Source of the DNA: a virus
Strand: one strand, 5' to 3'
Length of the DNA stretch: 31,971 bases
IMG/VR virus record: IMGVR_UViG_3300021373_000717
Span: 1-31,971 of that record
Part shown: positions 1-31,971 of the stretch, piece after piece
Layout: each line of letters opens with the position of its first letter
Position numbering within the stretch: the stretch's first letter is position 1
Position numbers and translations under genes: made by a program
The notes under the pieces: generated by a model
What the model was told of the DNA's origin: nothing
Seen by the model: the letters and a program-made list of their open reading frames with translations, nothing else
Database searches by the model: none

Positions 1-1106
1 AGAAAGACGAGGGGTTTAAGGCGCTACAAGAACATGAGGATATAGAAGTACAGACGCTAGTTGCTGCAAGACTAGGTTTGAAAAGTACCTTAGAAGAAAC
101 AAGAACAGAACGCTTCTTGGATATTGCTACTCGTGGAAAGAAGATGCCAGTTCCCATCAAATATTACGCAGCGCATACGGGACGTTGGGGTGGTTCTGAT
201 AAGGTAAACTTACAAAACTTACCATCACGAGGGCCAAATGCAAAGGTATTGAAATCATGTATTTGCGTCCCTGAAGGGCACACCCTGATCCAAGCCGATT
301 CTGCTCAGATAGAGGCACGAGTGTTGGCGTGGTTGGCAGAACAAAACGATTTGGTCTTAGCATTCAAACGTGGTGAAGATGTATACAAGATAATGGCTGC
401 AAGTATATACAAAACTAAAGTAGAGAAAGTCACACCAGAGCAACGCTTCATAGGTAAGACTACAATACTTGGTGCTGGGTACGGCATGGGCGCTGTACGA
501 TTCCGAGAACAATTGAAAACATTTGGTGTAGAAGTTGACGAGAAAGAATGCCGTCGCATTGTGGGGGTGTACCGTAGTGCCAACAGCAAGATCACTAAAT
601 TGTGGCGAACGGCTAACACCGCACTGGAATGTCTGCACGGCAACGCCATAACAACGGTAGGTAAGAAAGGCGTTCTAAAACTCCTACCAAAGGAAAACGC
701 CATCCGGTTACCGTCAGGTCTTAGTATGTATTACAACAAACTTAAGATGGAGTTAGATGAAGATGGTAGGGAGCAGTACTCCTACAAAACCCGCATGGGC
801 TACATCAAAATATACGGCGGCAAAGTTATTGAAAATGTGTGCCAAGCCATAGCGCGTTGTGTAATGGCAGAACAAATGCTGGAAATACAAAAGAAGTATA
901 GGATTTTGCTAACAGTCCATGACTCTGTGGTATGCTGTGTCCCTGACGAACAAGTTATTGAAGCTTGTAATTACATAGATTCCTGTATGGCTTTTGTCCC
1001 CGAATGGGCCTCTGGCCTACCCGTCCGTGGGGATGTGGAAATCGGGAAGAATTATGGAGAGTGTATCGAATGGGTACGAGAACAGCATGGTCTTTCAGTA
1101 GCCTAA
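1..1106 (+). CDS. DNA polymerase family A, C-terminal part (5' end outside window)
   Basis: Template-directed DNA synthesis; probably the phage replicative polymerase. The frame is open from the first bases of the window, so the gene begins upstream; an in-frame TTG at 78 is not the real start. All three family A palm/fingers motifs are visible. Numbering from the TTG codon, motif A is DSAQIEAR (from residue 74), motif B is R123...K127...Y135-G136, and motif C is VHDS (H281-D282). The catalytic carboxylates are therefore present and the polymerase domain looks active. The 3'-5' exonuclease domain, if there is one, lies outside. The 3' end overlaps the next gene by 37 bases, and the replication neighbours (nuclease, SNF2 helicase, primase-helicase, ssDNA-binding protein) support the call. 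The family assignment is close to certain; the subfamily cannot be judged. Confidence 0.95.
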   Translation, partial: KDEGFKALQEHEDIEVQTLVAARLGLKSTLEETRTERFLDIATRGKKMPVPIKYYAAHTGRWGGSDKVNLQNLPSRGPNAKVLKSCICVPEGHTLIQADSAQIEARVLAWLAEQNDLVLAFKRGEDVYKIMAASIYKTKVEKVTPEQRFIGKTTILGAGYGMGAVRFREQLKTFGVEVDEKECRRIVGVYRSANSKITKLWRTANTALECLHGNAITTVGKKGVLKLLPKENAIRLPSGLSMYYNKLKMELDEDGREQYSYKTRMGYIKIYGGKVIENVCQAIARCVMAEQMLEIQKKYRILLTVHDSVVCCVPDEQVIEACNYIDSCMAFVPEWASGLPVRGDVEIGKNYGECIEWVREQHGLSVA

Positions 1107-1750
1107 AGACTTTTGAACAATGCCCGAAAAAGTATTATCACCTGAAGGTAGCAAAAGACTACGAAGAAAATTTTAATACTGAAGCAATGCGGTACGGTAA
1201 TGAGTACCACAAGGCAGCGGAGGATTACGTAGGTGGGATAGTTAGCGAACTAGACCCACGATTTGATTACTCGCAAAACGTGTTAGATAAGTTGTTGGCG
1301 ATGCCGGGCGAGAAGCTCTGTGAATACAAGATGGGTATCACGTCAAACTTGGAACCTTGTGAGTTTTTTGCTGATGATGTTTGGTATCGAGGCGTAGCTG
1401 ACCTGATTATCTTGGATAGAGACGCAGGGGTAGCCAAAGTTTTTGATTACAAGACGGGTAAATCTGCCAAGTACGCTGACGTAGGGCAGTTGGAGCTTAT
1501 GACCCTGTGTGTGTTCAAACACTTTCCTGAGATACATACAGTGAAAGCCGGGTTGTTGTTCGTTGTGTGTAACAAGTTAATTAAACAAACCTATGAAAGA
1601 AAAGACGAATCAAAGTTGTGGGAGAAGTGGTTAACCAAATATGGGATTTTGGAAAAGACCCTTGTAACTGATGTATGGAATCCGAGGCCCACTGGATTGT
1701 GCAAGGCTCATTGCATTATACTGGAGTGTCCTCATAACGGGAGAAGATGA
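1070..1750 (+). CDS. PD-(D/E)XK nuclease, Cas4/RecB-like
   Basis: Predicted exonuclease for DNA end processing during phage replication or recombination. The start at ATG 1070 is preferred over the upstream in-frame ATG at 1004, because the N-terminus then begins just before the family's usual opening 'SFSSLKTFEQCPKKYY', and GGAGA lies 9 bases upstream. The nuclease core is visible as GVADLI (metal-binding Asp) followed by DYKTGK (the D-x-K of the PD-(D/E)XK fold). One Cys near the N-terminus (QCPKKY) and three near the C-terminus (C-x3-C-x4-C) match the layout of Cas4/AddB-type nucleases with an iron-sulfur cluster. About 226 residues is normal for phage members. It overlaps the polymerase gene by 37 bases and the next gene by ATGA, suggesting coupled translation. 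The cluster is inferred from cysteine spacing only. Confidence 0.85.
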   Translation: MGTRTAWSFSSLKTFEQCPKKYYHLKVAKDYEENFNTEAMRYGNEYHKAAEDYVGGIVSELDPRFDYSQNVLDKLLAMPGEKLCEYKMGITSNLEPCEFFADDVWYRGVADLIILDRDAGVAKVFDYKTGKSAKYADVGQLELMTLCVFKHFPEIHTVKAGLLFVVCNKLIKQTYERKDESKLWEKWLTKYGILEKTLVTDVWNPRPTGLCKAHCIILECPHNGRR

Positions 1751-2067
1751 TGCCGTATACAAAGAAGAAACGTCCGTATAAAAAGGAGTACGAACAACAG
1801 AAGAAACGTGGCGAACATGCTGATCGTATGGAGAGGCAGCGTGCGCGACGTAAGATAGACAAGGAAGGTGAAGATAAGAATAAGAACGGCAAAGCCGATA
1901 AACGAGAGGGTAAGGATGTAAGCCACAAGAAAGCACTGAGCAAAGGTGGCAAGAACTCTCATGGGACTAAAATAGAAAACAAGTCCAAAAACAGATCATT
2001 CAAACGAGATTCAAAAGGGCGCCTAGTTTCTGAAACTAGTAAGCGCGAAAGAAAGAAAAAGAAGTAA
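1747..2067 (+). CDS. Small, very basic protein with a possible degenerate HNH motif
   Basis: 106 residues, extremely rich in Lys, Arg, Glu and Asp, with almost no hydrophobic residues; likely nucleic-acid-binding or disordered. The segment GKDVSHKKALSKGG followed by IENKSKNRS (His60, Asn78, Asn82) resembles the core of HNH nucleases (DH...LS.GG...N...NRS). There is no CxxC zinc pair, however, and the usual second metal-binding His is absent. The gene overlaps the nuclease stop codon by ATGA, and ATG 1750 is an equally good start given GGGAGAAG at 1739-1746. Its place between the Cas4-like nuclease and the helicase suggests a replication or DNA-processing accessory role, but function is unknown. 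The HNH reading is my inference from spacing. Confidence 0.7.
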   Translation: MMPYTKKKRPYKKEYEQQKKRGEHADRMERQRARRKIDKEGEDKNKNGKADKREGKDVSHKKALSKGGKNSHGTKIENKSKNRSFKRDSKGRLVSETSKRERKKKK

Positions 2068-2083
2068 TCTGGAGAACGATAAA

Positions 2084-2371
2084 ATGCAAGAAGAAATACC
2101 TACAGTAAACTGTTATATACGTGGCAGACAATATGTCTTTGTGTGCGAAGAATGCGGAGGCAGGCATTACCACGGACTAGGTGGGGGAGAAGGGCATAGG
2201 TCTTCCCATTGTACCGTAGAGGGTGCGTACCCTAGAGGTTACAACTTAAAATACAGCCCAGAAGAAGATTTAAGGAGCCGCTGCGTTACTGGTGATCATC
2301 CGGAAGCCATTGAAAATAGAAACGAACTTCTAGCAATGGCTGCTAAATATCCAGATAAACTAGTAGGGTAA
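2084..2371 (+). CDS. Small Cys/His protein, possible zinc-binding
   Basis: 95 residues of unknown function. The N-terminal half has CEECGGRHYHG followed by GEGHRSSHC, that is C-x2-C with three to four His and a third Cys. This looks like a small metal-binding knuckle of the sort seen beside phage and plasmid primases. A strong Shine-Dalgarno GGAGAACGAT (2071-2080) precedes ATG 2084; the same decamer recurs before the gene at 3974. The next gene starts 5 bases after the stop, so the two are probably co-translated. No catalytic motif is visible. Its role in DNA replication is inferred only from position. Confidence 0.75.
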   Translation: MQEEIPTVNCYIRGRQYVFVCEECGGRHYHGLGGGEGHRSSHCTVEGAYPRGYNLKYSPEEDLRSRCVTGDHPEAIENRNELLAMAAKYPDKLVG

Positions 2372-2376
2372 CTTAA

Positions 2377-3918
2377 ATGCGAGTAGTTGATAACAGGGGT
2401 TTACGCCTGCGGGTTCGTGACCCCCAAAGAATTACAACAGCCATACCGACTAGCCGTGATCTCGGCAACAACGAAGTCCTAGTTAAGTGGGGTGTAGACG
2501 AAGCACGAGTGCTACGCAATCTTAACGTCAAGAATGTACCGTCTCCAATACTAGGTCAGTACGATTGGCCGGGGCGTTACAAACCTTTCGATCATCAAAA
2601 GACTACATCATCCTTTCTTACACTAAATAAGAAAGCGTTTTGCTTTAATGAACAAGGTACAGGAAAAACTGCCTCTGCTATCTGGGCTGCTGACTTCTTA
2701 CTCAAACAAGGGGTTATTAACAAAGTACTGATTATTTGCCCTTTGTCTATTATGGATTCTGCATGGAGGGCTGACCTGTTTACCTTCGCTATGCACCGTA
2801 GTGTGGATATAGCGCACGGGGCAAAAGATAAACGCCGTAGAATAATCTCAGGCGACGCAGACTTTGTGATTATTAACTATGATGGTGTCGAGATAGTAGA
2901 AGATCATATACAGATGGCCGAGTACGATCTAATAATTGTAGATGAAGCCACACATTATAAGAACGCAAATTCAAAACGCTGGAAAGTACTTAACAGAATA
3001 ATAAAACCCGACACATGGGTGTGGATGATGACGGGTACTCCCGCCGCTCAATCCCCCCTTGATGCGTTTGGGCTGGCTAAAATGATTAACCCCCTAGCTG
3101 TACCGCGTAGTTTCTCCGCGTTCCGCGAGATGGTTATGTACAAAGTGACTCAATTTAAGTGGGTTCCTAAAGACAATGCTGTAAATAAAGTACATGCAGC
3201 ATTACAGCCAGCAATACGGTACACGAAAGAACAATGCCTCGACTTACCAGAAATGACGTACGCCAAGCGTGAGATCGAGTTAACAACACAACAGAACAAA
3301 TACTACAAAGCTATACGCAGTCACATGCTAACAATGGCGGCTGGAGAGCAAGTTACTGCACCAAACGCCGCTGTAACTATGAATAAGTTACTACAAATAT
3401 CTTGTGGTGCAGTCTATGCCGATAGTGGAGAGACAGTAGAATTTGATATCAAGAACCGATACAAAGTACTGAAGGAAGTTATTGATGAGACAAGCCAGAA
3501 AGTGTTGATCTTTGTGCCCTTTAAGCACGTCATCGACATACTATCTGAGAAACTTTTTAAGGACAAAATATCTAACGGCATCATTCGGGGGGACGTAAGT
3601 GTTTCAAAGCGCACCCAACTGTTTAAAGAATTCCAAGACACAGACGACCCCAGAGTCCTGATAATACAGCCACAAGCCGCAGCGCATGGTGTCACCCTTA
3701 CCGCAGCAAATACCATCGTATGGTGGGGGCCAGTGGCTTCCTTAGAAACTTATGCTCAAGCTAATGCACGCGTGCATCGGTCTGGGCAAAAGCATCCTTG
3801 TACAGTCGTACAGTTACAAGGTTCCCCGGTTGAGAAAAGAGTATACAAACTACTTGACCAAAGAATAGATGTGCATACAAAAATAATAGATTTGTACAAT
3901 GAAGTACTTGAAATGTAA
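2377..3918 (+). CDS. SNF2/DEAD-like superfamily 2 helicase
   Basis: ATP-dependent DNA translocase or helicase of the SNF2 branch of superfamily 2. Motifs appear in order: a Q-like PFDHQ (residues 70-74), Walker A NEQGTGKTAS (91-100), Walker B DEATH (189-193), motif III MTGTPAAQ (about 218-225) and motif VI QANARVHRSGQ near residue 475. The last is the typical SNF2 arginine-finger signature with HRxGQ. The length of 513 residues fits phage SNF2 proteins lacking extra domains. Phage members are thought to help replication-fork remodelling or recombination. The start codon follows the preceding gene by 5 bases with a weak AGGG ribosome site. The 3' end contains the -35 element of the promoter at 3908. 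Confidence 0.93.
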   Translation: MRVVDNRGLRLRVRDPQRITTAIPTSRDLGNNEVLVKWGVDEARVLRNLNVKNVPSPILGQYDWPGRYKPFDHQKTTSSFLTLNKKAFCFNEQGTGKTASAIWAADFLLKQGVINKVLIICPLSIMDSAWRADLFTFAMHRSVDIAHGAKDKRRRIISGDADFVIINYDGVEIVEDHIQMAEYDLIIVDEATHYKNANSKRWKVLNRIIKPDTWVWMMTGTPAAQSPLDAFGLAKMINPLAVPRSFSAFREMVMYKVTQFKWVPKDNAVNKVHAALQPAIRYTKEQCLDLPEMTYAKREIELTTQQNKYYKAIRSHMLTMAAGEQVTAPNAAVTMNKLLQISCGAVYADSGETVEFDIKNRYKVLKEVIDETSQKVLIFVPFKHVIDILSEKLFKDKISNGIIRGDVSVSKRTQLFKEFQDTDDPRVLIIQPQAAAHGVTLTAANTIVWWGPVASLETYAQANARVHRSGQKHPCTVVQLQGSPVEKRVYKLLDQRIDVHTKIIDLYNEVLEM

Positions 3919-3936
3919 AAGCACTGCACATATAAT
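3908..3936 (+). promoter_or_regulatory. Near-consensus sigma70 promoter
   Basis: TTGAAA (3908-3913) is separated by exactly 17 bases from a perfect TATAAT (3931-3936). This is 11 of 12 consensus positions with optimal spacing. The -35 element lies in the last codons of the helicase gene and the -10 in the 55-base gap before the next gene, predicting a start near 3943. It would drive the genes from 3974 onward using host RNA polymerase. A GGAG ribosome site follows at 3961. Confidence 0.75.
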
Positions 3937-3973
3937 CACTCCCCCTAATTAAAATATAAAGGAGAACGATGTA

Positions 3974-4378
3974 ATGACCGAAGCTGAAGAAGTTGGTTTA
4001 GACCGCCTTGTTGACGCCTGCATAAAAATCCGTGATCGAAAGGCTGCTATCACTAGTGAGATGAACACTAAGCTTAGTGCGCTCGACGAGAAGCTGGATA
4101 AATTTAAACAAGTGCTCAACGAACATTGCGAATCTACTGGCGCTGAGTCAGTACGGACTGCAACAGGTACTTTCTACCGATCAGTTAGAACCAAGTTTTG
4201 GACTTCTGATTGGGAGAGTATGAACAAGTTTATCATGGAGCATGGTGCTATGGACTTGATGGAGAAACGCCTTCATCAAACCAACATGCGTACCTTCCTT
4301 GAGGAGAACCCTGACAAACTACCGCCCGGTCTAAACGCTGATAGCGAATACACTATAACTGTACGGAGGAAAAAATAG
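3974..4378 (+). CDS. Conserved phage protein of unknown function
   Basis: 134 residues. The N-terminal third (about residues 5-50) is Lys/Glu/Asp-rich and predicted to be helical or coiled coil. The rest has aromatic and charged motifs (TFYRSV, KFWTSDWE, EKRLHQTN, FLEENPDKLPPGL) ending in a basic TVRRKK tail. I recognise this pattern from replication regions of other tailed phages but know no assigned function. It is the first gene behind the sigma70 promoter at 3908 and has a strong ribosome site GGAGAACGAT (3961-3970). The ATG at 3969 is followed at once by a stop, so ATG 3974 is the start. Its stop overlaps the next start by one base (TAGTG). Its job is probably in early DNA metabolism, inferred from position only. 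Confidence 0.8.
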   Translation: MTEAEEVGLDRLVDACIKIRDRKAAITSEMNTKLSALDEKLDKFKQVLNEHCESTGAESVRTATGTFYRSVRTKFWTSDWESMNKFIMEHGAMDLMEKRLHQTNMRTFLEENPDKLPPGLNADSEYTITVRRKK

Positions 4379-4746
4379 TGTCAGATACAAAGTACGTTAC
4401 TTTGGATGAACTAGCTGCACACGTAGGTGTCAAAGTGTCTACGGTTAGGCAGTGGGTAAAGCGCGGGTTTGTCCCACGCGAGACTTACATAAAGGCCGGT
4501 AATACCTACCGTTTCTGTGTAGAGGATGTTGTTGCTGCACTGCGAAAGGAAGAACCAAAGGGCCGGTATGAGGCAGCGGTTGAGAAAGCCGCAGATAATC
4601 TGCGTGAGGGAGATGAACGCCCTGAGCGCGGTACTGTAACTCGTGCGATGATAGAGAATGTCATTAATGAGTACGAAGAAGAAACGAAGTCGAGCGAAGA
4701 GCGCGACGTAGAGGACATGCTGGCGGAGCTAGATGATGACATCTGA
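4378..4746 (+). CDS. Helix-turn-helix (excisionase/MerR-like) protein with acidic tail
   Basis: 122 residues starting at GTG 4378, supported by GGAGG at 4365-4369. Residues about 4-55 form a winged helix-turn-helix of the excisionase/HTH_17 kind (LDELAAHVGVKVSTVRQWVK, then a wing around NTYRFCVEDV). The middle is charged, and the protein ends in the acidic tail EDMLAELDDDI. The tail resembles the end of the ssDNA-binding protein at 5573 (MLDEFDD). Excisionase-like domains bind DNA as regulators or architectural factors. With no integrase in view, a role as replication initiator, origin binder or early regulator is as likely as excision. It overlaps the following gene by 14 bases. Confidence 0.8.
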   Translation: MSDTKYVTLDELAAHVGVKVSTVRQWVKRGFVPRETYIKAGNTYRFCVEDVVAALRKEEPKGRYEAAVEKAADNLREGDERPERGTVTRAMIENVINEYEEETKSSEERDVEDMLAELDDDI

Positions 4747-5506
4747 TGGGTTGCCTGATAGCTATAAGAACTTGTTTTCTAAGTTAAAACCAGAGGCTTC
4801 AAAATCAGAGATCAATCGGATAAGTATTCGAGAGAATGCGTTTCGCAAAGTAGTTAGTGGTAAAGAAACGGAGGTATTGGAAAGCAGTGTTTTAAAACTT
4901 GTAATAGTAAAGACTGCACCAATTTCCAGAATGTATTATGCTGGGCAGTTCGTGCCCGGCGAACACAACCCACCCACTTGTTGGTCTGACGATCATGCAA
5001 GTGGGAGACCTTCTAAGAATGTTCTTGAAGGTAAGCAACACATTACATGTTTTGATTGTAAGCAAAACATAAAAGGTTCCGGACAAGGTAACTCCCGTGC
5101 GTGTCGGTTTCGGCAACGCATTGCGATCATGTTAGTGGATGACAATGGTGAGCTTACTGATGATACGGTGTACCAACTTGACCTTCCGTCTACCAGTATT
5201 TTTGGTAGCGATCAAAAGAAGATGTCAATGCAAGCGTTTGCAAAGTATTTGAATAGCAACAAGACGCCAATAGCTACTGTTCTTGTAGAGGCTAGGTTTG
5301 ATGAAGACTCATACATACCTAAACTTTATTTCAAAGCAGTGCGCCCTTTGGAAGAAAATGAAATTTTAATTGCGATGCACGCGCAGAAAGACCCAGACAC
5401 TAAGGAATTAGTGAAACTTGTTTTTAAATCTAACACCTCACAGAACAACAATGTTGAAAGTGTATTCGACGTTGTTAAAGGGGAAGGAGTATACGTTCAA
5501 GAGTAG
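4733..5506 (+). CDS. Four-Cys, probably zinc-binding replication accessory protein
   Basis: 257 residues. Cys83, Cys106, Cys109 and Cys124 (PPTCW, ITCFDC, SRACRFRQR) can form a zinc site. They are followed by a beta-rich segment with YQLDLPSTSIFG and, further on, KLYFKAVRPL. The layout recalls phage ssDNA-binding proteins in which a zinc site interrupts an OB-like fold, as in T4 gp32, but sequence similarity to gp32 itself is not evident. It lies between the helix-turn-helix gene and a clearer OB-type ssDNA-binding protein, so the phage may have two such proteins. ATG 4733 and ATG 4736 are both possible starts; CGGAG at 4723-4727 serves either. Function is inferred. Confidence 0.7.
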   Translation: MMTSDGLPDSYKNLFSKLKPEASKSEINRISIRENAFRKVVSGKETEVLESSVLKLVIVKTAPISRMYYAGQFVPGEHNPPTCWSDDHASGRPSKNVLEGKQHITCFDCKQNIKGSGQGNSRACRFRQRIAIMLVDDNGELTDDTVYQLDLPSTSIFGSDQKKMSMQAFAKYLNSNKTPIATVLVEARFDEDSYIPKLYFKAVRPLEENEILIAMHAQKDPDTKELVKLVFKSNTSQNNNVESVFDVVKGEGVYVQE

Positions 5507-5523
5507 TACTGTAACACCTAACC

Positions 5524-5540
5524 TTGGCTATAAAAGCCAA
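5524..5540 (+). repeat. Small inverted repeat in a leader region
   Basis: TTGGCT (5524-5529) and AGCCAA (5535-5540) form a 6-bp stem with a 5-base loop in the 66-base gap before the ssDNA-binding protein gene. No U-run follows, so it is not a normal terminator. It could be an RNA-processing hairpin or a protein-binding site. Confidence 0.4.
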
Positions 5541-5572
5541 AGCAATTTAATCCTTGTTAATACGAGAGCGAT

Positions 5573-6274
5573 ATGAGCAAAAATACTTTTATGATACGCG
5601 GCGTGGAGGCGTTATACCCACGACTAGACCAGCCTTACCATTTCTCATCTACCGGCGGTAAGAACGGTAAGGGTGGCACTGTACCTTGTGCAGCTACTGA
5701 TCAGGGCGCTGAGTACAGCATGAGTTTTAAGCTAAACAAATCTCAAGCTATGGAGTTATTAGAAGCGATGAATAGCGCCTATGATGACGAACGGGAAGAT
5801 AGTTGGCCCGGTATGTCTATGCCTTTCAAGAAGCCAGAAGATGGCGGAATTGTAGGTAAAGCCAAAATAGCTGCGTCCTACAAAAGCCCACCAAAATTAT
5901 TTGATGCGGCAACTAAACCTTTACCCGAGGATTTTCAACTTACTACAGGCAGCACTGTAAACTTGTTTGTAGAGTTAATCCCTTATAGCGGTGGTATGGG
6001 CAGCAGCGTATCTCTACGGTTACGGCAAGTTCAAGTAATCAAACTGAAGGAACGTACTGATACTTCTGTGTTCGGCCCACAAGAAGGATTTACTCAATAC
6101 GAAGATAGCATGTTCGATGCTGTTTCAACTGATGCTCCCAAAGAAGCTCCCAAAGAAGCTGCTAAAGAACCAGAAGAACCAGAAGAACCAGAAGAACCAA
6201 AAGTTCGTGAGACAAAGAAAAAGCCACCGGCTGATGACGACTTGTCTTCGATGCTTGATGAGTTTGACGATTAA
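5573..6274 (+). CDS. ssDNA-binding protein, OB-type (DUF2815/T7 gp2.5-like)
   Basis: 233 residues. The first about 165 residues form a beta-rich, OB-like domain. A GSTVNLFVELIPYSG segment leads into SLRLRQVQVIKL, the pattern of phage SSB proteins of the DUF2815/gp2.5 type. A low-complexity linker with repeated Glu-Glu-Pro units (about 200-210) and a Lys-rich stretch follow. The protein ends in an acidic tail DDDLSSMLDEFDD. Such tails in T7 gp2.5, T4 gp32 and bacterial SSB bind polymerase and other replisome partners. The start at ATG 5573 follows CGAGAGCGAT, a variant of the ribosome-site box seen at 2071 and 3961. It sits directly upstream of the primase-helicase, as expected for a replication module. 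Confidence 0.8.
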   Translation: MSKNTFMIRGVEALYPRLDQPYHFSSTGGKNGKGGTVPCAATDQGAEYSMSFKLNKSQAMELLEAMNSAYDDEREDSWPGMSMPFKKPEDGGIVGKAKIAASYKSPPKLFDAATKPLPEDFQLTTGSTVNLFVELIPYSGGMGSSVSLRLRQVQVIKLKERTDTSVFGPQEGFTQYEDSMFDAVSTDAPKEAPKEAAKEPEEPEEPEEPKVRETKKKPPADDDLSSMLDEFDD

Positions 6275-6293
6275 TAACTTTTGTTCCTTTAAT
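6264..6293 (+). promoter_or_regulatory. Candidate sigma70 promoter before the primase-helicase gene
   Basis: TTGACG (6264-6269), an 18-base spacer and TTTAAT (6288-6293), each matching five of six consensus positions. The -35 overlaps the last codons of the ssDNA-binding protein gene. The predicted start near 6300 falls inside the hairpin at 6298-6315. Less certain than the promoter at 3908. Confidence 0.4.
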
Positions 6294-6297
6294 TTGA

Positions 6298-6318
6298 GAC
6301 GCCCTTCGGGGCGTCCTT
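6298..6318 (+). terminator. GC-rich UUCG hairpin with a short, poor U tract
   Basis: GACGCCC (6298-6304) and GGGCGTC (6309-6315) form a perfect 7-bp stem closed by the very stable TTCG tetraloop, followed by CTTTCTCT. The stem is strong but the U tract is broken, so termination may be partial. If the promoter at 6264 is used, the same hairpin would sit at the 5' end of the mRNA instead. Confidence 0.6.
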
Positions 6319-6337
6319 TCTCTACGACATATGACTT

Positions 6338-9205
6338 ATGGATACTCGACAGTTTTTAAATACTGTCTTAGGAAGTGAGGGTTTTTATTGCACAGTCGGA
6401 ATGAAAGATGGGATTGATGTAAAGTTTTCAGAAACAAAAGAAGATGCTCTATCCCATATAAATACTGCTAATGATAATGACAATAATGTGTATGTAGCTC
6501 TGGCTACGTTTAACACAGAAAAGCGCGAAAAGAACAATGTTAAGCAGTTAAAGACTTTATTTCTCGATATAGATTGCGGTGAAGAAAAAGACTACCCAAC
6601 TAAGACAGAGGCTTACGCAGCCTTAAAAGAGTTTATAAAACGTTACACCCTACCAAAACAATCTATCCTTGTTGATTCAGGGCGTGGTTGGCATGTTTAC
6701 TGGGTGTTAGATAAACCGTATGGCAAAGACGAATGGGTTGCCGTTGCGGAACAATTAAAGAGAACCTGCAAACATGCAGGGTTTAAAGCAGACGTACAAG
6801 TTACTGCGGATGCCGCTCGGATATTACGCGTACCGGGGACACGCAACCACAAGACTAGTACCCCTTTAGATTGCACTGTGTATAACCACAATGATGGCGT
6901 AGTTAGTTTGGAAGAGTTTTCGTCCAAGCTGCCAGAAGATTTGATACCAGTTCTTTCTACACAAGAATTCTCAGAAGAAGATCAGGAGGATATGAAGAAC
7001 GCTCTGGGCAACAGAGTGATAAAAAGATTTGAAGTACTGCTAGATAAAACAGTAAACGGTACAGGCTGCGCTCAGATAGACAGAGCCATACGTGAGCCTG
7101 ATTCAATAAGCTACGCGTTGTGGACGCACGTTATGTCCATAGCAAAGTTCTCCGATATAGATATAAGCGATGCGCGTGGTATGGAGAACGTACACGCTAT
7201 ATCTAGTGGGTATAAAGATTACACCGAAGAAGAGACAAATAACGTAGCGCGTACCATCGAGGCACCGCACGGTTGTGCAAGATTTGAAGAAGAGTACCCA
7301 GAGGGTTGTGAAGGTTGCCCACATAAGGATAACGACAGATTTAAAAGTCCGATAAGTCTAGCCGTAGTTCCAAACGAGGCGTCTGAGGAAAGCTACACAG
7401 TAGAAGTTCCGGACAATAGTGAGGTTGCGTTAGACACAAAAAACACGGAAGCCGCACCTTCTACAGTAACTATCCCCAAATACCCGAAGCCGTATTTCAG
7501 ATACGAAGGCGGCGGTATAGGGCATAGAGAGATAAAAGATGGCAATACTGAGGTGAGGGAAATACTCAGTACTGACCTGTACATCATACGCAAACTACGC
7601 GATAGAGTGGCTGGGACTTCTTTTATATTTCGCCACCATACTAAGCGGCATGGTATACGGGACTTTATGATACCGGCTTATAAACTTGTTGGTAGGGAGA
7701 CATTCAAAGTAGAGCTGACTAAACGTGGTGTTTTCACTATGAATCCTGCACTACTTATGAACTTTGTAGCGGCTCTTGTAGATCACGCTGAAGAACATAT
7801 GGACGAGCATACTGTAGCTGAGCAGTTTGGTTGGACTGAAAATAACAAGTCTTTCATTCTAGGGGATAGAGAGATATTCCCTAAAGAGATCAAACATAAC
7901 TATCCTAGTTCAGTAACAGAGGGGTACTTTGCTCATTTTGATAAGGCTGGGACTTTAAAAGAATGGAAAAAAATCCCTAAGTTTTTTGATAAGCCGGGGT
8001 TTGAACCCCACCAGTATATGTTTGCTATGTCATTCGCTGCACCATTGATGATCTTTGCACCAAAGATAGCTGGCAGTATCTTTCATTTGAAAAGCACTGA
8101 GTCCGGCTTTGGTAAGTCTACTGGTCAGTTTGCTGGGGCTTCAGTATGGGGTAACCCTTCGTTGGTAGTACAGAAAGGGGAGGATACGTTTGCTTCTGTG
8201 TGGAAAGTTACAGAGACATACAAGAATATCGTTGTGTACTTAGACGAGTTGTCTAATAAAGAGGGTAAAGACCTTAGTAGCTTTGCTTATGCAGTCAGTC
8301 AGGGTATGCAAAGGAATCGTTTACGGGGTAACTCTGGGGAGACTGTAGAGCGTTACAGAGGCAAGCCGTGGGCTACTCTGGTACCGACAAGCGGTAATAC
8401 AGGCATCCTCGACACCATATCAGCCGACTTTAGACAGCATCCGAAAGGAGAAGCGCAACGTCTGTTAGAAGCGGAAACTTTGGTAAAACTCAAAGAAGAC
8501 GCTGACACTACCAAAGAGGGCATCGAACTAAATCAGTTGTTAGATAACAACTACGGGGAGGCTGGAGAACTTTATATACAGAAGTTAGTGAAGAATCAGA
8601 AAGCTGCTGAAGGTTTGTTGCTTACTTACGTCAATAAACTCATAGAGCGTACGGGGCTAACAGCACAAAATCGCTACTGGTTATGGCAAGCCGCCGCTGC
8701 ATTAACTGGGATGAGTATTGCACAACGGATAGGGCTGCATGATCTTAACGTAGCCAACCTAGAGGATTGGGTATGCAAAATGCTACGGAAAGCACGTAGC
8801 GACACCACTGCTGCTGTAGTGGATATAAGGGACATACTTGCCCAGTACCTAGCCGAAAACAATCGCAACGTAATAAAAATAGATAGTACGGAATCTACGG
8901 ACGACCCAGAGCTATCGGTTTATGCAACAGAGTATGAAAAACCTTTATACAAGATTGTAGCTAGGATAGAGGTGGACACTAATGTGATGTACATGTTGCC
9001 TACCCCGTTCAAGAAGTGGTGTGGTCAGAGAAAGCTGGAATACAGCCACATGCGGCGTCTGATAATTGAAGATTTGGGGGGCAGGGATGCTAAGTACAGG
9101 CTGAGCACCGGCATACCGGGGCTTAATTTACCGCCTACGTATGTTATTAAACTGGATTGGAGCGAGGAAAAGACCGTAGAAACACCAAAAGAAACCGACA
9201 TATAG
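6338..9205 (+). CDS. Primase-polymerase (AEP) fused to a DUF927-like helicase
   Basis: Large replication protein (955 residues) combining primer synthesis and DNA unwinding. The N-terminal archaeo-eukaryotic primase domain shows LFLDID (D77, D79), SGRGWH (114-119) and a later Asp in TADAARILRVPGTRNHK (around 158-172), the three AEP motifs. A linker domain carries Cys244, Cys313, Cys324 and Cys327, a possible zinc or iron-sulfur site. The C-terminal ATPase resembles DUF927/superfamily 3-type helicases: Walker A-like STESGFGKST (586-595), Walker B IVVYLDEL (631-638) and a later LVPTSGN sensor region. No good ribosome site precedes ATG 6338, and an in-frame stop just upstream excludes an earlier start. 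The gene begins about 20 bases after the hairpin at 6298-6315. Confidence 0.9.
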   Translation: MDTRQFLNTVLGSEGFYCTVGMKDGIDVKFSETKEDALSHINTANDNDNNVYVALATFNTEKREKNNVKQLKTLFLDIDCGEEKDYPTKTEAYAALKEFIKRYTLPKQSILVDSGRGWHVYWVLDKPYGKDEWVAVAEQLKRTCKHAGFKADVQVTADAARILRVPGTRNHKTSTPLDCTVYNHNDGVVSLEEFSSKLPEDLIPVLSTQEFSEEDQEDMKNALGNRVIKRFEVLLDKTVNGTGCAQIDRAIREPDSISYALWTHVMSIAKFSDIDISDARGMENVHAISSGYKDYTEEETNNVARTIEAPHGCARFEEEYPEGCEGCPHKDNDRFKSPISLAVVPNEASEESYTVEVPDNSEVALDTKNTEAAPSTVTIPKYPKPYFRYEGGGIGHREIKDGNTEVREILSTDLYIIRKLRDRVAGTSFIFRHHTKRHGIRDFMIPAYKLVGRETFKVELTKRGVFTMNPALLMNFVAALVDHAEEHMDEHTVAEQFGWTENNKSFILGDREIFPKEIKHNYPSSVTEGYFAHFDKAGTLKEWKKIPKFFDKPGFEPHQYMFAMSFAAPLMIFAPKIAGSIFHLKSTESGFGKSTGQFAGASVWGNPSLVVQKGEDTFASVWKVTETYKNIVVYLDELSNKEGKDLSSFAYAVSQGMQRNRLRGNSGETVERYRGKPWATLVPTSGNTGILDTISADFRQHPKGEAQRLLEAETLVKLKEDADTTKEGIELNQLLDNNYGEAGELYIQKLVKNQKAAEGLLLTYVNKLIERTGLTAQNRYWLWQAAAALTGMSIAQRIGLHDLNVANLEDWVCKMLRKARSDTTAAVVDIRDILAQYLAENNRNVIKIDSTESTDDPELSVYATEYEKPLYKIVARIEVDTNVMYMLPTPFKKWCGQRKLEYSHMRRLIIEDLGGRDAKYRLSTGIPGLNLPPTYVIKLDWSEEKTVETPKETDI

Positions 9206-9221
9206 TAGTTCTACGTTGTTC

Positions 9222-9241
9222 TACCACACTATATTGTGGTA
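9222..9241. repeat. Near-perfect palindrome at the convergent junction
   Basis: TACCACA (9222-9228) and TGTGGTA (9235-9241) flank CTATAT; the central TATA keeps the dyad almost perfect. No U-run follows on either strand, so it is a better candidate for a protein-binding dyad or a stabilising 3' hairpin than for an intrinsic terminator. Confidence 0.5.
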
Positions 9242-9275
9242 CATTGCGCTCTCATCGTTCTCGTAGAGAGATCAT

Positions 9276-9301
9276 TGCCCTCCTTGTGGGGGCATTTTTT
9301 T
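9276..9301 (+). terminator. Rho-independent terminator of the rightward arm
   Basis: TGCCCTC (9276-9282) pairs with GGGGGCA (9288-9294) with one G-T wobble, a 5-base loop CTTGT, and seven Ts at 9295-9301. This ends the + strand replication operon. The T-run reaches into the stop codon of the opposing - strand gene (9300-9302). Read on the - strand the hairpin lacks a U tract, so leftward transcripts are probably not stopped here. Confidence 0.85.
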
Positions 9302-12300
9302 ACAAGAAATAGTCGTCTTCGCCCAGAAGCTCTAAGCGGCTACGTAGTACTTTCTCGTACCTACGCTGACTCACTGTAATACCACCCAACATTCTAGCCA
9401 TTTCACTGGTGATTCTATGCTGTCGGAGTGATCTAGCTTTGGTGTCTCCGGTGATCCTGACTTCAGGGTTTCGCCTGTTAAATTCGTTTATTTCCTGATC
9501 TACATCACGGACACCTTCAAAGTCACCGACTCTGTAAGCCATGTACCTTTGACGGAGAAGCTTTGTTTTTCTTTGGTTAATGTTTCTGTCTTTACGTTTT
9601 TCTACACCACTTATCTCTAAAGACTTGGTGTAACCCGCTGGGGCAAATCCAAATAATTGTCCGGCCAACACTAAAGGACTTAAATCTTGCGTGATTGGAT
9701 CACCTCGTAATGTAGTCGCACCGCCGTCTCTAGCGTAACGGAAACTCTTTGCAAAACCAGATATAGCGGAGGGAGCTACTGATTCAAATGCTCGATCAGC
9801 GTAACCCTCTTCAAGCAATCTTTTAGCTCCAAACATCCTAGAGAATATACCCCCAAGAGGGCCACCTCCTAGGTCAAGAACAAGTTCAGCAAAACTTTCT
9901 GTTTCTTTATTGGGTAGAGTTCTGTGGATAAGATTAGTCATACCTATACGTGGGGCAATATCTAGTCCAAACATAGCATTCAATACGCCAGAGTACGGCC
10001 CTTCACCAAGTTGTCTAGCTACTATAGTCTCTGCATCGTCATCTTCATCATCTAACAAGAACAGGTTTGCTAACTCGGTGGCAACCCCATACAAAGGCAA
10101 ACCCTGCGCCCCTGCAAGCAACCCAGACATACCGAACAACCCAACTATCTGTTTCTTAGCTTCGCTCTTTTCATCTTTGTTGAGAGGGCTTCTACGAAAG
10201 GCAAGTCGGGCCATTTTCATTTGCAGATACGCCATAGAGATACCAAATCGCTTATACATAAGCAGGACACTGCCTATATCGCCTTGCGCTATCTTAGGTG
10301 CGGTATCTATCAAAGCACCACTGTTAGTATGCTCTATGTCGAGCATGACTTGGTTTATTATTTCTGTTCGTTCTTCGTCTGTTAAAGTATCACCACGCCC
10401 TGCTTTCTTGTTGTCGGCTATCTTCTTATCTACTGCCAGTTTATACGCAGCTATTGCAGTAACTTGTCTGTTAAGACGCTCACCTTGATGAAACATAAAC
10501 CCAGATACAGCGTTAACAGTGGTTTGTATTCTGTCAAACTTGTTACCAGTAGGATTATCTACGTCTATCATATCCCCTACTGTCGAAGCGTTTGCAGCCC
10601 CTCTGTCATCTAACGCTCTTACAAGCTGCCCCAGACCGGGGTACTTTTCAGTTACTTCGTCGGGTAAATTATCAGTATTCAGATTGGTAAGGTTAGGGCC
10701 ATCAAACTTAGTCTCTCCTTCTCCGATACCTTCAAACGTATCTGCTTTTCTCCTCATGCCTGTACCCATGTACAGCTTAGTAGCATCGAACAACGCTTTC
10801 ATAGTATTGCGGTAGCCGTATTTACCCGCCAAGAAAGGCAGTACGACAATCGGGAGAATAAAAGAGTTAACCAATGCGGAAGACAAATTAAGCCCCAGAG
10901 TATACATAAACCCAAAGCCTTTAAGTCGTCGCGCCCACGTACCAACTTGTGGGTTTTTAGCAAACTTTATGTAGCCTTTCGCCTGTTCAGATACTTGATC
11001 GGCAAACTCATAACTTTCGGAACCCACCAATTTATTCTTTGCGAGTTCTATCGCGTTCTCTCTATCGTTAAGAGGTACATCAAACTTTAAGTTATCTACT
11101 TGCCCCATGAACGCTGGCATACGCTCACTAAACACTTCTATTGCGTCAATCTCTGCGCCGTATACATCCTTTCTTTTTCTAAAAGAACTTTCCAAAGCAC
11201 GTTCAGGTAGGGCATTTAGCATGGCGTCTTGTACGATAGTGCTTATCGCGCTACCAGCAGCTTGTACGTTTGCCACTATAGCGTCAGCTTCCTCTTGGCT
11301 CTTACCTTCTGCTAAAGCATCTTGTTTGGCTTTCTCTGCCGCAGCATAGCGCCTACTTAAAATATCTGCATACAACTTGTTAGCCCAACGTATGTCTACG
11401 CTTGTTGCTTCTGTTTTAGCGCCAGTGGGTCGAGTAGCAACAAGAGGTTCTAACGCAGTTTCAAACTCTGCATCTTGTATTTCTTGTGCAGTAGGTTGTC
11501 TTCCCTCTGCGTTAGCGCGTGCAACAACTTCGGCTCTACCGCGCTCCCTTGCTTCTACTATGGTGCTTTCTTTGCTTGTTAATAAGTCTTGTCTGAGTTG
11601 AGGGTCAGTCCTCAAAGCTTGTATGTATTCGTCTCGCTGCTTTCTAGTTGTAAAAGCAACTTTATACTGCTCGACACCTTTAGTTAATTTGTCAAACCCT
11701 TGATGGTTAACCCAAAAATCACCTTTTCTAAACAAAGGAAAGTACGGTTCAATAGATTCTTTGTTAAGTAGGTCAAGAAGAATCTTGTCTTTGAAATCTT
11801 TCTTTATTGCTTTTTCTTGTTCTGAATTGCCCGGTACTTTGTCTATTCGTTTTAGCAACGTCGAGCGTAGTTCGGAATATGCAGTAGCGTAGGCGTTCTT
11901 TAAAGTTACGTAAGCTCGCTGTGCTTCAGGGTCTAACTTGTTCCACTCAGCAAAAACTAAATCAAAATCTTCCAACTTACCGTCACTAGGATTAGTAATT
12001 GCTACTTTAGTATTTTTATCAACGTCTTTAAGTTTCTTTACTTCTGCATCCCTTGCTTCTTTTGACATAGGGGCAGAACGAAACTCACTACCGTCTTCTC
12101 TTACGTAGCTGTAACGAAAACCTTCGTAATACTGCCTAGCAGTGAATCCCTTAGACTTACCTGTAACAAGATCAATATTAGCTGAAGGGTCTACACGTTT
12201 AAGCGTGCTCTCCATGATGATAAGATTAAACAACGCACGTTGTTTTGGCCCAAGTTTTTCAAATACCTTGTTAAGTTCTTTGGTAGTGTCTTTTACTTTA

Positions 12301-15300
12301 CGTAAGTATTTTTGCCGCGAGCCGTTCTTTAACTGAATTACTTTAAAAAGTTCATCAAGCTGTTTACCCAAATCCTGCATAAGCGGGTTCTGGTGATCTT
12401 TTATAAAATCAGCTATAGAGTTTAAAGGCAGTATGTTTAAGAACCACTGGTTCTTTTGATTAACAAAATCTGGTTGATCTATAAGCTTGTTGTACAGACT
12501 TATATCTGCTTTGGGTACAGCCCCACTTGCGTAAATACCTATTGTTTCATTGAGTATTTTGCGCTCGTTCTCTGCGGTCACTTCCATATTCAAACGCGCA
12601 GCATCTCTGAACTGCGGTGCGGGCGACATCATTTCACCCACTAAGTTGTCTACCGCGTTCTTTGCAGACCCTACTTTCTTGAAAGGTAAACCTCTAAACC
12701 TACGTATCAAGTTTTCTACTATATTTTTGAGACGCTCCAGCACTCCCAGCTTATTACCTTTTGTATCCATAGAGGCAAGTTTTGCTTGGAACTCAGGGTT
12801 AGAGAAAGCCTCTGCTATGAACTCATCTAGGTTGGTTGCACCGTATGCCGTATCTAGTCTGTCCCTTACGTCATCAAAAAGTTGCTGTAACTGTCTGGTT
12901 ACGGGGCTACTCTTGTTTGCTATTTCGTGTGAAGTAACAGCGTGCAGTGCTTCGTGTAGCAGTACATGAGTGGTTGGCACCATGTCTGCGTTTAGTATGA
13001 TGGTATTAGTTTTAGGGTCAAACGTGCCAGCCAGCAATTTGCCTTCGGGCGACATTAGGTTGGTTTCAAACGTAATTTTTGTGTTGCCGTCTTTTATCAA
13101 TGCGGCACTAATTGCCTTAGCGGTTTTAGCAACATCTTTACTGGTAGTAGTCGCTGCCAGTAGGTCTAACCCTTCAGTTAGCTTACCGTCTTTTAGCAGT
13201 TGGCCTATTTCTGGGTCTAGCGCCATAGTCGTAGACGCTATAGATACAGCCAGTAAGTTTTTACGTCCTTTGTTGTTTAAGGTGTCTATAACCTTATTTA
13301 ATTTTACTTTTGAATCCTTAGATAGATTTGCCACAGCCCAGTCTACATCAGCCCTAGCACCATCTTTTCCATCTACAAAATCTTTTGCTGTCTTCTGTAT
13401 CCAAGCATCAACACTAATGTCAGTGTCTGCTCTTGTTTCTATTTTATTCTCGTCAGATGCAAACTCCCCCTCACGCGCAGCCATTTGCTCATCGCCCATA
13501 GCATCAGGTTCTAAGTTTTCATCAAGGGCGTTGTTAGTAAGTGGTGCCTCACCGCCCGCTTTCGCCTGTATTCGTCGTTCTAGGTCTGCTTTCTTTTCTT
13601 CAAAATCAAGTTGTTTTTCAAAGTCATCATAAGAGTCAGTTGTTTCTTTTGTTTCTGCTGTTAATTCTTGTGCTGCTGGTTGTGCTGCTGTTGTTTCTTG
13701 TGCTGCTGTTGTTTCTTGTGCTGCTGGTTGTGCTGCTGGTTGTGCTGCTGGTTGTCTACGCGTGCCCCTACTCTGCGCTTCGGGTGTTATACCACCGCGT
13801 GGGCCAACCATAGGAACTTGTTCTTGAGGCTGCGATTCAGAACGCTCTAGCGCACGCTGTTCTGTAGCTATTTGTTGAGCAAGGTCTGCGCCTATAACAG
13901 CATCTTGTGCAGCTTGATCTCTAGGTTCCATACCGGGCATTTCTAATTGCGCTTGCCCTTCTACTGGAACTCCTCTTGTTAGTTCTGCTTGTAGGGCCGC
14001 CTGCATAGCAGTAGGAGTGCCTTCGGGTAGACTAGCAGCACGTTCTACTGCGGCCTGTTGTGCAGCTTCTTGTTTTGCTTTTAGCGTTGCTTTTAGTTCA
14101 GCTTGTCTTTGCTGTTCAGCCCGTTGCTCAAACGCTATATCTTGCTCTTCGCGTTTTATGCTTTCCTCTACGGCTTCTTCTATTGTTAATTGCTCAGGTG
14201 CCGCTCCACGAGCAATTTGCTCCATCTCAGGAGCTACTTCTAATGCTTCTTGCTGCGCGGTTTCTCTTTCTACAGCTTCAAAAGTAGGGCGAAACGCAGG
14301 TTCGTTAAGTAAAGCTACAGCACTTCTTTTGTTTTCAGGCTTAATGCGAGGGTTATTGGCATATTCAACTACAGCCCCTACTGCTGTCCTAGCTTGTGTA
14401 GGATCAGCTAAATCTAAACCTGCAATCGTTTTACCTAATTTTGTACTAGCCCCAATATTAAACGCCGCTAAATCTTTTGCGCTGTACGTTGTTTTGGGTT
14501 CTCCAGTTGGTAAGAGTGTCTGGGGTAGGTCTAACTGTGGGGCTTCTCTGCGTAACCTATCTGCTTCTGCAAAAAGAGCTTCTTGTTGCGCTATGGCTTC
14601 TGCATCTACATCAGAGGGTGTTTCAGCCAGTTCCGCTAGATCAATCGTAGTATCTTGTGTAGCTTCTTCCGTAGGTGCTTCTACAAACGTAGTGTCTTTA
14701 AGGCGTTCTGCCTCTTTTCTAGCTGCTGCTCTGCCAGTTACACTGCCGATTGGGCCAAGAGTACCGCCCACTGTAGCGGCGAGATATGCAGCCTCACCGT
14801 ATTCTGCTAAGGCTTCTTCAGACAATACGTCCAGACCAGCCTGTGCTCTTTCCAGAACTTGTTGTGCTACTTCTGTGGGCATTTCCGCAGCGGCACCAGT
14901 GGCAACACCACGGCCTACAGTACGAGTCAAACTACGGTTTGCGGTTGTGATTAACTTCTCGGCGTCTTTAGCGGCAGTTCCAACTTCGTCAAGTTGTTTG
15001 CCTATTACTTTACCTACGACACCTCTGCCCAGTATAAAATACTGCCCTATCAGTTCCGGCACGGCCTGCAATGCCGCAGTACCTACTGCTTTACCCGTGT
15101 CAATATCAACAGGACGTCCTTCAGCTATGTCTGTCTCTGCCTGACGTTCAATGTTGTACCCAGCAAATTGCGGTATGAGAGAGGCAAGTGCGCCAAGACC
15201 GCCCCCTATAGCAGTGCCGACAAAAGGCACAAAAGAACCTAAAGCGGCACCTGTGGCGGCACCTGCTGCTGTAGCACCTAATTGAGCGCCTTGCCCCGCT

Positions 15301-15686
15301 ACTGCTCGTGGGATCTGGCTTAGCGCGGTTCCAACGGTAGGTAGAATACCTTCGGCGTCTCGTACAGCTTGGAAAGACGGGCCTTCACCATACTTTTGAG
15401 CGATGTCTTCACTACGCTCTAGTGCAGCAAGAGCTGCTGCTTCATCATCACCTAGCACGGCTCCAGCAGTAGTGCGGAAAGCTGACGCGAGTGATTCCGC
15501 GCCACGCATAAGCTCCCCACCGATAGTGCTCTCAGGTGGAGGCGGGGGTTGAGTTACGTCTATACCTTCTTGGCGTCTGTAATAAGCACGTTCAGCTAAT
15601 GTTGCACCTTGCTCTCTGGTGGTGCCTTTTGGGACGTAGAAGTCAAACTTTTCCCCAGATGGGGCTGTGCCTTTTACGATGGGCAT
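9300..15686 (-). CDS. Giant multi-domain virion/ejection protein with metallopeptidase-like site
   Basis: 2128 residues, the last gene of the leftward arm; probably an internal virion protein delivered with the DNA. The N-terminus has a short domain ending YVPKGTTREQ, of a kind common at the start of such phage proteins. A Gly/Ala-rich hydrophobic stretch (about 129-175) and Glu/Gln/Ala-rich helical segments follow. A low-complexity Ala-Gln-Pro/Glu-Thr-Thr repeat lies around residues 645-673. A zincin-type motif LLHEALHAVTSHE (HEALH at 911-915, nt 12942-12956) is followed by EFIAEAF about 45 residues on, which can supply the third ligand. The second half is mostly helical, with a hydrophobic segment near 1580-1620 and a YKRFG motif near 1810. 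This resembles the 'large polyvalent protein' families. It starts 3 bases after the previous stop with a weak ribosome site. Confidence 0.75.
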   Translation of the reverse strand: MPIVKGTAPSGEKFDFYVPKGTTREQGATLAERAYYRRQEGIDVTQPPPPPESTIGGELMRGAESLASAFRTTAGAVLGDDEAAALAALERSEDIAQKYGEGPSFQAVRDAEGILPTVGTALSQIPRAVAGQGAQLGATAAGAATGAALGSFVPFVGTAIGGGLGALASLIPQFAGYNIERQAETDIAEGRPVDIDTGKAVGTAALQAVPELIGQYFILGRGVVGKVIGKQLDEVGTAAKDAEKLITTANRSLTRTVGRGVATGAAAEMPTEVAQQVLERAQAGLDVLSEEALAEYGEAAYLAATVGGTLGPIGSVTGRAAARKEAERLKDTTFVEAPTEEATQDTTIDLAELAETPSDVDAEAIAQQEALFAEADRLRREAPQLDLPQTLLPTGEPKTTYSAKDLAAFNIGASTKLGKTIAGLDLADPTQARTAVGAVVEYANNPRIKPENKRSAVALLNEPAFRPTFEAVERETAQQEALEVAPEMEQIARGAAPEQLTIEEAVEESIKREEQDIAFEQRAEQQRQAELKATLKAKQEAAQQAAVERAASLPEGTPTAMQAALQAELTRGVPVEGQAQLEMPGMEPRDQAAQDAVIGADLAQQIATEQRALERSESQPQEQVPMVGPRGGITPEAQSRGTRRQPAAQPAAQPAAQETTAAQETTAAQPAAQELTAETKETTDSYDDFEKQLDFEEKKADLERRIQAKAGGEAPLTNNALDENLEPDAMGDEQMAAREGEFASDENKIETRADTDISVDAWIQKTAKDFVDGKDGARADVDWAVANLSKDSKVKLNKVIDTLNNKGRKNLLAVSIASTTMALDPEIGQLLKDGKLTEGLDLLAATTTSKDVAKTAKAISAALIKDGNTKITFETNLMSPEGKLLAGTFDPKTNTIILNADMVPTTHVLLHEALHAVTSHEIANKSSPVTRQLQQLFDDVRDRLDTAYGATNLDEFIAEAFSNPEFQAKLASMDTKGNKLGVLERLKNIVENLIRRFRGLPFKKVGSAKNAVDNLVGEMMSPAPQFRDAARLNMEVTAENERKILNETIGIYASGAVPKADISLYNKLIDQPDFVNQKNQWFLNILPLNSIADFIKDHQNPLMQDLGKQLDELFKVIQLKNGSRQKYLRKVKDTTKELNKVFEKLGPKQRALFNLIIMESTLKRVDPSANIDLVTGKSKGFTARQYYEGFRYSYVREDGSEFRSAPMSKEARDAEVKKLKDVDKNTKVAITNPSDGKLEDFDLVFAEWNKLDPEAQRAYVTLKNAYATAYSELRSTLLKRIDKVPGNSEQEKAIKKDFKDKILLDLLNKESIEPYFPLFRKGDFWVNHQGFDKLTKGVEQYKVAFTTRKQRDEYIQALRTDPQLRQDLLTSKESTIVEARERGRAEVVARANAEGRQPTAQEIQDAEFETALEPLVATRPTGAKTEATSVDIRWANKLYADILSRRYAAAEKAKQDALAEGKSQEEADAIVANVQAAGSAISTIVQDAMLNALPERALESSFRKRKDVYGAEIDAIEVFSERMPAFMGQVDNLKFDVPLNDRENAIELAKNKLVGSESYEFADQVSEQAKGYIKFAKNPQVGTWARRLKGFGFMYTLGLNLSSALVNSFILPIVVLPFLAGKYGYRNTMKALFDATKLYMGTGMRRKADTFEGIGEGETKFDGPNLTNLNTDNLPDEVTEKYPGLGQLVRALDDRGAANASTVGDMIDVDNPTGNKFDRIQTTVNAVSGFMFHQGERLNRQVTAIAAYKLAVDKKIADNKKAGRGDTLTDEERTEIINQVMLDIEHTNSGALIDTAPKIAQGDIGSVLLMYKRFGISMAYLQMKMARLAFRRSPLNKDEKSEAKKQIVGLFGMSGLLAGAQGLPLYGVATELANLFLLDDEDDDAETIVARQLGEGPYSGVLNAMFGLDIAPRIGMTNLIHRTLPNKETESFAELVLDLGGGPLGGIFSRMFGAKRLLEEGYADRAFESVAPSAISGFAKSFRYARDGGATTLRGDPITQDLSPLVLAGQLFGFAPAGYTKSLEISGVEKRKDRNINQRKTKLLRQRYMAYRVGDFEGVRDVDQEINEFNRRNPEVRITGDTKARSLRQHRITSEMARMLGGITVSQRRYEKVLRSRLELLGEDDYFL
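13669..13752 (-). repeat. Ala-Gln-Pro / Glu-Thr-Thr coding repeat (copy 1)
   Basis: Tandem 12-base units TGTGCTGCTGGT (+ strand), interspersed with two 18-base units containing TGTTTCT, encode AAQP and ETTAAQ repeats in the giant protein. A 44-base stretch (13707-13750) is identical to 18859-18902 in another gene. Confidence 0.9.
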
Positions 15687-15689
15687 TTA

Positions 15690-17360
15690 TTATTCCGCGC
15701 CAGTTTCCGATATGTCAGTATCAAATGCACCTACTTCGCCTTGAGTTTGCCTTACTGCTTTCATTAGTTCATTTAACCTACTGTTTGTAGCTGCTCTCAT
15801 TTCTGCTGCTAACAAATCTGGATTATTGCCGTATTCAATCTGCAAATCCTGCATGTTCCTGTTGAATACCTCGTCTCTTCCGGTTACCAAATTATCCAAC
15901 ATAGATTCAGCAAGTTTTCTGTCGTCTTTTGCATAGTTTTCTATTGCGGTTTGTTGAGCCTCAAACAACATTCGTCTATTGTCCGCGTTTAGCTTAGCCA
16001 GAGCCGCATTGTAGTCTTGTTCTATACCATACCGTTGGCTAGCGATCTTGGCAGCTTCTATAGCTTCTTTAGAGGCTAGAGCTTCGCGGCGTTGGTCTTC
16101 ACCCATTAGACCTCTGAGTCCACCACCTAACGCACCTGCGGTACTTGTTTGTCCAGCACCACCAGCTAGGAAAGCCTGTAGGCGACCAATATCTACGTTG
16201 TCAAATATGCCTTTCTTTTCTTCTGGTTCTGCACGATCTTGAGGTCGCACGGGGCCAGTTTGTAGCTGTAACAATACATCCCCCAAACTAGGGTCAGTAA
16301 TAAATTCTTGTTCGTCCTTTGGTTGGACAGGTGTTGGAGCTACGGCCACTTCTTCTGCCATCACTTCTGGTTCAGGTTTGCGATTTCTACCCATCTGACC
16401 AAGACTGTCAGTTACAGGATCACCTCCTGCGCCTATACCACCTGCAAGCACTCGTCCTCTACCAATGCGTCTAGGCTCTTCATCAACTACATTGCTTTGA
16501 CCTCGCCTACGATTTCGAGCAGTTCTGCGCCCTTCTACACCACCCCCATTGTCAAAAAATGTTATTTCAGGTGGCAAAGTATTAGCAGGGTCTACCTCAT
16601 CTATCATGTCTTGAGATCGCGCTAACATCTTTATGTAGTTAGCTGCTCTGCGTGCTTCCTCTTCTTTGGCTTCTTGCTGCTTTCTGCCTACCATTTGTAG
16701 GTATTGCAGACCGCCCATAGCACTACCGTCACCTTGATTGACCGCTTCACGTGCTTTAGGAAACATTTGAGAGAACTTCTCGGCGCGAGTAGGGGCGCCT
16801 GATACAGCCGCTCTTGGTGCTCTATCATCAGGGCGAGGCATAGGAGGTGGAGTTTCTACTCGTCTTCCTATATCTCTTTGATTAAGGGCTTCCATAACTT
16901 CTCTATTATATTGATCCGCCTCTCTGCTTGTGCCCCCAAACTCTATAGACCTAATGTAATTCATTATTCTGTCTAAGAGGCCACCATCTTTGTACCCCAC
17001 AATACCGCCATCCGCCATACGGATGTTGGGTGCAGGTTGGCTGGGTACTCCCATAGCTCGGCGCTGCATGGCCTGTGAGTCACGAGCAGCTTTCATCTGT
17101 ACTCCCGGCATTACTGAACGCATCATGTCATTCTTGGTAACTTGTGCGTTAGACATGTCCAGTTGATCTCTAACTGTACCTGCCGGGGCTTGTGTAGCCG
17201 CTTGCATAGCATTTCGTGCTGACGCGTAATCATTGCTCACTTTTTGAGCAACAAGTAAGTCCATAAGACTTTTGCTTTGCGCGTACCTTTGCTGTGCTGC
17301 TTGAGGATTACCACCAGCAGCCATTTCTCTCATTCTTAATTCTGTGTCTATGCCAGCCAT
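15690..17360 (-). CDS. Putative internal virion / DNA-ejection protein
   Basis: 556 residues, rich in Ala, Gln, Arg and Met, with long predicted helices at both ends and a Pro/Arg/Gly-rich disordered centre. Near residues 112-126 it has the motif MADGGIVGYKDGG, seen in related form in two neighbouring genes. A Gly-rich stretch (LAGGAGQTSTAGALGGG) precedes a C-terminal helical region. No enzyme motif is visible. AGGGG just upstream of ATG 17360 is a good ribosome site. The gene sits between a 273-residue protein of the same style and the giant HExxH protein, matching the internal-virion block of podovirus-like genomes. The exact role is unknown. Confidence 0.65.
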   Translation of the reverse strand: MAGIDTELRMREMAAGGNPQAAQQRYAQSKSLMDLLVAQKVSNDYASARNAMQAATQAPAGTVRDQLDMSNAQVTKNDMMRSVMPGVQMKAARDSQAMQRRAMGVPSQPAPNIRMADGGIVGYKDGGLLDRIMNYIRSIEFGGTSREADQYNREVMEALNQRDIGRRVETPPPMPRPDDRAPRAAVSGAPTRAEKFSQMFPKAREAVNQGDGSAMGGLQYLQMVGRKQQEAKEEEARRAANYIKMLARSQDMIDEVDPANTLPPEITFFDNGGGVEGRRTARNRRRGQSNVVDEEPRRIGRGRVLAGGIGAGGDPVTDSLGQMGRNRKPEPEVMAEEVAVAPTPVQPKDEQEFITDPSLGDVLLQLQTGPVRPQDRAEPEEKKGIFDNVDIGRLQAFLAGGAGQTSTAGALGGGLRGLMGEDQRREALASKEAIEAAKIASQRYGIEQDYNAALAKLNADNRRMLFEAQQTAIENYAKDDRKLAESMLDNLVTGRDEVFNRNMQDLQIEYGNNPDLLAAEMRAATNSRLNELMKAVRQTQGEVGAFDTDISETGAE

Positions 17361-17369
17361 TGTTAACCC

Positions 17370-18191
17370 CTATTTAAACAGACCCATAGTATCAAGTAGC
17401 CCTAAAATACCACCCGCACCACTCATAAACTGGCTTGTACTGCTGGGTTCAGCATACTGATAGCTTTGTGTAGATATTGGCAGTCCCTGTAGTAATGACT
17501 GCATGTACTGTACTTGCTTGTAAGGGTAGTCTCGTTCTTCTCTAAACTGCCCTATGTCTGCCTGTACGCCCTGTTGCTCTATGGCACGCTGCTGTGCACC
17601 GCCTGTTTGCTGTGCGGCTAACGCACGAAGGCCGTAGTCTTGCTCACGACCAAATAAGTCAGCCGCCTTGTCATAGGCTTGTGAGTAACCTTGACCTGTT
17701 ATACCTGCCATGCGATCTAAAAGACCACGTTGCAGCTCTGCTTCGGCCACACCTTGGCGTGAACCACCATAAGCACCCGCTTTAGCATACTGGCTTTGTA
17801 ATGCTTGCTGTGCAATATCGGCTTGTCTTTGCGCTGCGGCATACTGCGGTTCAAGCGCAGCCTGTAAATATGGGTTCATGTACGCCTGTACTGGACTAGT
17901 CGCTCCTTCCGCAAACGGCTGTGGTGTTTCACCACCCGTAATCTGTTCCGGGCTAAGCGGCTGGTAGGCTGCACCTGTAAAAGACCCTGCGGCACTAGCA
18001 CCGGGCATAGCCAAAGAACCAAGCCCGCTAAATGCTTGTTGCTGTAGTTGTGACTCTCCGGCAGAGAGCGGCCCCATATACGCCTGATAGGGCATAGAGG
18101 CAAGAGCTTGCCCCCGCCCCAACATTTCAGTGACATATGGCCCTGCATAGGGGGATAAAGAACTAGATTGGCCTAACATTCCATTACTCAT
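17370..18191 (-). CDS. Putative virion protein, Gln/Ala/Tyr-rich
   Basis: 273 residues. The N-terminus has SPYAGPYVTEMLGRGQAL then PYQAYMGPLSAGE. The middle has VQAYMNPYLQAAL followed by a long Gln/Ala helix with GAYGGSRQ. The C-terminus has the hydrophobic GAGGILGLLDTMGLF. I recognise this arrangement from conserved structural genes of marine phages next to internal-virion proteins, but know no demonstrated function. A role in the ejected core or a membrane-penetrating conduit would fit the helical Gln/Ala-rich composition and hydrophobic tail; this is inference. The ribosome site is AGGAAAAC before ATG 18191. The gene is separated by 9-10 bases from each neighbour. Confidence 0.65.
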   Translation of the reverse strand: MSNGMLGQSSSLSPYAGPYVTEMLGRGQALASMPYQAYMGPLSAGESQLQQQAFSGLGSLAMPGASAAGSFTGAAYQPLSPEQITGGETPQPFAEGATSPVQAYMNPYLQAALEPQYAAAQRQADIAQQALQSQYAKAGAYGGSRQGVAEAELQRGLLDRMAGITGQGYSQAYDKAADLFGREQDYGLRALAAQQTGGAQQRAIEQQGVQADIGQFREERDYPYKQVQYMQSLLQGLPISTQSYQYAEPSSTSQFMSGAGGILGLLDTMGLFK

Positions 18192-18201
18192 TTATGTTTT
18201 C

Positions 18202-19395
18202 CTATGCTGGCATCATCTTGGTAGGGTTGATCTCTGGGCCTTGTTTGGTGGTGCCAGTGCGTTTATTTCGCACCCTATCCATCATTGAATATAGTTGTTG
18301 TGCTCCTGCATCAGAGTTGCCGTTGCCTAAATGACTAACCACATCAGCAGGTATTACAAATTCACCGTCGCTCAGAGCAGCGGGTTGTGTTCCGTCTATC
18401 GTTGCAGGTACCAGATCAGCCATACCGTCAGTAGGGCCACCTAGGTAGTAGCCTTGGGCTATACCACCTGCGGCATATCCGGATACACCCGCTCTACGCA
18501 AATAATCTGAGACTTCATCTACTGTAATGTTTTGATACTCAGGATACGCGGGGTTATTGCCGAAGTAACTTACGATTTCTTCAGGGCTTGTCCTGCCTTG
18601 AGCCGCCAGTTCAACTATAAGCCCCGGCACGCCCCCGGTATAACCTAAAGATTCCACAACTTGTTCAGGAGTTTGATAGCCACCACGTAAGAGTTCTTCA
18701 ATTACATCTCCCGTGGTTACACCAAAACGACCCGCAGCCATAGGGATAGTTGTCTCTCCAGCAGATATAGCTTGAGCAGCTATATCTCGTTCTTGCTGCG
18801 TGTAATCCCCGTCTACATCAATAAGTTGATACGGTGTTTTAGCTGCTGGTTGTGCTGTTGTTGTTTCTTGTGCTGCTGGTTGTGCTGCTGGTTGTGCTGC
18901 TGATTGTGCTGCTGATTGTGCTGCTGGTTGCGCTGCTGGTTGTGCTGCTGGTTGTGCTGCTGGTTGTGCTGCTGGTTGTGCTGCTGGTTGTGCTGCTGGT
19001 GCACCGGCGATCCCGCCAGCAGTTGCAGGTTGTTCTTGCTGTAGTGCTGCAAGCCCCAATAGTTCTTGACCCGCAGCTTCATAGGCTTGCTGTTGTTCTA
19101 GGGCCGCTTGGTTCATAGCAGCTATCTCTGCACCGCCTAATATGGCGTTGTCGGGGCCACGCGTAAAATCTACGTCCGTGAAATACCGTCTACCGGCTTC
19201 GCCGGGCCGTCTGCCTGTAGAATCAAAAGCGCTGGGTACAAGCGTGCGAGTAGCTGTATAATCAGGAATACCGCCCGTATAGCCTTGTGTACCGCTAGTT
19301 TGCCCTTTTCCACCCGTTGCCCCCAGTATTCCACCGAGTCCGGCACCTAGAATGCCGAGTGTTTCAGGACTTACTTCTTTCCCAAATAATTTCAT
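18202..19395 (-). CDS. Putative virion/ejection protein with AAQP repeats and conserved C-terminal module
   Basis: About 397 residues. I chose ATG 19395 rather than the upstream in-frame ATG at 19431, because GAGGCGGG directly precedes it and it lies one base after the upstream stop. The N-terminus has a Gly-rich hydrophobic segment (LGILGAGLGGILGATGG). An Ala-Gln-Pro repeat of eleven tetrapeptides follows. The C-terminus has YAAGGIAQGYYLGGPTDGM, then LSDGEFVIPADVVSHLGNG and YSMMDRVR. This C-terminal module recurs in marine phage genomes, to my knowledge without an assigned function. The repeat is probably a flexible linker between a membrane-active N-terminus and the C-terminal module (inference). 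Confidence 0.7.
   Translation of the reverse strand: MKLFGKEVSPETLGILGAGLGGILGATGGKGQTSGTQGYTGGIPDYTATRTLVPSAFDSTGRRPGEAGRRYFTDVDFTRGPDNAILGGAEIAAMNQAALEQQQAYEAAGQELLGLAALQQEQPATAGGIAGAPAAQPAAQPAAQPAAQPAAQPAAQPAAQSAAQSAAQPAAQPAAQETTTAQPAAKTPYQLIDVDGDYTQQERDIAAQAISAGETTIPMAAGRFGVTTGDVIEELLRGGYQTPEQVVESLGYTGGVPGLIVELAAQGRTSPEEIVSYFGNNPAYPEYQNITVDEVSDYLRRAGVSGYAAGGIAQGYYLGGPTDGMADLVPATIDGTQPAALSDGEFVIPADVVSHLGNGNSDAGAQQLYSMMDRVRNKRTGTTKQGPEINPTKMMPA
18842..19000 (-). repeat. Ala-Gln-Pro coding repeat (copy 2)
   Basis: About eleven 12-base units of TGTGCTGCTGGT type (+ strand), two with a G-to-A change giving Ser instead of Pro, plus one Glu-Thr-Thr-Thr unit at the 3' end of the coding repeat. 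It shares 44 identical bases with the repeat at 13707-13750. Confidence 0.9.
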
Positions 19396-19396
19396 C

Positions 19397-20866
19397 TTAC
19401 CCGCCTCGTAATATACGAAGTATTCTCTCAAAATCGTCTGTATTGCCTATCATACCACCCTCTGCGGCTCTTACTATGTCTTCTTCCTCTTCTTCTGTAG
19501 CTTGAAAAGGTTGTTCTAAGCCTCTTGCAAAGTCATATAGATAGTCGATGTCTACACTAGGGCCGGGGCCACCAGATACTGTACGAATACCGCCTGATGG
19601 GGCTGTAGTGCCGCCCCCTCCGCCTCCACCGCCTCCACCAGCAGCCGCAACGCTAGTTTTGGTTGGCTCTGGCAAAGAAGTTCTGGTGGAATCGGTTCGT
19701 TCGTTCGCTAATATTTCCTCTATTACTGCTTCTGGTAGAGAGGTTCTTTCTACTGCTACCTGTGCTTCTGGTAGTGAAACTCTGTCTACTGGTACTTGTG
19801 CTTCTGGTAGTGAAACTCTGTCTACTGGTACTTGTGCTTCTGGTAGTGAAACTCTGTCTACTGGTGGTAATTGGTCTGAGGTAGTAGGTATATCTAAAGT
19901 GTCTGGATCACCACCACTATCGACAGTATTATTCCCACTGCTATTGCTATCTCCATTAGGGTCTCCTAGTTTGTTTGGGTCATCCGATGGGGGAACTTTA
20001 GTGGTATCCACCCCCACAATAGTGTCTTTATCTTTATCTTTGTCTGTGGGTGCAACAGTGTTTACTAAAGTGCCAGTGGTAGGATTGGTAAATATGTCGC
20101 CTATCGCACCAGTAACATCTCCCCCACTAGGGACATTTAAGTCACCCGTTTCAGTAATTATAGCTTCGTCGCCAAAAACACCTGCTATAGCTTCATCTAA
20201 CGCAGGTATGCCTGTGGTTGCAGCAATAATAGTTCCGTCTTTTTCACCTACTTTTAGTGGTGTTTGAGTTCCTGCGTCACTGTATGACCCAGTAACAACG
20301 GGTTGCCCCGCTAGAATAGACGGTATGTTATAGAGCACTTGGTTAAAAGAAGGTATGCCCGCAGCAGCAGCGCCTGCACTTGGTGCGGCACCCACAGTTG
20401 TAACCCCACCTAAAATTTGATTCATCAGTGTTTCGGGTTTGCCCCCTACCGCTTCGTAGTTGGCACGGGCTACCTGCAATGCGTCTTGAGCATCGCGCTG
20501 ACCTTCAAAAAATGCTTCAAGCGACTCATCTGTGAATTTACCTGAATCATCCGTAAACCTTTCTGAGTCTATTGCTAAACCTTGGTTATACGCTTTTAAA
20601 TAAGCTACTGCTTCTGCAAATTTCTTTTCCGCACTTAAAAACTTCTTATCTTCGGCAATAGCCGCTTGATCTTCTTCTGAGAGCAAAGTCACGGCATCAG
20701 GAATATCTATAGCGCCTATGTCTATACCAGAAGGATCAATAAAATCCATACCAGAAAAATCAGGCTGTATATCCCGAAGAACCATTAAATCACCAAACGG
20801 GTCAAACCCCGGCTGTGGTTGTTGAGCATATATTTCGGGTATTTCTGCTGGTGCTGGTCTACTCAT
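19397..20866 (-). CDS. Putative virion protein with SLPEAQ repeats and poly-Gly
   Basis: 489 residues, acidic and low-complexity. The N-terminal part is Pro/Asp-rich. Residues about 65-155 include a charged helical region. The middle is Thr/Asp/Gly-rich and probably disordered. Three copies of a 12-residue unit containing VDRVSLPEAQ, plus degenerate ones, are followed by a run of ten glycines. The end carries EEEEE and then AAEGGMIGNTDDFERILRILRGG, a motif resembling MADGGIVG and YAAGGIAQG in the two downstream genes. No enzymatic motif is visible. The shared short motif and position suggest it belongs to the same internal-virion set. The stop lies one base before the next start. Confidence 0.65.
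   Translation of the reverse strand: MSRPAPAEIPEIYAQQPQPGFDPFGDLMVLRDIQPDFSGMDFIDPSGIDIGAIDIPDAVTLLSEEDQAAIAEDKKFLSAEKKFAEAVAYLKAYNQGLAIDSERFTDDSGKFTDESLEAFFEGQRDAQDALQVARANYEAVGGKPETLMNQILGGVTTVGAAPSAGAAAAGIPSFNQVLYNIPSILAGQPVVTGSYSDAGTQTPLKVGEKDGTIIAATTGIPALDEAIAGVFGDEAIITETGDLNVPSGGDVTGAIGDIFTNPTTGTLVNTVAPTDKDKDKDTIVGVDTTKVPPSDDPNKLGDPNGDSNSSGNNTVDSGGDPDTLDIPTTSDQLPPVDRVSLPEAQVPVDRVSLPEAQVPVDRVSLPEAQVAVERTSLPEAVIEEILANERTDSTRTSLPEPTKTSVAAAGGGGGGGGGGTTAPSGGIRTVSGGPGPSVDIDYLYDFARGLEQPFQATEEEEEDIVRAAEGGMIGNTDDFERILRILRGG
19749..19862 (-). repeat. 36-base tandem repeat coding SLPEAQ units
   Basis: Three units at 19749-19784, 19785-19820 and 19821-19856 plus the start of a fourth. The second and third are identical and the first differs at two positions. 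Each encodes 12 residues containing SLPEAQ. A diverged relative (ERTSLPEA) flanks them in the protein. Confidence 0.9.
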
Positions 20867-20873
20867 ATCTCAC

Positions 20874-21527
20874 CTACGGCGTCGGCAGTGTTTCAGGCAG
20901 TGCTGAAACAAGAACTACGGTTACTAGAGTAGACGGTACGGCAGGGCGGGGACTTGAAGCCGCCATATAATCTATTGTTATGCCTGTATCGTCTGTTGCC
21001 CACATAAGTTCTATGTACTGCCCTGCTGTTATATCTATGGTAAAACTGTATTCAAAATCATCTACGCCGCCAGAACCTGCTATGACGTGCATCCTGCCAG
21101 TGTTCGCTATGTCTACTCCACTTCTTCGTACCCAGAAGGACAACTCCTTAGAGTTAGCGTTGGTACTAGTTAACTCTACCGAAAGCTCAAAGTTGTAAAC
21201 CCCTGAATGTATTGGAGTTATTCTTGTCTTTGGGGTGCCTGTTACACTTATGGCTTCCCCTAGATACGTATTCTCAAACTGCAACGCATACGCTGTATCA
21301 GGCGAAGCAGCGTTCTGATCTACCGTAGAAAAGAACTTACCGTTCGGGGACTCTATAAACTGTCCGCCATATTCCCCGGTTAACAAGTTTACATTATTAG
21401 CTAACCTATTGAAAAACAAACGCAAAATATTGTTCAGGTCATCTAAGTATGTCCGCAGAATATTCGTTTCAGGTGGTATCGGCAGGGCGGGAGCTTCTAC
21501 CTTATTTATACTATCCCGCGATGCCAC
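20874..21527 (-). CDS. Jelly-roll-like virion protein
   Basis: 217 residues, beginning at GTG 21527, which overlaps the upstream stop as TAGTG; GGAGGGG lies just before it. The N-terminal about 55 residues are helical (YLDDLNNILRLFFNRLANNVN). The rest is beta-rich with PNGKFFSTVDQNA, HSGVYNFELSVEL, SFWVRRSGVDIANT and GQYIELMW, the pattern of C1q/TNF-like jelly-roll domains often found in phage head or tail decoration proteins. An N-terminal trimerising helix plus a jelly roll would suit a small fibre or spike. It is placed between the tail/connector protein and the internal-virion genes. Function is inferred from fold pattern. Confidence 0.65.
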   Translation of the reverse strand: MASRDSINKVEAPALPIPPETNILRTYLDDLNNILRLFFNRLANNVNLLTGEYGGQFIESPNGKFFSTVDQNAASPDTAYALQFENTYLGEAISVTGTPKTRITPIHSGVYNFELSVELTSTNANSKELSFWVRRSGVDIANTGRMHVIAGSGGVDDFEYSFTIDITAGQYIELMWATDDTGITIDYMAASSPRPAVPSTLVTVVLVSALPETLPTP

Positions 21528-23416
21528 TAGCCCCTCCTACCGTCAGGCCGCATATCCATCCTAGGTGCGCCTAGTTTCCACGTTACTCCTGCTGCTGTAG
21601 ACTCAATCTTAATCGACATCTGCCTACCCCGTACCCGTATAAAGACCTGCCCGGTAAACTCCTCTACAGGCACTGTGGCTGTTCTAGTAACAGTAGCGTT
21701 GCTGTTTCCACCCACAGAAGCTGGGTTATACCGCCCAGAACCCGAGTCTTTCAAAGGGTTTAGAGTCATCGTAGCTGCTGGAGCACCAGTTGTAGAACCC
21801 TCAAAGGTCATGTCTGGCAACATCTTGTTAACCAGCATAAACCGATCCCCGTCATCCAGATCAAACTGCGTCGAGGTTATACTAGCCGGTATGGCCGCAG
21901 GGACGCCTGTCTCGTTGTCGTCCACGCCTTTTTCATGGTTGACTAGTTTGTTGGTAAAAGTAGCAGCTATAGGAAAGTCACGTAGGTCAGAGTCAAGCCA
22001 TGCAGATCGTGCCAGATTACCGTAGTACCAGATGTTTTGTACGTAGTTATACACCACGTAGCGGTCATTCTGAGTAGCGCCCGCAGAACAATAAAACCAC
22101 CATATTTCGTCAAACTGCTCGTTGGAGCCGCAAATTACTTGGTCAGCTTGGCCTTGGTTAAAGTCATCAAATATATAGCTACGCAACTCGCAAGGTAGTG
22201 TCTTAACAGTACCATCGTAGTAGTAAAACTTGTTTATGCCCATCCAGTAGGCAATGTTGTTTGAGTACACAGCCGAATTCGGCCCAGCTATGGTAATGTT
22301 TGAGCCAAGGAGCTGCGCTCCCCATACCTCTGGAGCACCTAGATACTGTAGGCCGTACAGGGCTGCATCTGACCAGACCAACACTTCTTGCCGTGCTTGG
22401 ATAGCGTCTACGATTTCTGTACCTTCTGACAGACGTAAACTACCTGCTTGGTTAGTAGCCGCAGGTGTCCAGTTAGCTGCGTCTTCTTGGTCTGACCATC
22501 GGATAAGCATAGGGTCTATGCCAGCACTACCAATCTCGTTTGCCCCAAAACAGAACGCAAAGCGGAATATGTCAGATACAAACGCTAGATTTACTACAGT
22601 AGGTACATCGGACGCACCTCCCAAAGAACTTACAGCAACAGCACGTGTATTAACCCCGTTACTTGCGTCCCAGTAGTATGGTGCTCCGCCCCTGTGGGCA
22701 AAGAATAAGTCCTCACCGAAGTTAGACTGACTCCAGATACGCATAGGCGCCAATGTTGTACCACCTGTACCCCACGTCCCAGTACCCCAACGCCCTGCAC
22801 CCCAACCAGTAAACGGTACCTCAATCTCGTTACCCGTATTGATTTGGTAGGTGCCTACTGTGCTGCCGCCACTGTTACCTGTATCTGACCCGTTAGCCAG
22901 CACAGTATTGCCAGAAGTGTCCTTGGCCTCTACTGTGTAGGAATTGCCGTTAATTATGGTAGCTATTTGGTACTCTTGATTGAGCACAGCCGCAGTAATA
23001 TTGCCGCCTAGAGAAGCAGCTCCAGAGAAAGTTACAAAGTCATTCTGGAGGGCGCCATGAGAAGCATCGGTTACAGTAAGAGTGGCATCGCCGTTTACGG
23101 CTGCAAATGTAACATCGCCCGCTGCTGTGGTTGCTCTAATAGGGGTAACGTCAAAGTAAGCCCCACCTCGCTCAATGTAGTATTTGAGGTGAGTACCTAC
23201 AGAAACAAGATTCTGAAGACTAAGAGTAGCCCAGTTGAATAGCGAACGCGCTACACCTAGGTAAGTATTAGCAGAGAGCTGCTCCCACCCGCCTATTTTC
23301 TGGGGTAGGCCACGTCTGAAGCGCACCTTATCAGTCTCGTACCACTGACCTTCGGCGGCATACCGGGTAGTTTCTCTGTTTACTCCCGGTTTGAATTGTA
23401 ATTTTCTAACTGCCAT
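21527..23416 (-). CDS. Large tail/connector structural protein, possible nozzle or stabilisation protein
   Basis: 629 residues, beta-rich throughout, with no enzyme motif. The N-terminus FKPGVNRETTRYAAEGQWY and RRGLPQKIGGWEQL is a pattern I know from phage structural proteins placed near the tail tube or head-tail connector. Repeated Trp/Gly-rich strands (GWGAGRWGTGTWGTGG, RIWSQSNFGEDLFFAHRGG, IWWFYCSAG) suggest a beta-propeller-like body comparable to T7 gp12 or P22 gp10. An Ig-like insert may lie around residues 100-190. GAGG precedes ATG 23416 with good spacing. The lysozyme gene ends 7 bases upstream of it. The structural class is fairly sure; the exact tail role is inferred. Confidence 0.6.
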   Translation of the reverse strand: MAVRKLQFKPGVNRETTRYAAEGQWYETDKVRFRRGLPQKIGGWEQLSANTYLGVARSLFNWATLSLQNLVSVGTHLKYYIERGGAYFDVTPIRATTAAGDVTFAAVNGDATLTVTDASHGALQNDFVTFSGAASLGGNITAAVLNQEYQIATIINGNSYTVEAKDTSGNTVLANGSDTGNSGGSTVGTYQINTGNEIEVPFTGWGAGRWGTGTWGTGGTTLAPMRIWSQSNFGEDLFFAHRGGAPYYWDASNGVNTRAVAVSSLGGASDVPTVVNLAFVSDIFRFAFCFGANEIGSAGIDPMLIRWSDQEDAANWTPAATNQAGSLRLSEGTEIVDAIQARQEVLVWSDAALYGLQYLGAPEVWGAQLLGSNITIAGPNSAVYSNNIAYWMGINKFYYYDGTVKTLPCELRSYIFDDFNQGQADQVICGSNEQFDEIWWFYCSAGATQNDRYVVYNYVQNIWYYGNLARSAWLDSDLRDFPIAATFTNKLVNHEKGVDDNETGVPAAIPASITSTQFDLDDGDRFMLVNKMLPDMTFEGSTTGAPAATMTLNPLKDSGSGRYNPASVGGNSNATVTRTATVPVEEFTGQVFIRVRGRQMSIKIESTAAGVTWKLGAPRMDMRPDGRRG

Positions 23417-23423
23417 TTAGACC

Positions 23424-23849
23424 TCAATCCGCGTACTCACCACTAGCAATCATGTCGGTCAGCTCTAAAGCACGGCCACCAACTTGTTTTGCCCACCTAG
23501 AGTCCAAGAACTCTGTAGAGGCTTCTGTGTAGTTCCCCGCTTCCATAGCGGTTAATGCGCGTCGAAAGCCACGTAAACGCGTAGCTCCGAGGTTAAATGC
23601 AATGTCAATAATAGCATCTTTTCGTACATCATCAAGACCGTTAAACCACGTGTATTCTGAGGCTAACTCCTTTATTACACGCTCAATATCGTTTTGTAGG
23701 AGGTAATCTATCTCGTCCTCGGAAAGCCCCATGCCGCCCTGCTGGTCAATGTTACGGCCCACTCCCACAGTAATCTTGCCTTCGGAGCATTCATACGCAT
23801 GAGTTTCCACACCCTCATGGCGCTTTAACATGTCAATTAGCTTTTCCAT
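23424..23849 (-). CDS. T4-type lysozyme (GH24 endolysin)
   Basis: 141 residues. Cleaves the glycan strands of peptidoglycan for host lysis. The GH24 catalytic triad follows the E-8-(D/C)-5-T spacing: Glu12 (RHEG), Cys21 in place of the Asp of T4 lysozyme (YECSEG), and Thr27 (ITVGVGRN). The Cys variant is known and active in many endolysins. The C-terminal lobe has DDVRKDAIIDIAFNLG and SRWAKQVGGRA, as in T4 lysozyme. No signal peptide or SAR segment is present, so it should need the holin encoded just upstream to reach the periplasm. Its ATG overlaps the holin stop as TAATG. Confidence 0.92.
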   Translation of the reverse strand: MEKLIDMLKRHEGVETHAYECSEGKITVGVGRNIDQQGGMGLSEDEIDYLLQNDIERVIKELASEYTWFNGLDDVRKDAIIDIAFNLGATRLRGFRRALTAMEAGNYTEASTEFLDSRWAKQVGGRALELTDMIASGEYAD

Positions 23850-24325
23850 TATTGACCTCGGTTGTTGCTTGATCCAAAAAAGAAAGCACTTATACCGGAA
23901 ATCAAACCGCCAAGATAGCCTAAGATTATGTTGGCTAGGGCATCATCTACCGCTTCAGCACGGAATGTCACTAAGAAGATATAGGCCAGAAAACCCATGA
24001 GACTAATAATGGCGAAAATCTTGGGGGTGGGGTCTTCACCGAAAATCTCTCTTGCGGCCTGCCTGTCCTGCACCTCTATCTTAAAGTTTTCAAGGTCAAT
24101 TTCCCGCTCTTTTAAAGTCTTGGCGAACTCTAGCTCTGCCTCTTGCAAGGCACTAATGGACTCTGGATGTTCTTCAATATATTTTTCTAGCTTAGCTGGG
24201 TCAGTGGTATTGCTTACTCCTAGCTTGTCAGCCACAAGTTTGACAGCCATACCGCCCATAGGCCCGCCGATAGCTTTGCCCACTGTTGGTGCAAGCGTAG
24301 ACAACAATCCTTTTAACTTGCTCAT
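23849..24325 (-). CDS. Holin (GTA-type 3TM holin family)
   Basis: 158 residues. Forms membrane lesions that release the lysozyme. The N-terminus has a Gly/Ala-rich amphipathic or weak hydrophobic segment (LAPTVGKAIGGPMGGMAVKLVA). A charged helix follows (about 45-95), then two clear membrane segments at about 102-121 and 130-150, ending in a short polar tail (FFFGSSNNRG). This arrangement and the tail match the '3TM holin for gene transfer agent release' family. It lies directly upstream of the lysozyme with a one-base overlap, the classical lysis cassette. GAGG precedes ATG 24325. Confidence 0.85.
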   Translation of the reverse strand: MSKLKGLLSTLAPTVGKAIGGPMGGMAVKLVADKLGVSNTTDPAKLEKYIEEHPESISALQEAELEFAKTLKEREIDLENFKIEVQDRQAAREIFGEDPTPKIFAIISLMGFLAYIFLVTFRAEAVDDALANIILGYLGGLISGISAFFFGSSNNRGQ

Positions 24326-25225
24326 CTAAACCTCGATCATAAACGTGCTTTTAGGTGGGTCTTCTACTCTGTCTCTTGGATAAGGGGCAATACCCAAGTG
24401 ATCAATTATTATCCCGAAGCTCTCTATCTTCTGAGCAACTTCGTTGATGTTCTGTTTTGCGTAGGCTGCTGTACCAACATTGTCAAACCACATGTTAAAA
24501 CGCCCGTGGTTATCGCTAACTCTGCCTTGCAACCAGATGTGATCTCTATCGCCTATCTCTGTGTCTATGTTAATCTCCCAGTCATCATCACTGCCTAGCA
24601 ACTGGTCAAAACCCATCCATTCCTCTTCACCAGCATTTATCTCTCCCTCTCCAAAGTCAACTGAATTACTGCCTTCCGCTGCTTCCTCAAACTCTCGTGC
24701 TTCTGGCGCTTCCCAGAGGAAGCTGGACGGATCAGACTTTTCAAGCTCAATTTCGACAGGGGGTAAGTCAGTAAACAAATCTAGCTCGCCAGATACAGAG
24801 CTTTCCCCGCTTTCTATTGCCGCTTTTAAATCTGTAAGCAGCTTCTCTACATCCTCATTGTCATCTACCTTGGAAGATGTGTTTTCAAATACTTGGTCTA
24901 GCTTGGACTGTCTTGTCGGCTCTTGGCCTTCTGTCTTTGGCCCTTCTTTGACTTCTGTGTCAGCAGGAGTTTCTGTTGACGTGACCCTGACATTTACATC
25001 TTCACCAGAAACCTGTGCAAAACTACCTACTAAATTTACTGTACCGTTTTCAGTCTCTAGCGTTATAGACTTGCCGTCTTCAGATACCGTCCCCTTAACT
25101 ACCTGTCCTTCCGGTAGGTCTAGCTCTTGGACTGTGTCAGAGGAGAGAGCTATCGTCAGGTTTTGGGTGGTATCTACCTGCGTTGCTGCATAGTTCGCAA
25201 CGGAGTTTTCTGGCGATATAATCAT
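24326..25225 (-). CDS. Unknown protein with FliK-like N- and C-terminal patterns
   Basis: 299 residues, acidic centre (about 95-225, rich in Glu, Asp, Ser). The N-terminal part has LPEGQVVKGTVSEDGKSITL followed by NGTVNL, a small beta-barrel-like pattern. The C-terminus (about 230-299) has IWLQGRVSDNHGRFNMWF, then a helix with NINEVAQKIESFGI and DHLGIAP. This order of strands and helix resembles the C-terminal domain of flagellar hook-length control proteins (FliK). It is similarity of pattern only, and no phage role of this type is established to me. The gene sits between a lipoprotein gene and the holin; the holin ATG follows its stop directly (TAGATG). It could be a tail or lysis accessory protein. 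Confidence 0.6.
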   Translation of the reverse strand: MIISPENSVANYAATQVDTTQNLTIALSSDTVQELDLPEGQVVKGTVSEDGKSITLETENGTVNLVGSFAQVSGEDVNVRVTSTETPADTEVKEGPKTEGQEPTRQSKLDQVFENTSSKVDDNEDVEKLLTDLKAAIESGESSVSGELDLFTDLPPVEIELEKSDPSSFLWEAPEAREFEEAAEGSNSVDFGEGEINAGEEEWMGFDQLLGSDDDWEINIDTEIGDRDHIWLQGRVSDNHGRFNMWFDNVGTAAYAKQNINEVAQKIESFGIIIDHLGIAPYPRDRVEDPPKSTFMIEV

Positions 25226-25263
25226 CCATCACAACGTCAACAAATAGAGCCTTACCAAAGCAT

Positions 25264-25494
25264 CTAGGTTTCGGATGACTTTCCCTCAGTATCCTCCTCG
25301 ACGATCTCGTCGATGGTTTCACATACATCAGGAACAGCTACGCCTGTAGTTACTTCAGTAGCCACACGCCCCACAGCCCGAATGCCTTTATAGACACCAG
25401 AGCAATACAGGTCTTTATTAGCGATCATATCCTCAGACACCGTGCATCCGGTGAATACAAATAAACTACTCAGGATTAGGGAAATCGATTTCAT
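25264..25494 (-). CDS. Small predicted lipoprotein
   Basis: 76 residues. The start MKSISLILSSLFVF is a short signal peptide followed by FTGC, so Cys17 would be lipidated (lipobox -3 Phe is unusual but tolerated). Thr at +2 predicts outer-membrane sorting. The mature part is about 60 residues with two further Cys (YCSGVY and DVCETI) that could form a disulfide, and an acidic end. The gene overlaps the lipase gene by 29 bases, with AGAGG upstream of ATG 25494. Possible roles are an outer-membrane spanin subunit, a superinfection-exclusion lipoprotein, or a protein guarding against the neighbouring lipase. None can be chosen from sequence alone. Confidence 0.7.
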   Translation of the reverse strand: MKSISLILSSLFVFTGCTVSEDMIANKDLYCSGVYKGIRAVGRVATEVTTGVAVPDVCETIDEIVEEDTEGKSSET

Positions 25495-26239
25495 CTTCTA
25501 TCCTCTTCAGCTCTCTTAGTTCGCCTTTGGTTAGGGGGACAACCTTCTTGGCTTCTCGCTCCTGCCCGTCAAGGAACAGCTTCAGCCTTTCTTTATAGCC
25601 GTCCATCATGTGGTCTGCTATACGGTCTTTCAGATCGCCCCTGTCAGCAACTCTGGTGTCTTTGCTTGGGTTTATATAGTCAGGGCCGGTATTGCTGAAA
25701 TACAGCATAGTCTGTGAGCTTGAAGGGCCGTAACAAAAGCGTGGGATTCTAGCCACCATATCGCTGCCCTGCACACAAGATATTTGGTTATCCAGCGTCA
25801 TTGGCTTTTTGAAGCCCTTGAAGAACACGTTTGGCTTACCGAAAGTAATTAAGTTTATATTGTCGTGCCTACCGTTCAACATAGAGGCAGATAGCTCTGC
25901 TAACGCACCACCAAGACTATGGCCGCAAATCAACGTGCGTTTCTTGGGGTCTATGTGTTTCTTAACTTCTTTCCAGACTGACTTATGCGCCATAGCAAAC
26001 CCGCCGTGACACAGCCTACCCGCATATGGCACGGGGACTACGAGCGCGTCTGTTAACCAATCCCTGCCCTGCTGTGTACCCCTGAAGGCTATTATGTCTA
26101 TGGTCTTACGCTTTGCCACATATACTGTAGTTGATGTCCACTTGCTCTCTATGTGAATAGCATCTACTTTGTTCCGCTTTTTGTAGGCGTTCATCGCCCA
26201 GCTACAAGCCATATTAAGCAGTACGGGATCGAGTTTCAT
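25466..26239 (-). CDS. Class 3 lipase (alpha/beta hydrolase)
   Basis: 257 residues; ester hydrolase of the lipase class 3 family (fungal-type). Visible features are the oxyanion-side IIAFRGTQQGRDWLTD (about 49-64), the nucleophile elbow GHSLGG with Ser108, a strand with ITFGKPNVF, the acid in VQGSDMVARIP (Asp160), and His210 in RIADHMMDGY. The Ser-Asp-His triad is therefore complete and activity is likely. No signal peptide is present, so it would act in the cytoplasm, be released at lysis, or be carried in the virion. It overlaps the upstream small membrane protein by ATGA and the downstream lipoprotein by 29 bases. A lipase in a phage lysis/tail region is uncommon. The substrate (phospholipid or host surface lipid) is unknown. 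Confidence 0.85.
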   Translation of the reverse strand: MKLDPVLLNMACSWAMNAYKKRNKVDAIHIESKWTSTTVYVAKRKTIDIIAFRGTQQGRDWLTDALVVPVPYAGRLCHGGFAMAHKSVWKEVKKHIDPKKRTLICGHSLGGALAELSASMLNGRHDNINLITFGKPNVFFKGFKKPMTLDNQISCVQGSDMVARIPRFCYGPSSSQTMLYFSNTGPDYINPSKDTRVADRGDLKDRIADHMMDGYKERLKLFLDGQEREAKKVVPLTKGELRELKRIEDEIDFPNPE

Positions 26240-26463
26240 TTATCAGCCTTGTTTTCTAGTCGCTTGAAGATTGCACCCAACAAGTCTTTGATCTCGCGTA
26301 TGTCTTCGCGGTAATCGTCTTTAGCAACGTACTTTTCAGGTATCGTTTTCATCTCGGAGTCAATACGGTCTAGTAGGGTATAGATGCGGGTGTACGCCCA
26401 CGCCGCCAGAAAGCCACCGATCAGGATAATTACATCAAAGACTATCTGACCCGTAAGTTGCAT
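26236..26463 (-). CDS. Small membrane protein with C-terminal coiled coil
   Basis: 75 residues: one hydrophobic segment at about 6-26 (IVFDVIILIGGFLAAWAY) and a charged, probably coiled-coil C-terminus (about 28-75, DYREDIREIKDLLGAIFKRLENK). The layout fits an inner-membrane spanin-like subunit, an antiholin or a haemolysin XhlA-like protein. It starts a cluster with the lipase, lipoprotein, holin and lysozyme, so a lysis role is plausible. The stop overlaps the lipase start (ATGA) and the start overlaps the upstream stop (TAATG). Confidence 0.65.
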   Translation of the reverse strand: MQLTGQIVFDVIILIGGFLAAWAYTRIYTLLDRIDSEMKTIPEKYVAKDDYREDIREIKDLLGAIFKRLENKADK

Positions 26464-26720
26464 TACTCAGACTCGCGTGGGTCTACCCAACCTTCTACTG
26501 CCGTGAACGTGCCGTCAGCCGCGCAGGTGTACTTGCACCCATACCAATCTTCAGGCTCTGTAACTCCAGTGATAAGAGTGGCATTGCCGCTGTTGAGATC
26601 ACCAATGATAAACTCAGCAGGATCGCCCACAGTAATTGTGTCGCTTCCCATCGTGACTGATTTGTCATCAGCAAAGAGATATCTGGATGTGTTCGTTGCA
26701 TTGTCTACAATTGTCTTCAT
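26463..26720 (-). CDS. Small tail-associated protein of unknown function
   Basis: 85 residues, beta-rich and acidic, with TSRYLFADDKSVTM, GDPAEFIIGDLNS and PEDWYGCKYTC. I know similar small proteins from marine phages next to fibre genes, without assigned function. It could be a fibre-assembly chaperone or a small tip subunit. It is the first gene after the two large fibres; a weak AAAGG lies 9 bases before ATG 26720. Confidence 0.6.
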   Translation of the reverse strand: MKTIVDNATNTSRYLFADDKSVTMGSDTITVGDPAEFIIGDLNSGNATLITGVTEPEDWYGCKYTCAADGTFTAVEGWVDPRESE

Positions 26721-26723
26721 GTT

Positions 26724-29261
26724 TTAACCTTTCAGTAAAAGTGTTGTGTTAGCTATTGCCTTTCCAGCCGTCACGCTGGAAGACGTTGTGGAAAGTGTGC
26801 CATCGTCTTGGACGTAGTAGGTGCTTCCGATTGTGAGGTTGGGTACTGCGCCTGTAAGCTGTAAAACAATACCCGTGCCGTAGTTTGAGTTTCCCTCGTC
26901 ACGATATGTAATAACTGATCTATTTATATTTGCGTTGTAAGAAACTGCAATGTTTTTTGTGCTCGCTGCATTGAAGGTAACAGGAGTGCCAAAACTTATA
27001 CTCGTGCCACTTACAGTACCAATAGCATAGTTACCGTTATCTGGAGTTGTATCTTCATCACGATAAGCAAATATAAATACATTTGATGTGGTATCGAACG
27101 CGCCTCCGTAAGAATCGCTGCCAGCCAACGCAGCTATAACTGTCGCATCACCAAATGAGATAGACGTTCCTGATACTGTCCCAACCACCGCTGTAGGAAC
27201 TTGACCATTTTTATAGGCTATAATTGTTTTATCATTTGAAGGATCATACACAGTAACATTGTCATATATGATAGAGGAATTATAAGTTACTTGAGTACCC
27301 ACACTAGGTGTAGTTCCACTTACTGAAATAACAACTGCTGCACCGTAATAGGAATTGTTTACATCTTGAAAAGATAATACATACTTGTTAGCAGTCGTAT
27401 CATAAGCCAAACTTTGTTGACGCGCATCTGCTGTCGCAGTGCTGGCCGTAGACCCTACGGATACTGATGTTCCAGAAACAGTTAATACTGTCGCCTTGCC
27501 TACGTTACTTCCTGTATTGTATGTAGTTAAGTGGTTAGCGGTATCTGGACTGTAAGCTAAAGTAGCAAAAAATCCACCGTCTGCTACTATAGATACCGCT
27601 GTTCCGAATGAAATGCTTGTTCCGCTAACCGTGCCAACGATTGCTTTACCCGTGTCGCTGTTATCGTCGTCTTGATAAACAATTAAAACCTTGTCTTGTC
27701 CTGTGTCATAGCTAATAGCTATGTATTTAGTAGTCACGTTGCTAAAGGCAACAGGAGTGCCGTAGGTAATAGAGTTATCTGATGCAGGTGTAGCAACCAC
27801 TGCATATCCATAATTACTTGTGCCTCTCCAAGCAATGATTGTTTTATTGCTGTCAGGATCGTAGCAACTAGCGGTATATTCTGTGGCAGATGTTTGGAAG
27901 ACAGCTTCAGAACCAAGCGTTCCTGTATAAGCCAAAGGCAACAACGACCCGTTAGTAATCACCCCGCCCTCGACAACCACCTCGCCTGATGCAGAGTTGT
28001 TGATAGCTTGGTTGGTGATGCCTGCGAAGTTGTCAGATGTGGTTCCTGCGTTGGCCCATATAATGCCTGTGCCGTAACTGCTGTTGCCCTGATCCTTATA
28101 AACAATCGCAGTATTTTTAGCAGATGAATTGTAAGCAGCCCATATATAGTCATTCGCCGCTGTACCAAAAACTTGCGGCGTACTGGTGGTAACAGTTGTT
28201 CCTGAAAGAGTTACGGGAACAACATAACCTTTACTGGAATCATTTTGGTCTTGGTACGCAACATTAAATATACCTGAACTGCTATCGTAGGCAATAGACG
28301 GATAAGATGCGTTTGTCCCTGAAACAGTTACCGCGCTTCCTACCGCAAACCCAGACCCACTTGTATTACCAGCTTGTATGGTGAGAATTCCGCCGCTACC
28401 GCTATCGTGCCAAGCAGCTACAAATTTATCGTCTGTTGGGCTGTAGGCTATGCCTATATATTGATTCGTGCCATTAGAATCAAGTTGCGTTGAACTTCCG
28501 AAGCTAATCGACGTTCCGCTTACAGTGCCTGAAATAATCTCAATACCTGTTCCATTATAAATTATGATAACTTTGTTATTTGTTGAGTCAAAGGTTATAC
28601 CGATTCTGTATGATTCTCCCCCGTCTATATCTGTGGCACTGCCAAAGCTAATCGACGTTCCGCTTACCGTGCCGACTATCGCTTTGCCTTTATTAGAATC
28701 ACCCGCATCTCTATAGGCGACCACTACTTTATCCGCAGCGGTCTCATAGGTAGCTGCATTCCAAAAAACATTTGCAGACTCATAAACAACTTTAGTTCCA
28801 AAGCTAATACTCGTCCCGCTTACAGTGCCAACATTTGCAGTTCCATAGTTGCTGTTTGCTCCATCTCTATAGACCACTATTACTTTATATGTGTCTGGAT
28901 CGTATGTGCCACCAATATAACTCACATCGTTTCCAGTGCTGAATTGAACAGCCGTACCCCAGCTAATTGAGTTCCCTGTAACGGTTCCCACAGCAGCTTT
29001 TCCTTTGTTGGAGTCACCGGCGTCTGAGTAAAATACAACTATCTTATCGTTATATGAATCGTAAACTACAACAGAGTATGTAGTGTTGGCTGCCTCAAAA
29101 ATAGCCGCTGACCCAAAACCAGCAGCCGTAGCTTCAACTGCTTTAACAGTCCCATCACTCTGCAAGATTACAGTTTGACCAGTAGCCAGATTACCACTGG
29201 CCGTGGCCGTTATGACTTTTGCGCCGCCACCTGCTGGCAGTAAATCGCTTAGATTGCTCAT
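26724..29261 (-). CDS. Tail fibre-like protein, two seven-repeat beta-propeller blocks (paralogue 2)
   Basis: 845 residues, probably receptor-binding. Layout: a short N-terminal module (GQTVILQSDGTVKAV, to about 47), a block of seven repeats (48-402), a linker module (NFAGITNQAINNSASG...GGVITN, 403-446), a second block of seven repeats (447-799) and a C-terminal module (GSTYYVQDDGTLSTTSSS, 800-845). Each repeat is about 50 residues with a strand like VGTVSGTSISFG and one like YDxxxxKVVIAYRD. Seven repeats in about 353 residues is the size of a seven-bladed propeller. Residues vary much more here than in the upstream paralogue, and some repeats lack the VSGTSIS core. The start overlaps the upstream stop (ATGA). 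Fibre function is inferred from context and repeat style. Confidence 0.75.
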   Translation of the reverse strand: MSNLSDLLPAGGGAKVITATASGNLATGQTVILQSDGTVKAVEATAAGFGSAAIFEAANTTYSVVVYDSYNDKIVVFYSDAGDSNKGKAAVGTVTGNSISWGTAVQFSTGNDVSYIGGTYDPDTYKVIVVYRDGANSNYGTANVGTVSGTSISFGTKVVYESANVFWNAATYETAADKVVVAYRDAGDSNKGKAIVGTVSGTSISFGSATDIDGGESYRIGITFDSTNNKVIIIYNGTGIEIISGTVSGTSISFGSSTQLDSNGTNQYIGIAYSPTDDKFVAAWHDSGSGGILTIQAGNTSGSGFAVGSAVTVSGTNASYPSIAYDSSSGIFNVAYQDQNDSSKGYVVPVTLSGTTVTTSTPQVFGTAANDYIWAAYNSSAKNTAIVYKDQGNSSYGTGIIWANAGTTSDNFAGITNQAINNSASGEVVVEGGVITNGSLLPLAYTGTLGSEAVFQTSATEYTASCYDPDSNKTIIAWRGTSNYGYAVVATPASDNSITYGTPVAFSNVTTKYIAISYDTGQDKVLIVYQDDDNSDTGKAIVGTVSGTSISFGTAVSIVADGGFFATLAYSPDTANHLTTYNTGSNVGKATVLTVSGTSVSVGSTASTATADARQQSLAYDTTANKYVLSFQDVNNSYYGAAVVISVSGTTPSVGTQVTYNSSIIYDNVTVYDPSNDKTIIAYKNGQVPTAVVGTVSGTSISFGDATVIAALAGSDSYGGAFDTTSNVFIFAYRDEDTTPDNGNYAIGTVSGTSISFGTPVTFNAASTKNIAVSYNANINRSVITYRDEGNSNYGTGIVLQLTGAVPNLTIGSTYYVQDDGTLSTTSSSVTAGKAIANTTLLLKG
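26865..27923 (-). repeat. Seven-repeat block 2 of fibre paralogue 2
   Basis: Residues 447-799: seven copies of a strand pair centred on the positions SNKTIIAW, QDKVLIVY, ANHLTTY, ANKYVLSF, NDKTIIAY, SNVFIFAY and INRSVITY. The lengths sum to a seven-bladed propeller. Confidence 0.7.
28056..29120 (-). repeat. Seven-repeat block 1 of fibre paralogue 2
   Basis: Residues 48-402: seven copies centred on NDKIVVFY, TYKVIVVY, ADKVVVAY, NNKVIIIY, DDKFVAAW, GIFNVAY and KNTAIVY. Confidence 0.7.
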
Positions 29262-31798
29262 GTGCTGTAATCCAGATTGATGCTTGTGGTGGACATCGCT
29301 TTGCCAGCGGTCACTGAAGAAGATGTGGTGCTAAGTGTGCCGTCATCTTGGACGTAGTAGGTCGTGTTAGGCACGAGGTTTGGATATGCGCCTGAAACCT
29401 GCAACCCTTTTGCCGTTCCGTAGTTACTGTTACCAGTATCTTTGTAAACGACCACAGAAGTATTTTGATTAGAATCAAAAGTAGCAGCCATATAAGCAAG
29501 ATTATTGCTAATCAGACTTACAGCAGAACCGTAAGAGATGGATGTTCCAGATACGGTTCCGATGCGGTAATAGCCAAGACTACTTGATTTGTAAAAGAAA
29601 ATTATTTTGTTATCACTGCTATCGAAAGTGGTAGCACCTAAGTTATGCACCTCTTCAATAACAAGTTCCGTTCCAAAAGATATACTTGTTCCCGAAACAG
29701 TACCGACCACTGATCCAGTATAGTCGCTATTGTATGCGTCCCTGTAATTTATAACGACTTTTCCAGCATTCGAGTCAAAAGCAGCAGAAAGATTTTGTCC
29801 AGCCACGCTTCCTATTGCTACCCTAGTTCCAAAAGAAATAGAAGTTCCACTTACTGTACCTACAATGCCGTATGTACCGCCGCCTGCAATACTGTAAGGT
29901 ATAACTACTTTGTTATTAGTAGAGTCAAAAACAAAATTACCAAAGGCAGCACTCAACGGCCCTGTTGAGTCCACCACCACCTCAGTTCCAAACGATATAG
30001 AAGTGCCAGAGACTGTGCCAACGATTGTAGTTAAATATTGACTGTTTCCATCGTCACGGTATCCAGCAACCACTTTGTTAGAATTACTATCGAATGTCGC
30101 ACCTATAAATGTAGTAGCGGCTGAAGCGAAAACCACCTCAGAACCAAAGGATATTGACGTTCCTGAGACTGTCCCAACGATAGCCGTGCCGTATTCCGAG
30201 TTCGCTACATCCGAATAGACTATAACTACTTTGTTATTGCTGGAATCAAAGGTAACATCTACATAGCTGGTTGAGGCCGCTGCAAAAACTACAGGAGTCC
30301 CCCACGATATACTTGTGCCTGATACCGTACCCACTGCACAAGTACCGTGTTGATTACTATCGTCTTTATAAGCCACCACGATTTTGTTATTACTGCTGTC
30401 GAACGCTATGCCCTGATACTCGGTTGCAGTGGACTGGTACACCGCCGCAGAGCCTAGTGATCCTGTATAGGCAAATGGCAACAACTGACTGTTGGTCACC
30501 ACACCGCCCTTCATCGTGATATTGCCGCTTGCTGCGTTGGATATGGCTGCGTCTGCTATGCCGAGGAAGCTGGTGGCACTCGTTGATAAAGCTCGGAAAA
30601 CCACCGCTGTGCCGTAATCTGAATTACCAGCATCTTGATAGGCTATGGCAACTGTTGAAGCGTTAGAGTCATAAACAGCGTTGATGTACTGTGATGCAGC
30701 CCCTTCAAACTGAACAGCACTGCTAAAAGAAATGGACGTTCCGCTTACCGTGCCAGTTAGAACCTCTCCCGCACTATTATTATTGTTATAAGCTATAACT
30801 ACTTTTTTAGCGTTGGTATCATAAGCTACTGAGGGGTAAGTGGTAGACGCATTGTGAAAGTTTGTTGTACTCCCAAAACTAATAGACGTACCAGACACAG
30901 TGCCGACCACAGCTTTACCATAGTTGCTGTCACTACTGTCTCTATAAACAATAACCACTTTTTGGGCATTAGCATCATAGGCTATTGAAGTTTCTTCGGA
31001 AGAAGTAGAGTTGTATGTCGTAGTCGATCCAAAAGAAATTGAAGTGCCACTAACAGTGCCGACGACAGCCGTACCGTTATTAGAGTTACCATGATCTTTA
31101 TAAGCTAAAACTACTTTTTGTGCGCTGGCATCATACGTTATCGCTAAGTTTGTGTTAACTCTATTCTCAATTGATTGGGCGCTGCCAAAGCTGATAGATG
31201 TACCACTTACAGTGCCTACGATTGCTCCACCGTATTCATTGCTCGTTGTTTGATAAAAAATAACAACTTTTTGAGCGTTAGCATCGTAGGTGATTGCAAA
31301 GTTGTCGCTATTTTGAGATTCAAAAACAACAGGAGTTCCAAAGCTGATGGACGTTCCGCTCACAGTGCCTACTATTGCAGTGCTAGAGTTAGAATTGCCA
31401 GCGTCCTTATAAGCTATAACCACTTTTTGAGCATTCGTGTCATAAGCGACAGCGGAGTATCTAGTAACCGCGCTTTCAAATACCACAGGAGTTCCAAAGC
31501 TGATGGACGTTCCGCTCACAGTTCCGACCACAGCAGTGCCGTAGTTTGAGTTGCCAGTGTCCCTGTAAGCTATAACTACCTTTTGCGCGTTAGCGTCATA
31601 AGCTGCTCCAATCTCAGTAGCCCCTGCACTCTCGTACACAACAGGACTGCCAATCGCTTGAGCCACACCGCTAACAGCTTTTACAGTTCCATTGCTTTGT
31701 AATGCCACAGTCTGGCCGCTAGATATAGCCCCATCAGCAGTAAAACTTAGCTGCTTACTGGCCGCACCCGCTGGTAAAAGATCGCTAAGATTTGTCAT
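29258..31798 (-). CDS. Tail fibre-like protein, two seven-repeat beta-propeller blocks (paralogue 1)
   Basis: 846 residues with the same architecture as the downstream gene: N-terminal module (GQTVALQSNGTVKAV), seven repeats (48-401), linker module (FLGIADAAISNAASG...GGVVTN, 402-446), seven repeats (447-798) and C-terminal module (TTYYVQDDGTLSTTSSS, 799-846). Repeats here are very regular, with nearly every one carrying VGTVSGTSISFG and YDxNAQKVVIAYxD or FDSSNNKVV. Two adjacent repeat units share 38 identical bases (31329-31366 and 31485-31522). This gene is probably a virion fibre or surface-binding protein, with the propellers presenting variable loops. No enzymatic residues are recognisable. 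The start overlaps the stop of the upstream partial gene by ATGA. Confidence 0.78.
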   Translation of the reverse strand: MTNLSDLLPAGAASKQLSFTADGAISSGQTVALQSNGTVKAVSGVAQAIGSPVVYESAGATEIGAAYDANAQKVVIAYRDTGNSNYGTAVVGTVSGTSISFGTPVVFESAVTRYSAVAYDTNAQKVVIAYKDAGNSNSSTAIVGTVSGTSISFGTPVVFESQNSDNFAITYDANAQKVVIFYQTTSNEYGGAIVGTVSGTSISFGSAQSIENRVNTNLAITYDASAQKVVLAYKDHGNSNNGTAVVGTVSGTSISFGSTTTYNSTSSEETSIAYDANAQKVVIVYRDSSDSNYGKAVVGTVSGTSISFGSTTNFHNASTTYPSVAYDTNAKKVVIAYNNNNSAGEVLTGTVSGTSISFSSAVQFEGAASQYINAVYDSNASTVAIAYQDAGNSDYGTAVVFRALSTSATSFLGIADAAISNAASGNITMKGGVVTNSQLLPFAYTGSLGSAAVYQSTATEYQGIAFDSSNNKIVVAYKDDSNQHGTCAVGTVSGTSISWGTPVVFAAASTSYVDVTFDSSNNKVVIVYSDVANSEYGTAIVGTVSGTSISFGSEVVFASAATTFIGATFDSNSNKVVAGYRDDGNSQYLTTIVGTVSGTSISFGTEVVVDSTGPLSAAFGNFVFDSTNNKVVIPYSIAGGGTYGIVGTVSGTSISFGTRVAIGSVAGQNLSAAFDSNAGKVVINYRDAYNSDYTGSVVGTVSGTSISFGTELVIEEVHNLGATTFDSSDNKIIFFYKSSSLGYYRIGTVSGTSISYGSAVSLISNNLAYMAATFDSNQNTSVVVYKDTGNSNYGTAKGLQVSGAYPNLVPNTTYYVQDDGTLSTTSSSVTAGKAMSTTSINLDYST
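29405..30460 (-). repeat. Seven-repeat block 2 of fibre paralogue 1
   Basis: Residues 447-798: seven repeats centred on NNKIVVAY, NNKVVIVY, SNKVVAGY, NNKVVIPY, AGKVVINY, DNKIIFFY and QNTSVVVY. Confidence 0.75.
30596..31657 (-). repeat. Seven-repeat block 1 of fibre paralogue 1
   Basis: Residues 48-401: seven repeats, each with a strand like AQKVVIAY (six copies; the seventh is ASTVAIAY), separated by VGTVSGTSISFG-type strands. DNA identity is high between several repeats. Confidence 0.78.
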
Positions 31799-31971
31799 GT
31801 CAAATCCATCATGTTAATTGTTGTGGCGGTAACAGCCTGTCCTATCTTCACCGCTGGGCTTGTGCTTGTCGTGGTCACCGTGCCATCGCTTTGGACGTAG
31901 TAGTCAGAGCCTATGGTCAGCGAAGATTGCTTGCTGTTGATACTGCCCTTGACGTTGATCTTGCCTGTTGC
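31795..31971 (-). CDS. C-terminal end of another tail protein sharing the fibre C-terminal module (5' end outside window)
   Basis: The last 58 codons of a gene that enters from the right edge; the stop TGA at 31795-31797 overlaps the ATG of the next gene (ATGA). The visible protein starts ATGKINVKGSINSKQ and continues LTIGSDYYVQSDGTVTTTS, ending in INMMDLT. YYVQSDGTVTTTS matches YYVQDDGTLSTTS in both downstream fibre proteins, so it carries the same C-terminal module. Here the module is uninterrupted at the site where the other two have their second propeller block. Nothing can be said of its N-terminal part. Confidence 0.75.
   Translation of the reverse strand, partial: ATGKINVKGSINSKQSSLTIGSDYYVQSDGTVTTTSTSPAVKIGQAVTATTINMMDLT

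What the first reader, a model, noticed from the sequence alone, without database searches (positions are those of the whole stretch)
12795..12960. Metallopeptidase-like HEALH site buried in a 2128-residue virion protein
LLHEALHAVTSHE followed about 45 residues later by EFIAEAF is the arrangement of a gluzincin-type zinc peptidase. The site lies in the middle of a giant protein with Gly/Ala-rich hydrophobic segments and a YKRFG motif typical of 'large polyvalent proteins'. Such proteins are proposed to enter the host with phage DNA, so this could be a protease acting on the protein itself or on host targets at the start of infection.
Basis: partly seen in the sequence, partly recalled or inferred. 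Interest (0 to 1): 0.55.

Follow-up and report, generated by a model that had tools for sequence, protein, structure and literature searches.

The report
Zinc peptidase in phage ejection-type protein
A giant protein of an uncultured phage carries a real, strictly conserved zinc-peptidase domain of a kind already described in phage proteins that are shot into bacteria; relatives of the same domain sit in proteins known to be packed inside virions, so it probably cuts proteins at the very start of infection.

Summary
HEALH is residues 911-915 (nt 12942-12956, minus strand) and EFIAEAF is 955-961 of a 2128-residue protein. It is not chance: of 80 relatives found by the distant C-terminal YKRFG motif (best 80 of 426), 65 hold enough upstream sequence, 64 carry the domain, and every aligned copy keeps H911, E912, H915 and E955. 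The one exception has a different HExxxH metallopeptidase in the same slot. An AlphaFold2 model gives a zincin core; best structural matches are the C1 domain of N4 virion RNA polymerase, then lethal-factor-type and PPEP peptidases. Eighteen more distant relatives all keep HExxH and the first Glu, but only 3 the second: the third zinc ligand is probably E955, not E959. Relatives include virion proteins: phiKMV gp37, PhiM1 gp48, N4-type vRNAPs, phi14:2 g065. Pfam places the protein among large polyvalent proteins (LPD39). Iyer et al. 2017 already described this metallopeptidase class and proposed self-processing, so this is a new member of a known kind. Possibly new: the same domain in phiKMV/PhiM1 ejectosome proteins annotated as "endolysin". 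Substrate and catalysis are untested.

The parts
9300..15686 (-). Gene of the 2128-aa large polyvalent / ejection-type protein
   Evidence: LPD39 above Pfam cut-off; PHROG DarB-like 4.9e-41 and phrog_11358 5.1e-43 over the C-terminal half
12684..13217 (-). Metallopeptidase (zincin) domain, about residues 824-1001
   Evidence: AlphaFold2 model, ten-residue blocks pLDDT 76-97 here; structural matches cover model 84-261 = residues 824-1001
12942..12956 (-). HEALH, residues 911-915: two His ligands and the general-base Glu
   Evidence: invariant in 65 of 65 aligned C-terminally found relatives and 18 of 18 distant ones
12843..12845 (-). Y948, aligned with a Tyr of lethal-factor-type peptidases
   Evidence: 65 of 65 in the close family; 6 of 18 distant homologues have Tyr at that spacing; catalytic role recalled from literature, not tested
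12822..12824 (-). E955, predicted third zinc ligand
   Evidence: 65 of 65 and 18 of 18
12810..12812 (-). E959, conserved in the close family, probably second shell and not a ligand
   Evidence: 65 of 65 but 3 of 18 distant homologues; W, Y, Q, T or L in the rest
11826..12389 (-). LPD39, residues about 1100-1287
   Evidence: Pfam PF18858, 32.9 bits, E 6.5e-08, cut-off 27
10242..10256 (-). YKRFG motif, residues 1811-1815, in the conserved helical C-terminal region
   Evidence: its pattern matched 457 stretches, 426 of them relatives
15147..15296 (-). Gly/Ala-rich hydrophobic stretch, residues 131-180, possible membrane segment
   Evidence: Composition A25 G24 percent for 130-180; hydropathy peak 153-171
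13407..14699 (-). Low-complexity Ala/Glu/Gln-rich linker, residues 330-760, with PAAQ repeats
15690..17360 (-). 556-aa protein, possible gp15-like middle ejection protein (by position only)
   Evidence: Only weak family matches
17370..18191 (-). 273-aa DNA ejection protein
   Evidence: phrog_4287, E 4.3e-08
21527..23416 (-). Virion structural protein upstream on the same strand
   Evidence: phrog_3287, E 4.1e-66

Best explanation
Residues about 824-1001 form a catalytically competent zincin peptidase (H911, H915 and E955 bind zinc; E912 is the base) inside a giant ejection-type polyvalent protein. The protein is made late, packed in the capsid, stays whole there, and is expelled into the cell with or before the DNA. 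The peptidase becomes active only after ejection, and cuts proteins at the entry site, most likely its own long linker and/or partner ejection proteins, so as to free the C-terminal module or to dismantle the entry channel. Shown here: domain, active-site constraint, homology to virion/ejection proteins. Inferred: packaging in this phage, ejection, timing, activity, substrate.
For: Active-site residues invariant in 65 of 65 aligned relatives found through another region, in a domain whose median top-residue fraction is 0.55; 18 of 18 in distant homologues. The one of 65 loci without the domain has an HExxxH metallopeptidase-like motif in the same slot, as expected if a peptidase is needed there. 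Homologues lie in virion proteins: phi14:2 g065 (MS/MS note in the record), phiKMV gp37 and PhiM1 gp48, schitovirus vRNAPs. Gene order small-middle-giant behind virion genes matches the gp14-gp15-gp16 order reviewed in PMC8954989 (passages). Against cleavage before ejection in relatives: N4 vRNAP is packaged unprocessed (PMC5512222 passages); recombinant N4 vRNAP showed no evidence of degradation (PMC12633501 passages).
Against: No activity, zinc or cleavage has been shown for any phage member in the passages read. Phage P1 DdrB is processed before packaging (PMC5512222 passages), which favours earlier action. Zinc-site distances could not be measured because no coordinates are handed out. Sequence homology to phiKMV, PhiM1 or N4 proteins is confined to the peptidase domain.
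Confidence: 0.5

Rival explanations
1. Host-directed effector: the injected peptidase cuts host proteins, for example defence or envelope proteins.
For: Closest solved relatives outside phages by profile and fold are peptidases of the lethal-factor and PPEP type; polyvalent proteins combine several effector enzymes (PMC5512222 passages), and relatives here carry ART-PolyVal (1 of 21), a pyrophosphatase domain, helicase and methyltransferase domains.
Against: The domain is also in plain ejection-channel proteins of phiKMV type with no other Pfam domain, where a host effector is less obviously needed.
Confidence: 0.25
2. Pre-packaging autoprocessing, as proposed for P1 DdrB: the domain cuts the polyprotein before or during head filling.
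For: Proposed for this class by Iyer et al. (PMC5512222 passages); long low-complexity linker before the domain; one relative, L128, has the peptidase and C-terminal parts in two overlapping frames.
Against: N4 vRNAP is packaged whole and showed no degradation when purified. L128 may be a sequencing frameshift.
Confidence: 0.15
3. Structural or non-proteolytic zinc site: the fold is kept for packing or assembly, or does other HExxH chemistry.
For: The N4 CTD, which includes this domain, inhibits transcription allosterically, and the N4 preprint notes HExxH also occurs in other enzymes (PMC12633501 passages).
Against: Invariance of the general-base Glu and its survival in distant homologues is unusual for a purely structural site; HExxxH form in its place in L106.
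Confidence: 0.1

Closest known systems
MPTase (zincin-like metallopeptidase) domains of polyvalent proteins and the C1 domain of N4 virion RNA polymerase
   Same: HExxH helix, Glu in a following helix, three-strand core; profile match 98.6% probability, E 1.2e-15 to seven schitovirus vRNAPs; top structural match 9pnt Z 7.5, rmsd 4.3, 170 residues; PHROG virion RNA polymerase E 2.8e-07
   Different: No RNA polymerase match here; the C-terminal half is unrelated to vRNAP C2 by profile comparison (0.2% probability); keeps Y948 and E959 that most vRNAPs compared lack
phiKMV gp37 / PhiM1 gp48 internal virion (tetrameric ejection) proteins
   Same: Same domain at residues about 416-567 and 381-525 (95-96% probability; PDB entries of this type E 6.9e-09 and 8.7e-10); last and largest of a small-middle-giant ejection cassette
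   Different: About 1300 aa, no detectable homology outside the domain; E959 is W or Q; annotated as endolysin-like
DarB-like / PLxRFG large polyvalent proteins (e.g. Serratia phage Parlo 081)
   Same: LPD39, C-terminal region (E 2.9e-88) and metallopeptidase (E 1.1e-12) all shared
   Different: Parlo protein is 3764 aa with N-terminal SLT transglycosylase, helicase and methyltransferase domains that were not found here
Lethal-factor-type (M34, recalled) and PPEP zinc peptidases
   Same: Fold (Z about 6.4 and 5); profile E 9.5e-13 with HExxH, Tyr and the EF segment aligned
   Different: A phage protein, not a secreted toxin or enzyme; the window sequence itself is not listed for the Pfam ATLF model (1 of 21 relatives is, E 0.0036)

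Membership tests
Polyvalent-protein MPTase (Iyer et al. 2017) | HEXXH on the first C-terminal helix | tested here: met
   HEALH lies in model helix 166-183 = residues 906-923
Polyvalent-protein MPTase (Iyer et al. 2017) | Glu ligand on a following helix | tested here: met
   E955 near the start of model helix 213-222; 65 of 65 and 18 of 18 conserved; distance to the His pair not measurable here
Polyvalent-protein MPTase (Iyer et al. 2017) | Three-stranded sheet preceded by a helix | tested here: met
   H110-126, E130-134, E147-150, E155-159
Polyvalent-protein MPTase (Iyer et al. 2017) | Peptidase activity and zinc | not testable with these tools
   Needs protein
Large polyvalent protein | Large multidomain phage protein with LPD domains | tested here: met
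   LPD39 above cut-off; C-terminal DarB-like match
Lethal factor family (Pfam ATLF) | Match to the family model | tested here: not met
   Window sequence not listed at E <= 10 (weak matches are not all listed) or 0.01; so resembles, not filed as member
Podoviral gp16-type ejection protein | Last and largest gene of a three-gene ejection cassette behind tail genes | tested here: met
   273 aa (phrog_4287), 556 aa, 2128 aa in order; middle gene by position only
Podoviral gp16-type ejection protein | Homology of the region after the peptidase to phiKMV/PhiM1 proteins | tested here: not met
   hhalign 0.1-2.2% probability
Podoviral gp16-type ejection protein | Structural match to T7 core protein | tested here: inconclusive
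   9jyy_I Z 7.6, rmsd 5.5, 209 residues, within the range common for helical models
Podoviral gp16-type ejection protein | Present in the virion and ejected | not testable with these tools
   Uncultured phage

The most novel reading that the evidence does not exclude
One zinc-peptidase domain is a shared, catalytically constrained module of the giant ejected protein in four separate delivery systems: phiKMV-type T7-like ejectosomes, N4-type virion RNA polymerases, crassvirus RNA-polymerase cargo, and polyvalent-protein podophages. Proteolysis in the newly entered cell would then be a general step of phage entry, and the 'endolysin/exotransglycosidase-like' domain reported in the PhiM1 ejectosome would be a misnamed peptidase.
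Probability: 0.45. Interest if true: 0.7.

Novelty: new member of a known kind. Interest (0 to 1): 0.42.

Why it matters
The class was named in 2017, but none of the passages read here reports a test of what the peptidase does. The homology to phiKMV gp37 and PhiM1 gp48 puts the domain into culturable phages whose ejection proteins have solved structures, so a long-standing guess (self-processing or attack on host proteins at entry) can be tested with one active-site change. It also questions the 'endolysin domain' label carried by phiKMV-type internal virion proteins.

Tried and rejected
Idea that the region after the peptidase (about 1,100 aa both here and in N4 vRNAP) is the same C2 module: rejected at sequence-profile level (hhalign 0.2% against vRNAP C2, 3.8% against crassvirus, 1.0% for a reversed control). 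Foldseek of the domain against PDB gave nothing at E <= 0.001 (best 0.094); the structural claim rests on VIA-align Z 5-7.5, which alone is middling, together with the sequence profiles. The profile of the C-terminal half found no solved structure at E <= 1. NCBIfam gave no match for the window domain. tblastn of the domain found nothing in plasmids and the genome-contig scan confirmed no relative. Itty13's 630-aa protein, without the domain, lies at a record end and was not counted as a loss. Y948 as a universal catalytic residue: rejected outside the close family (6 of 18).

Bias notes: DEFIAEAF was one of the search seeds, so its conservation in L002-L036 is not evidence; HExxH was not a seed and is kept in 34 of 35 loci, the 35th (L026) beginning after it. 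In the first conservation count rows without HExxH were left out, which dropped L026 only. The 80 loci include duplicates and contigs already seen; the domain profile was built from part of the set. In one search my first HExxH pattern missed overlapping matches; one search repeats the count by alignment. The 18 distant homologues were hits of tblastn or HMM searches chosen by me to spread over groups (not all hits), and the EF segment in each was picked by eye and then checked by script.

Full report
Observation. The window is a virus record of 31,971 bases with replication-type genes on the plus strand up to 9205 and late genes on the minus strand. The last late gene, 9300-15686, encodes 2128 residues. 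HExxH turned up in 4 of 2000 shuffles of the protein.

Conservation. A search seeded on the domain found 35 loci; HExxH, not a seed, is present in 34 and lies outside the contig in one. To remove seed bias I searched with the C-terminal alignment A2, whose only pattern was the YKRFG-type motif: 426 relatives, best 80 kept. Of the 80, 65 hold at least 350 residues upstream; 64 of these match the domain profile; with L135 (shorter upstream part) that makes 65 aligned copies, and all 65 keep H911, E912, H915, Y948, E955 and E959, while the median domain column has its top residue in 55%. The exception, L106, has HEATGH in the same place, with a weak profile match (77%); Iyer et al. describe an HEXXXH variant of these peptidases (PMC5512222, passages read). 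L128 has the domain in the adjoining, overlapping frame.

Distant homologues. tblastn of the domain found crassviruses, Rhizobium phages and N4-like vRNAPs among 21 phage records. Adding schitovirus vRNAPs and internal virion proteins, 18 of the 18 I examined keep HExxH and the first Glu of the EF segment, and 3 of 18 keep the second Glu. That favours E955 as the third ligand. Y948 has a counterpart in 6 of 18. In the profile alignment to lethal-factor entries the HExxH, the Tyr and the EF segment line up; by the chain numbering the first Glu falls on residue 735, which I recall as that enzyme's third zinc ligand.

Structure. AlphaFold2 on 21 sequences gave mean pLDDT 74.6, with the peptidase core between 76 and 97 by ten-residue block. 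Against solved structures, VIA-align put N4 vRNAP C1 first (9pnt Z 7.5, 9pnr 7.0), then lethal factor (6.4) and PPEPs (about 5). Foldseek against predicted viral proteins gave 18 matches at E <= 0.001, among them the phi14:2 structural protein and internal protein D of a Bordetella phage.

Setting. The protein carries LPD39 and a DarB-like C-terminal half shared over most of its length with Parlo 081 and a Rhizobium phage protein. Parlo 081 and Limnohabitans phage YIMV22061 carry an N-terminal SLT transglycosylase together with this peptidase. Upstream of the gene are a 556-aa gene, a DNA ejection protein, and virion genes, the order described for podoviral gp14-gp15-gp16 (PMC8954989, passages; the main text of that review has no occurrence of protease, metallo, peptidase, zinc or HExxH).

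Ejectosome link. The domain profile matches PhiM1 gp48 (8vb2) and an internal virion protein entry (9sfn) at E 8.7e-10 and 6.9e-09; the latter stretch is that of phiKMV-type gp37. The PhiM1 paper names TEP 268-528 an endolysin/exotransglycosidase-like domain and its main text has no occurrence of metallo, protease or peptidase (PMC11440229, passages). Pfam finds no family at all in phiKMV gp37 or PhiM1 gp48 at E <= 0.1. I take that label to be a misnomer, with the reservation that a structural comparison of the PhiM1 domain itself was not run.

Mechanism. Conservation of the full catalytic set argues for catalysis. N4 vRNAP is packaged unprocessed (PMC5512222) and showed no degradation in vitro (PMC12633501), so activity after ejection is the better guess. 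Which proteins are cut is not known; self and partner ejection proteins are my first choice, host proteins second. P1 DdrB, processed before packaging, speaks for the earlier timing.

Known or new. Iyer et al. 2017 unified the N4 domain with lethal factor and proposed processing, and a later paper applied this to Pectobacterium N4-like phages (PMC8472413, passages). Searches for a peptidase in internal virion proteins (listings only) showed no title or abstract in the held library that reports it; subscription literature and preprints outside it are not covered.

Noticed in passing
L106:3422-9562, residue 954: Relative with an HExxxH metallopeptidase-like motif (HEATGH) in place of the HExxH domain, same C-terminal module.
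   Followed up: partly
L128:1-5042: Peptidase part and C-terminal part lie in two overlapping frames: split gene or frameshift error.
   Followed up: partly
L048 (phiKMV gp37) and L049 (PhiM1 gp48): Annotated 'internal virion protein with endolysin domain', yet no Pfam match at E <= 0.1; carries the peptidase domain.
   Followed up: yes
L038:5650-12573: Rhizobium phage protein with an inorganic pyrophosphatase domain (PF18823, E 2.2e-48) upstream of the peptidase.
   Followed up: no
window 25466-26239 (-): Class 3 lipase gene (Lipase_3, E 3.9e-19) in a phage, near the late genes.
   Followed up: no
window 26724-29261 and 29258-31798 (-): Two adjacent 845/846-aa proteins with similar repeats (VGTVSGTSISFG type), only weak or no PHROG matches; perhaps propeller-like receptor-binding proteins.
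   Followed up: no
window 18202-19431 (-) and 13668-13751 (-): PAAQ repeats occur both in a 409-aa late protein and in the linker of the giant protein.
   Followed up: no

Follow-up and report, generated by a model that had tools for sequence, protein, structure and literature searches.

Two adjoining genes at the end of a viral DNA record encode repeat proteins of almost equal length, and the questions they raise are what fold the repeats form, how the propeller-like blocks are joined to the rest of each chain and what the proteins do for the virus. The window, meaning the whole stretch of DNA that was analyzed, is the linear IMG/VR viral record IMGVR_UViG_3300021373_000717 (31,971 bases). 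A first-pass annotation made from the letters of the window had given the positions and near-equal lengths of the two proteins correctly (P1, 846 residues; P2, 845 residues), and had proposed tandem seven-bladed β-propellers. Taking the evidence below together, we put at roughly two in three (0.68) the probability that P1 and P2 are host-recognition proteins, most likely tail fibers, of a short-tailed marine phage that carry exchangeable propellers in a conserved β base.

Organization of the Propeller Gene Cluster

The plus strand of the window carries replication genes (DNA polymerase, exonuclease, helicase, primase and a gp2.5-like SSB) and the minus strand carries virion and lysis genes, including those for an ejection protein and an endolysin. 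Also on the minus-strand side, positions 21527-23416 encode a 'stabilization'-type protein with kin among Pelagibacter and Roseobacter phage proteins. From its replication, virion and lysis gene content the window therefore probably derives from a short-tailed marine phage. The genes for P1 and P2 overlap by 4 nt, and the proteins are 45% identical. The pair had been annotated as two binders, yet the cluster is a trio: the 3' end of a third paralogue, gene 1, lies directly upstream at the edge of the window, so that at least three propeller genes are present (Table 1). A scan of viral contigs for homologues yielded 80 loci (loci are labelled L001 and so on), and in L001-L003 the orthologue of gene 1 is a single-propeller protein of 484 residues. 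Three further minus-strand genes of the window may be recorded here. The gene for a class 3 lipase (25466-26239; PF01764, E 4e-19; phrog_21992 esterase/lipase) has the propeller cluster on one side and the lysis genes on the other. A 2128-residue protein (9300-15686) matches DarB-like antirestriction and tape-measure/tail-lysin profiles and is probably an ejected internal virion protein, while a 409-residue protein in the virion gene region (18202-19431) contains about ten AAQPAAQP-type repeats in a row.

Table 1. Positions in the window of the propeller genes, their domain segments and the neighboring small gene
Feature	Position	Strand	Basis
Gene 1 (third, upstream paralogue), 3' end only within the window	31795..31971	-	
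P1, 846-residue two-propeller protein, gene 2 of trio	29258..31798	-	ORF, blade profile, AlphaFold2
P1 head segment, residues 1-45, first base-domain piece	31664..31798	-	
P1 propeller 1, residues 46-402, 7 blades	30593..31663	-	
P1 'linker', residues 403-446, middle base-domain piece (tail profile positions 5-36)	30461..30592	-	
P1 propeller 2, residues 447-803, 7 blades	29390..30460	-	
P1 tail segment, residues 804-846, last base-domain piece	29258..29389	-	
P2, 845-residue two-propeller protein, gene 3 of trio	26724..29261	-	ORF, blade profile, AlphaFold2
P2 head segment, residues 1-45, first base-domain piece	29127..29261	-	
P2 propeller 1, residues 46-403, 7 blades	28053..29126	-	
P2 'linker', middle base-domain piece	27921..28052	-	
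P2 propeller 2, residues 448-804, 7 blades	26850..27920	-	
P2 tail segment, last base-domain piece	26724..26849	-	
85-residue protein adjoining the propeller genes	26463..26720	-	Homology to ICBM2 gp48 N-terminal domain

Seven Blades per Propeller

Manual splitting of P1 gave 7+7 units of 48-53 residues each (about 52 residues per blade), and a blade profile recovered the same arrangement in P1 and P2 alike, with anchors running from residue 77 to 386/387 in the first set of seven and from 476/477 to 784/785 in the second. The repeat counts and block lengths that had been obtained by eye are thereby confirmed. When propeller 1 of P1 is compared with itself under BLOSUM, the mean score peaks at a period of 52 residues (1.68) and is 0.07 or less at all other periods from 30 to 69, and the repeat is therefore far from chance.

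When P2 alone was used as a query against the viral contigs a single relative was recovered; the blade census itself covers 112 distinct complete ORFs with blades, both window proteins included. Freely varying repeat numbers, which the first-pass annotation had named as an observation that would speak against propellers, are not what these homologues display. By the blade profile 102 of the 112 distinct proteins hold complete sets of seven only, arranged as one set (83 proteins), as 7+7 with a spacer (11) or as fourteen in one run (8). Most of the ten exceptions are as long as a full set (e.g., 487, 490, 507, 854, 869 and 871 residues), so that blades were probably missed by the profile in most of them; some are shortened ORFs, and one (L028) has one extra weak blade match. 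The 2350-residue relative at L089 has 28 blades in four sets of seven, with a complete base domain after each set. Among distant relatives, those of high divergence or without the phage base may depart from seven: five blades were detected in the 412 residues of L096, and at least eight contiguous blades in L092, a bacterial surface protein cut by the contig end. The seven-blade count is thus a structural constraint and a rule of the family.

The relatives fall into two size classes, of 460-510 residues (one propeller) and of about 850 residues. Several single-propeller proteins (L028, L030, L032, L036, L040, L051, L057, L070 and L074) bear N-terminal extensions of about 130-550 residues, that of L028 with weak matches to phrog_29288 and Mtd_N. 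The L089 gene (5448-12500), in which the module is repeated as a whole, lies on a contig that was binned as a Euryarchaeota MAG and is probably viral. The proteins of L092 (2-2761, Staskawiczbacteria) and L094 (7929-9431, Peregrinibacteria MAG) are secreted-looking bacterial proteins with GTVSGTDISFG blades and no phage base.

Predicted Structure of P1 and P2

For P1, AlphaFold2 was run on an alignment of 53 sequences (A3), which omits two sequences whose second propellers were misplaced in an earlier family alignment (A2), and returned a mean pLDDT of 90.1 with the propeller blocks mostly at 90-98. For P2, an alignment of 12 sequences gave a mean pLDDT of 82.0. The monomer structure check that accompanied the propeller proposal thus yielded a confident all-β propeller prediction for both proteins. 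Each blade in the models has the strands expected of an approximately four-stranded propeller blade. The pTM values are 0.61 (P1) and 0.49 (P2), and the models are therefore not a reliable guide to how propellers and base are placed against each other.

For both models Foldseek ranks highest, among PDB entries, the double WD40 propellers of Elp2 and of small-subunit-processome proteins (E about 2e-14); BFVD contains viral relatives of both sizes (865 residues, 38%; 474 residues, 39%). Elp2 and the other double WD40 proteins (PDB 5m2n, 4xfv) share with P1 and P2 two seven-bladed propellers per chain, whereas they are eukaryotic, are 6-9% identical and lack an insertion in a cement-like base, so that the likeness is one of fold. 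In the sequence pattern a d strand precedes blade 1 (in P1 residues ~45-50, ahead of VVYES) and the last blade is without a d strand of its own, a strand order that suggests velcro closure of the ring; the putative closure is read from this pattern together with the Foldseek matches, which are closed rings. We conclude that the seven-bladed propellers are real in both P1 and P2. An open repeat array (solenoid), its number fixed by chance or by recent common ancestry, would sit well with the eight or more contiguous blades of the cellular relative L092, but we regard it as very improbable since seven is kept down to 28-35% identity, whether a protein has one set, two or four, since the other blade type of the family (see below) holds at five units, and since the predicted structures match closed propellers.

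Sequence searches of the PDB with P1 and the family profile had antibody chains as their best matches (E of at least 0.056), and in PHROGs P1 and P2 had no match beyond one at 0.003. P1 also matches PF18050 (Cyclophil_like2, 54.8 bits), as do L053 and L060, but no single stretch is significant and the match was dismissed as an artefact of the repeats.

A Base Domain Interrupted by Propellers

The two propellers of the first-pass annotation stand, while the 44-45 residues between them are not a spacer but belong to an interrupted base domain. In the single-propeller class one unbroken conserved stretch, described by a tail profile, makes up the C-terminal 78 residues. In P1 positions 5-36 of this profile align with residues 405-436 and positions 38-77 with residues 806-843, and the profile is split in the same way in P2 (at 38) and in L001, L002, L004, L005 and L022. 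At the end of gene 1 the linker is continuous with the tail, and site 2 is without a propeller. Because the tail profile is unbroken in the small class and split in P1 and P2, the second propeller is placed in a loop of the base domain; the first propeller is probably an insertion too, since head and tail flank it as well. In a second large class both seven-bladed propellers lie in loop 1.

Depending on the protein, the split point of the base is empty or filled by a seven-bladed propeller or by an unrelated five-unit propeller. In L053, L054 and L060 about 265 residues at the same loop comprise five units of about 52 residues with Pfam SGL matches, and in L014, L025 and L066 this five-unit repeat occupies loops further along the base. 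The five-unit repeat profile gives six partial matches because its register cuts the five units, and direct reading finds five DGTK-type motifs. The DGTKMY-type propeller of these inserts is also present in gp51 of the Lentibacter phage vB_LenP_ICBM2 (Zobellviridae, Cobavirinae).

For searching only, head and tail pieces were joined with the propellers left out. The best E value against PF09956 (phage cement) thereby changed from 8e-4 for the tail alone to 1.7e-5 for the joined pieces, and the joined base of the gene 1 orthologue L001:3924-5378 exceeded the cut-off of 24 bits with a score of 25.5, in an alignment that extends from the head into the tail and spans positions 5-92 of the 103 in the profile. 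The match crosses the joint, which supports head, linker and tail as one discontinuous domain, and on sequence grounds we read residues 1-45, 403-446 and 804-846 as its pieces. Eight other joined bases, including those of P1 (13.7 bits) and P2, fall below the PF09956 cut-off, and others match PF22758 (E217 gp24/Pam3 gp6 cement) and PF23982 (XM1 minor capsid), likewise below cut-off. A weak match of the base to the 'capsid stabilization protein' of PDB 8qsy covers positions 17-108 (E 0.31). The likeness to the PF09956 and PF22758 cement proteins thus extends from head through tail of the joined base, but most matches lie below the curated cut-offs and the base described here is interrupted by propellers.

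Gene Context and the Location of the Proteins in the Virion

Capsid cement proteins are found on heads, not tails. The profile matches, of which one exceeds the PF09956 cut-off, together with the weak match to 8qsy would fit a capsid decoration whose base rests on the head lattice and whose propellers, displayed from the capsid surface, attach the virion weakly to cells or particles in place of tail-based receptor recognition. We consider this arrangement unlikely in view of the genes that surround the propeller cluster. The 85-residue protein encoded beside P2 shares 37% identity (E 1e-13) with the N-terminal half of gp48 of ICBM2, a protein whose C-terminal half is a PF16778 tail assembly chaperone domain; PF16778 is absent from the 85-residue protein, which matches the gp48 N-terminal domain only. 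Its gene family comprises 71 loci (some records overlapping), and in 63 of the 64 cases that could be tested a propeller gene is no more than 50 bp away. The constant small neighbor of the propeller genes is a relative of a tail assembly chaperone protein. At L110 the genes for terminase, portal and head protein are followed first by tail-type genes, among them one for a phrog_24210 'tail fiber' protein, and then by the propeller genes; the phrog_24210 protein is encoded two genes upstream of the cluster, which stands beside tail-type genes and does not adjoin the major head protein. In ICBM2 the related genes belong to a variable region to which tail fibers, fiber connectors or tail assembly proteins have been assigned (PMC6775973). 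Gene context therefore favors a tail location, against which the cement-like base weighs most.

Probable Replacement of Single Propellers

Between the window and L001 or L002 the DNA around and between the propellers is about 94% identical (93-96%). These stretches run from the tail of gene 1 into the head of P1, from the P1 linker through P1 propeller 2 and tail into the P2 head, and from the P2 tail into the gene for the 85-residue protein, and they include the P2 linker. Propeller 1 of P1 is only 44% identical in protein to its L001 counterpart between nearly identical flanks, while propeller 2 is 95% identical; in P2 the two propellers are 32% and 53% identical to their L002 counterparts. 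The breaks in identity fall within about 20 residues of the domain boundaries. The same disparity within a chain is seen between L022 and L050 (propeller 2, 93%; propeller 1, 26%) and, with the sites reversed, between L010 and L080 (propeller 1, 88%; propeller 2, 34%), and the closest relative differs by propeller (L025 at 71% for P1 propeller 1, L001 at 95% for P1 propeller 2). The simplest reading of these alignments is that whole propellers have been replaced by recombination; rapid divergence of single propellers is a less probable alternative. The diversification expected of a receptor binder is found in the propellers while the base is conserved (about 94% nucleotide identity versus 32-53% protein identity), the base being presumably the part that faces the virion.

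Variable Loops on a Constant Scaffold

Over 939 distinct blades and orthologous positions the mean entropy is 2.87 bits in the d-a loop, 2.20 in the b-c loop, 1.74 in the a-b loop and 0.78 in the c-d loop, and the variability of d-a and b-c is present in every blade. In the standard propeller topology these two loops lie on one common face. In the 53-sequence alignment invariance within the propellers is confined to scaffold serines in the recurring VSGTS turn, and no blade-specific set of conserved acidic or histidine residues is found there. Variable loops that are expected to share a face, combined with a lack of blade-specific invariants, agree better with a fixed scaffold that carries a binding face than with a catalytic site common to the propellers. 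The β-propeller is a common fold among enzymes and the five-unit inserts match SGL/lactonase Pfam families, so that each propeller could be a surface-polysaccharide hydrolase or lyase (depolymerase); with scaffold serines as the sole invariants, however, we hold such an activity to be improbable.

Selection had been proposed to act on the closed propeller and not on its residues, but the nearly invariant c-d hairpin implies strong sequence selection at least there. The GTVSGTSIS nonapeptide occurs in 12 copies in P1 whose pairwise nucleotide identity is 0.67 against an expected 0.66 +/- 0.01; its synonymous codons are randomized, and it is therefore conserved as protein. Recent amplification of blades at the DNA level was rejected on the same comparison, the codons being as different as codon usage predicts.

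Proposed Mechanism and Relation to Known Phage Propellers

In the host-recognition model that we prefer, each protein carries a propeller at both sites, 1 and 2, of a small base that would anchor it to the virion. The ends of a propeller would lie together, the first d strand closing blade 7, which would make it pluggable into a loop. The variable face would touch a surface sugar or protein, a change of cassette would lead to recognition of a different host, and the 85-residue neighbor would probably help fiber assembly. A wider proposal, to which we give even odds, is that of a socket system in which a cement-like base offers loops that take closed seven- or five-blade propeller cassettes, with gene trios setting host range, in a widespread and undescribed marine phage family.

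The nearest cultured counterpart is ICBM2, whose gp49 (AYP28108.1) has the same blade type and base, is encoded between tail assembly chaperone genes and is a Foldseek structural match (E 1.6e-21), and whose gp51 is of the five-unit blade type. Both differ from the window proteins in having one propeller per protein, are about 26-32% identical and are annotated as hypothetical proteins. The receptor-binding protein of Staphylococcus phage phi11 has a β-propeller platform with a proposed sugar pocket (PMC4901313), and is comparable as a propeller in a phage protein that binds a receptor; its propeller is five-bladed, single in the chain, borne with a triple-helix stem and not inserted in a base domain, and PDB sequence searches with P1 and the family profile found no relation to it. 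PhiKZ gp131C (PDB 4GBF) is a seven-bladed propeller at the baseplate periphery with a suggested role in receptor binding (PMC4901313), but the propeller is a C-terminal domain, one per chain, and gp131C is absent from the sequence matches and from the structural matches listed for P1 and P2. Literature searches found no description of a propeller-in-base-loop architecture. New here are this loop-insertion architecture, the two kinds of blade with fixed numbers and the cassette-wise change.

Phage propeller receptor binders have so far been known singly (phi11, PhiKZ), and the proteins described here make up an entire family with a fixed blade count per blade type, built via loop insertion. Such a build allows the binding domain to be replaced without touching the virion anchor. 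The family offers a natural comparison of a conserved base with a variable face for the study of phage receptors in marine bacteria, and ICBM2 is a cultured relative.
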